From the NCBI RefSeq assembly GCF_008275125.1, contig NZ_CP043473.1, positions 2,790,001-2,854,000 of the forward strand: DNA of 64,000 bases, in the 5' to 3' direction. Each line of letters begins with the position of its first letter. Position 1 is the stretch's first letter. The notes beneath the pieces are model-generated. The model did not search any database, was not told the origin of the DNA, and saw only the letters and a list, made by a program, of their open reading frames with translations. Position numbers and translations under genes: made by a program. Source of the stretch: Chromobacterium paludis (GTDB taxonomy: Bacteria; Pseudomonadota; Gammaproteobacteria; Burkholderiales; Chromobacteriaceae). Below are positions 1-64,000 of the stretch, piece by piece.

Positions 1-2
1 TG

Positions 3-1325
3 CAGCAGATTTATGCCCCCTACAGCCGCTTCAACAACACCAGTTCCAGCAGCAGCAATCCGTCCGTCGCCAGCGTCTCCTCGTCCGCCGGCGCGCAAAG
101 CGCCAGCTACCTGCTGAACATCTCGCAGCTGGCGCAAGCGCAGAGCGCCACATCGGCCTTCTCGCTGTCCGACAGCGGCACGACCGTGGTGGGCAGCGGC
201 AGCCTGACCATCACCACCGGCAGCTACGCCTACAGCAGCCCCACCTCGGCCACCAGCTTCACCGCCAGCGGCTCGCCGGTGACCATCAACATCAGCAATG
301 GCACCTTGTCCAGCATCGCCAGTTCGATCAACGGCGCCGGCGCCGGCGTGGTGGCCAATGTGGTGCAAAACGCCTCCGGCAACTATCAGTTGCAGATCAG
401 CCAGGCCAGCACCGGGGCCAGCAACAATTTTCAGATCACCGTCAGCGACAACGACGGCAACAACACCGACCAGAACGGCCTGTCCCGGCTGGCCTTCGAC
501 CAGACCCAGGCCGTGAACAGCGGCCAGAACTTGACGCAGACGCAGGCCGCGCAAAACGCCAGCTACACCATCAACGGCGCCTCCGGCTCCAGCGCCAGCA
601 ACTTGGGCATACAGCTGGGCAGCGGCGTGTCGGCCAACCTGCTGGCCACCGGCAGCAGCAACATCACCGTCAATGTCGACTTCGGCTCGCTCAACAGCAA
701 TGCCCAATCCCTGGCCAACGCCTTCAACACCGCTCAGGGCAGCATCAACAGCCTGCTCGGCAATCAGGTGAGCTCCCGCAACGACCCCATCGCCGCCCAG
801 CTGCCGCAGCTGCTGAACACGCAGGCGCAGGCCGCTTACAGCAACGGCAGCTCGCTGCTGACCACGCTGAGCCAATTGGGCCTGCTCTATCAAAGCCCAT
901 CGCAATACGGCCTGGGCGGCACGCTGAACCTGAATGTCAGCACGCTGCAGGCGGCCTACAACAGCGACTCCAGCGGCGCCGCCAACCTGCTGTACACCGC
1001 CGCGCAAACCCTGAACACGCTGGCCAACAGCTTCTCCTCCTATGGCGACGGCTCGCTGGTCAATGAAATGAACGCCTTGCAGGCCCAGCAGCGCAATCGG
1101 CAATTGGTGATCCACAGCCCGTCCACGCCCAGTACTTTCCCCTACAATCTGCAGAACCTGCTCAGCTATCCCTCCAGCAATTCCCTGCTGTCGGCGCAGC
1201 AAATCAGCGGCTTGGCGATGTACGCGCTGGTGTACTCGATAGGCGCGCCATACGCGATTGATTCGCTGCTGGTCGGCCAAGGCCTGGGTCTGCCGTCCAA
1301 CGGCAGCTTCTCCGCCACCGCCTGA
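3..1325 (+). CDS. FliD-like flagellar hook-associated protein 2 (5' truncated by window edge)
   Basis: The reading frame is open from the first complete codon and ends at TGA 1323-1325, so the N-terminus lies outside the window. The protein is very rich in Ser, Asn, Gln and Ala, as flagellar axial proteins are. An early segment (TGSYAYSS... then NISNGTLSSIASSINGAGAG... and NYQLQIS) matches the FliD pattern of a hook-IN-type motif. A later segment (GTLNLNVSTLQAAYNSD) resembles the FliD C-terminal domain. FliD forms the filament cap that folds exported flagellin. No other flagellar gene lies next to it here, so it may be a second or divergent FliD. Assignment is from motifs only. Confidence 0.65.
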   Translation, partial: QQIYAPYSRFNNTSSSSSNPSVASVSSSAGAQSASYLLNISQLAQAQSATSAFSLSDSGTTVVGSGSLTITTGSYAYSSPTSATSFTASGSPVTINISNGTLSSIASSINGAGAGVVANVVQNASGNYQLQISQASTGASNNFQITVSDNDGNNTDQNGLSRLAFDQTQAVNSGQNLTQTQAAQNASYTINGASGSSASNLGIQLGSGVSANLLATGSSNITVNVDFGSLNSNAQSLANAFNTAQGSINSLLGNQVSSRNDPIAAQLPQLLNTQAQAAYSNGSSLLTTLSQLGLLYQSPSQYGLGGTLNLNVSTLQAAYNSDSSGAANLLYTAAQTLNTLANSFSSYGDGSLVNEMNALQAQQRNRQLVIHSPSTPSTFPYNLQNLLSYPSSNSLLSAQQISGLAMYALVYSIGAPYAIDSLLVGQGLGLPSNGSFSATA

Positions 1326-1395
1326 TCCCGCGCTTTCCTGTTTCCCCTTGGTGCGTTAAAATTCATCGGATGATTGGATGTTTTGGAGAGTGACC

Positions 1396-2085
1396 ATGAT
1401 CCCCGCCTCCGCTAAACGCTCGCTGGTGGATATTGCCCTGGACAATCTGGGGGCGCAGATCGCTTCCGGCCACTGGCCGGTGGGCAGCCGCATCCCCACC
1501 GAACCGGAGCTGGCCGAGCAGCTTGGCATCAGCCGCAACACCGTGCGCGAAGCCGTGCGCGTGCTGCTGTATGCCGGCCTGTTGGAAGTGCGCCAGGGCG
1601 ACGGCACCTATGTCCGCGCGGCGGCCAATCCCGGCGAGGCCATGCGCGCGATCAGCCGCGCCAGCTTGCGCGAACACCTGGAAGTGCGCTGCCTGCTGGA
1701 AGAAAGCGCGGCGCGGCTGGCGGCGGAACGCGCCACCGAAGCCGAGCGGGCGCGCATCGCTACCGCGCTGGCGCAGCTGCACCCGCGCGCGGGCGACACG
1801 CCGGAGGACTATGCCGCGCGCGACCTCGACTTCCACCTCGCCATCGCCGACGCCTGCGGCAACCAGGCCTTGGCGGGCCTGTACCGCTATTTTTCCGACG
1901 CGGTGCGCCTTAGCGTGCAACGCTCCATCCGCGACGAGGCGCTGCCCGACCCCGATGTGGCCGCGCACGCCGCCATCTGCCAAGCCATACATGACCGCCA
2001 GCCAGAGCGGGCCGGCCAGGCCGCCGCCGCCATCACCCGGCCGCTGCTGGCCGAACTGGACCGCTTGCTGGACCAACAACAATAA
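1396..2085 (+). CDS. FadR-type GntR family transcriptional regulator
   Basis: 229 aa. Residues about 10-75 form a winged helix-turn-helix of the GntR type (PTEPELAEQLGISRNTVREAVRVL, a strongly typical recognition helix). The rest is an all-helical FCD ligand-binding domain with the expected Asp/His metal-site residues (DFHLAIAD). The start at 1396 is chosen because GGAG lies 7 bases upstream; an ATG at 1378 has no comparable site. The stop is 9 bases before the next gene, an exporter of the CynX/NimT type, so the two are probably one operon, with the regulator sensing the transported compound. The ligand cannot be read from the sequence. Confidence 0.85.
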   Translation: MIPASAKRSLVDIALDNLGAQIASGHWPVGSRIPTEPELAEQLGISRNTVREAVRVLLYAGLLEVRQGDGTYVRAAANPGEAMRAISRASLREHLEVRCLLEESAARLAAERATEAERARIATALAQLHPRAGDTPEDYAARDLDFHLAIADACGNQALAGLYRYFSDAVRLSVQRSIRDEALPDPDVAAHAAICQAIHDRQPERAGQAAAAITRPLLAELDRLLDQQQ

Positions 2086-2094
2086 GGAACTGCC

Positions 2095-3354
2095 ATGCCC
2101 AACCCTGCGAACCCGCCCACGCCCCTGGCCGACGAACTGCTGATAGACGACGATAGCCCCGCCGCCACGCTGGCGCCCGGACGCAACCGCCTGCTGATCT
2201 TGCTGCTGGGCCTGGTAATGGTGGGCCTTAACCTGCGCCCCGCGCTGTCCAGCCTGGCGCCGCTGCTGGGCATGGTCAGCGCCGACGTCGGCCTGACGCC
2301 GGCCCAAGCCGGCCTGCTGACCACCCTGCCCGTCGCCTGCTTAGGGCTGTTCGGCCCCTTGGCGCCGCGGTTGGCGCGCCGCCTGGGCAGCGAGAAAACC
2401 ATCGCCGCCGTGCTGGTCGCGCTCGCCATCGGCACCGTGCTGCGCACCCAGCTCGGCCTGTTCGGCCTCTATGCCGGCTCGGCGCTGGCCGGCGCCGCCA
2501 TCGGCGTGACTGGCGTGCTGCTGCCTGGCATCGTCAAGCGCGACTTCGCGGCCCGCGCCGGCCTGATGACCGGCGTCTATACCATGGCCTTGTGCCTGGG
2601 CGCGGCGCTGGCGGCCGGCCTGACCGTGCCGGCGGCGGAGTCCTTCGGCCATGACTGGCGGCCCGCCCTGGCGATCTGGGCTGCCCCCGCCCTGTTGGCC
2701 CTGATCGTGTGGTGGCCGCAATTGCATACCCGCCATGTCGCGGCGCAGGGGCAGTGGCAAGTGCGCGGCCTGCTGCGCGACCCGCTGGCCTGGCAGGTGA
2801 CGCTGTTCATGGGGCTGCAATCGTCGCTGGCCTACATCGTGTTCGGCTGGCTGCCGTCCATCCTGATGGACCGCGGCCTCACGGCCATGCAGGGTGGCTG
2901 GATGCTGTCGCTGTCGACCATGGTGCAAGTGCCGGCGTCGCTGCTGGTGCCCATGCTGGCGCATCGCTGCCGCGATCAACGCCCGCCCATCCTTTGCACG
3001 CTGCTGCTGGTGATCTCCGGCCTGCTGGGCATGCTGTACGCGCCGACCGACAGCCTGCTCCTGTGGGCGGCTCTGCTGGGCTTCGGCCAGGGCGGGCTGT
3101 TCAGCACGGCGCTGAGCCTGCTGGCGCTTCGTTCGCCGGACTCGCACGTCGCCGCCCACCTGTCCGGCATGGCCCAGGGCGTAGGCTATATGCTGGCCTC
3201 GCTGGGGCCCTTCGCCGTCGGCGTGATCCGCGGCCACAGCCACGCAGCCTGGCCCTTGGCGCTGTTGTTTTGCCTGATCGCGGCCGCCGCGCTGGCCGTG
3301 GGCCTGCAGGCGGGACGCAAGCGGCTGGTGAGCGTGAGGGCGGAAGCCAGCTAA
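2095..3354 (+). CDS. CynX/NimT family MFS transporter
   Basis: 419 aa with about twelve hydrophobic segments after a hydrophilic N-terminus of some 40 residues. The first segment carries LNLRPALSSLAPLL, characteristic of the cyanate/nitroimidazole transporter branch of the major facilitator superfamily, and the AGLLTTLPVACLGLFGPLAPRLARR loop follows. It is an inner-membrane exporter or importer of a small organic compound. It sits immediately downstream of a FadR-type regulator with a ribosome site (AAGGA) in the gap and is closed by a strong terminator, so a two-gene regulator-exporter operon is likely. The substrate is unknown. Confidence 0.85.
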   Translation: MPNPANPPTPLADELLIDDDSPAATLAPGRNRLLILLLGLVMVGLNLRPALSSLAPLLGMVSADVGLTPAQAGLLTTLPVACLGLFGPLAPRLARRLGSEKTIAAVLVALAIGTVLRTQLGLFGLYAGSALAGAAIGVTGVLLPGIVKRDFAARAGLMTGVYTMALCLGAALAAGLTVPAAESFGHDWRPALAIWAAPALLALIVWWPQLHTRHVAAQGQWQVRGLLRDPLAWQVTLFMGLQSSLAYIVFGWLPSILMDRGLTAMQGGWMLSLSTMVQVPASLLVPMLAHRCRDQRPPILCTLLLVISGLLGMLYAPTDSLLLWAALLGFGQGGLFSTALSLLALRSPDSHVAAHLSGMAQGVGYMLASLGPFAVGVIRGHSHAAWPLALLFCLIAAAALAVGLQAGRKRLVSVRAEAS

Positions 3355-3368
3355 GCCGCTCCCCATGC

Positions 3369-3397
3369 AAAAAAGGCGCTTCACGCGCCTTTTTTTC
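3369..3397 (+). terminator. Rho-independent terminator after MFS gene
   Basis: An A-rich arm plus GGCGC, loop TTCA, then GCGCC followed by seven T. With A residues before and T residues after, it can act on both strands and also serves the convergent lipoprotein gene ending at 3409. Confidence 0.9.
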
Positions 3398-3408
3398 CGT
3401 CTGGCTGT

Positions 3409-3954
3409 TTACCAGTTAGCCTGTGCCGCCCTGGCTCCGCGCAGCAAACCGCGCAGATTTTCATCCATGGGCAGGGAGTAGTCGTAAGCCGACAGAATCA
3501 CGTTGCCCTCGGTCTGCACCAGCTTGAGATTGACATACAAGGTGCTGCCGGAAGTGGCGTAGGTTCCCACCACCACCGCCTGGGCGTTGTGAACGCGGCT
3601 GATTTCGCCAATCTCGCGCGAGAGCAGCAGCTCGCCCTCGCCCTGCTTGACGAACAGGTTATCGCGCAGCTTCAGCTCTTTGACGGTCAGTCCGCGATTG
3701 GCCAAACGGGAAATCAACTGTTCCGAAAACAGGCGCCCCAGCCGGGAGGACTCCGTCAACACGTCCAGATTGACCAGCGTGGCGACCAGAATGGGCTTGC
3801 CCGGCGCCAGCGCCACGCCCTTCAACAAGGCATCGGCGGCCTGGTAATTGGTTTCGATCACGTTGACCTTGCTGGCGGGCTCATAGCCGCTGCTGGCGCA
3901 GCCGGACAGCAAGCAGGCGGCGGCCAGGCAGGCGGCGGAAATCATGCGCTTCAT
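3409..3954 (-). CDS. FlgO family outer-membrane lipoprotein
   Basis: 181 aa. The N-terminus is a lipoprotein signal peptide with lipobox LLSGC (Cys19). The mature part contains the FlgO pattern: GKPILVATLVNLD, then SSRLGRLFSEQLISRLANRG, then a GTYATSGSTLYVNLKLVQ segment. In Vibrio, FlgO is an outer-membrane lipoprotein needed for flagellar stability. Here it lies apart from other flagellar genes, except for the FliD-like fragment 2 kb away. Its start overlaps the stop of the upstream lipoprotein gene by 4 bases (ATGA), indicating translational coupling. A role in surface assembly is inference. Confidence 0.8.
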   Translation of the reverse strand: MKRMISAACLAAACLLSGCASSGYEPASKVNVIETNYQAADALLKGVALAPGKPILVATLVNLDVLTESSRLGRLFSEQLISRLANRGLTVKELKLRDNLFVKQGEGELLLSREIGEISRVHNAQAVVVGTYATSGSTLYVNLKLVQTEGNVILSAYDYSLPMDENLRGLLRGARAAQANW

Positions 3955-4640
3955 GGCCCCACCACCTTCCAGGTTTTCATCCGGGTGGAGGGTTCTTCCG
4001 CGCCGTACAGGGTGCTGTCAGCCTGTTCGATGTAATACAGGTCGCTGGTGCGCGCCAGATAGCCGTGGTCTCGCTCCAGCGAGGTCGACACCAAGACTTC
4101 GGTCCGAGTGGGGCCGCCGGCCGCTCCGCCATTGAGCGCCAGTCTGCCCGCGTCCAGGCCCACCGCCGCCCCTACGCCGGCCAGCGCCGCGCCGGTCGGC
4201 GTGCCATGCAAGGCGAGGTCGCGGATCACGGCCACCCCTGCCGCCAGCGTGGTGACGGGGAACTGGATGCCATTGCTCACATCGCTGCGATGCTGGATCA
4301 CCTGGGTATCCACGGTCAACTGCACAGCGGTCGGTACCGTGGACAGGCGTACGCCCTGTTCCAGCAGCCGGGTCAGCAGCAATTGATGAAAGCTGCGATC
4401 AAACACCGCCGAAGCCGGCGGCGCGAGGTACACCTGCTGCCCATCCTGGCCGCTGGATTGCAGCTTGGCGTGAATCCGGGATGCGACGTCCTGCGCCAAC
4501 ACATCCCAATGGTGCGCGGCGCGGGCTTTTTGCTGATCGGAGGCAGCATAATTAACCGCCCGGGGAACATCGAGCCGCGCGCTGGCGCAGCCCCCTAGGC
4601 CAAGCGCCAGCAAGATGCCGATGCAAACGTGGTTATTCAT
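3951..4640 (-). CDS. Lipoprotein of unknown function coupled to FlgO-like gene
   Basis: 229 aa. Signal peptide with lipobox LGGC (Cys18), then a mostly hydrophilic domain with a central Gly/Ala-rich stretch (GTPTGAALAGVGAAVGLDAG, about 145-170) that could be a weak membrane-inserting segment. No family was recognised with certainty. The arrangement, first gene of a two-lipoprotein operon with a 4-base overlap to a FlgO-type gene, suggests the two act together at the outer membrane. The AT-rich 90 bases upstream (4641-4729) are the likely promoter region. Confidence 0.7.
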   Translation of the reverse strand: MNNHVCIGILLALGLGGCASARLDVPRAVNYAASDQQKARAAHHWDVLAQDVASRIHAKLQSSGQDGQQVYLAPPASAVFDRSFHQLLLTRLLEQGVRLSTVPTAVQLTVDTQVIQHRSDVSNGIQFPVTTLAAGVAVIRDLALHGTPTGAALAGVGAAVGLDAGRLALNGGAAGGPTRTEVLVSTSLERDHGYLARTSDLYYIEQADSTLYGAEEPSTRMKTWKVVGP

Positions 4641-4729
4641 GGCTATGGATTGTGATTGAAGTACAAGCTCAGCACTTTAACCGAAAAGCATAGTTTTAGG
4701 CATAAACTCAATGCAAGTTTGATCTGAAT

Positions 4730-5254
4730 TCATGATTTCGGCCGCGCGACGATGCCGTAGCGCGCAAGCAGCGCCGGCAAACTGTCACAGGCAAGCGGCA
4801 ACGCGGACTCGGCCAGCTTGAGCATGGCGGGCAATGAGGCCATGTCGCCGTCCCATCCCGCCAACCCCTCCTCCAGCAAGGCGGGCAGGTCGCGGTCATC
4901 CACCACGGCCAGCTCGCCGCCGATCTCCAGCAGCAACACCCCGTCCGGCGTCATCCAGGCGGCGCGCGCCGACACGTCGTCGTCGTAAGGCAGGGTGCTC
5001 CATCCCTTGGGCGTGCGCCGCGCCACCAGCGGGGCGGCGTCCAGCGTCACATAGACTTTCTGCGGGCCGTTCTGCACATAGCAGCGGCCCTGTCCGTCGC
5101 GGCTGAAGTTGCGGTTGAAAAACTCCGCCATGCCTTCATGCTGCAGCCTGGCTTCCTTGATCCACCACTGCCCGCGCGCATCCAGCCTGAGCCAGCCAAA
5201 CACCGCCGGCACATTGGGCCACTTGGCCATGGCGGCCAGCACGATCTCATCCAT
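4730..5254 (-). CDS. DUF2946-like conserved protein
   Basis: 174 aa, cytosolic, no signal peptide. The N-terminus (MDEIVLAAMAKWPNVPAVFGWL...) is a conserved opening seen in a family of unknown function in beta- and gammaproteobacteria; I recall it as DUF2946 but cannot verify the number. The start at 5254 is preceded by GGGAGG, and a longer reading to 5614 would overlap the upstream permease. It lies 29 bases after the ybbP-type gene on the same strand, so it may be the third gene of that operon. Function unknown. Confidence 0.7.
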   Translation of the reverse strand: MDEIVLAAMAKWPNVPAVFGWLRLDARGQWWIKEARLQHEGMAEFFNRNFSRDGQGRCYVQNGPQKVYVTLDAAPLVARRTPKGWSTLPYDDDVSARAAWMTPDGVLLLEIGGELAVVDDRDLPALLEEGLAGWDGDMASLPAMLKLAESALPLACDSLPALLARYGIVARPKS

Positions 5255-5283
5255 CTCCCACCTCCCGCTCACGCAATATCCGT

Positions 5284-7779
5284 TTATCCGATGGCTCGCA
5301 ACACCAGCAGCGGCGGCGTGCGCGTCACCTTGCCCACCAGGGGCCAGCCCGCCAGCGTCACCACCAACACGCCAGCCGCCATGCCCAGCGGCAGCAGCCA
5401 CCAATTGATCAGCACCGGCAGCGAAAACAGCTTCACCGCCGCCAACACGCCTATGCCCGCCGCGCCCAAGGCCGCCAGCAAGCCGGATACCGCGCCCAGC
5501 CATACCAGCTCGGCCAGCACCACGGCGCGCACCTGCTTGCGCGAGGCCCCCAATGCCCGCATCAGTCCGACATCGGCCAGCCTCTCGTCGCGGGTGGCGG
5601 TCAGCGAGGCCCACAGCACCAGCACGCCGGCCGCCAGCGCCAGCAGGAACATGGCTTCGATGCCGCGAGTGAGCTTGTCCACCATCGCGCGCACTTCGGC
5701 CAGGATGCTGCCGACGTCTATCACCGTCAGATTGGGAAATTGCCGCACCAGACTATCGGCAAAGGACTCGTCGGCCGGCTCCAGCCGGAAGCTGGTGATC
5801 CAGCTGGCGGGCTGGCGGCTGAATTGGCCCGGCGTGCCGATGACGAAGAAATTGACGCGGAAACTGTCCCACGGCACCTCGCGCAGGCTGGTCACCTTGG
5901 CCCGGTAAGTGGTGCCGGCCAGATCGAAGGCCAAGGTGTCGCCCAGCCGGATGCCCAGGGTCTGGGCCAAGCCGCGCTCGACGGAAAACTGCGGCCTCAC
6001 CCGCTTGCCGTCCGGCCACCACTGCCCGGCCACCACCCGGTTGCCCGGCGGCAGCTCGGCGCGCCAGGACAGATTGAATTCTCGCCCGGCCAGCCGCCTG
6101 GCGCGCTCGTTGTCGTAGGCCGCGGGGCGAACCGGCTGCTCATTGATGGCGATCAGGCGCGCCCGCGTCATCGGCTCCAGATCCGGCACGGACCGCCCTT
6201 GCGCCGCGAAGGCCTCTCGGAAGGCATCGCGCTGATCGGCCTGGATATTGATGACGAACTTGTTCGGCGCGTCGGCCGGCACGCTGCGCTGCCAGGCGCC
6301 GATCAAGTCGTCGCGCACCACGGTCAGCGTCAGCAGCGCCATCAGCCCCACCGACAACGAGGCGATCTGCAACACCGCCAGCCAGCGCCGCCGCGCCAGA
6401 TTGGCGATGCCGAAACGCCAGCCCACCTTGCCGCCGCGCGGCAGCTTGCGCATCAACTGCACCAGGCCCATCGCCAGCGCGCCGGCCAAGACCAGAAAAC
6501 CGAGCATGCCCAGCAGCAGCCAGCCCGCCAGCGTCCATTCGCCCACCTGCCACGAAGCCAAGCCCAGCAAGGTGGCCAGCGCCAGCAGCGGCGCGATGAC
6601 GCCCTGCCGCGTCGGCGGCAGCTCCTGGCGCAGCACCGCGGCCGGTGAGACGTGGCGCACCGCCATCAAGGGGGGCAGGGCCAGGCCGGCCAGCAGCAAC
6701 AAGGCGGCCGCCGGACCGATCAGCCACGGCTGCCAGCCCGGATCGGGCAGGATTTCACCGACATAGCCGCTGAACAGCCGCATCAGCCCCAGCTGCACCC
6801 CAAAGCCGGCCAAGGTGCCCAATAGGCCGGCCAGCAAGCCCAGCAACAGGAACAGGCTGACAAACAGGCTCCACACCTCGCCCGATCCCAGGCCCAGGCA
6901 GCGCAGCACCGCCACTTGCTGCCAGTGGCGCTGCAGGTAGCGCCGCACCACCAGCGCGACGGCCGCGGCGGCCAGCGCCACGGTCAGCATGGCGGTCAGT
7001 CCCAGGAAGCGCCGCGCGCGCTCCAGCCCGGTGCGGATTTCCGGCCGCATCTGCTCCACATCCTCCAGCCGCGCGCCCTTGGGACGATGCTGGCGTAGCC
7101 AGTTGCGGAAATCGGCAATTCGTCTGTCCTCGCCAGCGAACAGCAGCCGCCAGCGGATGCGGCTGCCCTCCTGCACCAGGCCGGTGGCCGCCAGGTCCGC
7201 GCGGTTGAACATCAGCCGCGGGATGAAGTTATACACATCGAGGCTGCCGTCCGGCTCGCGCAGGATGACGCCGGCCAGCTTCAGCCGCGCATTGCCCAGG
7301 TTGATTTCGTCGCCCAGCCTCAGCTTGAGCCGGCTCATCAGCCTGGCGTCGGCCCAGGCGCTGCCCGGAGCCGGCTGCAGCCGGCCGCTTTGCTCGCTGC
7401 CGTCCGCCAGCCGCACAGAAGTTTCGCCACGCAGAGGATACGCATTGCTGACGGCCTTGAACTGGGCCAGCGCGGCCTGGCCGCCGGCAAACACCATGGA
7501 CGGGAAGGTGATGTTGTCGGCCATGCTCAGGCCGCGCCGCGCCGCCTCGTCGCGTATGGCCTGCGGCGCCGGTTCCAGCGAGGAGAGCACCAGATCGCCC
7601 GCCAACAACTGGGTGGCCTGGGTGGTCAACGCCTTCTCGACGCGGTCGGAAAAGAAGGCCACGCTGCTCATCGCCGCCACTGCCACCAGCAATGCCAGGC
7701 CGAGTATGGTCAGTTCGCCGGCCGCCAGCTCGCGGCGAATGAAACGGGTGACAAAGGCGAGGCGTCCGAACAAAGTCAT
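5284..7779 (-). CDS. ybbP: YbbP-type FtsX family ABC transporter permease
   Basis: 831 aa, the usual size of the YbbP permease. A transmembrane helix at about 20-40 is followed by a large periplasmic domain, then a helix cluster at about 260-420, a second periplasmic domain and three C-terminal helices. The FtsX-type motif occurs near the C-terminus (TRDERLADVGLMRALGASRKQV, about 735-757) and a degenerate copy near 285. The start codon overlaps the stop of the ATPase gene (ATGA), so the two subunits are coupled. In E. coli ybbA-ybbP is divergent from tesA, as here. The family is suspected to move lipids or extrude hydrophobic compounds; the substrate is unproven. Confidence 0.88.
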   Translation of the reverse strand: MTLFGRLAFVTRFIRRELAAGELTILGLALLVAVAAMSSVAFFSDRVEKALTTQATQLLAGDLVLSSLEPAPQAIRDEAARRGLSMADNITFPSMVFAGGQAALAQFKAVSNAYPLRGETSVRLADGSEQSGRLQPAPGSAWADARLMSRLKLRLGDEINLGNARLKLAGVILREPDGSLDVYNFIPRLMFNRADLAATGLVQEGSRIRWRLLFAGEDRRIADFRNWLRQHRPKGARLEDVEQMRPEIRTGLERARRFLGLTAMLTVALAAAAVALVVRRYLQRHWQQVAVLRCLGLGSGEVWSLFVSLFLLLGLLAGLLGTLAGFGVQLGLMRLFSGYVGEILPDPGWQPWLIGPAAALLLLAGLALPPLMAVRHVSPAAVLRQELPPTRQGVIAPLLALATLLGLASWQVGEWTLAGWLLLGMLGFLVLAGALAMGLVQLMRKLPRGGKVGWRFGIANLARRRWLAVLQIASLSVGLMALLTLTVVRDDLIGAWQRSVPADAPNKFVINIQADQRDAFREAFAAQGRSVPDLEPMTRARLIAINEQPVRPAAYDNERARRLAGREFNLSWRAELPPGNRVVAGQWWPDGKRVRPQFSVERGLAQTLGIRLGDTLAFDLAGTTYRAKVTSLREVPWDSFRVNFFVIGTPGQFSRQPASWITSFRLEPADESFADSLVRQFPNLTVIDVGSILAEVRAMVDKLTRGIEAMFLLALAAGVLVLWASLTATRDERLADVGLMRALGASRKQVRAVVLAELVWLGAVSGLLAALGAAGIGVLAAVKLFSLPVLINWWLLPLGMAAGVLVVTLAGWPLVGKVTRTPPLLVLRAIG

Positions 7780-8474
7780 GCCGCGCGCGCTCCGTTCAGC
7801 TTGCCGTCCACCAGCCGGTAGATGGCGTCGCAGCGGCTGGCCAGCTCGTTATCGTGCGTCACCAGCACCAGCGCCGTGCCCTGCTCGGCATTGAGCTGGA
7901 ACAGCAGGTCTATGATCTGACGCCCGGTCTGAGGGTCGAGATTGCCGGTGGGCTCGTCCGCGAACAGCAAGCCCGGATGGATGACGAAAGCCCGCGCCAG
8001 CGCCACGCGCTGCTGCTCGCCGCCGGACAGATGGCGCGGGTAGTGGCCCAGCCGGGCCGACAGGCCCACGCGCTCCAGCATCTGCCGCGCCGCCTCGCGC
8101 GCGTCGTTGCGTCCGGCCAGCTCCAGTGGCAGCATGACGTTTTCCAGCGCCGTCAGTTGCGGCATCAGCTGGAAGTTCTGGAACACGAAGCCCACCTTGT
8201 CGCGCCTGAGCAGCGCGCGCGCGTCCTCGCTGAGCCGCGACAGCGGCTTGCCGAACAAGGCCACCTCGCCGTCGCTGGGATGGTCCAGCCCAGCCAGCAG
8301 CGACAGCAGCGTGGATTTGCCGGAGCCCGATGTGCCGACGATGGCCACGCTCTCGCCCGGATACAAGGTCAGCGTGGCGCTGCGCAGGATGTGCAGCACA
8401 TCGCCGCGGAAGTGGACCTGCTTGGCCAAACCATTGGCGGCCAGCACCGCCGTCTTTTTCACTGGATCGTTCAT
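7776..8474 (-). CDS. ybbA: YbbA-type ABC transporter ATP-binding protein
   Basis: 232 aa. Walker [10 protein letters not shown] (about 45-53), Q-loop [10 protein letters not shown], signature LSGGEQQR (about 147-154), Walker [13 protein letters not shown] and a switch His (VTHD) are all present, so it should be an active ATPase of the LolD/MacB class. The start at 8474 (MNDPVKK) is chosen because a longer frame would run far into tesA on the other strand. Its ATG and that of tesA overlap by two bases. It is coupled by ATGA to the ybbP permease and together they form a full transporter. Confidence 0.9.
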
Positions 8475-9069
8475 GCGTTCAATCGTCTGCAAAATGCTGC
8501 TCCCCTTGTTGCTGCTGTGGCAGTTGCCCGCCTTCGCCGCCACCGTGCTGGTGTTTGGCGACAGCCTGTCGGCCGGCTACGGCCTGGCGCCGGATCAGGG
8601 CTGGGTCTCCCTGCTTGGACGCGAGCTGGCGCCGCGCCACAAGGTGGTCAACGCCAGCGTATCCGGGGAAACCAGCGCCGGCGGCCTGTCCCGGCTGCCT
8701 GACGCGCTGTCCCGCCACAAACCCGACGTGCTGGTGCTGGAACTGGGCGCCAACGACGGCCTGCGCGGCCTGCCGATGGCGGACATGCGGCGCAACCTGC
8801 AGCGCATGATAGACCTGGCGCGCGCGCGCAGGATCAAAGTGCTGCTGGTGGGCATGGCGCTGCCACCCAACTATGGCCCGCGTTACGGCGCCGAGTTCCG
8901 CGCCGTGTATGACGGGCTGGCCAAAAGCAACCGCCTGGCTTATGTGCCTCTGCTGGTGGAGGGCTTCGCCGGCGATCTGTCCGCCTTCCAACCCGATGGC
9001 CTGCACCCGCTCGCGGCCTATCAAGCCACCATGATGCGCACGGTCAAGGCAAAACTGCCAGTGAAATAA
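8473..9069 (+). CDS. tesA: Arylesterase / acyl-CoA thioesterase I (TesA), SGNH hydrolase
   Basis: 198 aa. A signal peptide (to about residue 22, ending AFA) exports it to the periplasm. The GDSL block FGDSLSAGYG holds the nucleophile Ser. Further conserved blocks are the Gly of block II, the Asn of ELGANDGLRG and the Asp/His pair in DGLHPLAAYQ near the C-terminus. The family hydrolyses acyl-CoA thioesters, lysophospholipids and aryl esters. It is transcribed away from ybbA-ybbP with essentially no intergenic space, so the promoter for each must lie inside the other gene or at the start codons. Confidence 0.92.
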   Translation: MRSIVCKMLLPLLLLWQLPAFAATVLVFGDSLSAGYGLAPDQGWVSLLGRELAPRHKVVNASVSGETSAGGLSRLPDALSRHKPDVLVLELGANDGLRGLPMADMRRNLQRMIDLARARRIKVLLVGMALPPNYGPRYGAEFRAVYDGLAKSNRLAYVPLLVEGFAGDLSAFQPDGLHPLAAYQATMMRTVKAKLPVK

Positions 9070-9166
9070 TTTGGCCGATGGCTTGACTTGTTATTGTTCT
9101 AAATAGAAAAATAGCCAATCGGCATAACCATTCCGCCCCGCCTGTCACACTCGCGGCCACATCGCC

Positions 9167-10375
9167 ATGTCCACTCCTTTGCGCAAGCTCCTGCTGCCCT
9201 ATCGCGGCCTGCCGCCCAGCGTTTACACCCAAGTCGTCTGCAGTTTCATCAATAACGCGGGCGGCATGTCCAAGCTGTTCCTGCCGCTCTACCTGCGCGA
9301 GAGCTACCATTTGCCCTATAGCCAGATCGGCTTGCTGATGGCCTTCTACGGCGTGGGCATGTTGGCGGGATCGTTCCAGGGCGGCAGCCTGACCGACCGT
9401 TTCGACAGCCGCAAGCTGGCCGTCGCGGCTATGGCGCTATCCGGCCTATGCATGCTGCTCTTGGCGCTGCGCTTGCCGGTATGGCTGTTCGTGCCGTTGC
9501 TGGTGATTTCCGGCATGGCGGATGGCGGTTTCAAACCGATCAACCAGCGCCTGGCGCTGGAGCCTTGCGCGCCGCGGCAGCGTCCGCTGGCGCAAGGCAT
9601 GCTGCGCGTGGCGTTCAACCTGGGCGTCGCCATCGCCGGCGTGACCGCCGGCTTCCTCGCCGCCTTGGGCTATCAGTGGATTTATGTCGCCAACGCCGCC
9701 GGCGCGCTGCTGGGCGCGGGCTGGATGGCCTGGTCCTATGTCAGGCTGGGCGAGCTGGCTAGACCGCGCGCGGCGCTTCATGCGGAGGAAGACGCCAGCC
9801 TCCCCGGCCCCTGGCGCGACGGCCTGTTCCTGCGCGTCATCGCCTCGCTGATCCTGGTCACCCTGGTGTTCGACCAGATGTATGTGACGCTGGGGCTGTT
9901 CCTGCGCGAGCATTACCAGCTGGGCCCGCAATGGATAGGCTATCTGTTTTCCATCAACGGCCTGATGGTGGTGGGACTGCAGATTCCAATCAGCCGCCGC
10001 ATCCTGCGCTGGGGCGTGGCGCGCTGCATCCAGCTGGGCGCGCTGCTGACCGGCGGCGCTTTCCTGTGGCTGAACGCGGGGCAGGGCCCGGTCTGGGCCA
10101 TCCTGATGACCATCACGCTGACGCTGGGCGAACTGCTGCTGTCGCCAACTTACTCGCAGCTGGTGATGCATCGCTCGGAAGGCCGCCTGCGCGGCAGCTA
10201 TCTGGGACTCTACAACGCGGCCTGGAGCGGGCGCTCGCTAGTGGCGCCGGCGCTAGGCACCGCCTTGTACGGCCAGCTGGGCGGAGCCGCCCTATGGTGG
10301 CTGTGCGCGCTGGCGGCCTGTTGCAGCGCCGCCCTGCAGCACGCGCCCTTGCGCCGCATCTTGCAGCCTGCCTGA
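9167..10375 (+). CDS. MFS transporter
   Basis: 402 aa with about twelve hydrophobic segments. The loop between segments 2 and 3 carries the MFS motif A-like GGSLTDRFDSRKL. It resembles drug or sugar efflux carriers of the MdtH/YajR kind but I cannot name the subfamily. The gene stands alone, with an AT-rich 97-base upstream region after tesA and a terminator immediately after the stop. An upstream ribosome site is weak. Confidence 0.8.
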   Translation: MSTPLRKLLLPYRGLPPSVYTQVVCSFINNAGGMSKLFLPLYLRESYHLPYSQIGLLMAFYGVGMLAGSFQGGSLTDRFDSRKLAVAAMALSGLCMLLLALRLPVWLFVPLLVISGMADGGFKPINQRLALEPCAPRQRPLAQGMLRVAFNLGVAIAGVTAGFLAALGYQWIYVANAAGALLGAGWMAWSYVRLGELARPRAALHAEEDASLPGPWRDGLFLRVIASLILVTLVFDQMYVTLGLFLREHYQLGPQWIGYLFSINGLMVVGLQIPISRRILRWGVARCIQLGALLTGGAFLWLNAGQGPVWAILMTITLTLGELLLSPTYSQLVMHRSEGRLRGSYLGLYNAAWSGRSLVAPALGTALYGQLGGAALWWLCALAACCSAALQHAPLRRILQPA

Positions 10376-10383
10376 TAAAAACA

Positions 10384-10411
10384 AACCCCGCCGGCTTGCG
10401 CGGGCGGGGTT
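10384..10411 (+). terminator. Terminator hairpin after MFS gene
   Basis: AACCCCGCC and GGCGGGGTT arms around a short GC-rich loop directly after the stop codon. The following T-run is weak, and the hairpin also faces the convergent ahpC gene, so it may act in both directions. Confidence 0.7.
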
Positions 10412-10438
10412 CTGGACAGATCCGGCAATGAACGCGGA

Positions 10439-11053
10439 TTACAGATCCTTGGCGTTTTCGGCCAGGTAGGAAGCCACGCCCTCGGCGGACGGCTTCATGC
10501 CCTTTTTGCCCTTGTTCCAGCCAGCCGGGCACACTTCGCCGTGCTCTTCGGTGAACTGCAGAGCGTCGACCATGCGCAGCATTTCATCGACGTTGCGGCC
10601 CAGCGGCAGGTTGTTCACCACTTGGTGCTGCACCACGCCGGAGCGGTCGATCAGGAAGGAGCCGCGGAAGGCCACGCCGCCGTCGGCTTCCACATCGTAA
10701 GACTTGCACAGATCGTGCTGGATGTCGGCCACCAGGGTGTAGCCCACTTGGCCGATGCCGCCCTTTTCCACCGGGGTGTTGCGCCATGCGGCGTGGGTGA
10801 ACTGGCTGTCGATGGACACGCCGATCACTTCCACATTGCGCTGTTTGAACTCTTCCAAGCGGTGATCGAAGGCGATCAGCTCGGACGGGCAGACGAAAGT
10901 GAAGTCCAGCGGGTAGAAGAACACCACGGCGTACTTGCCGGCGGTTGCTTGCTTGAAGGAGTAGTTGTCAACGATCTCGCCATTGCCCAGCACGGCGGAG
11001 AAAGTCTTTTCACCTGCGAAGAACGGGGCTTGCTTGCCAACGAGTACGGCCAT
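10439..11053 (-). CDS. ahpC: Alkyl hydroperoxide reductase subunit C, typical 2-Cys peroxiredoxin
   Basis: 204 aa. The peroxidatic Cys is in FYPLDFTFVCPSEL (about residue 50) and the resolving Cys in GEVCPAGW (about 171), so it is a typical 2-Cys peroxiredoxin of the Prx1/AhpC group that reduces hydrogen and organic peroxides in the cytoplasm. The start MAVLVGKQAP at 11053 is preceded by AAGGAG and fits the family; the longer frame to 11104 lacks support. No ahpF lies beside it, so the electron donor is encoded elsewhere. No clear OxyR site could be picked out by eye in 11054-11260. Confidence 0.93.
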   Translation of the reverse strand: MAVLVGKQAPFFAGEKTFSAVLGNGEIVDNYSFKQATAGKYAVVFFYPLDFTFVCPSELIAFDHRLEEFKQRNVEVIGVSIDSQFTHAAWRNTPVEKGGIGQVGYTLVADIQHDLCKSYDVEADGGVAFRGSFLIDRSGVVQHQVVNNLPLGRNVDEMLRMVDALQFTEEHGEVCPAGWNKGKKGMKPSAEGVASYLAENAKDL

Positions 11054-11261
11054 GTGGATCTCCTTAAAGGTCTTGGTATGACAGCGCTTCCCGGAATCGG
11101 GCATCCGGAATGCGCGGCGGATTGCGAAGCTTTATAAAGCACCGCGCCGAGGCCCGGCAAATTGTAAATCGATATCATGACGATAAAGTTTTGCAATGGC
11201 AGCCCAGCCAACCCTTGTCAGATGAGGCCTTGGGACCGAAGTTTCAAGCTCGCCCCGTTTT

Positions 11262-11531
11262 TCAGTTCTTCTCGCGCAGATGATGGCTGTGGCTGGCGTC
11301 CAGGTTCAGGCCATACACCTCCTTGAGCTGGCGGATCTTGGCCAGCGATTCCTCACCGAACGGCGTTTTTCCATCGAAGGCGTGCAGCACGATGCCTTCC
11401 AGCAGGTCGCCCAGCGAGATGTCATGGTACTCCGCCATGCCCTTCAGCACCTTCAGAATGCGTTTTTCAATCTTGACCCCGGTCTGGGTCCGTTCCACCA
11501 GGATGTCTTTCGTTTCGCTTGCTTGCGCCAT
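11262..11531 (-). CDS. Small ribbon-helix-helix-like protein
   Basis: 89 aa. The start at 11531 has GAGAG just upstream. Residues about 15-50 (TGVKIEKRILKVLKGMAEYHDISLGDLLEGIVLHAF) have the beta strand plus two-helix layout of a ribbon-helix-helix DNA-binding fold. The tail is His-rich (SHSHHL). It could be a small repressor; three GTACAT motifs in its own promoter support autoregulation (see 11554-11588). No partner toxin is visible next to it, which makes a toxin-antitoxin role less likely. Confidence 0.55.
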   Translation of the reverse strand: MAQASETKDILVERTQTGVKIEKRILKVLKGMAEYHDISLGDLLEGIVLHAFDGKTPFGEESLAKIRQLKEVYGLNLDASHSHHLREKN

Positions 11532-11553
11532 TTCTCTCTCCACATCAATTAAA

Positions 11554-11600
11554 GTACATGCGTACATTTTTATTTTACACATGTACATAGATAATTGAAA
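11554..11600 (-). promoter_or_regulatory. Putative promoter with three GTACAT operator repeats
   Basis: Read on the minus strand: a -35-like TTTCAA (complement of 11595-11600), 17 bases, then a -10-like TAAAAT (complement of 11572-11577). The motif GTACAT occurs at 11554-11559, 11562-11567 and 11583-11588. One copy falls in the spacer and two just after the -10 box, the positions where a repressor would block RNA polymerase. Promoter assignment is by eye. Confidence 0.5.
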
Positions 11601-11602
11601 GT

Positions 11603-11632
11603 GCAAAAAAAACGGACAGCTGGCTGTCCGTT
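11603..11632 (-). terminator. Rho-independent terminator of the aspS operon
   Basis: Arms AACGGACAG and CTGTCCGTT (11611-11619, 11624-11632) with a 4-base loop. On the minus strand the hairpin is followed by eight T. It ends transcription coming from aspS and lies between aspS and the small RHH-like gene's promoter. Confidence 0.9.
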
Positions 11633-11661
11633 CTAGATAAGGCATTTACCGCCAGCCTGGC

Positions 11662-11745
11662 GTAGGGCGGAAGCCGGCTCAGCCGGCGTTCCGTCATCTC
11701 GTCGCAGGCCAATGGCGGAACGCCCCGCAGGGGCTTCCGCCCTAC
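11662..11745. repeat. REPIN-like element: two inverted REP units with GTAG heads
   Basis: The outer 14 bases (GTAGGGCGGAAGCC, 11662-11675) are repeated exactly as reverse complement at 11732-11745. Each half is itself a hairpin: CGGA-GCC...GGC-TTCCG with variable inner loops (GCCGGCTCAGCCGGC at 11673-11687; GCCCCGCAGGGGC at 11722-11734). A GTAG tetranucleotide followed by an imperfect palindrome, in two inverted copies, is the layout of REP doublets mobilised by RAYT transposases. It sits between aspS and its terminator. Confidence 0.7.
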
Positions 11746-11750
11746 CGTGA

Positions 11751-13544
<1,794 letters not shown>

Positions 13545-13621
13545 GGGGTAAACCTTTTTATTGAATCTGGAAAGCTCCCGCTTGGGGAGACGGCGTATTC
13601 GGGGCTAGACAGGGTGACGGT

Positions 13622-14299
13622 CTAGCCCTGCCGATTATGTTCGTCGTTCAGCCGCGGACGCTGCGCCTGCGGCGGCGGATTGGGCACCACCACGCCCATG
13701 GAGATGACGTACTTGAGCGCCTCGTCGACGCTCATGTTCAGCTCGCGGGTGTCGCTGCGCGGCACCACGATGAAGTAGCCCGAAGTCGGGTTGGGCGTGG
13801 TCGGCACATAGACGCTGACCAGCTCCTCGCCGTCCTCGGCGTAGCGCTGGATGTCCTGGGCCGGCGTGCCGGTCTGGAAGGCCACGGTCCAGGCGTTCTG
13901 ATGCGGCCAACGCACCAAGAGCGCGTTCTTGAAGGCGTTGCCGGAGTCGGACAGCAAGGTGTCGCTGACCTGCTTGACGCTGTTGTAGATGGAGTTGACC
14001 ACCGGCGTGCGCGACAACAGGCCGTGCCAGAAGTCCAACAGGCGGCGGCCCAGCACATTGGCGGCCAGCATACCCGTGCCCATCACCACCAGCACGGCGA
14101 ATACCACGCCCATGCCCGGCGCCTGGAAACCAAACAGTTTCTCCGGCCGCCACTCCAGCGGCAGCAGGTTCAGCGTCTGGTCCAGCGAGCCTATGATCAG
14201 GTTCAGCACCCACAGGGTGATCGCCAGCGGCAGCCAGATCAGCAGGCCGGCGATCAAATACCCCTTCAGGGTCATCTTGATCTTGGGGGAGACCGACAT
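13622..14299 (-). CDS. DUF502 family inner-membrane protein
   Basis: 225 aa. Two transmembrane segments near the N-terminus (about 10-35 and 55-80) are followed by a soluble domain with the DUF502 pattern (RTPVVNSIYNSVKQVSDTL, then VYVPTTPNPTSGYF). The start at 14299 shares its A with the TGA of fmdB (TGATG), a coupling that decides the start over the slightly longer frame. The family is widespread, unknown in function, and is usually found beside aspS and fmdB as here. Confidence 0.88.
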   Translation of the reverse strand: MSVSPKIKMTLKGYLIAGLLIWLPLAITLWVLNLIIGSLDQTLNLLPLEWRPEKLFGFQAPGMGVVFAVLVVMGTGMLAANVLGRRLLDFWHGLLSRTPVVNSIYNSVKQVSDTLLSDSGNAFKNALLVRWPHQNAWTVAFQTGTPAQDIQRYAEDGEELVSVYVPTTPNPTSGYFIVVPRSDTRELNMSVDEALKYVISMGVVVPNPPPQAQRPRLNDEHNRQG

Positions 14300-14556
14300 C
14301 AGTCGCAACCGCAGCCGGTGCCGCAGCTATGGCCGCCGGACGAGGCGGAACCGCCGCTGGAGGCGCCGGACGAGCCGCCCTTGAAGTCGGTGGCGTACCA
14401 GCCGGAACCCTTCAGCTGGAAGCCGGCGGCGGACAGCTGTTTGTGGTAGTCCGCGCTGCCGCAGTCCGGACAGGCCGCCACCGGCGCGTCGCTGAGTTTC
14501 TGCAGATGTTCCTTGGCGACGCCGCAGGCGCCGCAACGATATTCATAGATAGGCAT
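14299..14556 (-). CDS. FmdB family zinc-ribbon regulatory protein
   Basis: 85 aa. MPIYEYRCGACG opens the protein, and a second CPDCGS pair completes a CxxC...CxxC zinc ribbon. The C-terminus is Gly/Ser-rich and ends with Cys residues (HSCGTGCGCD). FmdB-type proteins are named after a formamidase regulator; their role in bacteria is not established. It is the first gene of the fmdB-DUF502-aspS operon; the promoter should lie in 14557-14791, shared with the divergent fabI operon. Confidence 0.9.
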   Translation of the reverse strand: MPIYEYRCGACGVAKEHLQKLSDAPVAACPDCGSADYHKQLSAAGFQLKGSGWYATDFKGGSSGASSGGSASSGGHSCGTGCGCD

Positions 14557-14791
14557 AGCTTTAATTTCCCGCCCAATGACCACAATGGCATAATACGCAT
14601 GATTGCTGCACCGCACCACATCTGGAACTAAACTCCAGACAGCGGTGCCACAAGCACAGATGCGGCCCGCCGATCAAAACTTCAAGCGCGCCGCAAACCC
14701 ATGATTATATCCAACTGAAACGGCAATACAAAAAACACTTTCACATCATCCTGCTGCAACAGCGCCCTGCAACGCCATCCCGGAGGTCCAA

Positions 14792-15589
14792 ATGGTTTAC
14801 CAAGAAGGTCAGATGGAAAGCATACGCAACATCCTTGCCGGAAAAAAAGGCTTGATTGTCGGCATCGCCAACGAGAACAGCATCGCCTACGGCTGCGCCA
14901 GCGTGCTGCGCCAGCTGGGCGCCGAATGCGCCGTCACCTACCTGAACGAGAAGGCCGAAAAATACGTGCGGCCGCTGGCCGAGCAGCTGCAGGCGCCGCT
15001 GATCCTGCCCTTGGACGTAGAGCAGCCGGGGCAGCTGGAAAACGTGTTCGCGGAAATAGAAAAGCGCTGGGGCAGCCTGGACTTCATCATCCACTCCATC
15101 GCCTACTGCCCGGCCGACGACCTGCACGGCCGCGTGGTGGACTGCTCGCTGGCGGGCTTCCAGCAAGCCATGCATGTCTCCTGCTACTCCTTCATCGAGA
15201 TGGCCCGCCTGGCCGAGCCGCTGATGAAGCACGGCGGCAGCCTGATCACCATGAGCTACTACGGCGCGGACAAAGTCGTGGAGAACTACAACATCATGGG
15301 TCCGGTCAAGGCCGCGCTGGAGAGCGTGTCCCGCTATCTGGCCAATGAACTGGGCTCCAAGCGCATCCGCGTGCACGCGGTCTCCCCCGGCCCGCTGAAA
15401 ACGCGCGCCGCCTCCGGCATCGCCCACTTCGACCAACTGATAGAAGACGCCATCGCCCGCGCGCCGCAGAACCGGCTGGTGGAGATAGAAGAAGTGGGCA
15501 TGACCTGCGCCTTCCTGATTTCCAACGCCGCCAGCGGCCTGACCGGCCAGACCATCTATGTCGATGGCGGACAGCACATCAAGGCTTGA
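14792..15589 (+). CDS. fabI: Enoyl-[acyl-carrier-protein] reductase FabI-like, NADH-dependent
   Basis: 265 aa. A Rossmann-type N-terminus with the modified FabI glycine motif (GIANENSIAYG), the catalytic pair Tyr-x6-Lys (SYYGADKVVENYNIMGPVKA, about 153-172) and the FabI-type C-terminus (GLTGQTIYVDGG). It reduces trans-2-enoyl-ACP in the last step of each fatty-acid elongation cycle. GGAGG seven bases before 14792 fixes the start. It heads an operon with a phosphate acyltransferase and acetate kinase, an unusual partner set that could mean a specialised acyl-processing role rather than housekeeping synthesis. Confidence 0.85.
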   Translation: MVYQEGQMESIRNILAGKKGLIVGIANENSIAYGCASVLRQLGAECAVTYLNEKAEKYVRPLAEQLQAPLILPLDVEQPGQLENVFAEIEKRWGSLDFIIHSIAYCPADDLHGRVVDCSLAGFQQAMHVSCYSFIEMARLAEPLMKHGGSLITMSYYGADKVVENYNIMGPVKAALESVSRYLANELGSKRIRVHAVSPGPLKTRAASGIAHFDQLIEDAIARAPQNRLVEIEEVGMTCAFLISNAASGLTGQTIYVDGGQHIKA

Positions 15590-15599
15590 GGAGAGCGCC

Positions 15600-16529
15600 A
15601 TGATTCACGATACCCACGCATTCGACGACATCCTGCAGCAGGCGCGCGCGCTCGGCACGCTGCCGATGGCGGTGGCCCATCCGTGCAGCCGCGAATCCCT
15701 GCTGGGCGCGGTGGAGGCGGCCGAAAACGGCATCGCCACCCCCATCCTGGTCGCGCCGCTGCCGCGGCTGCAGAAGCTGGCCGACGAGCTGGAAGTGGAC
15801 TTGGGCCGCTTCGAGTGCATAGACGTGGAGCACAGCCACGCCGCCGCCGAGCGCGCGGTGCAACTGACCCGCGACGGCTACGCCGACATCCTGATGAAGG
15901 GCAGCCTGCACACCGACGAATTCATGAGCGCCGCGCTGGCGCGCGACACCGGCATCCGCACCGACCGCCGCATCAGCCACGTCTGGATCATGAAGGTGGA
16001 AAGCTATCCGCGCTACCTGTTCATCACCGACGCCGCGGTCAACATCGAGCCGGACCTGATGACCAAGCGCGACATCTGCCAGAACGCCATCGACCTGACC
16101 CACGCCCTGGGCATCGCCCAGCCCAAGGTCGCCATCCTGGCGGCGGTGGAAACCATCAACCCCGACATGCGCTCGACGCTGGATGCCGCCGCGCTGTGCA
16201 AGATGGCCGAGCGCGGCCAGATCACCGGCGCCATCCTGGATGGCCCGCTGGCCTTCGACAACGCCATTTCCAAGGAAGCCGCCGACAGCAAGGGCATCGT
16301 CTCGCCGGTGGCCGGCGATCCGGACATCCTGCTGGTGCCGGACCTGGAGGCCGGCAATATGCTGGGCAAGCAGCTGACCTACCTGGCCCAGGCCGCCTCC
16401 GCCGGCATCGTGATGGGCGCGCGCGTGCCCATGGTGCTGACTAGCCGCGCCGACGACGCCAGCGGCCGCCTGGCCTCCAGCGCCATCGCCAATCTGCTGG
16501 CGCACAAGCGCCGCGGAGGGCGCTCATGA
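15600..16529 (+). CDS. Phosphate acetyl/butyryltransferase
   Basis: 309 aa, single domain. The sequence follows the Pta/Ptb family: MAVAHPCS, DILMKGSLHTDEF, ISHVWIMKVESYPRYLFITDAAVNIEPDL and GAILDGPLAFDNAIS, which hold the acyl-CoA and phosphate contacts. It exchanges CoA for phosphate on a short acyl group. It lacks the MaoC or regulatory extensions found in longer homologues. It starts 10 bases after fabI with GAGGAG before the ATG, and overlaps ackA by 4 bases, so acyl phosphate made here would feed directly into the kinase. Confidence 0.88.
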   Translation: MIHDTHAFDDILQQARALGTLPMAVAHPCSRESLLGAVEAAENGIATPILVAPLPRLQKLADELEVDLGRFECIDVEHSHAAAERAVQLTRDGYADILMKGSLHTDEFMSAALARDTGIRTDRRISHVWIMKVESYPRYLFITDAAVNIEPDLMTKRDICQNAIDLTHALGIAQPKVAILAAVETINPDMRSTLDAAALCKMAERGQITGAILDGPLAFDNAISKEAADSKGIVSPVAGDPDILLVPDLEAGNMLGKQLTYLAQAASAGIVMGARVPMVLTSRADDASGRLASSAIANLLAHKRRGGRS

Positions 16530-17680
16530 AGCGCTGCCTGCTGGCCATCAACGCCGGCTCCTCCACGCTGAAGTTCCGCGCCTTCGCGCCGGATGGCCAG
16601 ACCCTGCTGGCGCGGGGCATGGTGGATCGCTTCGGCGGCAAGGAGGCCGTTCTGAGCCTGGCCGACGCCAAGGGCCAGAAGCTGGCCGAACGCGGCCTGC
16701 CGGACGCCGAACACGGCACGGCCCTGGCCGCGGTGCTGAACGGCCTGGCCGACCAGGGCCTGGAGGCGCGGGCGCTGGCCCACCGCGTGGTGCACGGCGG
16801 CAATCGCTTCCGCCAACCGGTGCGGCTGGACGCGGAGGTGCGCGCCGCCCTGGACGACTATATCGCGCTGGCCCCGTTGCACCAGCCCGTCAGCCTGGAG
16901 GTGATCGACGCCTTCAGCGCGATTGACCCGCGGCTGCCGCAAATCGCCTGCTTCGACACCGCCTTCCACGCCAGCCAGCCCGAAGTGGCCACCCGCTTCG
17001 GCATTGCTCGCCACTGGCACGACGAAGGCATCCGCCGCTACGGCTTCCACGGCCTGTCCTACGCCGCCATCGCGCGGCGGCTGCCTGAGGTGGGCCTGGC
17101 CCATGGCAAGGTGGTGGTCTGCCACCTGGGCAGCGGCGCCAGCGCCTGCGCCATCGAGTCCGGCAAGAGCGTGGCCGCCAGCACCGGCTTCTCCGCCGTG
17201 GACGGCCTGATGATGGGCACCCGCCCCGGCTATCTCGACCCGGAAGTGGTGCTGTACTGGCAGGAGCACGAGGGCATGGGCGTCAAGGACGTGCGGCGCG
17301 AGCTGTACAAGAGCTCCGGCCTGTTGGGCGTGTCCGGCGGCGTCTCCGCCGACATGCGCGAGCTGGTAGCCAGCGAGCTGCCGGCCGCGCGCGAGGCGGT
17401 GGAACTGTTCTGCTACCGCGTGGCGCGCGAAGTGGCCAGCCTGGCCGGCGCGCTGCGCGGCCTGGACGGGCTGATCTTCACCGCCGGCATAGGCGAGCAC
17501 TCGGCCGAAGTGCGCGGCCGCGTGCTGCAGCAGCTGGCCTGGCTGGGCTTCGAATTGGATCACTCGGCCAATCTGGCCCACGCGCGGCGGCTCACCACGG
17601 CCGGCAGCCGTTTGCCGGCTTTTGTGCTGCCCACCGACGAGGAAGGCGAAATGGCGCGGCAGGCCGCTGCCTTGCTGTAA
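16526..17680 (+). CDS. ackA: Acetate kinase
   Basis: 384 aa. Diagnostic segments: LLAINAGSSTLKF at the N-terminus, ALAHRVVHGGNRF, YGFHGLSY, CHLGSGASACAI, GLMMGTRPG and FTAGIGEHSAEVR. It transfers phosphate between acetyl phosphate and ADP to give ATP and acetate. It is coupled by ATGA to the phosphate acyltransferase, giving a Pta-AckA type energy-yielding pair, and is followed by a strong terminator that closes the three-gene operon. Confidence 0.93.
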   Translation: MKRCLLAINAGSSTLKFRAFAPDGQTLLARGMVDRFGGKEAVLSLADAKGQKLAERGLPDAEHGTALAAVLNGLADQGLEARALAHRVVHGGNRFRQPVRLDAEVRAALDDYIALAPLHQPVSLEVIDAFSAIDPRLPQIACFDTAFHASQPEVATRFGIARHWHDEGIRRYGFHGLSYAAIARRLPEVGLAHGKVVVCHLGSGASACAIESGKSVAASTGFSAVDGLMMGTRPGYLDPEVVLYWQEHEGMGVKDVRRELYKSSGLLGVSGGVSADMRELVASELPAAREAVELFCYRVAREVASLAGALRGLDGLIFTAGIGEHSAEVRGRVLQQLAWLGFELDHSANLAHARRLTTAGSRLPAFVLPTDEEGEMARQAAALL

Positions 17681-17691
17681 GCCAATAAACC

Positions 17692-17723
17692 AAGACGGCA
17701 TGCCTGGGCATGCCGTCTTTTTT
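17692..17723 (+). terminator. Rho-independent terminator after ackA
   Basis: Arms AAGACGGCATGCC and GGCATGCCGTCTT followed by a run of T. Thirteen paired bases around a two-base loop. It also faces the convergent TPR gene ending at 17741. Confidence 0.92.
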
Positions 17724-17740
17724 CATGCTCGCGCCGCCGC

Positions 17741-18154
17741 TTAGTTGTCCAGCATGGCGCGGTACTTGTCGTCCTCGTCCTCGAACACCTCGTCGCCGCC
17801 CAAGGAAAAGGCCAGCTTCAGTAGTTCGCGCGCCGCCTCTTCGCGTCCCAGCTCCAGTTCGCACTGGCCCAGGCGCAACAGAATGAACGGGTTTTCCGCC
17901 CCCTCCGGGCAGCGCATGGCCAAGGCCAGCGTCTCCACGCCCAGGCGCCACGCGCCCATCTGGAAATGCGTATCGCCGATGGCGGTCAGCAACCAGGTGG
18001 ACGCTTCCCAACGCTCCACTTCCAGCGGCAGCATTTCAAACGCTTCCTGGTAACGCGCCAGCGCGGCGTCGAACTTCCCTTGATCGAACAGCTCATCCCC
18101 CTCGTCCAGCAGGGCCTGGACGGGTTCGTGCAGAATGGAAGGCAAGGCGGTCAT
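17741..18154 (-). CDS. Tetratricopeptide-repeat-like small protein
   Basis: 137 aa from MTALPSIL at 18154; an upstream ATG at 18193 would add 13 residues. Neither has a clear ribosome site, so the start is uncertain. The sequence is all-helical with TPR-like units (LFDQGKFDAALARYQEAFEMLP, then AIGDTHFQMGAWRLGVETLALAM, then LLRLGQCELELGREEAARELLKLAF) and an acidic tail. The layout resembles small TPR chaperones or adaptor proteins, but no partner gene is visible. Confidence 0.6.
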   Translation of the reverse strand: MTALPSILHEPVQALLDEGDELFDQGKFDAALARYQEAFEMLPLEVERWEASTWLLTAIGDTHFQMGAWRLGVETLALAMRCPEGAENPFILLRLGQCELELGREEAARELLKLAFSLGGDEVFEDEDDKYRAMLDN

Positions 18155-18223
18155 CTTGGATAGGTCCCGTTCAAGGAGTGAGGCTAAGGCCATGATATCT
18201 CAGCCCGGCGCCGCCCAAAACAC

Positions 18224-18250
18224 AAAAGGCCCCGCGTTTGCGGAGCCTTT
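18224..18250 (-). terminator. Rho-independent terminator of rpsT
   Basis: On the minus strand: AAAGGCTCCGC, short loop, GCGGGGCCTTT followed by TGTGTTTT. It lies about 30 bases after the rpsT stop. Confidence 0.85.
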
Positions 18251-18281
18251 GCGTATTCTTGCAGCCTGGGCTGTCGATCGA

Positions 18282-18545
18282 TTAGGCCATGGCCTTGATC
18301 TGAGCGGACAGACGGCTCTTGTGACGAGCAGCCTTGTTCTTGTGGAACACGCCCTTGTCAGCGATGCGGTCGATGACTTTTTCGGAAGCTTGGAACACCA
18401 CGCGAGCGGCGGCCTTGTCACCGGCTTCGATAGCCTTGAGCACTTTCTTCACTGCGGTACGGAACGCAGTACGCAGGCTGGCGTTGTGCGCGCGCTGCTT
18501 AAGGGCTGTGCGTGCACGCTTGCGAGCTTGTGCGCTGTTAGCCAT
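18282..18545 (-). CDS. rpsT: 30S ribosomal protein S20
   Basis: 87 aa, the standard length. [21 protein letters not shown] opens the protein and [18 protein letters not shown] closes it, both typical of bS20, which binds the 5' domain of 16S rRNA early in 30S assembly. The start at 18545 has GGAGAG upstream. It is monocistronic, divergent from murJ (a common pairing in proteobacteria), and ends in a terminator. Confidence 0.97.
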
Positions 18546-18674
18546 GAATCTCTCCTGATAGCGGAATCTGAAACCCGCGATTCTAAGCCCTAAACACAGG
18601 TTTTGCAACAGGAATCCCGCCAGCGTAAACTAGCGGGCTTGCTCAATCCGCCTCTTGTGGCACGACCCAACAAA

Positions 18675-20210
18675 ATGAACCTGTTAAAGGCCCTGGCTGC
18701 AGTCAGCAGCATGACCATGGTGTCCCGCGTGCTCGGCCTCGTCCGCGACACCCTGATCGCCCGCATTTTCGGCGCCGGCATGTCCGCCGACGCCTTCAAC
18801 GCCGCCTTCAAAATCCCGAACATGCTGCGCCGCCTGTTCGCCGAGGGCGCGTTCTCCCAGGCCTTCGTGCCGATTCTGGGCGAATACAAGCAGAACAAGA
18901 CGCATGAGGAAACGCGCGAATTCGTCGCCAAGGTGACGGGCGTGCTCGGCTCCGTGCTGTTTCTGGTGACCGCCATCGGCATGCTGGCCGCGCCGGCCAT
19001 CATGTGGATATCGGCCCCCGGCTTCTACCGCGAGCCGGCCAAGGCCGCGCTGTTCGCCGACATTCTGCGCGTGTCCTTCCCCTATATCTTCTTCATCTCG
19101 CTGTCGTCGATGACCGGCAGCATCCTGAACAGCTGGGGCCGGTTCTCTATCCCCGCCTTCACGCCCACCTTCCTGAACCTGAGCTTCATCGGCTTCGCCC
19201 TGTTCCTGACCCACCACTTCCATCCGCCCATCATGGCGCTGGCCTGGGCGGTGTTCGTCGGCGGCATGATACAGCTGGTGTGGCAGCTGCCCTTCCTGAA
19301 GCAGATCGGCATGCTGACGCGGCCTATCTTTGACTTCCACGATCCGGCGGTGTGGCGCGTGATCAAGCAGATGGGCCCGGCCATCTTCGGCGTGTCGGTG
19401 GCGCAGATTTCGCTGCTGATCAACTCCACCTTCGCCTCCTTCCTGCCCACCGGCAGCGTGTCCTGGATGTATTACGCGGACCGGCTGATGGAGTTCCCGT
19501 CCGGGGTGCTGGGCGTGGCGCTGGGCACCATCCTGCTGCCCTCTCTGTCCAAGCACGCGGCCAGCAAGTCCGACGCCGACTTCAGCGTGCTGCTGGACTG
19601 GGGCATACGGCTGTCGCTCTTGCTGGCGGTGCCGGCCACCGTCGGCCTGGGCCTTTTGTCCGGCCCGCTGCTCTACACCATGTTCATGTACGGCCGCTTC
19701 ACGCCGCACGACGCCTGGATGTCGCAGCAGGCGGTCATCGCCTATTCCTTCGGCCTGCTGGGCCTGATTCTGGTGAAAGTGCTGGCGCCGGGCTTCTACG
19801 CGCGCCAGGACATCAAGACGCCGGTGCGCATCGCGGTGAAAACGCTGATCGCCACCCAGATCATGAACTTGGCCTTCGTGTTTCCGCTGAAGCACGCCGG
19901 CCTGGCGCTGTCCATCGGCCTCGCCTCCTGCATCAACGCCGGCCTGTTGATGCGCACGCTGCAAAAGCGCGGCATCTATCGCCCGGAGGCCGGCTGGCGA
20001 AGCTTCCTCGCCAAGCTCGCCACCGCCATCCTGGCCATGGCCGGCGCCCTGCTGGCCGCGCAATACTGGCTGCCGATAGACTGGCACGGCCACGCCTGGC
20101 AGCGCGCGCTGTGGCTGCTGACGCTGGTGGCCATCGGCGCGGCGGTGTATTTCGCCTCGTTGTTCGCCCTGGGCTTCCGCCCGCGCCAATTCATGCGGCG
20201 CGAGATGTAA
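18675..20210 (+). CDS. murJ: Lipid II flippase MurJ
   Basis: 511 aa with about fourteen transmembrane segments. The start at 18675 ([30 protein letters not shown]) carries the conserved MurJ opening, including the central-cavity Arg residues. [21 protein letters not shown] and the [27 protein letters not shown] signature follow. It moves the peptidoglycan precursor lipid II across the inner membrane and is normally essential. The gene is divergent from rpsT. No terminator is obvious; a structured segment (20247-20298) lies in the gap before queF. Confidence 0.96.
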
Positions 20211-20246
20211 CATGCTTTTGCCGCCAAGCGCATCCCGCGTATAGGA

Positions 20247-20298
20247 AACGGCCACGCTCCGGACAAAACGTCAGCTCCATGTCCAGCTCGTGGCCGTT
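20247..20298. other. Inverted repeat between murJ and queF
   Basis: AACGGCCACG (20247-20256) and its exact complement CGTGGCCGTT (20289-20298) enclose GGAC (20261-20264) and GTCC (20281-20284), giving an outer 10-bp and an inner 4-bp stem. It ends 42 bases before the queF start and is not followed by T residues. It could be a leader structure or a weak murJ terminator. It does not match the preQ1 riboswitch consensus as I know it. Confidence 0.4.
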
Positions 20299-20340
20299 CG
20301 TGGGTTTCGTGGCGAAAACCGATTTTAGAAGGCATATACG

Positions 20341-21174
20341 ATGCAAAACCTCACCCCTGAACACTCGCCGCTGGGCAAAACCGTCAGCTACCAGGACCAG
20401 TACGATGCCAGCCTGCTGTTCCCCATCGCGCGCAAGACCAAGCGCGATGAGATAGGCGTGGATGAGGCGGCGCTGCCGTTTGCCGGCGTGGACATCTGGA
20501 CCGGCTTCGAGCTGTCCTGGCTCAACGCCAAGGGCAAGCCGCAGGTCGGCATCGCCACCTTCCGCATCCCGGCGGACAGCCCGCGGCTGATCGAATCCAA
20601 GTCGTTCAAGCTGTATCTGAACAGCTACAACCAGACGCGCATGGACGGCGTGGACGCGCTGACGGCCCAGCTGGCGCGCGACTTGTCCGCCGCGGCCGGC
20701 GCGGATGTTTCCGTCTCCCTCCTGCTGCCGCAAGACTTCGCCGCCGAGCAGGTGCGCGAGCTCGCCGGCGAGTACATCGACGAGCAGGACATCGAAGTCG
20801 ACCACTACGCGCCCTGCCCCGAGATTCTGCAGGCCGACGCCGCCGACATCGTCAGCGAGACGCTGTGCAGCAATCTGTTGAAGTCCAACTGCCTGGTCAC
20901 CGGCCAGCCGGACTGGGGCAGCGTGCAGATACGCTACACCGGCCCCAGGATAGACCGCGAGGCGCTGCTGCGGTATTTGATAGGCTTCCGCCAGCACAAT
21001 GAATTCCACGAGCAATGCGTGGAGCGCATCTTCGTCGACGTGCTGCGCGCCTGCGCGCCGACGCGACTGACCGTCTACGCGCGCTACACCCGCCGCGGCG
21101 GCCTGGACATCAATCCCTGGCGCAGCAATGGCGACGCCGCGCCGACGGACAACGTCCGCGCCGCGCGCCAGTAA
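20341..21174 (+). CDS. queF: NADPH-dependent 7-cyano-7-deazaguanine reductase (long-form QueF)
   Basis: 277 aa, the two-domain YqcD-type length. The [16 protein letters not shown] motif binds the substrate, the active-site Cys is in [12 protein letters not shown] (about 188), and the C-terminal half has the His/Glu region [13 protein letters not shown]. It reduces preQ0 to preQ1 in queuosine biosynthesis. The ribosome site GAAGG is 10 bases before the ATG. No other queuosine genes are adjacent, which is usual for this gene. Confidence 0.95.
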
Positions 21175-21234
21175 GCCCGCAGGCGGGGCCAGGCCGCCCC
21201 GCTTGCCTTATCCTCATATCATTGCTATTCATTC

Positions 21235-21253
21235 ATGTCCAAACCTTGGACAT
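21235..21253. promoter_or_regulatory. Dyad ATGTCCAA-N3-TTGGACAT upstream of DUF2165 gene
   Basis: An exact 8-bp inverted repeat with a 3-base spacer, ending 12 bases before the next start codon. It is too small and T-poor for a terminator and could be an operator or translational hairpin. Confidence 0.35.
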
Positions 21254-21265
21254 AAAAGGATAACG

Positions 21266-21790
21266 ATGAAACCCTCTCCGCACCTGTTCGCCCAATTGTT
21301 CAGCAAGGCCTTGATCGCCCTGTCCATCGGCCTGTTCGGCCTGATGGTGGCCAGCGGCAATCTGCTCGATTACGACTCCAACTGGCAGTTTGTCCGCCAT
21401 GTGCTGAGCATGGACACCATGCAGCCGTGGTTCCACGGCGAGGCCTTGCGCGGCCGCGCCATCCACGATGAAACGATCCAGCGGCTGGCCTACGCCGCCA
21501 TCATCGCCGGCGAGCTGGCGGTGGGCGCGCTGTGCGCGGCCGGCGGCGCCATGCTGCTGGCAGCGGTCTGCCCCGCGCGCCGGGTCTGGCTCGCGCGCGG
21601 CAAGGCTTGCTTCACCCTGGGCGCGGCCTTGGCCATCCTGGTATGGCACACCGGCTTCGCCGTGATCGGCGGCGAATACTTCGCCATGTGGGCCAATCAG
21701 TTCAACGGCCAGTTCAGCGCCTACGCCTTCTCCGGCATCGCCCTGCTGGCGCTGATCTATGTGAACCAGCCGGAAGCCTCCGCCGCATAA
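21266..21790 (+). CDS. DUF2165 family small integral membrane protein
   Basis: 174 aa. Four hydrophobic segments at about 10-30, 75-100, 110-130 and 145-165. The conserved NLLDYDSNWQFVRHVLSMDTM after the first segment and the HTGFAVIGGEYFAMW stretch are typical of DUF2165 as I recall it. The start at 21266 has AAAAGGA upstream. Function unknown; a compact dyad precedes it and a terminator follows, so it is monocistronic. Confidence 0.85.
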   Translation: MKPSPHLFAQLFSKALIALSIGLFGLMVASGNLLDYDSNWQFVRHVLSMDTMQPWFHGEALRGRAIHDETIQRLAYAAIIAGELAVGALCAAGGAMLLAAVCPARRVWLARGKACFTLGAALAILVWHTGFAVIGGEYFAMWANQFNGQFSAYAFSGIALLALIYVNQPEASAA

Positions 21791-21816
21791 AAAAACCGCA
21801 TCGAGATGCGGTTTTT
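21791..21816. terminator. Bidirectional terminator between DUF2165 gene and rluA
   Basis: AAAAACCGCATC, two-base loop, GATGCGGTTTTT. A-rich on one side and T-rich on the other, so it serves both convergent genes. Confidence 0.9.
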
Positions 21817-21833
21817 GCGGGCGGCAAAGTAGA

Positions 21834-22511
21834 TCAGAACGGCGCCGGGGCCTCGAACTCCATCTCTTCAAACGTCACCGGATGGCGCAACACCAGCCGC
21901 GACGCGTGCAGCAGCAGGCGGTCGGCCTTGGCCAGCGCCTCCGGCGGCGCATAGATGTTGTCGCCCAGGATGGGATGGCCGGACTCCAGATGCAGCATGT
22001 GCATGCGCAGCTGGTGGGCGCGGCCGGTTTGCGGGTCCAGCTCCATGCGGCTGACGTTGCGCGTGGTGTCGCGCAGGATCACCCGGTAGCGGGTGATGGC
22101 CTCCTTGCCTTCGGCAAAGTCCACTTTCTGCCGCGGCCGGTTGGGCCAGTCTATGATCAGCGGCAGATCGATGACGCCGCTATTGCTCTCCACGATGCCG
22201 TCCACCACCGCGAGGTAGCGCTTCTTCACCTTGCGGTCCATGAAGGCGATGGACAGCGCGCGCTGCATCTCCGGGCCGCGCCCCATCACCACCAAGCCGG
22301 AGGTGTCCATGTCCAGGCGGTGCACGGTCAGTGCGTCCGGGTAAACCTTCTGCGCGCGGCTGATCAGGCAGTCGGCCTTGTCGTCGCCGCGCCCAGGCAC
22401 CGACAGCAGGCCGCTGGGCTTGTCCAGCACCAGCAGGCAGTCATCGACATAGATCACATTGAGTCCGGTGTCCGGCGGCGGGTTGTAATGTTCCAGATTG
22501 TGTCTTTGCAT
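21834..22511 (-). CDS. rluA: RluA family pseudouridine synthase (dual 23S rRNA/tRNA type)
   Basis: 225 aa from the ATG at 22511, close to E. coli RluA. The catalytic motif HRLDMDTSGLVV (Asp) is at about 63-74 and DPQTGRAHQLRMHM at about 168. No S4 domain is present, as expected for RluA, which modifies one 23S rRNA position and several tRNAs. The longer frame to 22604 lacks homology-like sequence. The ribosome site is weak. Ortholog naming is by length and motif only. Confidence 0.85.
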   Translation of the reverse strand: MQRHNLEHYNPPPDTGLNVIYVDDCLLVLDKPSGLLSVPGRGDDKADCLISRAQKVYPDALTVHRLDMDTSGLVVMGRGPEMQRALSIAFMDRKVKKRYLAVVDGIVESNSGVIDLPLIIDWPNRPRQKVDFAEGKEAITRYRVILRDTTRNVSRMELDPQTGRAHQLRMHMLHLESGHPILGDNIYAPPEALAKADRLLLHASRLVLRHPVTFEEMEFEAPAPF

Positions 22512-22662
22512 GGTTAGCGGCTTTGAAATTCGATTGGCGGCGATTATCGGCGCGAAGGCCGGGGACGACAAGCTGTTACCGTAGTTTGGCCACGGCGCTG
22601 TCACTTGAAATCCCCCTGCGCCGCCTGCACTCTGTCATGACAAGAGCAAACAAGGACACCCC

Positions 22663-23370
22663 ATGGCTGAACAGTTCTACCAAGATGCTTACCAGACCTG
22701 CCTCTCCACCCGCGTGCTGCGCCACGACGACGCCGGCCTCGCGCTGGAAGACACGCTGTGCTACCCGCTGGGCGGCGGCCAGCCGGGCGATACGGCCACG
22801 CTGACCGCGGCCGACGGCAGCACGCTGCGCATCGTAGACACCCGCCGCGACCGCGAAAGCCGCGTCATCCTGCACCAAACCGAAGGCGAGGCCCGTCTCC
22901 CGCCCGGAACCGAAGTGACACTGGAGCTGGACTGGGAACGCCGTTACCGCCACATGCGCATCCACACCGGCCTGCACTTGCTGGGCGTGGTGATCAAGAC
23001 CGGCGTCACCGGCGGCAATATGACCGCCGAATCCGGCCGGCTGGATTTCGACGTGCCGGAGGATATGGAGCTGGACAAGGAACATATAGAGAGGGAGCTG
23101 AACCGGCTGGTGGCGGCTGACCTACCCGTCACCATCAGCATGACCAGCGGCGAAGCGCTGAAGGCGCAGCCGGAGCTGATCCGCACCATGTCGGTGACCC
23201 CTCCCTTGCATCTGCCGGAAATCCGCCTGATCGAGATCGCCGGCGTGGACTTGCAGCCCTGTGGCGGCACCCACGTGGCGCGCACCGGCGAAGTGGGCCG
23301 CATGCGGGTGAAAAAGATAGAAAACAAGGGCGCGCGCAATAAGCGCGTGGTGGTGGAGCTGGTGGACTAA
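22663..23370 (+). CDS. alaX: AlaX-type alanyl-tRNA editing protein
   Basis: 235 aa. It is a stand-alone version of the AlaRS editing domain: GGGQPGD near residue 35, the zinc ligands in HTGLHLL (His-x3-His type, about 105) and CGGTHV (about 201). It removes serine or glycine wrongly attached to tRNA-Ala. An N-terminal beta-barrel of about 90 residues precedes the editing core, as in the medium-length AlaX-M class. A terminator follows the stop. Confidence 0.9.
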   Translation: MAEQFYQDAYQTCLSTRVLRHDDAGLALEDTLCYPLGGGQPGDTATLTAADGSTLRIVDTRRDRESRVILHQTEGEARLPPGTEVTLELDWERRYRHMRIHTGLHLLGVVIKTGVTGGNMTAESGRLDFDVPEDMELDKEHIERELNRLVAADLPVTISMTSGEALKAQPELIRTMSVTPPLHLPEIRLIEIAGVDLQPCGGTHVARTGEVGRMRVKKIENKGARNKRVVVELVD

Positions 23371-23392
23371 GCGCGACAGGCTCGCCCATAAC

Positions 23393-23423
23393 CAAGGGGG
23401 ACCTTCCGGTCCCCCTTGTGTTT
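23393..23423 (+). terminator. Terminator after alaX
   Basis: CAAGGGGGACC, loop TTCC, GGTCCCCCTTG, then GTGTTTT. An 11-bp stem between two convergent genes. Confidence 0.88.
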
Positions 23424-23437
23424 TATTGCCGGCTGGC

Positions 23438-24925
23438 TCAGCGCGCGTCCAGCGCCAGCTCGTGCTCCGGCTGCGCCGGCTTATCGTCCTGAGTCATGCG
23501 GTGCAGCCATGGCGCCAGCAAGATGGTCAGCACGGCGATGCCGCCGGTCACCACGCCGATCTGGGTAAACACGCGGCTGTAGATTTCCAGCGTGGCCAGC
23601 GGATCGGTCACATGATCCGGCGCCGCGGTCAGGCCGGCCACCTTGCCGGCGATCACCGACGACGCGGCGGACGTCAGGAACCACGCCCCCATGATGAAGC
23701 CCATCAGCCGCTGCGGCACCAGCCGCGCCACCATGGCCAGGCCCAGGCCGGAAATCAGCAGTTCGCCCAGGCTTTGCAGCAAGTAGCTCAGCACCATCCA
23801 GTTGGACGACACCAGGCCCTGCGCATTGGCGTACCTGGCCCCCAGCGGCAGCACCAGGAAAGCGCCGGCGCACAGCACCATGCCAATGGCGAATTTGTGC
23901 GGCATGGGCAAGCGGTCGCCCAGCTTGTTGTAGCAGACGGCAAGCAGCGGACTGGCCAGCATGATCCAGAACGGGTTCAGCGACATGAACTGTTCCGGCT
24001 GCACCGGGATGCCGAACAGGGTATGCACCGTGTTGTGGATGGCGAAGAAGTTCAGCGACAGCGGCATCTGGTTGTAGAGCACGAAGAACACCGTCGCTTG
24101 CAGCATCAGCACCGCGGCCACGATCATTTTCTTGCGCGCGGCGCCTGTCAGTTGCAGCGTTTCCTTGACGAAGAAGCCCACCACGCCGATGGAGAGCACG
24201 GCCAGCACGCCATTGGCGATCCGCTCATGCTTGAGCAGCAGCGCCGCGATGCAGCAGGCCAGCGCCACGCCGGCCAGCACGGCCAGCCAGGTGCCCAGCC
24301 TGGGGGAGCGGAAATCCGCCTCCGAGCCATACGCCTTCACCCAGCCCTGCATCAGCAGGAAATTGAGCACGGTGATGACCATGCCGGCCACGGACAAGGC
24401 AAACGCATGCGCATAGCCAAAGCGGTCCGCCAGCCATGGCGTAGCCAGCATGGACAGCAGCGAGCCGACATTGATGGCCATGTAATACATGGTGAAGGCG
24501 CCGTCCAGCCGCGGGTCGTTCGCCTCGTAGCACTTGGACAGCAGCGAGGACGGATTGGCCTTGAACAGCCCGTTGCCCACCGCGATGGTGCCCATGCCCA
24601 GATACAGCAGGCTGATATTGCCGGCGGACGCGGTCACCATGGCATAGCCGGCGGTCAGCACCAGCGCGCCCAGCAGGATGGTGCGGCGGGTGCCCAGCAC
24701 TTTGTCGCCCAGCCAGCCGCCTACGGACACCAGGCCGTACACCAGCGCGATGAAGGCGGAAAACAGCGTGAACGATTCGGCTTCGCGCAGGCCCAGCGCC
24801 TTCACGAGGTAAACGGCCAGGATGCCCTGCAGGCCATAGAATCCGAAGCGTTCCCAGAACTCGATGGTAAAGATCAAATAAAACGGCTTGGGCTGCCGCA
24901 AGGGGTTAAGCGCGCTCTGCGTCAT
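23438..24925 (-). CDS. POT/PTR family proton-coupled oligopeptide transporter
   Basis: 495 aa with about fourteen hydrophobic segments. The first one carries the POT signature ExxERFxFYG ([10 protein letters not shown]), essential for proton and peptide binding; [15 protein letters not shown] follows. It imports di- and tripeptides with protons, like E. coli DtpA/DtpB. The start at 24925 is preceded by AAGGAA. The upstream 415 bases are AT-rich and hold no gene. Confidence 0.9.
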
Positions 24926-25340
24926 GATGGGTTCCTTTTGGAATCGGAACAGCTGTGGACCCAGGGAAACTTCCCGATACGCAACGCCTGGCGGCCAAGC
25001 CGCCGGAATTTCGCCACGCAAGGTAAGACAGACAGTGTTCACTACGGGGAATGAGGCTGATTTGCGATCATTTCTGCGCAATTCCATGCAAATTCATAGT
25101 TTTACGCCGAATTGTTTCGCCCAGAACTATTGATGAAGCAAGCGCGCACCAATGTCAAATTTACTGACCAAAATTTCCACAGCAGATGACAAGGGCAAGC
25201 CATGGAATATTAATAAACGCTCACTTTCAAGTTAAGTTGCCGAATAAATTTAATTTGCAACAATAAATTTAATAAATATAAAAATTTATGGAAATATTAT
25301 TGCTTATTTTGCAATTGATGAAATGCCGATGCGCCATCGC
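24926..25340. other. Gene-free AT-rich interval
   Basis: 415 bases between the divergent 5' end of the peptide transporter gene and the 3' end of lysR. From about 25205 to 25320 it is nearly all A and T. I see no ORF with a ribosome site and no strong hairpin; promoter elements for the transporter are expected here. Confidence 0.5.
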
Positions 25341-26261
25341 CTAGCGCGGCAGCAAGGCTGCCAAACGTCGCCCCACTTCAGCCATCTCCTGCCTCAGGCA
25401 AGTAATGAACTGCTGCGGCAGGGGCGAAGCCGGCCGGAACTGCGGCAGCACCAGCCGCAAGGAAAACGGTATCGACCGCTGCAGCGGCCTGACCGCCAGA
25501 CCACGTCCAGCCTCATCCAGCGCGGTCAGCGGGTTGACGATGGCGACGCCCAGCCCCTGCCTGACCATGGCGCACACCGCGGCGGCGCTATGCGTGGACA
25601 ATTGCTGCCGGCGGCTCACGCCTTCCTCCGCGAACCAGGCATCCACCTGCTGGCGGTAAGCGTCGCTGGGCGCCAAGCTGATGAAAGGCAAACCCTCGAA
25701 GTCGCGCGCCGCCAGGCTGCGCTTGCCGGTCAAATCATGATCGGCCGGCATCACGCAGAGCTCGTCTCCCTGCCATAACGGCAAAACCTGGCACCCCGCC
25801 GGCGCCTGCTCCTGTTCGATCAGCCCCAGATCGAAGCGCTGCGCCGCCAGCCATTCCTCCAGCCAAGGCGACTCCTGCGGACTGATGTCCACGCCAACTT
25901 CAGGCAGCTTCTGCAGAAAGCGGCCGCACGCCGCCGGCAACAGCGTCTGCGCGAACACCGGCAGACAGGCGATGGTCAGCTGGCCGCCGGCAAACTGGCG
26001 TATGGCCGCCGCGCTGCTGACGATGCGCTCCAGGCCGACGAAACTGCGCTCCACCTCGGCGAACAGCTGCAAGGCCTGCTGGGTGGGCCGCAGCCGTCCA
26101 TGGCCGCGCTCAAACAGGCTCAAGCCCAGCAATTGCTCGCAACGCGCCAGCTCTCGGCTGATCGTAGGCTGCGAGGTATGCAGCAGCCTGGCGGCGCCGC
26201 TGACGCTGCCCGAGGTCATCACCGCCCGGAAAACTTCTATATGCCGCAGATTGACCGACAT
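25341..26261 (-). CDS. lysR: LysR, LysR-type activator of lysA
   Basis: 306 aa. N-terminal winged helix (LRHIEVFRAVMTSGSVSGAARLLHTSQPTISRELARCEQLLG) and a LysR-type co-inducer domain. Long stretches agree with my memory of E. coli LysR itself (LTIACLPVFAQTLLP, QESPWLEEWLAAQRFDLGL, STHSAAAVCAMVRQGLG), not only with the family. It is divergent from lysA, exactly as in E. coli, where LysR activates lysA when diaminopimelate is high. Confidence 0.9.
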   Translation of the reverse strand: MSVNLRHIEVFRAVMTSGSVSGAARLLHTSQPTISRELARCEQLLGLSLFERGHGRLRPTQQALQLFAEVERSFVGLERIVSSAAAIRQFAGGQLTIACLPVFAQTLLPAACGRFLQKLPEVGVDISPQESPWLEEWLAAQRFDLGLIEQEQAPAGCQVLPLWQGDELCVMPADHDLTGKRSLAARDFEGLPFISLAPSDAYRQQVDAWFAEEGVSRRQQLSTHSAAAVCAMVRQGLGVAIVNPLTALDEAGRGLAVRPLQRSIPFSLRLVLPQFRPASPLPQQFITCLRQEMAEVGRRLAALLPR

Positions 26262-26378
26262 GCTCCCCCCTATTCACGCGATGGCCATATCAAAAATGAA
26301 AGCCATATCGACACAATATTATTTTATTTTTGTGCTGATTAGCACGATCATGGTGCCATATCCTCCGGAAAAGCAGCC
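26262..26378. promoter_or_regulatory. lysR-lysA divergent control region
   Basis: 117 AT-rich bases between the two start codons. GCCATAT recurs (near 26283, 26301 and 26353) and could mark regulator contacts of the T-N11-A kind. lysA has a ribosome site (CCGGAAAAG) before its ATG. Confidence 0.5.
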
Positions 26379-27611
26379 ATGCCACCCTTCGACCATCGCC
26401 AACTCGCCGCCATCGCCCAGCAATACGGCTCCCCGCTCTGGGTCTACGACGCCGAGACCATACGCAGCCGCATCGCCGAGCTGAAGGCCTTCGACACCAT
26501 ACGCTACGCACAGAAGGCGAACTCCAACACCCACATCCTGCGGCTGATGCGCGCCGAAGGCGTCAAGGTGGACGCGGTATCGCTGGGCGAGATCGAGCGC
26601 GCGCTGGCCGCCGGCTACCAGGCCGGAGGCGGAGAGCCTTCCGACATCGTCTTCACCGCCGACGTGCTGGACCGCGCCACGCTGGAAAAGGTGGCGGAAA
26701 CGGGCATCCCGCTGAATGCCGGCTCCATCGACATGCTGCGCCAGCTAGGCGAACGTTCGCCCGGCCATGCGGTGTGGCTGCGCATCAATCCGGGCTTTGG
26801 CCACGGCCATAGCCAGAAAACCAATACCGGCGGCGAAAACAGCAAACACGGCATCTGGCACGGCGATCTGGCGGAGGCGCTGCAAACCGCGAAGCAATAT
26901 GGACTGCGCCTGATCGGCATCCACATGCACATCGGCTCCGGCGTGGATTATCGCCACCTGGCGCGCGTGTGCGACGCCATGGTGGAACTGGTGGCGCGCC
27001 TGGACTGCGACATCGAGGCCATTTCCGCCGGCGGCGGCTTGTCCATCGCTTATCGCGAAGGCGACGCCCGCATCGACACCGCCCATTACTTCCAGCTATG
27101 GGATGCCGCGCGGCAGCGCATCGCCGCCAGGCTTGGCCACCCGGTGCGCCTGGAAATCGAGCCCGGCCGCTTCCTGGTGGCGGAGTCTGGCGCGCTGCTG
27201 GCGGAGGTGCGCGCGATCAAGAATATGGGCAGCCGCCATTTCGTGCTGGTGGACGCCGGCTTCAACGACCTGATGCGGCCCTCCTTGTACGGCAGCTACC
27301 ACCGCATCACCCTGCTGACGGCCGACGGCGCGGAGAAACGCGGCGCCATCGACACCGTGGTGGCCGGACCGTTGTGCGAGTCGGGCGACGTCTTCACCCA
27401 GCAGGCCGGCGGCACGGTGGAAACGCGCGCGCTGCCGCCCGCTGAAGTCGGCGACCTGATGGTGTTCCACGACGCCGGGGCCTACGGCGCGACCATGTCC
27501 TCCAACTACAACAGCCGCCCGCTGCTGGCGGAAGTGCTGCTAGAAGGCGGCGCCGCGCGGCTGATCCGCCGCCGCCAGACCATGGCCGAGCTGCTGGCGC
27601 TGGAAGCCTAA
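26379..27611 (+). CDS. lysA: Diaminopimelate decarboxylase
   Basis: 410 aa, PLP-dependent fold type III. The Schiff-base Lys is in YAQKANSN (about 49). Other family marks are HMHIGSG, SAGGGLSI, EPGRFLVAESG, the catalytic-Cys segment GPLCESGDVF and DAGAYGATMSSNYNSRP. It converts meso-diaminopimelate to L-lysine, the last step of lysine synthesis. It is divergent from lysR and ends at a strong terminator. Confidence 0.95.
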   Translation: MPPFDHRQLAAIAQQYGSPLWVYDAETIRSRIAELKAFDTIRYAQKANSNTHILRLMRAEGVKVDAVSLGEIERALAAGYQAGGGEPSDIVFTADVLDRATLEKVAETGIPLNAGSIDMLRQLGERSPGHAVWLRINPGFGHGHSQKTNTGGENSKHGIWHGDLAEALQTAKQYGLRLIGIHMHIGSGVDYRHLARVCDAMVELVARLDCDIEAISAGGGLSIAYREGDARIDTAHYFQLWDAARQRIAARLGHPVRLEIEPGRFLVAESGALLAEVRAIKNMGSRHFVLVDAGFNDLMRPSLYGSYHRITLLTADGAEKRGAIDTVVAGPLCESGDVFTQQAGGTVETRALPPAEVGDLMVFHDAGAYGATMSSNYNSRPLLAEVLLEGGAARLIRRRQTMAELLALEA

Positions 27612-27634
27612 ACCGGCCACCGCCAGACGCAAAA

Positions 27635-27659
27635 AAGCCGGGCTCAGCCCGGCTTCTTC
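27635..27659 (+). terminator. Terminator after lysA
   Basis: AAGCCGGGCT, one-base loop, AGCCCGGCTT followed by CTTCG, with six A before. It works in both directions and also ends the convergent BON gene. Confidence 0.85.
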
Positions 27660-27685
27660 GCGCATTCCCTCATCCTGGCGGATGA

Positions 27686-28003
27686 TTAGCTCTTAGCCTG
27701 CATATTGTTGATGACGAACTTGACGCCCGGCACCTTCTCGGCGATCTGGCCGGCCTTGAACATCTGCTGGTCGTCGTTCATCATGCCTTCGATGGTCACT
27801 TCGCCCTTCTTGCTGGAAACTTTCAGATCCAGCGCCTTCAGCTCGCTATCGGCGTCCAGCGCCTGCTTCACGCTGACAACCAGCTGCTCGTCGGTCGGCG
27901 CGGCCACGGCGGCCTCGTCGGCGTAAGCGGCATGGGCGGCGAACACGCCGGACAGGCTCAGGGCGGCCAGCATCAGAATACGGCTTGCAACTTGTTTCAT
28001 CAT
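27686..28003 (-). CDS. BON domain periplasmic protein
   Basis: 105 aa (start 28003 or the second ATG at 28000; GGAGAG lies just upstream). Signal peptide to about residue 28. One BON domain (about 40-102; LVVSVKQALDADSELKALDLKVSSKKGEVTIEG...GVKFVINNM). BON domains bind phospholipid and occur in OsmY-type stress proteins. It is monocistronic and unrelated in position to the BON genes of the island at 54-59 kb, but of the same family. Confidence 0.8.
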   Translation of the reverse strand: MMKQVASRILMLAALSLSGVFAAHAAYADEAAVAAPTDEQLVVSVKQALDADSELKALDLKVSSKKGEVTIEGMMNDDQQMFKAGQIAEKVPGVKFVINNMQAKS

Positions 28004-28206
28004 TCTCTCCAATTTCTCGCGACAAATGTCCAAAGCCAAGACCCGCTATCCACGGATCACACAGAATGCAGCCATGTTAACGGGGAAACTTTTCAGTTTT
28101 GTTGCGACTCAATGACATCACGCTAAGCGCCGCCACGCCGCGCCACACCATGCGGCGCGCAGGTTACAATGGCTGGCAAACCCTCACGACAAGCCCGTCT
28201 GGAAGC

Positions 28207-29460
28207 ATGAAGTTGAAATCATTCTCTACCGCCTGGCCGCTCTGGCTGGCCCTGCTCGCGCTGGCAGGTTGCGGCACCACGCCGCCGCGCGCGCCCATCG
28301 AAACCACCGCCCCTTCCGCCGCCTCCAGCGACAATCCCGCCGCCCTGCCCGACTGGCAACGGCAATCGCTGGCCGACAGCCTGCAAGGGCTGCGTCAAAG
28401 CTGCCGCGCGCTGCAAAAAAAATCGGCTTGGAACGGCGTCTGCCGTGAGGCGGCCGTCTTGCCCGAAGGCGATGCCGACGCCGTGCGCCGCTTTTTCGAA
28501 AACCGCTTCACCGCCTGGAAGCTGCAAGACGCCAACCGCGACAGCGGCCTGATCACCGGCTATTACGAGCCGCTGCTCAACGGCAGCCGCACGCGCTCCG
28601 AGCGCACGCCATGGCCGGTCTACGGCGTGCCGCGCGACATGGTCAGCGTGGACGTGCCAATGAGCCAGCGCGGTCGCGGCACGCTGCGCGCCAGGCAGGC
28701 CGGCCCCAACCGCCTGGTGCTGGCCGCCAACGGCGATATCGAGATCCATCCGGCCGACTTCGCCGCCGACCCGCGCGGCACCCGTCTGAAGGGTCGTCTG
28801 TCCGGCTCGCGGCTGCTGCCCTACTTCACGCGCGGCCAGATCAATCAAGGCAGCATAGCCGGCAGCGCGCCGGTGCTGGCCTGGGTGGAAGACCCGGTGG
28901 AGTTGTTCTTCCTGCAAGTGCAAGGCTCCGGCCGCATCCAGCTGGACGACGGCAGCTTCCTACACGTCGGCTTCGCCGACCAGAACGGCTACCCCTACCA
29001 ATCGATAGGCAAATGGCTGGTGGACAAGGGCGAAATGACCCTGGGGCAAGCCTCCATGCAAGGCATCAAGGACTGGCTGGCGCGCCATCCGCAGCGCCGC
29101 GACGAACTGTTCGCGGTCAATCCCAGCTACATCTTCTTCAAGACGCTGCCCGGCGACGACGGCGGGCCGATAGGCGCGCTGGGCGTGCCGCTGACCGGCG
29201 GCTACAGCATTGCCGTGGACCCGCGCTACATCCCGCTGGGCGCGCCCATCTATCTGTCCACCACCTGGCCGCACTCCAGCGAGCCGCTGGTGCGGCTGGT
29301 CAACGCCCAGGACACCGGCAGCGCCATCAAGGGCGCGCTGCGCGCCGACCTGTTCTGGGGCTACGGCACCGAGGCCGGCATGTACGCCGGCCGCATGAAG
29401 CAGCAGGGCTGCATGTGGCTGTTGCTGCCCAAAGGCCTGACGCCGGCGGCGGCACTATGA
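28207..29460 (+). CDS. mltA: Membrane-bound lytic murein transglycosylase A
   Basis: 417 aa. Lipoprotein signal with lipobox LAGC (Cys about 22). MltA core: GLITGYYEPLLNGSR, QVQGSGRIQLDDG, PSYIFFKTLPGDDGGPIGALGVPLT, and the C-terminal 3D domain with the catalytic Asp in AQDTGSAIKG. It cleaves the glycan strands of peptidoglycan to anhydromuropeptides from the outer membrane. The start at 28207 follows GGAAG. A terminator closes the gene. Confidence 0.94.
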   Translation: MKLKSFSTAWPLWLALLALAGCGTTPPRAPIETTAPSAASSDNPAALPDWQRQSLADSLQGLRQSCRALQKKSAWNGVCREAAVLPEGDADAVRRFFENRFTAWKLQDANRDSGLITGYYEPLLNGSRTRSERTPWPVYGVPRDMVSVDVPMSQRGRGTLRARQAGPNRLVLAANGDIEIHPADFAADPRGTRLKGRLSGSRLLPYFTRGQINQGSIAGSAPVLAWVEDPVELFFLQVQGSGRIQLDDGSFLHVGFADQNGYPYQSIGKWLVDKGEMTLGQASMQGIKDWLARHPQRRDELFAVNPSYIFFKTLPGDDGGPIGALGVPLTGGYSIAVDPRYIPLGAPIYLSTTWPHSSEPLVRLVNAQDTGSAIKGALRADLFWGYGTEAGMYAGRMKQQGCMWLLLPKGLTPAAAL

Positions 29461-29462
29461 GC

Positions 29463-29484
29463 AACGGGGCCTCGGCCCCGTTTT
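29463..29484 (+). terminator. Terminator after mltA
   Basis: AACGGGGCC, TC, GGCCCCGTT followed by TTGTTT. It also faces the convergent DUF3667 gene. Confidence 0.88.
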
Positions 29485-29486
29485 GT

Positions 29487-30392
29487 TTACAGCGATACCG
29501 CCAGCAGCAACGCCATGCCCAGGCAAACCAAAACGGTGTAAGTCAACAACAGCCCCAGCGTCTTGAAGGCAATCGCCAGTTTTCCACCGCCATAGACCCG
29601 CCGCTGCGCCAGCCATAAATAGACCGGCGTGCCGGCAAAAAACAGCCAGCCGGATACCACCGGCAGGACAAAACCCAGGCACAGCACCAAAAACAGCCAG
29701 CTGTGGAAATGCAGCGTGAACACTAGGTGCGCGCCGTAGACACGGTGCCGGCCAAAGTAAGCCAGCCACAGCAACAAGGCGAACATCGGCATCAGGCCGA
29801 ACAGCGCATAGGGCGCGTGGCCGCGCAGCGAATGCAACAGCTCCGCATTGGCCTCTGCCGGATGCACGCGGAAGGCATTCAGCTTGCGGTCCAGGTAGTG
29901 GCCCCATTGCCCCAGCCACTCATCCACCTGCGCGATGCCAGTCCGGCCCACGCTCACCTCGCTGCCATCGCCTGCCGCCAACAGCGGAGACGCCTTCTCC
30001 TTGCTCGGCAAGCCATCGCGCATGGCAGGCTGCGCCGCGGCAGGCGCGGGCGGCGCATCGAAGCGCACCACGGGCCCACTCAGCAGGCCAAGCTGCACAA
30101 AGAAAATGAAACTGATGCTCAGATAAAGCTGAAACGGTTTGACGTAACGCTGGCGCCGCCCCCGCAGATACTCACCGGTCAAATGTCCCGGCCGCGCGAC
30201 CAACAGCCACAGGCTGCGCGTCAACGCGCCCTCCAGGCTGACATAGTGGTGCAGATACTCGTGGATGAACTCCCACAGCGTGGGAATCTCGATATGCGTT
30301 TTCTGACCGCACTCCGCGCAGAAATGCCCCTGGGCGGCATGGCCGCAATTGGCGCAAGACTGGGGTGGGATCGAAGGGTGGGCTTGACTCAT
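29487..30392 (-). CDS. DUF3667 family membrane protein
   Basis: 301 aa. The N-terminus has a rubredoxin-like zinc knuckle CxxC...CxxCGQ (CANCGHAAQGHFCAECGQ), then an amphipathic helix with TLWEFIHEYLHHYVSLEGALTRSLWLLVARPG, typical of DUF3667. One transmembrane segment at about 95-115 and four near the C-terminus flank a cytoplasmic or periplasmic loop. Function unknown. The gene stands alone. Confidence 0.82.
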   Translation of the reverse strand: MSQAHPSIPPQSCANCGHAAQGHFCAECGQKTHIEIPTLWEFIHEYLHHYVSLEGALTRSLWLLVARPGHLTGEYLRGRRQRYVKPFQLYLSISFIFFVQLGLLSGPVVRFDAPPAPAAAQPAMRDGLPSKEKASPLLAAGDGSEVSVGRTGIAQVDEWLGQWGHYLDRKLNAFRVHPAEANAELLHSLRGHAPYALFGLMPMFALLLWLAYFGRHRVYGAHLVFTLHFHSWLFLVLCLGFVLPVVSGWLFFAGTPVYLWLAQRRVYGGGKLAIAFKTLGLLLTYTVLVCLGMALLLAVSL

Positions 30393-30613
30393 TGCTTGGC
30401 GCCAGCAAGTAAAGTGTCGATCTTAGCCAGCTGCACCAGCCATGCCAAGAACATTTTTTACTCAAACCATCGCACTCCAGCGAGCGGCTGTTGAGCTTGC
30501 CGAACGGTCGCGGCGGGACGCATTCCGCGAAGAACCAGGGCCTTGCGCGCGCCGCAATGCATGCTCCGCCTGCCCGGAACCAGGAAGCGTCGGCGCGAAA
30601 GGCGCCCGGCACA

Positions 30614-31378
30614 TCAGCCACCGCCGCACGCGGCCGCCACCGCCTGCAAGGGCCGTCCCGACTCATCCTCCAGCCAGGCCGCCACGCCGCTGGCCGCGGC
30701 CCGCTGGCCCGGCGCAAAAACCAGTAGCCGCCGCAGCTGCGTTTTCCCGTCCGTCAGCGCCAGCGGCCCCGCCAGCGCTCGCACCACCGCGTCGTGCCGC
30801 AGTCGTCTTCCGGCATTTTCCCCCGCCAGCACGCGGCTCTGCAGGCCATTTTCGTACAAGGCCAGCATCAGCCGCGCCGCAGGCGGCGCGGCCGAGCGCA
30901 AAGCCACCGTCGCCTCCACGCCATCGCCGGACGGCGCCAGACTGAGCCAGAGTGACGGCGCCGCGGCGTCCATTGGCAGGACCTTGCGCAGGTCTGCATA
31001 GCCGGAGAGCGCCACGTCCCTCCCGTTCAGGCGTAGCTGCGGCGTATACACCACCGCCCGCCCGTCCCGCGCCGCCGCATCGCGCTGGCGGCGAGAATAA
31101 TCCGCGTTGGCGAAACGATCGCGCCAGCCCAGCGCATCCCAGTAATCGACATGGAAAGCCAGCGGCACGACCTGCCGCAGCCCCAGCCCCGCCGAGGCCA
31201 AGCCAGCCAGCCACTCATCGGCCGGAGGACAACTGCTGCAGCCTTCCGATGTATACAGCTCCAGCAACGACACCCGCCCCCGCGACTCGGCTTGCGCAAG
31301 ACAGCTTGGCGCCGCGCAAGCCTGAGTCAGCGCGCCCAGCAGCAGCAAGCCGGCGCCCGCTTTAAGAAATCGCCTCAT
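30614..31378 (-). CDS. DUF1223 thioredoxin-like exported protein
   Basis: 254 aa. Signal peptide to about residue 23, then a thioredoxin-like domain with a Cys pair in LLELYTSEGCSSCPPADEWL (CxxC, about 45-48) and HVDYWDALGWRDRFAN, which together define DUF1223. The start at 31378 follows GGAGG. It is the last chromosomal gene before the tRNA-associated elements. The 220 bases to the next gene (30393-30613) hold nothing I can name. Confidence 0.85.
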   Translation of the reverse strand: MRRFLKAGAGLLLLGALTQACAAPSCLAQAESRGRVSLLELYTSEGCSSCPPADEWLAGLASAGLGLRQVVPLAFHVDYWDALGWRDRFANADYSRRQRDAAARDGRAVVYTPQLRLNGRDVALSGYADLRKVLPMDAAAPSLWLSLAPSGDGVEATVALRSAAPPAARLMLALYENGLQSRVLAGENAGRRLRHDAVVRALAGPLALTDGKTQLRRLLVFAPGQRAAASGVAAWLEDESGRPLQAVAAACGGG

Positions 31379-31453
31379 CTGAACGCCCTCCACGATGCGG
31401 TCTTCCCGAATGAGTCGAAACAAGAGGAGATTGCTGACAGACAAAAATGACAA

Positions 31454-31479
31454 AGCCGCCATGCTTGCGCAAGGCGGCT
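31454..31479 (-). terminator. Terminator of the disrupted tRNA gene
   Basis: AGCCGCC and GGCGGCT arms around a loop containing TTGCGCAA; on the minus strand T-rich sequence follows (TTTGTCATTTTT). It lies just 3' of the CCA end of the tRNA fragment, where a tRNA terminator belongs. Confidence 0.75.
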
Positions 31480-31486
31480 GAGAAAA

Positions 31487-31536
31487 TCTGGTGGCCCCCC
31501 GGGGAGTCGAACCCCGCACCAACGGATTATGAGTCC
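31487..31536 (-). other. att site: 3' half of a CAU-anticodon tRNA gene (left prophage end)
   Basis: Read on the minus strand: from the anticodon loop (CTCATAA) through the variable loop, the T arm (CGGGG-TTCGACT-CCCCG) and the acceptor end with encoded CCA. The 5' half of the tRNA is missing; unrelated sequence follows at 31537. The same 50 bases recur at 43581-43630 with a single mismatch. The tRNA could be Ile2 or elongator Met; the fragment alone does not decide. Confidence 0.85.
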
Positions 31537-31582
31537 ATACCAACGGGCAACTTTGCCTAACAATGCATAACTTTACAATGAC

Positions 31583-31780
31583 TTAATCGCTATCATCTAA
31601 CTTTACAGCTTCATCAGCTGACAATAGCGTTGATCCTTCGTTGAACTTCTTGTCCCACTCCTCGCTTCCCCACTCCATTCCAACAGGTGCGGCATCAAGC
31701 CATTCTCGCTCTTCCTGAGTAAGCGGCGGGAAGTACACATCTACTCGTTTTCTATTGGGCACTATCAGCTCCCCAAGCAT
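31583..31780 (-). CDS. Small acidic protein of unknown function at prophage left end
   Basis: 65 aa from the ATG at 31780; a GTG at 31810 would add ten residues. No clear ribosome site for either. The sequence (PPLTQEEREWLDAAPVGMEWGSEEWDKKF...) is acidic with many Trp and Glu and no membrane segment. No family recognised. It lies between the left att site and a cluster of hairpins, on the same strand as the phage structural genes. Confidence 0.45.
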   Translation of the reverse strand: MLGELIVPNRKRVDVYFPPLTQEEREWLDAAPVGMEWGSEEWDKKFNEGSTLLSADEAVKLDDSD

Positions 31781-31787
31781 AAAACCG

Positions 31788-31926
31788 TGGGGCCTTGCCC
31801 CACACCCCACAAACGACCGCGTTTGATCCTCAGGGGCTGGGGTGAACCACCCCAGCCCCTGATTCAGGGTATCCTGCCTACGCTTGTCAAGGGCAAGACA
31901 AGTGGCCTACGGCCACCCTTGACAAG
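31788..31926. other. Cluster of three strong hairpins in prophage intergenic region
   Basis: (1) TGGGGC-CTT-GCCCCA, 31788-31802. (2) A perfect 15-bp stem with a 3-base loop, 31830-31844 with 31848-31862 (TCAGGGGCTGGGGTG). (3) CTTGTCAAGGG at 31883-31893 pairing with 31916-31926, with an inner GTGGCC/GGCCAC stem. Filamentous phages have such multi-hairpin intergenic regions as replication origins and packaging signals. Hairpin 2 could alternatively be a terminator. Confidence 0.6.
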
Positions 31927-32258
31927 GCGCATACGAATTCACAACAAACAGTTAAAAAAATACTTAGAAATACTTAGCTTTTATAGCCGTTATGTATGTA
32001 GTCATCTGAATTGATTGCACCTAATTTTAAATCGATCACAAAACCAACAAAGCGCAGGATACTTGTACTAGGTAAATCAAATTTTCCCTACGTATAAAAA
32101 CGGATAACGCACCCTTGCAATTTATCATAGCATGTGTTAATGATAACAGCATTGCCAGATGGCATGCCCAAACCGATACCTAATTTTAATAGCAACTTAC
32201 TGAATCTATTCATATTAAAAACCCGATTATTAAATCATAAAATTACCCTTGGAAAAAA

Positions 32259-33203
32259 ATGCATTACTTAGCCTTCTACAATATCAGAATCAAAGAAATT
32301 CAAACTGGAAAATATCTTAACCTTGACTCCTACTCCCCTGGAAAGGATGTCATAAAAGACTTGCATCAGTATGCCAAATCAAAATTAAACTCACCACAAA
32401 ACCACATGAAGAAGTCCACTGCTGGATTTCTATCTTACAATGTCACAGAATACAAAAGCTCGAAATTAGCATTAAAAGAAAGATATACCTATGGCATCCT
32501 TGAGACAGGAGAGAGTGGAAAAGCCTCAAGACTATTGGATACAACAAAAGTTGGAACGGCATCTGACCCGGTAGCCTATAATAAAAAAGTCGCTGATGCA
32601 ATGATGCAGCCGTTTACTTTTCTGCTATACGCACCTGCCAATTTAAACAGAGGGGTACTATGTTTACAAAAAAATGGTACTGCCGGAATAAAGGGATATT
32701 TCTTAGACACTTACATTAATCATTTCAAGCAATCTAACCCAGGCCTTGACATGGAACTATCAAGAATATCTCCTGCCAAAGCTATGGAGCACATCTTAAA
32801 AAGTGGCTTAGTAAAGAATTTTAGATTTATCAGAAAAGATGTTCCATCAGACATCACTGATCGACTAAAAAAATATGACGCTGACGCAGAGCCAGAAGAA
32901 ATGGAGTTGATAATAAAAGCAAAAAGATTTGGCTCACTCTTAGGAAGTGGCGTGTTATCACGCCTGCTAAAACATAACGCTCCTGACTTTAAATCGATTG
33001 TCGAATTTCCCGATGTTGAATTTGACACAATCAAAGTTGATGTTCAGATTGGAAGCAAAACAAGAAAGATTGACCTTGGAAAGCTCGGCTCAATAATAAC
33101 GAATGTAGACATATCCGATGAAGTTAAGTATGACAGCACAGGCTACCCCATATCTGACACCGTTAGGGATATTGCTATAGACATAGCAACTTCAATGGTA
33201 TAA
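32259..33203 (+). CDS. Unknown soluble protein, first gene of an AT-rich prophage cargo pair
   Basis: 314 aa, no signal peptide or membrane segment. The base composition is far more A+T-rich than the rest of the prophage, and it is on the opposite strand to the phage genes. GGA lies 8 bases before the ATG. The middle (about 125-160) reads QPFTFLLYAPANLNRGVLCLQ then KGYFLDTYINHF, and about 195-205 NFRFIRKDVPSDITDRL. This pattern I associate with uncharacterised proteins from defence-gene neighbourhoods, but I cannot name the family. It ends 2 bases before a membrane-protein gene, so the two surely form one unit. Size and pairing recall Kiwa (KwaB about 315 aa with a four-helix KwaA), in reversed order; homology is not shown. 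Confidence 0.75.
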   Translation: MHYLAFYNIRIKEIQTGKYLNLDSYSPGKDVIKDLHQYAKSKLNSPQNHMKKSTAGFLSYNVTEYKSSKLALKERYTYGILETGESGKASRLLDTTKVGTASDPVAYNKKVADAMMQPFTFLLYAPANLNRGVLCLQKNGTAGIKGYFLDTYINHFKQSNPGLDMELSRISPAKAMEHILKSGLVKNFRFIRKDVPSDITDRLKKYDADAEPEEMELIIKAKRFGSLLGSGVLSRLLKHNAPDFKSIVEFPDVEFDTIKVDVQIGSKTRKIDLGKLGSIITNVDISDEVKYDSTGYPISDTVRDIAIDIATSMV

Positions 33204-33205
33204 CC

Positions 33206-33787
33206 ATGCTAAGTAAAATCAACATAAAATCAATCATCATTTCTCATGTGAAAACACTAAGAAACAGTACATCGCCTGATGTATGCTGGTCTGATTTTAT
33301 TGTCTTCTACATTATTCCATTTGTTTTTGCACTTGGGCTTTCAATAAAATTTGACATAACAGAATCATTTGTCAACGGAGTTGTCACTGCAGCCTCAATA
33401 TTCGCCGGTCTATTACTTAACTTACTAGTACTGGTATATACCGTCTTATCAAGACAACGCCCAACCCCTCCAGATCAGAACAGTAAAAACAGACGAGAAA
33501 TTTTTGAAAAAATACTAACAGAAACCTTTTCAAACATTAGTTATAGCATTCTAATATCTGTTGTATTGGTGGCAACCTGCCTTCTGTTTTATATAAAGGG
33601 TGGATACTTTCCAACAGGAAACAGACTGCTTATACTATTCCTAATATTTCAATTAATCATAACTTTGCTTATGATTTTGAAAAGAATTCACAGTCTTTTT
33701 GAGAATGAGCTTACCGAAGAGCGTGATAAAAATAAAACCACCTCACAAAGCGAAGAAGAGGACTCACCCCGCAATCCTCTAAACTAG
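33206..33787 (+). CDS. Four-helix membrane protein, second gene of the cargo pair
   Basis: 193 aa. Four hydrophobic segments: about 30-45 (FIVFYIIPFVFALGLSI), 53-80 (VVTAASIFAGLLLNLLVLVYTVL), 113-132 (ISYSILISVVLVATCLLFYI) and 142-162 (LLILFLIFQLIITLLMIL). A cytoplasmic loop of about 30 residues lies between helices 2 and 3, and the tail is highly charged (EERDKNKTTSQSEEEDS). It starts 2 bases after the soluble gene, so translation is coupled. A small membrane effector paired with a soluble sensor is a common layout of abortive-infection systems; that role is inference. Family unrecognised. Confidence 0.75.
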   Translation: MLSKINIKSIIISHVKTLRNSTSPDVCWSDFIVFYIIPFVFALGLSIKFDITESFVNGVVTAASIFAGLLLNLLVLVYTVLSRQRPTPPDQNSKNRREIFEKILTETFSNISYSILISVVLVATCLLFYIKGGYFPTGNRLLILFLIFQLIITLLMILKRIHSLFENELTEERDKNKTTSQSEEEDSPRNPLN

Positions 33788-33804
33788 CCATCTCAAAATA
33801 AAGA

Positions 33805-33826
33805 GAGGGAGTTTCAAAGCTCCCTC
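33805..33826. terminator. Hairpin between cargo pair and phage small genes
   Basis: GAGGGAG, 8-base loop, CTCCCTC. On the minus strand TCTTTATTTT follows, so it probably ends the phage structural operon; it may also end the cargo transcript. Confidence 0.6.
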
Positions 33827-33860
33827 CCGACTGAAACGAGACAAATATAAGTCATTTGAC

Positions 33861-33974
33861 TTAGCGCTTTGCTTTGACCTTCTTCTTCATGTGCCGATAA
33901 ATACCTGCGTATATGCAGAGCAAGCCAAATAAAACAACGACCACAAGCAATGCAAAAAATGACTCCTCAGTCAT
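33861..33974 (-). CDS. Tiny single-span membrane protein (phage)
   Basis: 37 aa. MTEESFFAL, then a hydrophobic helix (LVVVVLFGLLCIYAGIY), then a basic tail (RHMKKKVKAKR). This is an N-out or N-in single-pass layout like the minor coat proteins and small regulators of filamentous phages. It is the most distal phage gene before the terminator. No ribosome site stands out in the upstream GGGAGG-containing sequence beyond GTGGGAGGG about 5 bases before the ATG, which is good. Confidence 0.55.
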   Translation of the reverse strand: MTEESFFALLVVVVLFGLLCIYAGIYRHMKKKVKAKR

Positions 33975-34064
33975 AGGCCCTCCCACCTACTAACACACTC
34001 CTCGCATTCGGAAACCGAAAAGAGCTTGCAAAGGCAAGGATTAATTACAGCGTACCCATAAAAA

Positions 34065-34205
34065 CTAATCATTGTCTTTTCTTAAATCTCGCCCACTAGA
34101 AGGTTGTCTTGGTTTGGAAGGCACGCGATGGCTGCCTGCATACAGAACAAACAGTGCGAACATTGTCCCGAAGACAACGAGTCCTATCAACGCAGATGGT
34201 GCCAT
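34065..34205 (-). CDS. Small single-span membrane protein (phage)
   Basis: 46 aa. A hydrophobic helix (LIGLVVFGTMFALFVLYAG) close to the N-terminus and a basic, Ser/Pro-rich tail (SKPRQPSSGRDLRKDND). Its ATG directly follows the stop of the upstream 82-aa gene, with GGAGG at the end of that gene acting as ribosome site. It is similar in layout, not obviously in sequence, to the 37-aa protein next to it. Confidence 0.55.
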   Translation of the reverse strand: MAPSALIGLVVFGTMFALFVLYAGSHRVPSKPRQPSSGRDLRKDND

Positions 34206-34454
34206 TCAGCCTCCTAATAGCTTGCGCCTGGCATCCGCCAAAGGCAAGTACTCGATCTGGTAACCCTCTTTTTCCCATAAAGGGCGTTTCTCCGCAAGAA
34301 ATGGCGCATTCGCCTTATTGTCACGAACCATCATGAGCCGATGTCCTTCAGGTGTCGTCACGAGGTAAGCATGGGTGGCGTAGGTGTATTCGGTCAAGTT
34401 CAGAGGACCATCCGGTGTCGGCATGATAATCGGGTCTTGCTTGTGGTCTGACAT
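34206..34454 (-). CDS. Hypothetical phage protein, 82 aa
   Basis: 82 aa, soluble. MSDHKQDPIIMPTPDGPLNL opens it, with LPLADARRKLLGG at the end. No family recognised. It is embedded in a run of four very small same-strand genes after the secretin gene, with spacings of zero to one base around it, so it belongs to the phage operon. Confidence 0.55.
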   Translation of the reverse strand: MSDHKQDPIIMPTPDGPLNLTEYTYATHAYLVTTPEGHRLMMVRDNKANAPFLAEKRPLWEKEGYQIEYLPLADARRKLLGG

Positions 34455-34455
34455 G

Positions 34456-34584
34456 TCATGCCTCCAGAATCAAACGACGAATCAGCCAGAGCGCAGTTGC
34501 CAAGGCCAGCCAGAAGTAGCGGGTTTGCCAGAAGATGCTGCGGTGGCGTTCGTCCCATGCCACCAGAATCCAGTTCAAAAGCAT
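34456..34584 (-). CDS. Small Trp-rich membrane protein (phage)
   Basis: 42 aa: MLLNWILVAWDERHRSIFWQ, then a hydrophobic helix (FWLALATALWLI) and RRLILEA. It is preceded by AAAGGAACC and its stop is one base before the next start. Rich in Trp, with one membrane segment. Function unknown; a candidate morphogenesis or host-interaction factor. Confidence 0.5.
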   Translation of the reverse strand: MLLNWILVAWDERHRSIFWQTRYFWLALATALWLIRRLILEA

Positions 34585-34633
34585 GATGGTTCCTTTCTGT
34601 TGTCGATGCTTCACGGCATCGTGCTCGGTCCTG

Positions 34634-34697
34634 CGCTGTTACCGCCGTGGCATGCTGTCCTCGCTCCGCTGCGGGAGCTGCCACGGCGGCAACAGCG
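34634..34697. other. Long compound hairpin downstream of phage secretin gene
   Basis: Two 19-base arms (34634-34652 and 34679-34697) pair with one mismatch (core CCGCCGTGGCA/TGCCACGGCGG). The loop contains an inner GCTCC/GGAGC stem. A smaller GATGC/GCATC hairpin lies just to the left (about 34603-34618). The location in a gene-free gap of the phage operon fits a replication origin, packaging signal or terminator for the secretin transcript. Confidence 0.55.
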
Positions 34698-34704
34698 GAG
34701 GGGA

Positions 34705-35997
34705 TCAAATCGGCGTGGCATCCTCGACTTGCACCAACACCACTATTTCGCTGCTGCTCAATTGCTTCGCGTTGCTCACAGCCCAGGATGTGAAGGGGAA
34801 GAAGCTGCGGTCTTGTGTCTCCTTCTGTGTCTTGAGGCCGCCGATGACGTATACGTCGCCGGGCTTGGCATCAAAAGTCGTGGTCAGGTTGCGCGTCATA
34901 AGCGTGGGCGAGCTATTGACCCCAGTCTTGGTGGGAACGAAGTTGGAGACTTCTTGGTTAAGTTGCAGGCTGACCACTTCACCACGAATCTGCGGCCGGG
35001 CCTCGATCACGATCCCTGACGGCTTGTAATCGACGGATTGGAGCGGGTTGCCCTTGTTGTCGTAGCTGACCTGGCCAAGAACGGGAACGTTCTCCCCGGA
35101 CTGGAAGCGAGTCAGCTGGCCATCTGCAGCCAACACATCCGGGCGCGTGACGACATTGAACCGGCTATCCGTGGCAAACAGCTCGGCCAGAACATCCAGC
35201 GATGTGGACTGCAAGCGGAATACCGAAGAACCGGCAACGGCCGCACCTGCCGCACCGATGTGTAGCGACAGCTTTTGCGAGGCACTGCGAATGACTGCCC
35301 CCAGGTTGAAACCTTCGTTGCTGCTGCCGCTGACCTCGTAGACGACCGCCCGGACACGCACTTGCTTGGCTGGCGTATCCAGGCTGGCCAGATAGCCTTT
35401 CAGCTTGGCTACTTCCTCTTCGGTACCGTTGAAGACCAGCGTATCGGTCGGCCGGCTTTGCAGGCTCAGCGGGGAGTCACCCCTGTCGTTGCTGGCCTTG
35501 GGGGCTCCGTCGCTACGCGGTGCCGGGCGGTTTTGCACGAAGTGGCCAGTAGCGAACAAACCGCCGATCAGGTCGCTCAGGTAGTTGGCATCGCGGAAGC
35601 GCGGGTGATAGATGAACACTTGGTCGGCAATGGGCTTTTCGCCGTCTTCGCGCAATCGGATGAAATCCACCCCGCCACGGCGTTGAACGAGGAATCCAGC
35701 ACTGCGCATGGCCTCCATGAACATGCTTTTCACCTGTGCCGGCGGGATGCGCTCTAGCGACATGGTGAATACGGCGTCGGACTTGGCGGCTGTCGGGTCA
35801 ATGACGAATGGCGACTTCTGAATTTGGGTGTAATAGGCCATTACAAAGTCGCTGACCGGGATACGGTCGAAGGTCATCGAAATGCCGGGAATCGATTTGC
35901 CAAATGCTGCGGTGGGCGGTAGCGGCGTGGCCTGGCAATGGCCTGTCGCCATCAGACCCAGCAAGGACAGAGCAGCGAGCGGGCGCGAAACATTCAT
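34705..35997 (-). CDS. Filamentous phage pIV-like secretin
   Basis: 430 aa. Signal peptide to about residue 24; N-terminal N0-type domain (ISMTFDRIPVSDFVMAYYTQIQKSPFVIDP); N1-type repeat; then the secretin core with VRAVVYEVSGSSNEGFNLGAVI (about 200), RFNVVTRPDVLAADGQ and the C-terminal barrel segment VSLQLNQEVSNFVPT...TTTFDAKPGDVYVIGGL. It forms the outer-membrane channel through which phage leaves the cell. It overlaps the Zot gene by 4 bases. A phage with its own secretin is independent of host type II channels. Confidence 0.88.
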   Translation of the reverse strand: MNVSRPLAALSLLGLMATGHCQATPLPPTAAFGKSIPGISMTFDRIPVSDFVMAYYTQIQKSPFVIDPTAAKSDAVFTMSLERIPPAQVKSMFMEAMRSAGFLVQRRGGVDFIRLREDGEKPIADQVFIYHPRFRDANYLSDLIGGLFATGHFVQNRPAPRSDGAPKASNDRGDSPLSLQSRPTDTLVFNGTEEEVAKLKGYLASLDTPAKQVRVRAVVYEVSGSSNEGFNLGAVIRSASQKLSLHIGAAGAAVAGSSVFRLQSTSLDVLAELFATDSRFNVVTRPDVLAADGQLTRFQSGENVPVLGQVSYDNKGNPLQSVDYKPSGIVIEARPQIRGEVVSLQLNQEVSNFVPTKTGVNSSPTLMTRNLTTTFDAKPGDVYVIGGLKTQKETQDRSFFPFTSWAVSNAKQLSSSEIVVLVQVEDATPI

Positions 35998-37106
35998 TTG
36001 GGCAACGCCTCCCCGAGCAACGATGCATCACTCTTAGCTGAACCAGACGAAAACGAGACTGCCTGGCCATCTACCTCGGCAGAGGTGGCAAATCCGTCAG
36101 GCACGAATCTAGTCGGCGTCACCGTTTGGATGCCTTCCGGGGTTCTGACCAGCACCCGAATGTTGTCCCCGGTAGACAAGTAGCCCACGAGGGCTACCCT
36201 GCTTTTCCCCGAAGAAGAAGACTTACCGACAGATAGCTTTTCTTCCAGCAAGCCGGAGGATGAGGCATCGGCTGTTTGCTTGGTTTGCGGTGCCGCCGGC
36301 TTGTGCGAATCACCCAGCAGATAGGGAGCAAACACACTGTATAAGCCGTAAAGGCCAGCAGCTGGCGCAAGCAGCGCGCAGCTGAAAACCAGCGCGTTTT
36401 TCTTGGTAAAGAGTGTGGCACGCCCATCTACCTTAACCTCTTTACCGACGCCACCGACATGCGAGTCATACAGCCCGAAGTAATCTTTGTCGTACTTGGC
36501 CTGATACTGGCTGATGACATCCTTGATGCGCATCTTGTGGCCTTCGTAAATGGTGATCACATAGCGATTCTTCCAATACGGGATGGCCGCGAGCGCGGTA
36601 TGCTTTTTCATGTGGAACGTCTGCTGAATCGTGGCTTTGACAAAGCGATTCAGCGACGTGTCGATGTCCTGGCAGAGAAAGACCAGATCGCAGGTCACAC
36701 CAGTAACTGGATGTGCATAGTGGCGATGCATTCGGAAGAACTTCTTGTGCTCTTCCGATAGCTTGCGATCCGGGCCATGGGTTTCCCAGGCCTCATCGAT
36801 CACCACTAGATCACCGGGTCTGACGAAGCTATCGACCTCGCCATTGGTGGCCAGCAGCAACTCGGGATCAAAGAAAAAATTCGGTGCGAGGATGATTTCC
36901 GGCGTCAGAGGGACGATTTCCCCGAGTGGTGCCTCTGGTTTGGCAAGCGCCTTACGTTCGATCAGGGCATGAATCTTATCTTGCCGGATGTTGCGGATAT
37001 TGGTGAGCACACGCCGCCCCTGGGCGATAGCGGGAACGATAACCGATTTGACTGCTTCGAATGACTTGCCCGAGCCTTGCAAGCCGCAATAAACGTACAT
37101 GGCCAT
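35994..37106 (-). CDS. Zot-domain filamentous phage assembly protein (pI)
   Basis: 370 aa. Walker A GLQGSGKS at residues 8-15, Walker B-like LVVIDEAW (about 93-100) and RMHRHYAHPVTGVTCDLVFLCQD typical of the Zot/pI ATPase. A single transmembrane segment at about 238-262 places the ATPase in the cytoplasm and a C-terminal domain in the periplasm, where it meets the secretin. It powers phage extrusion. Similar domains occur in the zonula occludens toxin of phage CTX; toxin activity is not implied here. Confidence 0.92.
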   Translation of the reverse strand: MAMYVYCGLQGSGKSFEAVKSVIVPAIAQGRRVLTNIRNIRQDKIHALIERKALAKPEAPLGEIVPLTPEIILAPNFFFDPELLLATNGEVDSFVRPGDLVVIDEAWETHGPDRKLSEEHKKFFRMHRHYAHPVTGVTCDLVFLCQDIDTSLNRFVKATIQQTFHMKKHTALAAIPYWKNRYVITIYEGHKMRIKDVISQYQAKYDKDYFGLYDSHVGGVGKEVKVDGRATLFTKKNALVFSCALLAPAAGLYGLYSVFAPYLLGDSHKPAAPQTKQTADASSSGLLEEKLSVGKSSSSGKSRVALVGYLSTGDNIRVLVRTPEGIQTVTPTRFVPDGFATSAEVDGQAVSFSSGSAKSDASLLGEALPK

Positions 37107-37117
37107 GATGGAGTTCC

Positions 37118-37405
37118 TTAGCCGATGACTGGCAAGCGCCGGATGAGAAAACGGCTGATAGAGGCGCTAACGATCAGCGGCAAGCCATATTGAAGTTGCA
37201 GGAGACTGGCGTAGTACCAAACGCCTGCCGGCACAGCCCGAATCAAGCCGGACAAATTGAGCGCATTGGGTAGGGCATAGGTGATGACTTCAGCCAAGAT
37301 TTTCACCACGAAAAACATGCCAAAGGCGACCACGAACTTGACCAGCACCGAGCGAAAAATCCATCCCAAGGCGGTCCAGATTGCCGATTGCAGAAATGCC
37401 CACAT
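37118..37405 (-). CDS. DUF2523 minor coat protein (pVI-like)
   Basis: 95 aa from the ATG at 37405. Three hydrophobic segments (about 1-20, 22-45 and 65-85), with MWAFLQSAIWTALGWIFRSVLVKF at the start and ISRFLIRRLPVIG at the end. DUF2523 proteins of inoviruses correspond to pVI, which with pIII caps the virion end. It lies between the pIII-like and Zot genes, the expected place. Confidence 0.85.
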   Translation of the reverse strand: MWAFLQSAIWTALGWIFRSVLVKFVVAFGMFFVVKILAEVITYALPNALNLSGLIRAVPAGVWYYASLLQLQYGLPLIVSASISRFLIRRLPVIG

Positions 37406-37407
37406 GG

Positions 37408-38739
37408 CTATGCCCTCAATACGATAAAGAACGCCATCAGCCCCCAGCAGGCAGCAAAGACAGGCTCCAGAATGGGACGAACCTTCTCGAGCATGGCGCA
37501 TTGCTCATCCAAGTGATGCACCGCCCCTTCTCGGAAAAAGGACAAATCCAGATCAACTGAAGGGCATTGACCATCGCCGGAGGGCAAGGCCACGCCCTTC
37601 AATGGGTTCAAGGCATCAATGACGGGCTGCATGATCTGTAAACCGGTAGGCGTCTCTTCCAACTGCGGTTCAGCTACCGTCGGCGCAGTTCCAAGATCGA
37701 CGGTTGTGCCTTGGCTACCGGTGCCCGTATTGGTAGTAGCGCCAGTACCACCCCATGTTCCAGGCAGAGTAATTGACGGGTCCCAATATGGCGTCCCGGG
37801 GCGGGCATCGGCCCAGCCGGCCGGAGCCTGATCATTAGAGCCAACCGCAATAGGAGCTAATGCACCGCTCAGCGGAGTAGATACACCAGTAGCCTTGATA
37901 TCGGATGCGCTGATCGAATTGGGACGGGATAACTCCGGAGGCCATGCAAGACCTGGCGCACGCTGCCGCGCATCATCTATTGCTGAAGAAAGCGCGGCAG
38001 CAATAAGTGCAGGGTTCACTTGATCATTGGCACGGGAGTCCGGCAAGTCTGATGCTGCAAGAGTATTGCTAGTGATTGGCCGAGGTTGATAGCGTAGGTC
38101 CTTCAACAGCTTGGGAGGGGTCTTCTCCATGATAAGGACCAGTTGGTAGATATGGTTATCACCGACATAGCCAAGTCCTGTGCAGGCCGAAACGCTATAG
38201 CCAGAAGCATCCAGAGTGCCGCGGGGGCAGTTGCAAACAGTGTCCGGCGTTGGACAAGCATATTGCTTGGTACGCAGGAAGATCGCGGTGTCACCATTGG
38301 GACGATTAGCAAAGACTGCATCGTTGGGGTAGCCCATCACCATCAGAGCATCCACCAGGCTGGATGAAGGTAAGGCACGTGTTGGCATCTGCGACAGGTC
38401 CATACTCGGACCAGAGAATGTAACGCTGGCACCGTCACCATGTACCAACACCCCTGGCGTTTGCTCATCGAATACCCCGGTATTCACGGCCATCATCAGC
38501 GGCGCCGCTAACACTACTGACTTCCCCAAGAATCGAACAGCTGACGAACGGGCAACCGTTCGCATGATCTGTGCGCCAAGCTGGGTATTCACTTTGAGCG
38601 TGGCCAGTTTATCCGCCAATGCAGCGCCCATTGCTGCGTTGACAGCGACAGATGAGGACGGCATTCCATTCACCAGGGCAGAACCGGCTAAAGCGCCCTG
38701 AGACAGCACAATGGCAGCGCCACATAGTAAACGCTTCAT
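37408..38739 (-). CDS. pIII-like adsorption protein of filamentous phage
   Basis: 443 aa from the ATG at 38739. Signal peptide MKRLLCGAAIVLSQGALAG. The middle is low-complexity (Thr, Gly, Pro, Ala; about 320-365), like the linkers of pIII, and two Cys-rich patches (CPTPDTVCNCPRG, about 150-165) precede it. The C-terminus ends in a hydrophobic helix (FAACWGLMAFFIVLRA) with no cytoplasmic tail, as in pIII. It would bind the host receptor, so its N-terminal part sets host range. The start overlaps the 28-aa gene upstream. Confidence 0.78.
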   Translation of the reverse strand: MKRLLCGAAIVLSQGALAGSALVNGMPSSSVAVNAAMGAALADKLATLKVNTQLGAQIMRTVARSSAVRFLGKSVVLAAPLMMAVNTGVFDEQTPGVLVHGDGASVTFSGPSMDLSQMPTRALPSSSLVDALMVMGYPNDAVFANRPNGDTAIFLRTKQYACPTPDTVCNCPRGTLDASGYSVSACTGLGYVGDNHIYQLVLIMEKTPPKLLKDLRYQPRPITSNTLAASDLPDSRANDQVNPALIAAALSSAIDDARQRAPGLAWPPELSRPNSISASDIKATGVSTPLSGALAPIAVGSNDQAPAGWADARPGTPYWDPSITLPGTWGGTGATTNTGTGSQGTTVDLGTAPTVAEPQLEETPTGLQIMQPVIDALNPLKGVALPSGDGQCPSVDLDLSFFREGAVHHLDEQCAMLEKVRPILEPVFAACWGLMAFFIVLRA

Positions 38740-38822
38740 ATGGATTTGAGCCCTTGGACCACAGCGTTCCCGCAAGAGACTCCCAGTGCGAAAGCAGCCA
38801 GATACCACCATTCAGCAGCCAT
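38736..38822 (-). CDS. 28-aa minor coat-like membrane peptide
   Basis: 28 aa: MAAEWWYLAAFALGVSCGNA then VVQGLKSI. It is a Trp/Ala-rich hydrophobic peptide of the size of the pVII/pIX minor coat proteins. Its stop overlaps the start of the pIII-like gene (ATGA). GAAGGAATG-type sequence lies directly upstream of its start. It is placed after the coat-gene terminator. Confidence 0.6.
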   Translation of the reverse strand: MAAEWWYLAAFALGVSCGNAVVQGLKSI

Positions 38823-38856
38823 GTGCATTCCTTCAACAGATTGATCAGTCGAAATG

Positions 38857-38884
38857 CCCGGACTTTCGCATGCGAAAGTCCGGG
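38857..38884 (-). terminator. Perfect 28-bp palindrome downstream of major coat gene
   Basis: CCCGGACTTTCGCA followed at once by its exact reverse complement; on the minus strand CATTTCG follows. Filamentous phages have a terminator just after the major coat gene that gives high coat-protein mRNA and lower downstream expression. This sits in exactly that position. Confidence 0.75.
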
Positions 38885-38893
38885 TCCGGACGC

Positions 38894-39142
38894 TTAGCCC
38901 TTCATGCGCTTGCGTACAGCATCGAAAGCGAAGCCGATGGCAACCAGGCCGATCATGCTGATGCAGATCGAGGCCACGGCTTGGGCTACCTTAGCGACAG
39001 GGAATGCAGCCACGAAACTGTCGATAAGCGCCGCAGTATCCACGCCGCTAGTAGCCGGAGCGGGGTCCGCAGCAAAGGCGAGCGCCGGGACTGCCAAGAT
39101 GGCAACCAGAGCAAGTTTTTTGATATGAGCATTGGTGTGCAT
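38894..39142 (-). CDS. Major coat protein (pVIII-like) precursor
   Basis: 82 aa. Signal peptide ending ALAFA before ADPAPATSG, then a short acidic/neutral amphipathic segment, a single transmembrane helix (about 55-75, ASICISMIGLVAIGFAFDAV) and a basic C-terminus RKRMKG that would contact DNA in the virion. This is the classic pVIII plan. AAAGGAAAA upstream serves as ribosome site. A strong terminator follows. Confidence 0.88.
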   Translation of the reverse strand: MHTNAHIKKLALVAILAVPALAFAADPAPATSGVDTAALIDSFVAAFPVAKVAQAVASICISMIGLVAIGFAFDAVRKRMKG

Positions 39143-39154
39143 TGCGTTTTCCTT

Positions 39155-39397
39155 TTAAACACGGGTTTTGAACGGTTTGAACAAGAAGGCCCCATAGCGG
39201 GCAATAACCCAGCTCGATACAACCATGGCAAAGGCGAACGCCCAGAAAACGCCAGCCGTTTGCCAGTTGACCGATTGGGATTTCTGCATCGCGGCATACT
39301 CCTGCGGCGAAAGCAGTACGAGGGTCTGGCATTGCTCGATCTGGGTCGTATCCAGATGCAGCAAGCCGGACTCATCAGAGCGGACGCACTGAGCCAT
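39155..39397 (-). CDS. Small phage membrane protein, 80 aa
   Basis: 80 aa from the ATG at 39397, overlapping the end of the replication gene by 23 bases. The N-terminal half is soluble (SGLLHLDTTQIEQCQTLVLLSPQEYAAMQ), then one membrane helix (about 50-70) and KPFKTRV. It lies just upstream of the major coat gene, where inoviruses keep small coat or morphogenesis genes. Exact role unknown. Confidence 0.65.
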   Translation of the reverse strand: MAQCVRSDESGLLHLDTTQIEQCQTLVLLSPQEYAAMQKSQSVNWQTAGVFWAFAFAMVVSSWVIARYGAFLFKPFKTRV

Positions 39398-41243
39398 GGG
39401 GTGGCCTTCGCGGGTGCGTCGCAGAATTGGATAACCGGGAGAAAGTTGGGTCTGAACTGAAATCCAGCCCAACGCTATCCGATCGATTCACGAGGCAGGG
39501 CAACTGTGGGCGGTTAGCCCCTCCTCTCACATCGGCCCTAGCTTCGACAAAAGTGGGTTTCGTACAGTTATTGACACTAGTCGAACTAACTGCGGGCTCG
39601 TTTCGCTCGCGGTTAGGTTCGAACTCGACCGTCCATTCATGGCGTCGGGATTGAATGAAGACACCATCCTCGCAGTCAGCGACACCCAGAATACGAACTC
39701 CGACTTCCTCGCCATACCGGTTTGTACGGCCGGTTTCGCGGCATAGCCGTATGGGCAAATCACTCAACCTAAGCCCAGTACCACCCAGCGCTCGCACAAA
39801 ACCCGCCCAATCACCGGCATCGGCAGCTTCAGCTGCCCGGCGGATCACTTCACTGTCTATCACCGTGCCGTCGTTCGCAGCGATACGCCGCAGCTCGCGC
39901 CACAAGGTGACAGGCGCGACGCCGACCTGCTGAAACTGGCGAATCCCCCAACACGATGCCCAAGCCCGCACACGCTCGGCTGCAGTGACCGTATCAAGTC
40001 CGTCAAAGTTGATACCTACCGCATCGCCATTGCTTTTCTTACCATCCACGTTCTTGCAAACATACTTGGCGACATAACCAGCAGCCGTGCCACGCGCCCA
40101 ATCAATTTCAATGCACTTGAAGCGTGCCTCGAGATTTCCGGCCAACTCTTCACGATCTTGACGAGTTGCGTACTCACGGAAGATCGAGACCAGCTCACCC
40201 ACCTGATTTGCCGGAACAAACAACAGCAAGTGCCAATGTGGACAGCCATCGTGGTGCGGTTCTGCGATGCGGAAGCCGTAAGGGGAAATCTTTCGACGAT
40301 GTAGCTCCGCACGTATGTAGGAATAAACGCGGGATAGGTATTGCTGTGCTTGCCGTGGGGTACTGCCGTTATATTTAGGATTCTTGATTACCCTGCCCTT
40401 CTCAAGTTTACGGAAGGCATGGAAAAGTGATGGACAAGTAATCGTCAGAAAAAGAGCCACATGCTCCAAAGAACGGGCAATGGCTTCGAAACCAGCAATA
40501 CGGGTCATCAGTTCAGCGCGGCGAACATCTGGATTCGATACGGATAGATCAGCTAATTCGGCTAAAGTAAACTTGTCGCCCAATTCATTAAATGCCACTA
40601 GGCTTTCCAGCAGTGCGCGGTTTCGGCAGCGCTGCAAGCGAAATCGGTCCAGCGTATCATCTGATACGTATAGCCCGTTTTGCTGATTGACTAGGCCAAT
40701 GCGGATCGCCTCAGACTCTACCTTTCGAGGGAGTTCCGTTCCATAAACCGTACGCCAGAATTTTTCATCGGTTATTCGTTGAAACTGGGACTCAAACGTT
40801 ATTTTCTTTTTACTGGATAGAATCAGGCGTACTCCATCCTCAGGAGCATTTTCATCATCCCAGAGAAACACCCCACGCTCTGCCAGGTAGCCAGACAGGC
40901 TCTGAAAGATGGTTGGGTAATCTGCTCCATTAGACCAGCGCCGAACGTTCAGAATGTGTTGCACTGTTTCTACCGCTGCCTGGCGTAATTCGTCGTGACT
41001 AGCTGCTAAATTTTGACCACCACCAATTTTCACAAAGTGATCACGGCAGTCTTGCACGTACAGGTTGGCGGCACGACGGGCATCGCCGTCGTACCGGAAC
41101 TCCTCGGAAAAAAGCAGCTTGTTATGCTGCCGCCGAATCCGCTTGGCGAACTGCGTGGGAACGGCACGGAGCCAGCTATCCACCCACTCACGATCTTCCA
41201 CGAGGCAGGCGCGGCGGTATTCGAGTGACAGCGGATGCAGCAT
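39375..41243 (-). CDS. Phage rolling-circle replication initiator (GPA family)
   Basis: 622 aa. The HUH metal-binding motif is CPHWHLLLF (about 330), and the paired catalytic tyrosines are in GYVAKYVCKNVDG (Tyr-x3-Tyr, about 388-394). This is the layout of phage replication gene A proteins, which nick the origin and restart rolling-circle synthesis. An N-terminal helical region of about 250 residues precedes the nuclease. It takes the place of gene II of Ff phages. It starts 2 bases after the stop of the small gene upstream. Confidence 0.88.
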   Translation of the reverse strand: MLHPLSLEYRRACLVEDREWVDSWLRAVPTQFAKRIRRQHNKLLFSEEFRYDGDARRAANLYVQDCRDHFVKIGGGQNLAASHDELRQAAVETVQHILNVRRWSNGADYPTIFQSLSGYLAERGVFLWDDENAPEDGVRLILSSKKKITFESQFQRITDEKFWRTVYGTELPRKVESEAIRIGLVNQQNGLYVSDDTLDRFRLQRCRNRALLESLVAFNELGDKFTLAELADLSVSNPDVRRAELMTRIAGFEAIARSLEHVALFLTITCPSLFHAFRKLEKGRVIKNPKYNGSTPRQAQQYLSRVYSYIRAELHRRKISPYGFRIAEPHHDGCPHWHLLLFVPANQVGELVSIFREYATRQDREELAGNLEARFKCIEIDWARGTAAGYVAKYVCKNVDGKKSNGDAVGINFDGLDTVTAAERVRAWASCWGIRQFQQVGVAPVTLWRELRRIAANDGTVIDSEVIRRAAEAADAGDWAGFVRALGGTGLRLSDLPIRLCRETGRTNRYGEEVGVRILGVADCEDGVFIQSRRHEWTVEFEPNRERNEPAVSSTSVNNCTKPTFVEARADVRGGANRPQLPCLVNRSDSVGLDFSSDPTFSRLSNSATHPRRPPHGSVRPL

Positions 41244-41245
41244 GA

Positions 41246-41563
41246 TTAGTCCTCGATGGCGTAGTAGCTATTCACAACTGGCCGGCGAGAAAAGCGCTCG
41301 CCAGTTTCCTTGTCGGTGTAGACAAACGATTTGCCACGATAGCCACCGCAGCTCACAAGGCATTCGATAGTCTCTCCCGACTGGCCTATCCGCTTTTTCG
41401 AACGAACTTCAACAGTAGCCGGCGGGCTGTATTCATCTGGTGCCGGCAGAGTGACTTCGGTGTAGAAAAATTCCTCTGACTTACGGATCGTATTCACGCG
41501 TCCGCGCAGAACGGACTGATTCGGCTTCAAATTCAGCTTGATGGCTTCTTGAGGGGTACTCAT
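41246..41563 (-). CDS. Putative phage ssDNA-binding protein (pV-like)
   Basis: 105 aa, predicted beta-rich (SVLRGRVNTIRKSEEFFYTEVTLPAPDEYSPPATVEVRS...). Size, basic/aromatic pattern and position just before the replication gene fit the gene V type ssDNA-binding proteins that coat phage plus strands. A ribosome site (AAGAAGGAATCC) precedes the ATG. Assignment is from context more than from motif. Confidence 0.6.
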   Translation of the reverse strand: MSTPQEAIKLNLKPNQSVLRGRVNTIRKSEEFFYTEVTLPAPDEYSPPATVEVRSKKRIGQSGETIECLVSCGGYRGKSFVYTDKETGERFSRRPVVNSYYAIED

Positions 41564-41601
41564 GTGGATTCCTTCTTCAAAGATTGATATTCACGTCAGG
41601 C

Positions 41602-41850
41602 TTAAGAGAACTCTTTTTCCAAGCAGCGCTTACGAAGCAACTCTAGATTTATGAGGCTGTAGCGCCCCACCGTTATGCATGGGACAAGCCCACGGTTACA
41701 CCACCCAACTACCACTCCAGGAGCCACCCCGCACATAGCGCTGAATAGTTCTCGAGTGACTAATGGGCTGGTAATGTTGGACAACAAGGGAGTGTCAGCA
41801 CCGCTCCTTTGAGGTCGCTCCAGGTTGTCAAGAGATAGAACGTTGCCCAC
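41602..41850 (-). CDS. Small HTH DNA-binding protein (phage early regulator)
   Basis: 82 aa. The C-terminal half (VTRELFSAMCGVAPGVVVGWCNRGLVPCITVGRYSLINLELLRKRCL) looks like a MerR/excisionase-type helix-turn-helix with a wing. It is the first gene of the leftward replication operon, directly facing the divergent repressor across a palindromic operator, so a Cro-like or Xis-like role is plausible. Confidence 0.65.
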   Translation of the reverse strand: MGNVLSLDNLERPQRSGADTPLLSNITSPLVTRELFSAMCGVAPGVVVGWCNRGLVPCITVGRYSLINLELLRKRCLEKEFS

Positions 41851-41882
41851 AATAGATCCATGTAGTTTGCTAAGTTATAAAA

Positions 41883-41913
41883 TTTGCCTAGGTAAAAAAT
41901 TTACCTAGGCAAA
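41883..41913. promoter_or_regulatory. Palindromic operator of the prophage switch
   Basis: TTTGCCTAGGTAAA (41883-41896), AAA, TTTACCTAGGCAAA (41900-41913): a perfect 14-bp inverted repeat. Each arm contains the self-complementary CCTAGG, so each can bind one dimer. It lies between the divergent starts of the HTH gene (41850) and the repressor (41944), where a lysogeny switch operator belongs. Confidence 0.8.
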
Positions 41914-41943
41914 GTATGCCATTTCATGAAAGGATGTCAAGCT

Positions 41944-42507
41944 ATGAGTGCGCTCAACGAGCGAATGAGAGAGGTCATTGCCGCTGCAACCCACGAGAGC
42001 GACAGATACAAGACATTAGAGAGCTTGACTGGTATCAACCGGACAACATGGTCGAACTTCATGAAGGGCAAGCAATACGCAAGCTACGAGATGATTGAAG
42101 CGATTTGCCGGCTGTGGGAGCAGTGGACGTTGTACATAGTGATTGGCAAAGGGGAGCGACCAGATATTGATCCTGACCGCGACACTTATGCGGAGGTCTT
42201 GCCTCAAGATGGCGGAGTAGTCTTGAAGCGAGATCGAAAGGGACGCGCTGTAGCCAACATCCCCCATCTGTTGAACTGTCGCGCCCCTTATGACCCTGCA
42301 AATTTTGAGTGGGGCTACCGAGGAGTCGGCCCCTACGAGCTGTCAGCCAATATCTTGTATTTATTCGGCATGCCAGAGCAAGCAGCTCAAAAGCATGCCC
42401 AAGCATTCTGCGATGAGGTTGTAAGTAGTCTCCCCCATCAAGAAGCCTTTATCTCAGTTGAGCGCATTAAAGAATGGATTGAAGGGAGGCACGTCCTCGC
42501 TTCATGA
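41944..42507 (+). CDS. Prophage repressor-like protein with DUF6166-like C-terminus
   Basis: 187 aa from the ATG at 41944 (AAGGA about 10 bases upstream; 41926 is an alternative). Residues about 5-60 form a helix-turn-helix (YKTLESLTGINRTTWSNFMKGKQYASYEMIEAICRLW). The C-terminal part (NFEWGYRGVGPYELSANILYLFGMPEQAAQKHAQAFCDEVV) resembles the DUF6166 domain. It is transcribed away from the replication operon and shares the palindromic operator with it, so it is the likely lysogeny repressor. The integrase follows 18 bases later, probably in the same transcript. Confidence 0.7.
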   Translation: MSALNERMREVIAAATHESDRYKTLESLTGINRTTWSNFMKGKQYASYEMIEAICRLWEQWTLYIVIGKGERPDIDPDRDTYAEVLPQDGGVVLKRDRKGRAVANIPHLLNCRAPYDPANFEWGYRGVGPYELSANILYLFGMPEQAAQKHAQAFCDEVVSSLPHQEAFISVERIKEWIEGRHVLAS

Positions 42508-42525
42508 AGCCTTTGTGAGGACAAC

Positions 42526-43533
42526 ATGACGATAAAGCAAGTTAAAACAGGCTGGCAGGTCAACATCCAGCCAGGAGGACGGGGGGCCAAGAGGCTTAAG
42601 AAGACATTTCCCACAAAAGCAGAAGCGGTAGCGTGGGAACGATATGTAAGGGCAAAGGTCCAGCAGGAGCCAGAATGGGCTCCTGCCAAGAAAGACCCTC
42701 GCTCACTCTCCGAACTTGTTGACCTCTGGTTTCAGCACCATGGTTCAGGCTTACGATCTGGACAGGGCACATACCAAAGGCTACTGCTCATGTGCCAAGC
42801 GATGGGCAATCCACGCGCCGAGACTTTTTCCGCAGACCTATTTGCGGCCTATAGGGCAAACCGGCTCGCGGCCGGAATCTCCGCCAGCAACATGAATCGT
42901 GAGCATGCCTACATGAGAGCCGTTTTTAACGAGCTGATCAGGCTTGGCCTATGGAAGAAGGAAAATCCGCTCCAGAAGCTACGCTCCTTCAAGATACAGG
43001 AGCGGGAACTCTCCTACCTGACCGCAGAGCAGATACAAGCTCTGCTCCAAGCATTGCAAACCGGCCGTAACCAGCACGTCCAGCTCATCGCCAAGGTGTG
43101 CTTGGCAACTGGCGCGCGCTGGGGAGAGGCTGAGGCCCTTCGCAGATCGCAAGTCAGGAATGGGGTGATCCAGTTTGTACAAACCAAATCATCCAAGGCG
43201 AGAGCCATACCGATTACATCGGAGCTAGAGAAAGAGCTGTGCGATCACCATCGGGAACACGGCAATGGAGAGAGGCTGTTTGAAACCGCCTTCTCAGCAT
43301 TTCGAGAAGGGGTGGCGCGCGCCAGCCTGACGCTGCCGGCGGGACAGCTGACCCACGTCCTTCGTCACAGCTTTGCCAGTCACTTCATGATGAACGGCGG
43401 CAACATCCTGGTGCTGCAAAGGGCGCTGGGCCACCACAACCTCACCATGACCATGCGGTACGCCCATCTTTCACCCGACCATTTGAGCGAAACCCGAGAG
43501 CTGAACCCGCTACGCGCGTTGAACCTTTGTTGA
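42526..43533 (+). CDS. Tyrosine recombinase (prophage integrase)
   Basis: 335 aa. N-terminal SAM-like core-binding domain (about 60-150); catalytic domain with Arg in TGARWGEAEALR, HVLRHSF (His-x2-Arg), the GHHNLTMTMRYAHL box with the nucleophile Tyr. All catalytic residues are present. Most filamentous phages integrate with host XerCD; one with its own integrase at a tRNA gene is less common. It reads toward the right att site, separated by a terminator. Confidence 0.9.
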   Translation: MTIKQVKTGWQVNIQPGGRGAKRLKKTFPTKAEAVAWERYVRAKVQQEPEWAPAKKDPRSLSELVDLWFQHHGSGLRSGQGTYQRLLLMCQAMGNPRAETFSADLFAAYRANRLAAGISASNMNREHAYMRAVFNELIRLGLWKKENPLQKLRSFKIQERELSYLTAEQIQALLQALQTGRNQHVQLIAKVCLATGARWGEAEALRRSQVRNGVIQFVQTKSSKARAIPITSELEKELCDHHREHGNGERLFETAFSAFREGVARASLTLPAGQLTHVLRHSFASHFMMNGGNILVLQRALGHHNLTMTMRYAHLSPDHLSETRELNPLRALNLC

Positions 43534-43547
43534 ACCCGACAAAGCAA

Positions 43548-43576
43548 AAGGGGTTGCGCTTGCGCGCAACCCCTTG
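43548..43576 (+). terminator. Terminator after prophage integrase
   Basis: AAGGGGTTGCGC, loop TTGC, GCGCAACCCCTT, then GATTGT. It lies just inside the right att site. Confidence 0.85.
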
Positions 43577-43580
43577 ATTG

Positions 43581-43630
43581 TCTGGTGGGCCCCCGGGGAG
43601 TCGAACCCCGCACCAACGGATTATGAGTCC
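43581..43630 (-). other. att site: second copy of the tRNA(CAU) 3' half
   Basis: The same 50 bases as 31487-31536 with one mismatch (G for C at the acceptor stem). Again the 5' half of the tRNA is absent; unrelated AT-rich sequence follows. It marks both the right end of the inovirus prophage and the left end of the next integrative element. Confidence 0.85.
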
Positions 43631-43770
43631 TAAATTTAAAGCATACCAACGCATAGACACCCGCTGACAAAACAAACACAAATACTTGTTTTCAATGAAA
43701 AAATGTAGAATATGAAAAATAAAATAGACGATAGATGTTGACCTAAAGGCATCACAACGCCCTACAATAA

Positions 43771-43792
43771 CCCTACAACTTAGAATGTAGGG
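43771..43792. promoter_or_regulatory. CCCTACA/TGTAGGG dyad upstream of second integrase
   Basis: CCCTACA (43771-43777), 8 bases, TGTAGGG (43786-43792), with another CCCTACAA just to the left (43760-43767). It ends seven bases before the integrase ATG and may be an autoregulatory operator or recombinase arm site. Confidence 0.4.
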
Positions 43793-43798
43793 CTTCGC

Positions 43799-45085
43799 AT
43801 GGCACGCGTTCCACTGACCATCAATCGAATCGAAAAGCTTTCTTGTCCCGAAGGGAAATCCCAAGTCTTCATGAGAGACAGCGAAGTCCCCGGCCTGGGG
43901 CTTCGCTGCACTCCCAAACGCAAAACCTTTATCTTTGAAGCAGACCTTCACGGCCAGACCATTCGCATCACGATTGGCGAATACCCTGCATGGCTGCTCG
44001 ATACTTCGCAAGGAAGCAATGAGCCCAGCGCCCGACGCCGCGCACGCGAGCTGCGTGGGCTGATTGATCAAGGCATCGACCCTCGCCTCCAGGAAAAAGA
44101 AGCCAAGGCAGAACATGAGAAATTGCTGACGGCTGAAAATAAAAAAAACATCACCCTTGCAGATGCCTGGCCCGTCTACGTCCAAGCCAATGCCAGTCGC
44201 TGGGGCGCCCGGCACCTTGCAGATCACGAGCGGCTCGCGCATCGGGGCGGAGACCCTAGAACCCGCTCCAAAGCAAAGCAGACCATCCCCGGACCCCTAG
44301 CCCCATTGCTAGATGTCAAGCTGACAGACTTGAACGCTGACCAGATCAGCGCATGGTTGGAGAAAGAAAACGAAACCCGGCCTACGGTAGCCGCATTAGC
44401 TTTTAGATTGCTAAGGGCATTCCTGAACTGGTGCGATGAGCAACCCGAATACACTGGGCTTATCCCTGAAATCAATCATGCCGCCAAGAAGGTTCGCCAG
44501 AAAGTGGCAAAATCCAAAGCCAAGGATGACTGCTTACAAAAAGAGCAGTTGCCTGCTTGGTTTGCCAATGTACAAAAGCTCAGCCCGATTTTCAGCGCAT
44601 ACCTGCAAACTCTGTTGCTTACCGGTGCCAGGCGGGAAGAGTTAGCAGAACTGAAATGGACAGATGTTGACTTCCAATGGAAAAGCTTACGGCTAGCGGA
44701 CAAAGTCGAGGGTGAGCGCCAGATCCCACTCACCCCCTATGTAGCCAAGCTTCTCGCCAACCTTCCCCGTAGGAACGAGTGGGTTTTCAGCAGCACATCC
44801 GCTCAAAGCGGCCGCATACAAGATCCCCGCTACGCTCATAACCAAGCTTTATCTTGGGCTGACTTACCGCCTTTGACGCTACACGGACTCAGGCGATCAT
44901 TTGGCACGCTCTCCGAGTGGGTGGAATGCCCGACAGGAGTAGTGGCGCAAATCCAAGGCCATAAACCAAGTGCAACCGCCGAGAAGCATTACCGCCGCCG
45001 GCCCCTTGACCTGCTGAGAAAATGGCATAGCCAGATTGAGGAATGGATTTTGGAACAAGCCACTCTCCGGAATACCGTTAGCTGA
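43799..45085 (+). CDS. P4-type tyrosine integrase of second element
   Basis: 428 aa. N-terminal DUF4102-type arm-binding domain (SEVPGLGLRCTPKRKTFIFEADLHGQTIRITIGEYP, about 28-65), core-binding domain, and catalytic domain with Arg in TGARREELAELKW, HGLRRSF and the Tyr in KHYRRRPLD. Such integrases serve genomic islands at tRNA genes and lie next to one att site reading into the element, as here. It is only distantly related to the prophage integrase 0.3 kb away although both use the same tRNA. Confidence 0.9.
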   Translation: MARVPLTINRIEKLSCPEGKSQVFMRDSEVPGLGLRCTPKRKTFIFEADLHGQTIRITIGEYPAWLLDTSQGSNEPSARRRARELRGLIDQGIDPRLQEKEAKAEHEKLLTAENKKNITLADAWPVYVQANASRWGARHLADHERLAHRGGDPRTRSKAKQTIPGPLAPLLDVKLTDLNADQISAWLEKENETRPTVAALAFRLLRAFLNWCDEQPEYTGLIPEINHAAKKVRQKVAKSKAKDDCLQKEQLPAWFANVQKLSPIFSAYLQTLLLTGARREELAELKWTDVDFQWKSLRLADKVEGERQIPLTPYVAKLLANLPRRNEWVFSSTSAQSGRIQDPRYAHNQALSWADLPPLTLHGLRRSFGTLSEWVECPTGVVAQIQGHKPSATAEKHYRRRPLDLLRKWHSQIEEWILEQATLRNTVS

Positions 45086-45093
45086 ACATTCGG

Positions 45094-45123
45094 AGACACC
45101 TCAACCATCGAGGTGTCTTTTTC
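45094..45123 (+). terminator. Terminator after second integrase
   Basis: AGACACCTC, seven-base loop, GAGGTGTCT followed by TTTTC. Confidence 0.9.
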
Positions 45124-45144
45124 ATATCCCCGCCCCCTCCTTAC

Positions 45145-45642
45145 TCAATACTCCTCCGCCAACATCAGCGTCAGCACCCGCCGTGTCGCCTCGGCATCCC
45201 ACGGCGCTTCGCTGCCTTGCTCGCAGTCTTGCGCGTAATAATCGATCTTCCAGAACACCGTCACGCCGTCGATCTCCACTTGGCCGAAGTCATGTTCCAG
45301 ATAGGGATCGTTGTCGGCACTGAAATCTTTCATCTGGCGAATCGCCTCAATGAATCGTTCTGGCTGTTCCAGGCTGGCAAAGCCTGGGGTGCAATGCACC
45401 TGCCCCAAGCTGGATGGTGCGAAGGGCAGGCTGCGGCGCAGTTGGTCGTTGAGTTCGGCGGTCTGGATCTGCTTCAGCAGCCAGCCGCCGGTTTGCGGCA
45501 GCCGATTGATCTGCAGCAGGATGGCTTCCGTCGTCGCCAGGTGTTGCCGGTGCTGCAGCGACAGCAGCCAGCTGCGGATGCCGGCCAGATCCTGGAACGG
45601 GCAGACTACGCCGTCCAGTGTTTGAATGCGGTGATGCATCAT
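45145..45642 (-). CDS. DUF3768 domain protein
   Basis: 165 aa. The C-terminal half (NDPYLEHDFGQVEIDGVTVFWKIDYY...TRRVLTLMLAEEY) is the DUF3768 signature as I recall it. The family is found on plasmids and conjugative or integrative elements alongside DUF932 and YqaJ genes, as here. The start is 45642 or the second ATG at 45639, with GAGGAC upstream. The N-terminal 60 residues are helical and unassigned. Function unknown. Confidence 0.75.
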   Translation of the reverse strand: MMHHRIQTLDGVVCPFQDLAGIRSWLLSLQHRQHLATTEAILLQINRLPQTGGWLLKQIQTAELNDQLRRSLPFAPSSLGQVHCTPGFASLEQPERFIEAIRQMKDFSADNDPYLEHDFGQVEIDGVTVFWKIDYYAQDCEQGSEAPWDAEATRRVLTLMLAEEY

Positions 45643-45652
45643 CGTGTCCTCG

Positions 45653-45689
45653 TAAAAAAACCCCTGTCTGGCTAAGCCAGATCAGGGGC
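45653..45689 (-). terminator. Terminator of the lipoprotein gene upstream of DUF3768
   Basis: On the minus strand: CCCCTGATCTGGC, short loop, GCCAGACAGGGG (with a bulge), then seven T. It separates the 45736-46011 gene from the DUF3768 gene. Confidence 0.85.
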
Positions 45690-45735
45690 AAGGGTAAGTA
45701 GAAAGTGGACGTTCAGCCGACGCCAGCGGGTTCCG

Positions 45736-46011
45736 TCAGGGCCGGCACTGCTGGAGACCGGCGCGCAGGGTGGCCAGGAACGGTTCCGGCATGGCGCCGC
45801 TCAGCCGCATCTCGGTTTCCAGCGCGGCGTATTCGTCTTGTTTGTGCCGGCTCTCAAACACTTTGAGCAGGCAGCTGCAGTAGGCCTTGGTGGCGCCGCG
45901 TCCCATGCAGCCGTTGACGAAGCGTTCTTGCACGTCGCTGTCGTAGCCGGACGAACAGGCGGTCAGCAGGACAAGCAGCGGAAGGATCAGATAAGGGGTT
46001 TTCATAGGCAT
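45736..46011 (-). CDS. Small lipoprotein with conserved Cys residues
   Basis: 91 aa. Lipobox LLTACSSG, so the mature protein begins at a lipidated Cys of about 71 residues. Four further Cys (NGCMGRG, YCSCLL, QQC) suggest disulfides in the periplasm. Start uncertain: ATG 46011 or 46005, neither with a good ribosome site. No family recognised. It is followed by a strong terminator and lies downstream of another exported protein gene. Confidence 0.6.
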   Translation of the reverse strand: MPMKTPYLILPLLVLLTACSSGYDSDVQERFVNGCMGRGATKAYCSCLLKVFESRHKQDEYAALETEMRLSGAMPEPFLATLRAGLQQCRP

Positions 46012-46060
46012 TCGGACAGAGTGGGCGGGCACGGACAGGCTGTCCGCGCCCGTGATCGCG

Positions 46061-46510
46061 TTACCAGGTGACGCAGCTGTACTCCTTGCTCTTGCTCGAC
46101 GGCAAGGCCTTGGCTACGCCGGTCAGCGGCAACGATAGGGTTTTGCCATCCGCCGTCTTGGCTACCAGGGTCTTGGCCTTGCGGAGGCCGTCCCAAGCCA
46201 GGCGGAAGTTGTCACCGCCGGCGCGCGAGCCGGCATCGGACGGTGACAGCGGCGCCTTGCCATCGAGGATCAGCACGAAGTCTTGCTGGCTGCCGTAGCC
46301 GTACTGCTTGCGGCCTACCGTCAGCGTCATGGTGGCGGGTGTCTCGCCGTCGTTGTTGCAAGCGATGTAGAGCTGATTGCCCTTGGCGTCCTTCACCATG
46401 TATTCCGATACGCCCTGGCCCCAGCCGCTGCTCCAGCGTCCGGTTTCGCCAAAGGCCAGCGCCTGTTGGCTGATCAATGCCGCCAAAGCGGCGAGTATTA
46501 GCGGTTTCAT
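46061..46510 (-). CDS. Exported protein of unknown function
   Basis: 149 aa. Signal peptide to about residue 19 (ending ALA before FGETG). The mature part has two Cys (IACNNDG and EYSCVTW) likely joined by a disulfide, and beta-rich segments (QLYIACNNDGETPATMTLTVGRKQYGYG). GGAG precedes the ATG. No family recognised. It sits in a run of three exported-protein genes on the same strand. Confidence 0.65.
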   Translation of the reverse strand: MKPLILAALAALISQQALAFGETGRWSSGWGQGVSEYMVKDAKGNQLYIACNNDGETPATMTLTVGRKQYGYGSQQDFVLILDGKAPLSPSDAGSRAGGDNFRLAWDGLRKAKTLVAKTADGKTLSLPLTGVAKALPSSKSKEYSCVTW

Positions 46511-46563
46511 ATTGGCTCCTGAGTTCGAAGAGTGAGCGCCCCGCCTGGGGGCGCGCTATGCCG

Positions 46564-48195
46564 TCAGTTCACGCCTAGCGTGGGCTTGAGGGCGTTGAAG
46601 AGTTGATCGAAGGTGGCGGGGGCGAAGGTGATGCCGCCCCGGTCGCGCTTGGCCGGTTCCACGCTGGCGAACTGCAGATGGCCGGCGCGCAGCGCGATGG
46701 CCAAGCGATTGCCGGCCAGGAGATCGTCGAGCTGAATAAGCTGCGCGGCCTGAGCGTCTTTCAGCGCGATGTCCAGCACCAGCACATTGGCGTTGCGCGC
46801 CAGCCGACTCCAGCGGATCTGGCTGCTCAGCACTTGGCCTTGGCTATCGCGGATGGCGGCGCTGCCATCGGCGTTCAGCCGCAGCAGATTGCCGTTCGCG
46901 CTGACCGGGATGTCGAGGCCGAAGACCTGATCGACGGCGCTGTATGTCTTGGCCTTATCGCCAAGCACATTGCAGGACTGGTTGCTGAAGGCGGGGTCGC
47001 AGTCGGAGATGCTGACCTGATCCAGGTTGTGACGAATATAGGTGGTATACCCCACGCTGCCGGCGGCAAAGTTGCCGCGCAGCGCGTTCAGCAAGCTGCT
47101 GCCCAGCGCGCCTTGCATCACCTTGGCCATCGGCTGGCCGTCCAGCTTGGCGGCGCGCAGTTCCAGCCGCCCGACTATGCCGGTCAGCGGGTTCGTTACG
47201 GTGATGGCGTTGCCGTCTATCTGGGGCTGGCCCCAGACCGGCTCCGGATTCTGGTTGCCGATGAAATCGGTCCAGCTGCCATCGGCCTTCAAGTCGTACT
47301 CGCCTTGATGCGGGAAGAAGTCGCCCCATACGCTGGGCTGCCATTGCTGTGCCAGGTACTTCTGGTGCAGCGTGGCTAGGCCGGCGTTGCTCAGACTGCT
47401 CAGTTCGCGCAGGGCGATGGACTGGCCGTTACTGCTTTCCAGACCATACCAGCTGTACACCCCGCTCTTGAGCACGGCGGCAGCATCGACATTACGGCTA
47501 TACCGCGGCTGGCTCGCCTGGGCATCGACATCCGCCTGACTGATCTGATCCACACTGCCCTTGCTGGCGATGGCATTCAACACCGCGCGCACCTTGTCGG
47601 CATCGGCCTGGCCATTGCTGGCGAAGGTGGTGATCTTGTCCACTACCTTGCTGGCCAGCGCCGAAGTGGCCTGGTCCTGGCCGGCGATGTAGTCGGCATT
47701 CAGATCGACGCTGCCGCCGAGCAAAGTCGTCACATTCTGCTCGGCTGCGCTGCGGCTCAAACCGGCTTCCATCTGCGCCGCCACCATGGAGGTCAGCGGC
47801 GTCACATGCTGATTGGCGGTATCAGACAGAATCGTGCTGAGGGTGAAGCTGGCCGGGAAGGTGTAACCGGGCCGGGATAGATCCTTGGTGGCCGGCGTGA
47901 CCACCACCAACAGTTTCTTGCCGACGACCGTGCCATTCACCGGCAGACTGTAACTGCCATCGGCCTGCGTGGTGGTGCTCGGCTCGCCCGGATCGCAAAC
48001 GCCGTTGTCGTTCAGATCCAGGCAGACCGTGGCGCCGACCAGATAGCCGTCAATCGCCTTGCCGGAAACCTGCTGTGCCGGCGCGGGCGGCGTGCTGGGC
48101 GTGCCGCTATCGCCGCCGCCGCCGCCGCAAGCGCTCAACAGCAGCGCGCTGCTGGTCACAGCCAGCAGGCTGGAAAGGGAGGATGGGGTTTGCAT
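46564..48195 (-). CDS. Large surface lipoprotein with carboxypeptidase-like N-domain
   Basis: 543 aa. Signal peptide with lipobox LLSAC followed by five Gly, a spacer typical of surface lipoproteins. Residues about 43-110 (SGKAIDGYLVGATVCLDLNDNGVCDPGEPSTTTQADGSYSL) form an SdrD-B/carboxypeptidase-regulatory-like beta domain with a calcium-loop-like DLNDNGVCD. The next helical part (VTPLTSMVAAQM...) resembles the same region of other polyGly lipoproteins. The C-terminal 300 residues are unassigned. It may be displayed on the cell surface. Confidence 0.65.
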   Translation of the reverse strand: MQTPSSLSSLLAVTSSALLLSACGGGGGDSGTPSTPPAPAQQVSGKAIDGYLVGATVCLDLNDNGVCDPGEPSTTTQADGSYSLPVNGTVVGKKLLVVVTPATKDLSRPGYTFPASFTLSTILSDTANQHVTPLTSMVAAQMEAGLSRSAAEQNVTTLLGGSVDLNADYIAGQDQATSALASKVVDKITTFASNGQADADKVRAVLNAIASKGSVDQISQADVDAQASQPRYSRNVDAAAVLKSGVYSWYGLESSNGQSIALRELSSLSNAGLATLHQKYLAQQWQPSVWGDFFPHQGEYDLKADGSWTDFIGNQNPEPVWGQPQIDGNAITVTNPLTGIVGRLELRAAKLDGQPMAKVMQGALGSSLLNALRGNFAAGSVGYTTYIRHNLDQVSISDCDPAFSNQSCNVLGDKAKTYSAVDQVFGLDIPVSANGNLLRLNADGSAAIRDSQGQVLSSQIRWSRLARNANVLVLDIALKDAQAAQLIQLDDLLAGNRLAIALRAGHLQFASVEPAKRDRGGITFAPATFDQLFNALKPTLGVN

Positions 48196-48393
48196 ATGCG
48201 TGTTACTCCTTGTTCATCGTGGGATCTTGGAAGGCTTTATCGGCGTGCTGAAGGGCCAGGCTCATCGGGCATTCGATCCCAATTCCAAAGGTCGAGAGCC
48301 CTGCATGGTCGCCCCCTGCTCGTCATGCCAATAAAATGACGAATATACACCACAAATATTGACGTGTTTATAGCGTCGTGAATCTGTATTCAG

Positions 48394-48741
48394 ATGGGCA
48401 TTCTGATCTTCATGAACGATCAACGCCCCAAAGCCTCTGCTGCCCATCTATCGCCGCTTTCCATAGCCTTGGGCAAACGCCTCAAGCAATGCCGGCATGG
48501 CGCGAACAAATCACAGGAAACATTGGCGTTTGAGGCGCAGGTTGATCGGACCTACATCTCAGCCATTGAGCGAGGGGTGGCCAACCCATCTATCGAGACC
48601 TTGGCGGACATCTGCCATGCAGTTGGCCTGAGCCTGGCTGAGTTTTTCTCGGTGATGGACCAGATTCCCCCGGCGCCCAGCGGGGAGCGGCGGGTAAATA
48701 CTGCTACACCGCCTCAAGTCAAACGCAGCCGATTACGTTAA
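48394..48741 (+). CDS. XRE family helix-turn-helix regulator
   Basis: 115 aa (an internal ATG at 48412 is an alternative). HTH about 25-85: GKRLKQCRHGANKSQETLAFEAQVDRTYISAIERGVANPSIETLADICHAVGLSLAEFF, closely typical of the C-protein/XRE group. The tail is basic and disordered. It is transcribed opposite to its neighbours and stands alone. Its targets are unknown; it could control the divergent lipoprotein gene at 48195 or act as an island regulator. Confidence 0.82.
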   Translation: MGILIFMNDQRPKASAAHLSPLSIALGKRLKQCRHGANKSQETLAFEAQVDRTYISAIERGVANPSIETLADICHAVGLSLAEFFSVMDQIPPAPSGERRVNTATPPQVKRSRLR

Positions 48742-48795
48742 TCAGGTAACCGTTCTTGCCCTGTGCGTTGCGCATGGGCGGAAAGGCCAGAGGCG

Positions 48796-48978
48796 TCACC
48801 CTCTCCGAGGCGGCGAACGCGGTCGCTTCTCCAGATTCAAAGCCAGGACCAGGGCGAGGAAGAATCGGCCAAACTGGCCGAATCGTCCGCTGTACAAAGC
48901 CTGATACAACATGAGGGCCGCCACGATCAGTAGCGGATGCATCGGTTTTCTGAATGTTCTATCGGTGAACGGGGGCAT
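48796..48978 (-). CDS. Small membrane protein, 60 aa
   Basis: 60 aa. MPPFTDRTFRKPMHP, then a hydrophobic helix (LLIVAALMLYQALYSG), a second hydrophobic stretch (FGRFFLALVLAL) and a basic tail (EKRPRSPPRRG). GAAGGAAG is well placed before the ATG. It is the last gene of the minus-strand recombination module. Function unknown. Confidence 0.55.
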   Translation of the reverse strand: MPPFTDRTFRKPMHPLLIVAALMLYQALYSGRFGQFGRFFLALVLALNLEKRPRSPPRRG

Positions 48979-49003
48979 GACTGCTTCCTTCTGCTTTGTG
49001 GAG

Positions 49004-49897
49004 TTAAGACTGCGCCGCCTTGCCCAACTGCCGACTGAGCCGCGCGGGCCGGATCGGCGTGGCGGGTGGTGGCGTCTCACCCGGCGTCGCGGTTTCGGGA
49101 TAGAACTCTTCCAGCAGTTGCGGCACGTCTTCTTCGCTTTCTTCAAACTGGCCGTTTTGCAGCAGCTGCTTGGCCATGGCTTCCATTTGCGCGGTATCGA
49201 CGCCAGCCTGCAGGGCTTGCTCGGCTTCCGTTCGCGCCTGGGTGACGGCATCGATCAGGCTGTGGTCATCGCGCAGGGTCAGATCGACGTAGTAGACCGG
49301 GGTGCGGTAGGACTGGGGGGTGCTCTTGGCGCGCAGCCGCAGGGTCAAGGGCAGGTAACGGGTCAGGCCGCCGCTGACGGCTTCGAAGTAATGCAGCCGC
49401 GCCGCCAGCGTGCGCACCGAGTTGTAGCCGGTGGTGCGGAAGATGAAGGTGCCCAGCTCGTCCTGCTGGCCGTCTACCTGCACATTGAGCCGGCCATACA
49501 GCTTGCAGCCGGCTTCGCGGGCGAATGGGCAGCGCTCTGGCCCGGCGCATGCAGCCTCCTCCACGCCGTTCGGGGTGATCCGGCGCGCGGTTTCGCCGTT
49601 GCCGACGCATAACGGACGCCCCGTCGCGCGGTCGAAGGCGCTGTATTCGGCGCGCAGGTTCAGCTCGCTATGGTTGAATGGCAGCCGTACCGGAATAGCG
49701 CGGATCTTGCCGTTATGCGTTTGCTCGGCCAGTGGCTGATGCAGCGGGTGCAGCAACCAGCCGTCGCGGTTTTGCACCTGGGTGGTGAGGGTGAAGCTGT
49801 CGTCCTTTTCCGGCAACAGCTTGTCCTGGCGTTGCACCAGTTTGCCGATGCTGATCCGGCCGATGACGGGCGGGGTGATGGCGAGTCCCTTGATCAT
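49004..49897 (-). CDS. Recombination directionality factor-like / metal-binding protein
   Basis: 297 aa. Four Cys in a CAGPERCPFAREAGCK cluster (about 110-130) with another at CVGNGE, likely metal ligands. The sequence (MIKGLAITPPVIGRISIGKLV...) matches, as I recall, plasmid and phage proteins annotated as 'hydrolase or metal-binding' and related to recombination directionality factors. It overlaps the YqaJ nuclease gene by 4 bases. Together with DUF932 and YqaJ it forms a module common on mobile elements. Confidence 0.7.
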   Translation of the reverse strand: MIKGLAITPPVIGRISIGKLVQRQDKLLPEKDDSFTLTTQVQNRDGWLLHPLHQPLAEQTHNGKIRAIPVRLPFNHSELNLRAEYSAFDRATGRPLCVGNGETARRITPNGVEEAACAGPERCPFAREAGCKLYGRLNVQVDGQQDELGTFIFRTTGYNSVRTLAARLHYFEAVSGGLTRYLPLTLRLRAKSTPQSYRTPVYYVDLTLRDDHSLIDAVTQARTEAEQALQAGVDTAQMEAMAKQLLQNGQFEESEEDVPQLLEEFYPETATPGETPPPATPIRPARLSRQLGKAAQS

Positions 49898-50877
49898 GAT
49901 GCGCTCCTCTCGGTTTGCAGCAGGAAACGGCGGCTGCCGGCCACCGTCTTGCTGTATTGCTTCAACAGCTCGGGCTGTTCCAGGCTCAAGCGTTCCAGAT
50001 CCGCGACGGTTCTATCCTTGGTGCGCTTCCAGCTGACGCGGCCGCCGGCAAACACGGCGGTGCTGGCCTGCCCCATCACGTTCTGCAGTTGCTGCTTGGC
50101 ATAGGCTTCCTGCGCCTCGATCTCTTCGCGGCGCAGCTTCAGCGCCAACAGGGTGTCGAATAGCGCGGTGCCTTCGCTGGATTCGGACAGATCCACCGTG
50201 GAGCCGCTATCTTTGGGAAACAGCCATTGCAAGGCCTGGCCGGCATCGTCTGAGCCATCCGGCTGCGGCGGTTCGTCCTGCTCCACGCCGCGCCAGAAGC
50301 GCGCTTCGCGTTCGATCAGGTCGGCGATCTTGTCCTCATCGCGCTCGATGCGGTAAATGCGGAAGTCCTGGCCGCCGATCAGCACCGCCACATCGGCCCA
50401 GGCATGGCCGGTGACGGCGAGTTGATGCAGCACCTGGCATTGGTAGGCGATGGGGATGCCCTCCTCCCACTGCGACGCGCAGTGATAGCTGGCGGTCTTG
50501 ATTTCGAGCGTGCCGACGCCGGCATCGGCGCCGACGACTTCGCGGTCCAGATTGGCCAGCATGAAGGGATGTTCGGCATGCTGCAGCACGGCGTTGACGC
50601 GCCGTACTTTCACGCCGGTGCGCTGGGCATAGACGCCGGCCAGCACCGGCTCCAGGATCGTGCCCCACAGCACCGGCTCTTTCTGCGACAGGTCTTCCGG
50701 CGTCTTGCGCCCGGTCTTCTCCAGCCACAGCGACAAGGCGCATTTGTACGGCGACAGGCCGATGGCCGCCGCCGCGTCGGACGAGCCGATGCCTTGGCGG
50801 CGGATCGCCAGCCAGGCCTCGCGCGACAGCTTCAAGGTAGATGCCAGGCGCAGCGCCTGGCCGTAACGTTCACGCAT
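49894..50877 (-). CDS. YqaJ-type phage recombination exonuclease
   Basis: 327 aa from the ATG at 50877 (GGAG 8 bases upstream). Nuclease motifs: IGSSDAAAAIGLSPY, WGTILEPVLAGVYAQRTG (Glu), HPFMLANLDREV (Asp) and TLEIKTASY (Glu-x-Lys), as in lambda-exonuclease-type enzymes. It would degrade one DNA strand for single-strand annealing recombination. The C-terminal 80 residues are helical. It overlaps the next gene by 4 bases. A second, truncated and diverged copy lies at 62000-62393. Confidence 0.85.
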   Translation of the reverse strand: MRERYGQALRLASTLKLSREAWLAIRRQGIGSSDAAAAIGLSPYKCALSLWLEKTGRKTPEDLSQKEPVLWGTILEPVLAGVYAQRTGVKVRRVNAVLQHAEHPFMLANLDREVVGADAGVGTLEIKTASYHCASQWEEGIPIAYQCQVLHQLAVTGHAWADVAVLIGGQDFRIYRIERDEDKIADLIEREARFWRGVEQDEPPQPDGSDDAGQALQWLFPKDSGSTVDLSESSEGTALFDTLLALKLRREEIEAQEAYAKQQLQNVMGQASTAVFAGGRVSWKRTKDRTVADLERLSLEQPELLKQYSKTVAGSRRFLLQTERSAS

Positions 50878-50964
50878 GATGAGCTCCAAAAGCATAAAGC
50901 CCGATCTGGGGCAGGCCAGACCGGGCGTAAAGGAAAGGGAATGGGTAAAGCGGAATCGGCGGAG

Positions 50965-51201
50965 TCAGCCCACCAGGATCAGCTGCCTTACATGGGCCTC
51001 ACACGCCGCGCGGCTGGCAAAGCCCTTCAACGGGAAATAGTCTGGCCCGTCGCAGGCGGCATCGTCCCAATCCAGTACGGTGACGGCGCAGTCGGGATGC
51101 GAGGCCTAGACGGCGCTGACCATGCCTCCCTCGACGCAGATCACGATCTGTAGCGGCGGCAACTCAGTAGATGGCAAGGGTTGTAGAGAGTTGGTATGCA
51201 T
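50965..51201 (-). pseudogene. Small plasmid-type gene interrupted by an in-frame amber codon
   Basis: Expected product 78 aa. Codon 32 is TAG (complement of 51106-51108), between MVSAV and ASHPDCAVTVLDWDDAA. The homologous gene at 62482-62712 has TAC (Tyr) at the same place. After the stop the frame stays intact to its end and remains well conserved (GFASRAACEAH). A single C-to-G change therefore truncates the gene, or the codon is read through by a suppressor. Family unknown. Confidence 0.8.
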
Positions 51202-51206
51202 GGCGT

Positions 51207-52160
51207 TTACTCCAGCAAGGCCAGCGCCTGATCCAGCGCGCGCTGTTTCAGCTGCGCGCCCTGGCCGAACCAAGCGGAATCCAGCCGGTAGTCCTGATTG
51301 CGGGCGCGGCGGTGATGATCGACATACTCGGTCACCGCATTGAGCAAGCCCCAGGCAGTGCCGCGCGCGCCGCTCAGCATCGAGCCCATGCCCGCGCCGC
51401 TGTACAGTGCGATCAGTTGCTGCGTGTGCTTGGAGATCGGCAGGTTGTCTTCGTCCGCAATAGCTTCTCCGGTGACGGCCTGGAAGAACTGCTGCGCCTC
51501 CTGCGGCGACACCGTGCGCCGGCTCAACTGCTTCAGGTTGCCGATGAAACGATCCCAGGACGACAGGCCGATCCCCAGCGCTTCCTTCACCGCCTTGGGA
51601 TCGAATACCGTCGAGTGCGGCACCTTCACCGCACCGCTGTTGTTGCCCACCGCCAGTTGCAGGGTGTTGTTGCACACCACCCGCACCGAGGTGAACTGCG
51701 CGGTAGTCGCCAGCGTGCCGTCGCAACTGGTGGCCAGCAGCAGATAGGCTTTGACCTGATCCCCGCTACGGATCTGGGTCTCCTGCCCGGTACGCGCCAG
51801 TGCCCACAGCTTGCGCCCGCCCTTCAGCACCCCAGCCGTTTCCAGCTCGAAGCCGCCTGCATGCACCAGATCGTTGTAGAAGCTCAGCACCTCATGCGGC
51901 TGTACCACCTTGTAGCGGTTGGACACCACCGACAAGGGAGCGAAGGTGTCCGAGCGGTACAGCACCTTGGCGTCGGCATGCGGCCGGATGTGCATGCCGC
52001 CTGGCGCCACATTGAACAGCACGTCGCTCTGCTCGATGGTCCAATCCATCCCCGCCTCGCGCTGCCAGATGTCTACCGGCAGCCCCTCAGACAAACGATT
52101 GCCCAGCCCATGCCACGGCGTGGCGCCGATATAGGCCATGGTTTCCACTAGATGCGCCAT
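51207..52160 (-). CDS. DUF932 domain protein
   Basis: 317 aa. MAHLVETMAYIGATPWHGLG at the start and FAPLSVVSNRYKVVQPHEVLSFYNDLV define DUF932; VRVVCNNTLQLAVG and the ARNQDYRLDSAWFGQG end follow. DUF932 proteins are common on plasmids and phages beside YqaJ nucleases and are thought to relate to DNA recombination; activity is unproven. The start at 52160 has GGAGAG upstream. The same protein's C-terminal 165 residues reappear at 63029-63550, fused to a transposase. Confidence 0.85.
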   Translation of the reverse strand: MAHLVETMAYIGATPWHGLGNRLSEGLPVDIWQREAGMDWTIEQSDVLFNVAPGGMHIRPHADAKVLYRSDTFAPLSVVSNRYKVVQPHEVLSFYNDLVHAGGFELETAGVLKGGRKLWALARTGQETQIRSGDQVKAYLLLATSCDGTLATTAQFTSVRVVCNNTLQLAVGNNSGAVKVPHSTVFDPKAVKEALGIGLSSWDRFIGNLKQLSRRTVSPQEAQQFFQAVTGEAIADEDNLPISKHTQQLIALYSGAGMGSMLSGARGTAWGLLNAVTEYVDHHRRARNQDYRLDSAWFGQGAQLKQRALDQALALLE

Positions 52161-52440
52161 TTCACTCTCCCAGAAATAGAAACCCCGGCGCGTGGCCGGG
52201 GCGATGAACGGATACGGGCGGTAGCCCGGTAGTAGCTCAGGGAGGTGATATGTGGGTGAAATAATTTTGAATTGAGACAATTAGCAATCCAAATAGCGCT
52301 TCGTCAGCTTGCCGGCCATTACAGGCACTCTTAGGCATGACGAGCAACACTATTCTAATAGTGTTTATGCATATAAACTAGATGTCTATTTTACAGCGAT
52401 AACCTATCCATGCTCGTTTGGCAGACAAGGTGAGATATCC

Positions 52441-52629
52441 GTGAGTCAAGACATTCTGGTCCAACAGGTTTTCCCCTTCTGGAAAGCGATTGAGGCATTA
52501 ACCCCGCAGAAGGTTGATAAGGATGATCCAGACGACAAGCAGAACCCGGCATACCATGTTGCCCGAGATGGAATCTTGCCCTGGCTTGAGGTTGGGCGCA
52601 GATTTCGGATACCAAGCGTAGCCAGGTAA
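52441..52629 (+). CDS. Hypothetical fragment upstream of IS3 remnant
   Basis: 62 aa from a GTG at 52441 preceded by AAGGTGAG. It reads SQDILVQQVFPFWKAIEALT, then QKVDKDDPDDKQNPAY and so on. The sequence looks like the N-terminus of a larger protein (about LTPQKVDKDDP) cut off near the left end of the IS3-type remnant, whose sequence may supply the last residues. No family assigned. Confidence 0.4.
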   Translation: MSQDILVQQVFPFWKAIEALTPQKVDKDDPDDKQNPAYHVARDGILPWLEVGRRFRIPSVAR

Positions 52630-52649
52630 ACTGGCATACGGAGGTACCG

Positions 52650-52946
52650 ATGTACAAGATTCCACGGCAGAGTTACACCGCCGAATTCAAACAAGAAGCC
52701 GTCCGGCAAGTTGAGTCCGAGGGCAAACCTAAGGCCCAGGTTGCCCGCGAACTGGGCATTGCTGAGCAGACGCTCGCCAACTGGCGCAAAGCCCACAAGG
52801 CCGGCAAGTTGACCGGCGGCACGGGCAAGCCGATCACGCCCGAACAGATGGAGCTCTCTCGCCTGCGTGCCGAAAATGCTCGCCTCAGGATGGAGCTCGA
52901 AATCCTGGAAAAAGCGACGGCGTACTTCGCGAAGAAGTCGCAGTGA
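52650..52946 (+). CDS. IS3 family transposase OrfA
   Basis: 98 aa. N-terminal helix-turn-helix (YTAEFKQEAVRQVESEGKPKAQVARELGIAEQTLANWRKAHK) and a C-terminal leucine-zipper-like helix (MELSRLRAENARLRMELEILEKATAYFAKKSQ), the standard OrfA plan. The end overlaps a GTG that starts orfB in another frame, the usual IS3 frameshift arrangement. GGAGG precedes the ATG. OrfA itself is intact but the element is not (see orfB remnant). Confidence 0.9.
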   Translation: MYKIPRQSYTAEFKQEAVRQVESEGKPKAQVARELGIAEQTLANWRKAHKAGKLTGGTGKPITPEQMELSRLRAENARLRMELEILEKATAYFAKKSQ

Positions 52947-53027
52947 AGTACGCCTGGATCGACAAGATGCGCGACACCTACCCCTTGCAATCGCTGTGCC
53001 GCTTGCTGTCTGTCAGCACCAGTGGTG
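52943..53027 (+). pseudogene. IS3 family transposase OrfB, truncated remnant
   Basis: About 28 residues of OrfB N-terminus (KYAWIDKMRDTYPLQSLCRLLSVSTSG), then unrelated sequence. The whole DDE domain is missing. The next 220 bases (53028-53247) show no recognisable gene; they contain a short sequence of unknown origin joined to an IS4-type remnant. Confidence 0.85.
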
Positions 53028-53247
53028 TGACCGGAAGCATAAAGTTTCCAACGGCAGGAAGCATATCCCTTCCAACACATGACAGAGCTTCGGTTGAACT
53101 AACCTCCGGCCCATCCGATACGTACAAGCTCCTGCTGATCAATAAAGACCGAGTAACAGGAGAGGCTGGCCCGCACGTGACGAGGAACATATGCAGGCCA
53201 GCCCTGGGAACCATAAGCTGGCCGCACACAAAATTCTGCACACGCTC

Positions 53248-53925
53248 TACTGGCTGTTCGCGCTGCTGCAGGCCAAACAGCGTCATTTCTGCATCCGTTT
53301 GAAGCTGGACTTCAGCGCCCAGGTGCGGGCCTTCGTCGCCTCCGGTGCCGCTAGCGCGGTGATCGACATCACGCCGAACAGCACCCATCGCCCGGGCTTC
53401 GCCGCGCACGGCTTGCCCTTGCAGCCGCTGCGGCTGCACCTGGTGCGGGTGCCGCTGAGCAGCGGCCAGACCGAAGTGCTGGCCACCTCTTTGCTGGATG
53501 AGGCTCAGTGGCCGGCACCGGCCTTCGCCGCGCTGTACCAGAAACGCTGGCGGATCGAAGAGGCCTTCCGCCACCTCAAATGCCGGCTCAAGCTGGAACA
53601 GTTTGGCGGCGAAACGCCGCAAGCGATACGGCAGGAATTCCACGCGGCGATCTTGCTGCACAACCTGGCGACGATTGCCGCGCAGGATGTGTTGGCGCAG
53701 CAGGCGCAGGATGCGCAAACCCATGCGCCGAACCTGACGCATGCCTCGCACCTGGTGCGGCTGTATCTGCCGCAGCTGCTGGCCGATCCGGCGTCGATCA
53801 GAGAGATTGGGCCGTTGCTGTACGACTCGATCGCCCAGCAGATCATCCGGCGAAGGCCGGACAAACCGACCTCGCCGCGCAAGTCAAACCGCAAAAAGCC
53901 TCGGCATCATCGTGCTTATAAGTAA
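53248..53925 (+). pseudogene. IS4 family transposase, 5'-truncated
   Basis: About 225 residues from YWLFALLQAKQRH to the stop. The IS4 signature Y-R-E-K is intact in YQKRWRIEEAFRHLKCRLKLEQFGG (catalytic Glu). The N-terminal part with the first Asp residues is absent here; the matching N-terminal/central part of a closely related transposase is found at 63561-64000 on the other strand. Confidence 0.85.
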
Positions 53926-53940
53926 TTGATATGGACGGTG

Positions 53941-54060
53941 CTATTGCTTAATTTCGCGACAGTGGGTGGCACGGGTGCAGATGTCGCGATGCCGGTGATT
54001 GAGGGCGAGTTGATGCAGAGTCAGGCGCTCGGCCTCGGTCAGTTGTACGGTGCACTTCAT
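53941..54060 (-). pseudogene. IS630 family transposase N-terminal fragment
   Basis: 39 codons: MKCTVQLTEAERLTLHQLAL then NHRHRDICTRATH, a typical opening of IS630-type helix-turn-helix transposases. It is cut off after about 33 residues by the junction with the IS4 remnant. Assignment is from memory of that family's start. Confidence 0.6.
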
Positions 54061-54222
54061 GGAGTTCGGTGGTGAGTAGAGTCCGGGTGAGTGCAATCAA
54101 GAATCAAACCAATTTGTTGTGGGCACTTAAGTCTTGTTTTCTGTTGTGTGCGTTATCGTACAGACTATTTTAAGGTCGTATGCGAACTTATAGGCTCTTT
54201 TAGCATTCTAGGAGAGTGTGAA

Positions 54223-54876
54223 ATGAAAAACGATATTCAGTTGCAACAGGATGTAATGGCTGAATTGAATTGGGACCCTTCGATTAGTTCCAGCCATGTA
54301 GGGGTATCTACGAATGATGGTGTAGTAACACTGACAGGACATGTCTGTAGTTATGCTGAAAAGTGGGCTGCGGAACGCGCTGCTCTGCGCGTGGCCGGTG
54401 TGAAAGCGTTGGCAATTGAAATGGATGTCGAATTGCCTAACTCCGACCGGCGTGAAGATGCAGATATTTCTCGGTCCGTTGCTCATCTTCTACAGCAGAT
54501 GACTGAAATACCGAAAGAAGGAATAAAAGTCATGGTAGAAAATGGCTGGGTAACATTGTTTGGTGAGGTGGAATGGGATTACCAGCGCCAAATCGCTAGT
54601 CGGATAGTGCGACACTTATTGGGCGTAACTGGTGTAAGCGATAATATTGCCATCACTCCAAAGCTGTCTATGAACGATGTAAAGGACGGTGTGGAGAATG
54701 CTCTCCGTCGTCGAGCTATCGCCGACATAGATAGTATTTCAGTGATGATACAGGGAGAGGATGTGATCCTAGATGGTGTGGTACATAGTTGGTCAGAAAG
54801 GGAGCTAGCCGAGCATGCCGCATGGGGCATGCCTGGCGTACATCAAGTTATAAACAAAATAAAGGTGTCAATTTAA
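54223..54876 (+). CDS. Triple BON-domain protein
   Basis: 217 aa, no signal peptide. Three BON repeats at about 4-70, 78-145 and 150-216, each with the Gly-Val-V-x-L-x-G core (NDGVVTLTGHV, ENGWVTLFGEV, GEDVILDGVV). A strong ribosome site (AGGAGAG) precedes 54223. Cytoplasmic triple-BON proteins are induced in stress and may bind lipids or envelope surfaces. It is the first gene of the stress-type set and less GC-rich than the chromosome. Confidence 0.85.
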   Translation: MKNDIQLQQDVMAELNWDPSISSSHVGVSTNDGVVTLTGHVCSYAEKWAAERAALRVAGVKALAIEMDVELPNSDRREDADISRSVAHLLQQMTEIPKEGIKVMVENGWVTLFGEVEWDYQRQIASRIVRHLLGVTGVSDNIAITPKLSMNDVKDGVENALRRRAIADIDSISVMIQGEDVILDGVVHSWSERELAEHAAWGMPGVHQVINKIKVSI

Positions 54877-54922
54877 AATAATTACTCAGCGAGTGTTAAA
54901 TTTCATTCTCAAAGGAAAAATC

Positions 54923-55429
54923 ATGGAATCATCAAAGTCGGCAGTTTATGTCTACAACACTCATCTTGAAGCAGAGGATGCAATCCGCCTGCTAAGCAAA
55001 GGTGGCTTTGACGTAAAAAAATTATCCATAATTGGAAAAGGTTACCATAGCGAGGAAAGTCCTATCGGATTTTATACTACCGGCGATAAGATGAAGATGT
55101 GGGGAGGTGTTGGCGCATTTTGGGGAGGTTTATGGGGATTGCTATTCGCGCCCGCTGTTTTCTTTCTACCTGGTTTAGGATTGGTTGCCATGGCTGGCCC
55201 GGTAGTTTCGATCCTAGTTAGCGCATTGGAGGGTGCTGCGATTGCTGGCGGGGTTTCTGCACTGGGAGCGGCACTTACCAGGGTTGGTGTTAACGCCGAT
55301 CAGGTCGTAAAATATGAAACTGCGCTGAAGGCAGATAAGTATGTGTTGGTTGTACACGGCGGAGAGGCGGATGTTGCCAGAGCACAAAGCATTCTGGATA
55401 TTGCCACTGGATGGAAAGAGGTCCGATAA
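54923..55429 (+). CDS. General stress protein 17M-like / DUF1269-type membrane protein
   Basis: 168 aa. The N-terminus (AVYVYNTHLEAEDAIRLLSKGGFDVKKLSIIGKGY) is a ferredoxin-like domain seen in YflT/GSP17M-type proteins. The middle has Gly-rich hydrophobic segments (WGGVGAFWGGLWGLLFAPAVFFLPGLGLVAMAGPVVS and a second, about 60-125), probably two membrane spans. The last part repeats the ferredoxin-like fold. AAAGGAA precedes 54923. It lies 46 bases after the BON gene and is probably co-transcribed. Function unknown, stress-linked in other bacteria. Confidence 0.75.
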   Translation: MESSKSAVYVYNTHLEAEDAIRLLSKGGFDVKKLSIIGKGYHSEESPIGFYTTGDKMKMWGGVGAFWGGLWGLLFAPAVFFLPGLGLVAMAGPVVSILVSALEGAAIAGGVSALGAALTRVGVNADQVVKYETALKADKYVLVVHGGEADVARAQSILDIATGWKEVR

Positions 55430-55601
55430 GTTGCAGTCTGATTTCCACCCTTCCAACGCACACGCCCGCGCCTTGTAAACATTGAAGGATAGTTGCAGCG
55501 TAGAGTCTAAAGCGAATCAGCAGCCGGCTCTGATCTGCCCGATGACGGCGCTGTTCACTTGATGGTGGTCATCATCATGTTGGTTTCCAGAAAATCTGGT
55601 C

Positions 55602-55700
55602 ATGGGCGCGTACACAGCCAGCCGGCCTATGACCATTCAGGTCTGGATCGCAACGCTGGTGATGGGGGCCGCGGTGGTGCGCATGCTGATGCCGGGCTAG
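55602..55700 (+). pseudogene. Small hydrophobic ORF, likely gene remnant
   Basis: 32 aa with a hydrophobic stretch (TIQVWIATLVMGAAVVRMLM). No ribosome site. It is within a 270-base gap (55430-55696) that otherwise holds nothing I recognise. It may be the degraded end of a membrane-protein gene. Confidence 0.3.
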
Positions 55701-56014
55701 TGCTTGCCAGTCCGATCCAGACGCGCCCGCAAGGCCTGCAGCTCGTCCAACAGATCCAGCACCAGCGCCACGCCAGAGGGATTGATCTCTAGATCGCGCG
55801 ACAAGCGCCACGCTACCTGTGCGCGCCTCAAGGCATCGCCACGGAAACGCCAATTCTGCGGCGACTCGCCCAGCGGCTCCAGCACGCCCTCCCGCACCCA
55901 GCGGATAACAAAGGCCTCTTCGGCATGACTGGCCTGGCACAGTTCAAGCAACGTCAGCTCCAGTTGCTCCTCCACCACCACGCCCTGAGTCACTGCCGGC
56001 TGGTTCTGATCCAT
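55697..56014 (-). CDS. cbpM: Chaperone modulatory protein CbpM
   Basis: 105 aa. The pattern ELTLLELCQASHAEEAFVIRWVREGVLEPLGESPQNWRFRGDALRRAQVAWRLSRDLEINPSGVALVLDLLDEL is the MerR-like CbpM fold. CbpM binds the J-domain of CbpA and blocks its stimulation of DnaK. It follows cbpA after 5 bases, so both are made from one transcript. Confidence 0.9.
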   Translation of the reverse strand: MDQNQPAVTQGVVVEEQLELTLLELCQASHAEEAFVIRWVREGVLEPLGESPQNWRFRGDALRRAQVAWRLSRDLEINPSGVALVLDLLDELQALRARLDRTGKH

Positions 56015-56019
56015 GGTGG

Positions 56020-56955
56020 CTATCCTTTCAACGCGCTGCGCGGATTGAAGTCAAAGGCATGAGCCATGGCCTGGTAGGCGGCGCGCTCCCGCTCGCCCGC
56101 CACCGGCGGCAAGGCTATCGTCAACGCCACATATAAATCGCCCGGCACAGCGCTGGGAATGCCGCGCCCCTTCAGGCGCAATTGTTTCCCGGCCTGGGAT
56201 CCCGGTGGGATCTTGAGCTGAACCGGACCATCAGGCGTGAGCGCTTCCACGGATGCGCCAAGCGCCGCCTCCCACGGCGACACCGGCAGCTCCAGGAAAA
56301 CATCGCGCCCTTCGACTCGAAACAGCCGATGGCGCTTGAATTCGATTTCCAGATACAAATCGCCGGCCGGCCCGCCGCCGGGCGCCGCGCCGCCCTGTCC
56401 GGCCAGGCGCAGATGTTGCCCTGCCCGTATGCCTTTGGGGATGGCCACCGACAAGGTGCGCGTCTGCAGCACCACATGGCCATCGGCAGTCTGGGTCGGC
56501 ATGCGCAACTCTACGCTGCGTTGGCAGCCTTGGTAGGCATCTTCCAGATCAATCTGCACTTTGGCGTGATGATCCCGACCGACGCCATGGGCATGACGGT
56601 GCCCGCCGCCGCGCGCACGCCGGCCAAACAAGGATTCGAAGAAATCGTCCTGATCGGTCGTGCCGCCGCCGAAATCGCGGCCATGAAACTCGAAGCCGCT
56701 GTCCCAATCAGGTGGTGGTTGGAAGTCCTGTCCGCTTTTCAGATCGCTGCCCATCAAATCATAGGCAGCGCGCTTCTCAGGGTTCTTCAATACCGTGTAG
56801 GCCTCGCCGAGTTCCTTGAAGCGCGTCTCCGCATCCGCCTCCTTGCTGACGTCCGGATGGAATTTCCGCGCCAGCTTGCGATATGCCTGCTTGACCTCAT
56901 CCTGCGTGGCGGTGCGCGCAATACCCAGCGTTTCGTAATAGTCGTGGAACTTCAT
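56020..56955 (-). CDS. cbpA: DnaJ-type curved DNA-binding protein CbpA
   Basis: 311 aa from the ATG at 56955. J-domain at 1-70 with HPD (KFHPDVSK), Gly/Phe-type linker (about 75-130), then two C-terminal substrate domains without the zinc centre of DnaJ (QIDLEDAYQGCQRSVELR; LKIPPGSQAGKQLRLKGRGIP). CbpA is a DnaK co-chaperone and nucleoid protein of stationary phase. With cbpM directly downstream this is a complete regulated pair carried on an accessory element. Confidence 0.92.
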   Translation of the reverse strand: MKFHDYYETLGIARTATQDEVKQAYRKLARKFHPDVSKEADAETRFKELGEAYTVLKNPEKRAAYDLMGSDLKSGQDFQPPPDWDSGFEFHGRDFGGGTTDQDDFFESLFGRRARGGGHRHAHGVGRDHHAKVQIDLEDAYQGCQRSVELRMPTQTADGHVVLQTRTLSVAIPKGIRAGQHLRLAGQGGAAPGGGPAGDLYLEIEFKRHRLFRVEGRDVFLELPVSPWEAALGASVEALTPDGPVQLKIPPGSQAGKQLRLKGRGIPSAVPGDLYVALTIALPPVAGERERAAYQAMAHAFDFNPRSALKG

Positions 56956-57046
56956 GGCTGTGCGCTCAGGCCGCGGCCCCATCGTCTCATGATTGCCTGG
57001 CTAAGCGACACGCCACGCGGCATGATCAGCTCCATTATTTGGCACC

Positions 57047-57193
57047 TTATAACGGCCGACCTTGGATAAAACGCACCAGTATCGCCACGACTGCCAACAA
57101 CAAAAGAATATGGATGAAGCCTCCCATTGTGAAAGCCGTCATCAAACCCAAAGCCCACAAGACCAGCAAGGTGACAATGACAATTTCAAACAT
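57047..57193 (-). CDS. Lmo0937-type small membrane protein
   Basis: 48 aa from the ATG at 57193 (GGGAGAG upstream). Two hydrophobic helices (VIVTLLVLWALGLMTAFTMGG and HILLLLAVVAILVRFIQG) separated by a Gly turn, ending RPL. This is the plan of the lmo0937 family of tiny two-span proteins, often found with stress genes in soil proteobacteria. Function unknown. Confidence 0.75.
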   Translation of the reverse strand: MFEIVIVTLLVLWALGLMTAFTMGGFIHILLLLAVVAILVRFIQGRPL

Positions 57194-57387
57194 GGCACTC
57201 TCCCGGACAAACGTCGAAACTGGAAGATAAACGCAGTCCACATGACGCCCTCCATCAAAGGAATCGCGGCGGAGGCCAAACCGCCAAAGCGACCTGGGAT
57301 CGCCTGTCGCGCCGCCCGCAGGGTGGCGGCGACCTGCCGCCATGTGATGCCGCGATGAATTGCGCGCCAAACCCGCGGGCGGCTGAT

Positions 57388-57612
57388 TCAGTCATCCATC
57401 GGCCAATCGCCGTCAACCGTTTCGTACTCCTCCAGATCGTGCTGAATCGCCTCGTCAAACGGGTCGTAGATCTCGGTAGTGAAACTGAAGTACTCGGTGG
57501 AGCCCAGCAGAATCTTCCGCGTCGGTAACCCGGTTTCGGGTAGCGACTTGATATCTTCTTCAGGCAACCAGAACATGTCGCCATCGCTATCGTGTTGAAC
57601 AAGCGGGTCCAT
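57388..57612 (-). CDS. Small acidic protein of unknown function
   Basis: 74 aa from ATG 57612, chosen because AGGAG is 7 bases upstream. It is acidic throughout (DSDGDMFWLPEEDIKSLPETG; EEYETVDGDWPMDD) with no membrane segment. No family recognised. Same strand as its neighbours; 194 bases without a gene separate it from the lmo0937-like gene. Confidence 0.5.
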   Translation of the reverse strand: MDPLVQHDSDGDMFWLPEEDIKSLPETGLPTRKILLGSTEYFSFTTEIYDPFDEAIQHDLEEYETVDGDWPMDD

Positions 57613-57847
57613 GATCATGCTCCTATGAAGCCCCCCCGCGACATTGCAAGAGGTCGGCATCGTTACCATGAAGGTGAGAAGGCAGAATGTCTATGCGCTA
57701 TCCAACTAAGCGGGATGCGTATGGCTTACCCGGGGCAGGCCAATGTGCGCAGCATGGCAATAGGATTGGCACAGACGCCTCTTCGTGACAGCGCTGCCGC
57801 AAGCTGTAAAACCTGCGGCAACGGGGCCAGGGCCACATCCGGATTAT

Positions 57848-58255
57848 TTAGTCGAGTCCGCGGCCATAGTCGGCCGCCTTGTCGGGCAAAGGCGTTGGCT
57901 GGTTCACATGCAGCCACTTGTGCACTTCAATGTCAGGGACCTGCCACAAATGCAAACGATCCATGCTCACCACCAAGCGATTATTCGCGGCATCAAACAT
58001 AAAGGCGCTCCACGGTACGGCCACCCTTTTGCCGTCAAGGTCCAGCAAGCCGCGAATCGACAATTGCACATAGGAGATGCAGCCCGTTTTCACGTTCAGC
58101 ATGATTTCCTTGATATCGCCCAGAAACACATTGCGCTGGTTGTAAACGTCGCTGCCGATCAGCGCATTCACCGCCATCAGCTCCACCTGCTCCGCTAACT
58201 GCGTATGGCCTTTCACTCGGTACACCCCGTAAATATCGCGCTCTGCATAGTTCAT
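57848..58255 (-). CDS. PRC-barrel domain protein
   Basis: 135 aa from ATG 58255 (GGAG 7 bases upstream; an ATG at 58267 is possible). Residues about 28-110 (ALIGSDVYNQRNVFLGDIKEIMLNVKTGCISYVQLSIRGLLDLDGKRVAVPWSAF) form a PRC-barrel, here as a stand-alone protein with a C-terminal extension (PDIEVHKWLHVNQPTPL). Such proteins occur in stress and photosynthesis contexts; the role here is unknown. It is part of the minus-strand half of the stress set. Confidence 0.82.
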   Translation of the reverse strand: MNYAERDIYGVYRVKGHTQLAEQVELMAVNALIGSDVYNQRNVFLGDIKEIMLNVKTGCISYVQLSIRGLLDLDGKRVAVPWSAFMFDAANNRLVVSMDRLHLWQVPDIEVHKWLHVNQPTPLPDKAADYGRGLD

Positions 58256-58468
58256 GATCGTCTCCATAGCGAAGCCCCGCCGTGCCCAGCTCAGCCCATC
58301 TAAACGAGCGGGCTGGCAACCATTCAGGAACATCGAAGGCAACTTGCTGCTTCGCCGTAAAAAACCGGAGGCACTGAATTCCTTGCCCGGCCGGACAGCA
58401 GACCCGGCTCGCCTTGCTATATCCTGAGCGAGGGTGGCAGGGCAGTCTGTTCGCTAACCCACGCAGGC

Positions 58469-58885
58469 TTGTCACTTACCACTGTCCGCGCCAGCGCCTG
58501 GAACTACGCCATCGACAATCAGCGCAAGCAATACCTGATGACGGTGATCAGCCTCATCGTCTGGCTGTCCGATCTCCAGCCAGACGTTTTACAGCTTCAT
58601 CCTGGAGAATCTGGAGAAATGCGGCGCCCTCAAGGCCATCGGCGCCGAAGGACGCGAACTGGTGGTGATGATTCTGCTCATGGCTACTTTCACCGCGGTC
58701 ACCGGCTTTGGCTTAGGCATAGGGCTGATCACCCTCGCTCGAAGCGGCCCAACTAAGCGTCCATCATCACCTTCTGGAACCTGGCGCTAGCCTTTGGCAT
58801 GGTGGTGATCATCGCCGCCATCTCCAGTTATTTCGCCATACGCCGAGTGCTCAAGATTGAGCTATTCGATATCTTCCGCGCCTAA
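58469..58885 (+). pseudogene. FtsX/DevC-like ABC permease, degraded 3' end
   Basis: Pieces in shifted frames: SAWNYAIDNQRKQYLMTVISLIVWLSDL (frame of 58469), then FILENLEKCGALKAIGAEGR and LVVMILLMATFTAVTGFGLG (from about 58590), then TFWNLALAFGMVVIIAAISS and FAIRRVLKIELFDIFRA to TAA at 58883-58885. Together they are the C-terminal FtsX-type domain of an export permease. At least two frameshifts and loss of the 5' part show it is dead. Confidence 0.75.
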
Positions 58886-59044
58886 GCGCAATTCAGCACG
58901 CCGGCAGCCGGCTTGAGCGCTGATCCCGGATCAGAGTAGCGCGCCACTGGCTCCCGCAATGGTTGACTGTCTGGCAGTGAATCCGGCACAGCGATCGCTC
59001 CGCCCTGCGCGGAGCGATCTACGGTTTAGCAAAAGGAGTCGATC

Positions 59045-59443
59045 ATGCTTATCCCATCCCAGCAACGCGCAAGCCGCTTTACTCTGTTTCTTGCCTACGC
59101 CGCGCTGATCACCGTTTCTGCAGGCGCCCGCAGCAATAGCGTCAGCACCATGCCGGACAACCCGCCTGCCCCGATGCAAACCATGGGCGATACCTATGCC
59201 GAAGGCACCGAGGTGAGCAGCTATGTCTCGGACGCCATGATTACCGGCAAAGTCAAAGCCGAGCTGTTCCGCGATCCTGATCTGACCTCGTACGAAATAC
59301 GAGTAGAAACCGATAACGGTCGAGTTATGCTGAGCGGGCAGGTGGATACCCAGGCCGAGGTTGACCGAGCCGGAGATCTGGCGCTGGGCATCAAGGAGGT
59401 CCGGGTCGTCATCAACTATATATGTGTCCGCGGCTCCCAATAG
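59045..59443 (+). CDS. Exported BON domain protein
   Basis: 132 aa. Signal-type N-terminus (about 1-28), a Pro/Thr-rich linker, then one BON domain at about 62-128 (SDAMITGKVKAELFRDPDLTSYEIRVETDNGRVMLSGQV...IKEVRVVINYI). AAAGGAG is well placed before the ATG. OsmY-like periplasmic stress proteins share this plan. It is the third BON protein within 5 kb of the island, counting the triple-BON gene. Confidence 0.85.
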   Translation: MLIPSQQRASRFTLFLAYAALITVSAGARSNSVSTMPDNPPAPMQTMGDTYAEGTEVSSYVSDAMITGKVKAELFRDPDLTSYEIRVETDNGRVMLSGQVDTQAEVDRAGDLALGIKEVRVVINYICVRGSQ

Positions 59444-59778
59444 CCACGTCCTCCCCGCCCCGTCCTCACGCGCTCGGGGAGGACATCACAGCCACATCGG
59501 CTCCTGAATGTGCATGCATCAACGGGTGCCTCGCCTTATTACCCAGCGACTGATAGAAGCTCGACATACCGTGATGGAAGGCATAGCTCCAGGCCGAAAA
59601 TCTCCCTTCCGGCACAGTCCCGCATCGGCTATGTTCGCTGGCGAACAGTGACCGTTACCGCTGCCGAATATGATGGGTACTGAAACTTACCATGCCCATG
59701 GCTTGCGAAACAAAGCGCCATAACTTCTACGCGATAGCATTCAAGAAGAGTCTCAAACCCCTTTCAAGGAGTTCCACC

Positions 59779-60342
59779 ATGATCCATCCCCTACGAAATC
59801 TGCAGAAAGTCCTGTTACTGGCCGCCACCGCGCTGATGCTGTGTCTGGCCAGCGCCTATACCCAGGCCGAATCGGCGCGCGATCTGGATGAGGCCGCCCT
59901 GCAATCGCTGCACATGCTGTATCAAACGAGCCCTGCGGCGGAAAGTCTCTCCCACAAGGCCTCCGCCATCCTGGTGTTTCCCAAGATTGTCAAAGCCGGG
60001 CTGATCTTTGGCGGCGCATACGGCGAAGGCGTGCTGCTGGAAGGAGGCCACCCCAACGGCTATTACAACTCAGTTACCGCATCTTGGGGCTGGCAGGCCG
60101 GCGCGGAATCCTATGGCTATGTGGTATTTCTGATGAATCAGAAAGCCATCCGCTATCTGAAAAAGTCTATGGGTTGGGAAATCGGCACGGGCCCCAGCGT
60201 GGTCGTGGTTGATGCCGGAACGGCGAAAAACTTGAGCTCGACGACATTGCGCAACGACGCCTATGCTTTCATCTTCGACCAGCAAGGCCTGATGGCTAGC
60301 CTGAGCATAGAAGGCACCAAGATTTCGCTCATCAAGCGTTAA
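59779..60342 (+). CDS. SYLF/YSC84 lipid-binding exported protein
   Basis: 187 aa from ATG 59779 (AAGGAG upstream). Signal peptide to about residue 30 (AYTQA). The rest is the SYLF domain: ALQSLHMLYQTSPAAESLSHKASAILVFPKIVKAGLIFGGAYGEGVLLEGG...GYYNSVTASWGWQAGAESYGYVVFLMNQKAI. SYLF domains bind phosphoinositides in eukaryotes; bacterial ones are envelope proteins of unclear role. It closes the stress-type set. The region 59444-59691 upstream shows no gene. Confidence 0.88.
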   Translation: MIHPLRNLQKVLLLAATALMLCLASAYTQAESARDLDEAALQSLHMLYQTSPAAESLSHKASAILVFPKIVKAGLIFGGAYGEGVLLEGGHPNGYYNSVTASWGWQAGAESYGYVVFLMNQKAIRYLKKSMGWEIGTGPSVVVVDAGTAKNLSSTTLRNDAYAFIFDQQGLMASLSIEGTKISLIKR

Positions 60343-60432
60343 GCCCAGCCCATCCCAATCTGATGCCGCTTGTCATATACCTCAAAATGTCTTTGACATA
60401 TTCATCTAACAAATGGGCCCGTCATCAGCTGC

Positions 60433-60612
60433 TTAGTCCAGCTTCGAGCGCCGCAGCAGTGCGGCGCGCTTGAGGGCGAAATCGCGTTTAGCCTGTTCGT
60501 GTGGAATGCCGGCGCGCGGATCATCCAGCGCAGCTTGGACGGCTTGGCGAACGTACTCGTTATAAGAAATCGTCGATTCTGAAGTGAGGGGGATGGGCTC
60601 TGGCCGTTGCAT
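60433..60612 (-). CDS. Stability-determinant type antitoxin, apparently without toxin
   Basis: 59 aa: MQRPEPIPLTSESTISYNEY then VRQAVQAALDDPRAGIPHEQAKRDF and RSKLD. The YNEYVRQAVQAALDDPRAGIPHE segment matches the antitoxin family annotated 'stability determinant' (RelB/ParD-like) as I recall it. GGAGAAG precedes the ATG. No toxin ORF follows before the SYLF gene end at 60342 nor lies just upstream, so it seems orphaned. Confidence 0.6.
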   Translation of the reverse strand: MQRPEPIPLTSESTISYNEYVRQAVQAALDDPRAGIPHEQAKRDFALKRAALLRRSKLD

Positions 60613-60698
60613 GGGGTCTTCTCCTGACTTTCGCTGCTAGTGAATCTCAAAAGGGGCTTTGGTACCGGGACGTTTACCTTTGAGGCACTGCCGTCGGC

Positions 60699-60822
60699 AT
60701 CACCTCGAAAAATGAGCAAGACTACATCACGCTCACCGACATGGTGCAGCACTTCAAGGGTGGCAGCGCGCTGATCGAGCAATGGCCGCAGAACAAGGAG
60801 ACGATGCTGTTCCTGGAGGTAA
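60699..60822 (+). pseudogene. KilA-N domain protein fragment
   Basis: In frame from 60699: ITSKNEQDYITLTDMVQHFK then SALIEQWPQNKETMLFLEV. This is the beginning of the KilA-N DNA-binding domain common in phages and plasmids. It is cut by an IS remnant at about 60820 and lacks the rest of the domain. Confidence 0.6.
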
Positions 60823-60930
60823 CCCTGCGAATTTCGCAACATTATGGTTCCGATCACATTGGTTTCCATCAGGCTGCGGCGATGATAGCCGCTCCAGCTC
60901 TTCCTGATCGCTCTGAGCGCCACGCCAGTT
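60820..60930 (-). pseudogene. IS5-type transposase C-terminal fragment
   Basis: Minus-strand peptide ALRAIRKSWSGYHRRSLMET matches the segment AIWKRWSGYHRRSLVET of the IS5-type transposase at 61171-61945. Only about 25 residues remain. Confidence 0.6.
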
Positions 60931-60957
60931 ATGTGAGACCGGTGTGGCGCTCATTTA

Positions 60958-61164
60958 CTACCCCTGTGTTGCCTGTAGTTTGCGCATAGAATCTCGTTTC
61001 AGTTCAATGCGATGGGCGCTATGAACCAATCGATCAAGAATGGCATCAGCTATAGTCGGCTCGCCGATGTAGTCATGCCAGCCGCTCACAGGTAGTTGAG
61101 AAGTAATCAGCAAGGCACCGCCACCCAAACGGTCATCAATAACTTCCAACAGGTTTTGCCGCAT
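60958..61164 (-). pseudogene. IstB (IS21 helper ATPase) C-terminal fragment
   Basis: [61 protein letters not shown] is the IstB C-terminal part, with the sensor-type ITSQLP and the arginine-finger region. The N-terminal Walker A half and istA are missing. It abuts the IS5-type remnant on its right. Confidence 0.85.
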
Positions 61165-61170
61165 AGAGCG

Positions 61171-61945
61171 ATGCCGCCATTCAATTCTGCCTGACCATCA
61201 AAAACCTGTTTGGACTGGCGTTGAGGCAGACCATCGGCTTCGTGCAAAGCCTGCTCAAGTTGGCGGGTCTGGACTGGGGCGTCCCCGACTACAGCACGCT
61301 ATCCAGGCGCAGCAGACGCTGCAGGTCAAGACTCCCTACCAGAAAAGCTCAGGCACGCTGCATCTGCTGGTGGATAGCACAGGCATCAAGATGCTGGGCG
61401 AAGGTGAGTGGAAAACCAAGAAGCACGGCGCGGAATATCGCCGGCAATGGTGCAAAGTGCATCTGGGCATCGATGCGGAAACCCTGCAGATCCGCGCCAT
61501 TGAGGTGACAGATAACCGCCAGGGCGATGCGCAAATGTTGCCTGCGCTATTAACGCAAATTCCGGCCGATGAGCCGATAGCCTGCATGAGCGGCGACGGG
61601 GCTTTCGATACCAAGGCATGTCATGAGGCGATTGCCTCACGGGGCGCGATCGGGTGCATCCCGACCCGCAAGAATGCGAGGCCATGGACAGGAAGTTCGC
61701 TGGGTGTGCTGGCGCGCAACGAGATTCTACGGGCCACCAAGCTACTGGGCAGGGCGATCTGGAAGCGTTGGAGTGGTTATCATCGCCGTAGCTTGGTGGA
61801 AACCAAAATGGGTTGCTTCAAACGGTTGGGGGAAAGGGTGACGGCCCGTCGTTTCAATGGTCAAGTGGCAGAGCTGCAAGTGCGCGCAGCCATCTTGAAC
61901 CGCTTCAGCATGCTGGGCCGTCCTTGTACGGTGGCTGTGGCATAA
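61171..61945 (+). pseudogene. IS5 family transposase with 1-bp frameshift and 5' truncation
   Basis: The frame from 61171 reads [20 protein letters not shown] and ends in DYSTLSRR; near 61308 one base (G of a CGG) is missing and the protein continues in another frame (QQTLQVKTPYQKSSGTLHLLVDSTGIKMLGEGEWKTKKHG...). DDE residues in VDSTG, GDGAFDTKACHEA and the RSLVETKM Glu are present. The likely right IS end is near 61999, where terminal sequence (reverse GGCGCTGTTGCATAAATCC) meets the yqaJ copy. Confidence 0.85.
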
Positions 61946-61999
61946 ATCCGTTTGGGGAAAGGGGGTCCTCGACCTGTTCAGGATTTATGCAACAGCGCC

Positions 62000-62393
62000 G
62001 ATAGCTAGCGGTCTTGATTTCGAGGGTGCCGACGCCGGCATCGGCTCCGACGACTTCGCGGTCCAGGTTGGCCAGCATGAAGGGATGCTCGGCATGCTGC
62101 AGCACGGCGTTGACGCGACGCACTCTCCGTCCGGTGCGTTGGGCGTAGACCCCGGCCAGCACCGGCTCCAGGATCGTGCCCCAGAGCATCGGCTCTTTCT
62201 GCGCCAGGTCTTCTGGCGCCTTGCGGCCGGTCTTCTCCAGCCACAGCGACAGTGCGCACTTGTACGGCGACAGGCCGATGGCCGCCGCCGCGCCGGACGA
62301 GCCAATGCCTTGGCGCCGAATCGCTAGCCAAGCCTCGCGCGACAGCTTCAAGGTGGATGCCAGGCGCAGCGCCTGGCCGTAACGTTCACGCAT
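62000..62393 (-). pseudogene. YqaJ-type nuclease, second copy, truncated by IS5-type element
   Basis: The first 131 residues agree with the nuclease at 49894-50877 except at a few sites (GSSG for GSSD, KAPEDLA for KTPEDLS, MLWG for VLWG, GRR for GVK). The homology ends at TLEIKTASY, where IS sequence begins at about 61999. The remaining 200 residues are gone, including part of the active site. The start 62393 has the same GGAG site as the intact copy. Confidence 0.88.
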
Positions 62394-62481
62394 GATGCGC
62401 TCCAAAAGCATAATGCCCGATCTGGCGCAGGCCAGACCGGGCGGGAAGGAAAGGGAAACTGGCGAAACGGAAGGGAGGCGT

Positions 62482-62712
62482 TCAGCCCACCGGAATCAAC
62501 TGCCGCAGATGGGCTTCGCACGCCGCGCGGCTGGCAAAGCCCCGCATCGGAAAATAGTCAGCCCCGTCGTCCGCGGCATCGTCCCAGTCCAGCACCGTCA
62601 CGGCGCAATCGGGATGCGAGGCGTAGACGGCGCTGACCATACCGCCAGAGACGGTAATGATGATTTCCAGTGGCACGCCGGATGGGGCGGCATTCAACGG
62701 TTTGTCTGTCAT
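62482..62712 (-). CDS. Small plasmid-type protein (intact homologue of 50965-51201)
   Basis: 76 aa from ATG 62712. LEIIITVSGGMVSAVYASHPDCAVTVLDWDDAADDGADYFPMRGFASRAACEAHLRQLIPVG. Acidic, with two Cys, probably a small alpha/beta fold. This is the uninterrupted form of the gene that carries an amber codon at 51106. It lies between the YqaJ and DUF5983-like genes, all on one strand. GGAG-type site (GAGGAGAACCCC) precedes the start. Function unknown. Confidence 0.65.
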   Translation of the reverse strand: MTDKPLNAAPSGVPLEIIITVSGGMVSAVYASHPDCAVTVLDWDDAADDGADYFPMRGFASRAACEAHLRQLIPVG

Positions 62713-62722
62713 GGGGTTCTCC

Positions 62723-63016
62723 TCACCAGTAATACGCCGGCAGCTCTGGCACCACATCGCCATCGGCATCCAATCGCAGCCAGGTGGTGGCTGGGTAATG
62801 CGTCTGTACCCAGCGCATCAGTTGCTGAAGATCGGGATGCTGCGGAAACTGCTCGACGGGATCGCTATCGCTTTCGCCCAAGGCGATGAAATAGCCGTTG
62901 CCGTATTCGGCGAAGGTCATTCGCCCCCAGTCGCCGGCATGGTTCTGCAGCCAGGCGTTGGTCTGCTCACGGATATGGATGGTGGAAAGCACGGGAAGGG
63001 TCATGATCCAGTTCAT
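62723..63016 (-). CDS. DUF5983-like small protein
   Basis: 97 aa: MNWIMTLPVLSTIHIREQTN...DWGRMTFAEYGNGYFIALGES...LQQLMRWVQTHYPATTWLRLDADGDVVPELPAYYW. The LSTIHI opening and the C-terminal WLRLDADGDVVPELP resemble DUF5983 proteins of plasmids, from memory. It is 13 bases downstream of the DUF932 part. In the first copy of the module this gene is absent between DUF932 (51207) and the small gene (51201). Confidence 0.55.
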   Translation of the reverse strand: MNWIMTLPVLSTIHIREQTNAWLQNHAGDWGRMTFAEYGNGYFIALGESDSDPVEQFPQHPDLQQLMRWVQTHYPATTWLRLDADGDVVPELPAYYW

Positions 63017-63028
63017 GGCGCCACCTTC

Positions 63029-64000
63029 TCAAGCGACCAGCGCCCACGCCTGCTCCAGCGCGCGCTGTTTCAGCTGTGCGCCCTGGCCGAACCAGGCGGA
63101 GTCCAGACGGTAATCCTGGTTGCGGGCGCGGCGGTGATGATCGACATACTCCGTCACCGCGTTGAGCAGCCCCCAGGCGGTGCCGCGGGCGCCGGTCAGC
63201 ATGGATCCCATGCCCGCGCCGCTGTAGAGCGCGATCAACTGCTGGGTGGGCTTGGAGATCGGCAGGCTGTCATCGTCCACCACCGCCTCTCCCATCACTT
63301 CCTGGAAGAACTGCTGCGCCTCCTGCGGCGACACCGTGCGCCGGCTCAACTGCTTGAGATTGCCGATGAAACAATCCCAAGACGACAGGCCGATGCCCAG
63401 CGCTTCCTTGACCGCCTTGGGATCGAATACCGTCGAATGCGGCACTTTCACCGCGCCGCTGTTGTTGCCCACCGCCAGCTGCAGGGTGTTGTTGCACACC
63501 ACTCGCACCGAGGTGAACTGCGCGGTAGTCGCCAGCGTGCCGTCGCAACTGGTGGCCAGCACTTCGACCTGGCCGCTGCTCAGCGGCACCCGCACCAGGC
63601 GCAGCCGCAGCGGCTGCAAGGGCAAACCGTGCGCGGCGAAGCCCGGGCGATGGGCGCTGCTGGGTGTGATGTCGATCACCGCGCTGGCGGCGCCGGAGGC
63701 GACGAAGGCCCGCACCTGGGCGCTGAAGTCCAGTTTCAAACGGATGCAGAAATGGCGCTGCTTGGCCTGCAGCAGCGCGAACAGCCAGTACGCCGGGTAG
63801 CCGCGGTCCAGCACCAACAAATCGTTCGCTTGCAGTTGGTCGAGCTGGCTGGCCAGCACCGTGCGCTCATCCTCGGTTTCGGAAGTGAGGTCGGCGCGCA
63901 GAATCAGGCCGGTGCTGGCTTCGCACAGGGCAGAAGCGCGGGCGAGGCTGTAAATGCCGGTGTCGGTGTGGTAGCAACCAAAGCCGTCGCCGCCCTCGCG
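63029..64000 (-). pseudogene. Chimeric ORF: IS4-type transposase fused in frame to DUF932 C-terminus
   Basis: On the minus strand the frame is open from the window edge. Residues from there to about 63561 are the N-terminal/central part of an IS4 transposase (SETEDERTVLASQLDQLQANDLLVLDRGYPAYWLFALLQ, with the second catalytic Asp). From about 63550 it is the DUF932 C-terminus (CDGTLATTAQFTSVRVVCNN... to the stop at 63029). The junction lies in an 11-base shared sequence, GGTGGCCAGCA (63551-63561), present in both parents (51729-51739; complement of 53477-53487). It lacks the transposase catalytic Glu and the DUF932 N-terminus, so activity is doubtful. Confidence 0.85.

Follow-up and report, generated by a model that had tools for sequence, protein, structure and literature searches.

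The two adjacent genes at one edge of an inovirus prophage of Chromobacterium paludis, here called A and B, very probably form a distant RexAB-type exclusion (abortive-infection) module that the phage carries as lysogenic cargo. Within the window, meaning the whole stretch of 64,000 nucleotides that was analysed, gene A encodes a RexA-like protein of 314 aa (32259..33203, plus strand; PHROG 15676) and gene B a RexB-like four-TM protein of 193 aa (33206..33787, plus strand; PHROG 15250). An original prediction, made from the letters of this DNA, had described the two as tightly coupled, and both frames are indeed open and separated by 2 bases. Four hydrophobic segments are found in B (residues 31–49, 59–77, 111–129, and 141–159) and none by the same scan in A, as expected from the proposed pairing of a soluble protein with a four-helix membrane protein. 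The charged tail attributed to B is present in the window copy but is longer there than in any of the 17 copies aligned with it, so a long charged tail is not a trait of the family. The pair is also much richer in A+T than prophage and chromosome, as had been noticed: G+C is 0.346–0.390 in 500-bp windows starting at 32250–33250, compared with 0.53–0.61 for those starting at 34750–39500 and 0.62–0.67 for those starting at 20000–24500. A terminator-like hairpin, seen by pattern scan only, separates B from the convergent structural operon (33803..33828, minus strand), and a promoter scan scored no better than shuffled sequence.

The element that carries the pair spans 12.1 kb and is bounded by 50-bp direct repeats that are identical at 49 of 50 positions, the left one being the 3′ part of a tRNA-Met gene (31487..31536, plus strand) and the right one lying at 43581..43630 (plus strand); for their 36-bp core the chance expectation is 0.00 (100 shuffles). 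Between these att repeats lie a pIV-like secretin (34705..35997, minus strand; Pfam Secretin 1.7e-19, PHROG 1012 5.7e-82), a pI-like Zot-domain assembly ATPase (35994..37106, minus strand; Pfam Zot 7.9e-19, PHROG 197 2.8e-59), a GPA/pII-like replication initiator (39375..41243, minus strand; Pfam Phage_GPA 4e-75), a putative repressor with DUF6166 (3.4e-14) and a weak HTH (HTH_31 0.002, below its cut-off; 41926..42507, plus strand), and a tyrosine integrase (42526..43533, plus strand; Pfam Int_N 4.3e-37, Phage_integrase 3.8e-20), a gene set that identifies the element as an inovirus prophage. A and B thus lie on the strand opposite to the secretin, ATPase, and Rep genes, as first described. 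They do stand at the prophage edge, but to place them beside the att site was loose wording, with the start of A 723 bp inside the repeat. In the integrated form the att junction separates the pair from the HTH gene and the integrase gene, all on the same strand, and the coordinates imply that the plus strand of the circular inovirus would read repressor candidate, integrase, attP, A, B.

The same inovirus, with the same att repeats, is present in a congeneric genome (G016), where it is 91.9% identical to the window over 34221–41649 and 97.5% identical over 42541–43630. The slot of A and B is filled there by RmrA (4.7e-171) and RmrT (2.6e-75), which constitute RosmerTA, together with an unknown protein of 481 aa (contig 17, locus L054 3254–7643), and at E 0.001 the G016 genome yields no relative of A. 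RosmerTA is counted among phage-defence systems in the accessible text of PMC10440598, and its presence in the sister prophage marks the slot as one for defence cargo. The swap suggests that a defence slot is kept by this filamentous phage, comparable to the accessory flanks of Pf phages, reported as defence cargo in the accessible part of PMC11878078. The prediction of moron-type cargo is therefore well supported, by the defence system in the same slot and by the conserved pairing described below. At the left border of the slot stands a hairpin-rich module of 162 bp (31764..31925, no strand assigned; stems of 15 bp, perfect, at 31830–31862 and of 11 bp at 31883–31926), which occurs twice in G016, around the 481-aa gene (L054 about 3089–3254 and 4937–5097), and may be a phage intergenic region or a recombination border. 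The interval 41650–42540, with the HTH/DUF6166 gene, gives no alignment to the sister prophage, which suggests a swap of the putative immunity gene as well.

Copies of Pfam, NCBIfam, and PADLOC hold no reliable match for either protein, and the PHROG families matched by A (3e-7) and B (3e-5) are both of unknown function. Searching with A alone returned itself and one 60% relative, while tblastn with A reached a protein of the Pf phage PfAC16, present identically in a second record (28% identity over 48% of the length); the gene next to the A relative in PfAC16 is a relative of B. No match came from plasmids searched with A, from viral contigs searched with the window A or the PfAC16 A, or from genome contigs searched with the PfAC16 A. 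The relatives were reached by searching through B rather than A, and profile searches of the protein database gave at least 5 matches for A and at least 88 for B. PHROG 15250 matches 2 of 398 genomes of the phylum at E 0.001, an undercount because it misses the window's own genome at that threshold; A is present in 2/61 genomes of the window's own family.

The neighbourhood survey of homologues proposed with the original prediction reveals a conserved pair. B relatives occur on 17 IMG/VR contigs, and in all of them an A frame of 302–323 aa directly precedes B, with spacing from an overlap of 4 bp to a distance of 11 bp and with 15 distinct A proteins among the 17. Bacterial loci have an intact A before B in eight cases out of nine, from Paludibacterium (the same place as G043), two Vibrio, Alteromonas, Buttiauxella, Pectobacterium (where B runs off the contig), Pantoea, and a gammaproteobacterial MAG; in a Marinifilaceae MAG (L038 7028–8016) A is divided between two overlapping frames ahead of a short B, through decay, frameshift, or assembly error. 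For the arrangement of a tight A followed by a four-TM B, the TM count covers five B proteins, including that of the window. A repressor or HTH gene lies close upstream in all six loci picked by eye from about 30 for this check (L005, L008, L015, L019, L021, and L027), with one intervening gene in L019 and with a repressor in L005 that falls under its Pfam cut-off and is annotated as immunity repressor. Other neighbours are a P2-like gpD tail gene (L019), an Ogr/Delta finger (L036), and an integrase (L037), and in L012 a defence reverse transcriptase of the RT-Toprim_I-C group (8668–10479; 2.6e-206) stands directly behind the pair. Similarities of B to RdrD and to M18B of the PADLOC candidate PDC-M18 are weak. 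The window B scores 0.017 against PDC-M18B, two M18B models match 3/55 and 2/55 B members (best 0.00065 and 0.0013), and PDC-M18A matches none of 23 A members.

One link of this pair to Rex is the predicted model of A, for which the best fold is RexA, with the two-domain arrangement of RexA/RdgC. The A-family profile matches gp44 of phage CarolAnn (0.0023, then 5.9e-7), and hhalign of the A family against five actinobacterial-type proteins gives 98.3%; the reverse test with the window A protein alone gives E 0.8, so the homology holds at the level of the family only. Both proteins of Gordonia phage DumpsterDude, a published Rex homologue in the accessible literature, are recognized by the profiles of A (1.3e-8) and B (5.2e-20). 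Directly compared with lambda RexA and RexB, the window proteins gave no detectable similarity. B likewise matched neither lambda RexB nor CarolAnn gp43 (E 2.7 for gp43) but clearly matched DumpsterDude gp43 and Doggs gp34, and no PDB fold match for B falls under 0.001. The published RexAB-type system of Pseudomonas putida includes PP_5644 even though HHpred yielded no homologue for it. RdgC as a sequence family was considered for A and rejected: the only Pfam match up to E 1 is weak (0.1) and unrelated, and three kin of A had no Pfam match up to E 10. The pair accordingly belongs with the RexAB-type systems, five of which are described in the accessible text of a 2026 paper (PMC12894663), and the suggestion of an undescribed system does not hold.

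In architecture the pair resembles lambda RexA-RexB, also a soluble RdgC-fold protein followed by a four-TM membrane protein in a temperate phage; rexA-rexB follow cI, and some relatives of A and B lie just downstream of a repressor. Unlike the lambda genes, to which it has no direct sequence similarity, the window pair has a B family of its own, is carried by a filamentous phage, and is not beside its repressor when integrated. CarolAnn gp44/gp43 share the profile-level homology of A, the gene order, and a reported four-TM partner, but gp43 falls outside the B profile and CarolAnn, like Sbash (gp30/gp31), is an actinobacterial tailed phage. DumpsterDude gp44/gp43 fit both profiles and lie between repressor and integrase, with a one-base overlap between gp44 (A) and the immunity repressor gene, whereas the carrier is a tailed actinophage and the proteins are 15% (A) and 22% (B) identical to those of the window. 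RexABpp of P. putida prophage P1 (PP_5643/PP_5644) is alike by its published description, with a modelled RexA fold and four TM segments; it lies downstream of a CI-like repressor, from which two genes separate it. Gordonia phage Doggs (MT498059; locus L044) has a further pair near its integrase, gp33-gp34, annotated as hypothetical and matching both profiles; the accessible part of PMC11077077 does not name Doggs as a source of Rex homologues.

Conserved pairing, the RexA fold predicted for A, and the defence company of the pair together give good support to the general plan first proposed, a soluble sensor with a small membrane effector acting in exclusion or abortive infection. By analogy with proven relatives, A would be a cytosolic RdgC/RexA-fold protein, expected to dimerize and to bind DNA without sequence preference, and B a small four-helix protein of the inner membrane that would be silent in the uninfected lysogen. 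When a second phage, probably a tailed dsDNA phage, begins its lytic programme, A would meet a product or DNA-protein intermediate specific to the infection and switch B on; B might then oligomerize and open the membrane, so that depolarization and growth arrest of the cell would abort the second infection. The inovirus, which is non-lytic and shed chronically, would thereby keep its host population.

Other readings of the pair are less probable. A could be RexA-like while the pair mainly tunes the phage's own switch from lysogeny to production, exclusion being a by-product. Relatives of A and B adjoin repressors, and the accessible text of PMC11077077 describes non-specific binding of operator-containing DNA by RexA and three actinophage homologues, as well as a bias of the CI/Cro switch by lambda RexA. 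Against this, RosmerTA replaces the pair in the sister prophage while the core is still 92% identical, so the phage seems not to need A and B for self-regulation, and their high A+T suggests late arrival. The repressor region also differs between the two prophages, which leaves room for a regulatory tie, but we regard this role as unlikely. We give similarly little credence to a reversed logic, as in mycobacteriophage Butters gp30/gp31, where a toxic cytosolic A would be kept silent by the membrane protein: in the accessible text of PMC12894663, Butters is the one of the five Rex-like systems that works in this manner, while in the other four (lambda, P. putida, CarolAnn, and Sbash) the membrane protein is the effector.

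Less probable still is a membrane-toxin/antitoxin addiction pair serving prophage stabilization only. Two coupled genes with a small membrane protein would suit it, and TA pairs are among the Pf phage accessory genes in the accessible text of PMC11878078; the model of A has RexA rather than any antitoxin fold as its best match, and the pair occurs in several kinds of element (those with the tail gene, the Ogr/Delta finger, and the integrase noted above). A Kiwa-type system, named in the original prediction as the nearest layout, with KwaA (a four-helix protein according to that prediction) and KwaB in reverse order, is hardly credible: sizes and the membrane-plus-soluble layout are similar and Kiwa is reported in Pf phage PfAC02a, but no PADLOC KwaA/KwaB profile matches at E<=10 (HMMER filters drop most matches above about 0.1), hhalign probabilities are 0.2–0.4% against PfAC02a KwaB and 0.1% against KwaA, the top fold predicted for A is RexA, and the PfAC02a order is kwaA-kwaB whereas the membrane gene is second in the window. 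A phmmer search for KwaB in the PDB copy returned two fimbrial chains only.

Carriage by a filamentous phage makes the probable RexAB-type module unusual, as does its exchange with RosmerTA. PfAC16 ORF1-ORF2 are the same pair, again at the edge of an inovirus genome, but they are 26% and 32% identical to the window pair and fall on a separate tree branch; in PMC11878078, as far as its text is accessible, TA and PfsE alone are listed for this phage and “rex” is absent from the main text. A single clade of window A and PfAC16 A is rejected (p-AU 2.0e-5; 7e-58 for B; 8e-4 with the two nearest window relatives added) in a test that groups rows by carrier type and was run after the first tree had been viewed. 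PfAC16 A groups instead with A of seven viral contigs (100/99), one of them L019, which has the P2-like gene. Two separate acquisitions would account for this, provided that neither P0002 nor L012 derives from an intermediate inovirus; the L012 carrier has no Zot or secretin marker. Such markers (E<=1e-6) are absent from the flanks, up to 8 kb a side, of all 17 viral loci, and inovirus carriage therefore looks rare. No paper pairing “RexAB” with “inovirus” was found in a literature search that lay outside preprints and most subscription papers, and at least two reviews name both RexA and filamentous phage.

Rex exclusion dates back to Benzer's T4 rII work, and to our knowledge its trigger is still not known. 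The family of PHROG 15676/15250 adds natural Rex variants from inoviruses and, across several bacterial families, from phages and further mobile elements, and a Rex pair on a phage that replicates as ssDNA in a living host offers a sharp test of the replication-intermediate hypothesis. As a tentative proposal, Rex may have been taken up by inoviruses on two or more occasions, into a dedicated and swappable defence slot, with a sensor that ignores the chronic ssDNA rolling-circle replication of its carrier and fires when a lytic dsDNA phage infects. The proposed trigger, “phage replication or recombination intermediates”, would in that case be described too broadly, and this lineage could show what RexA reads.

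A third copy of the att repeat lies 42.4 kb further on, at genome position 2876033, and, as read by eye, continues into an apparently complete tRNA-Met beside a sigma-70-like gene, which places the inovirus in tandem with a second element. This element of about 42 kb extends between tRNA-Met repeat copies from 43631 to beyond the window end (genome 2833631–2876068). ARAGORN reports an unusually long tRNA-Ala (tgc) of 93 nt at 57259–57351, which may be a false call. The second element has an integrase of its own (43799–45085, by eye), and its first 214 bp are 100% identical in the congeneric genome G017.
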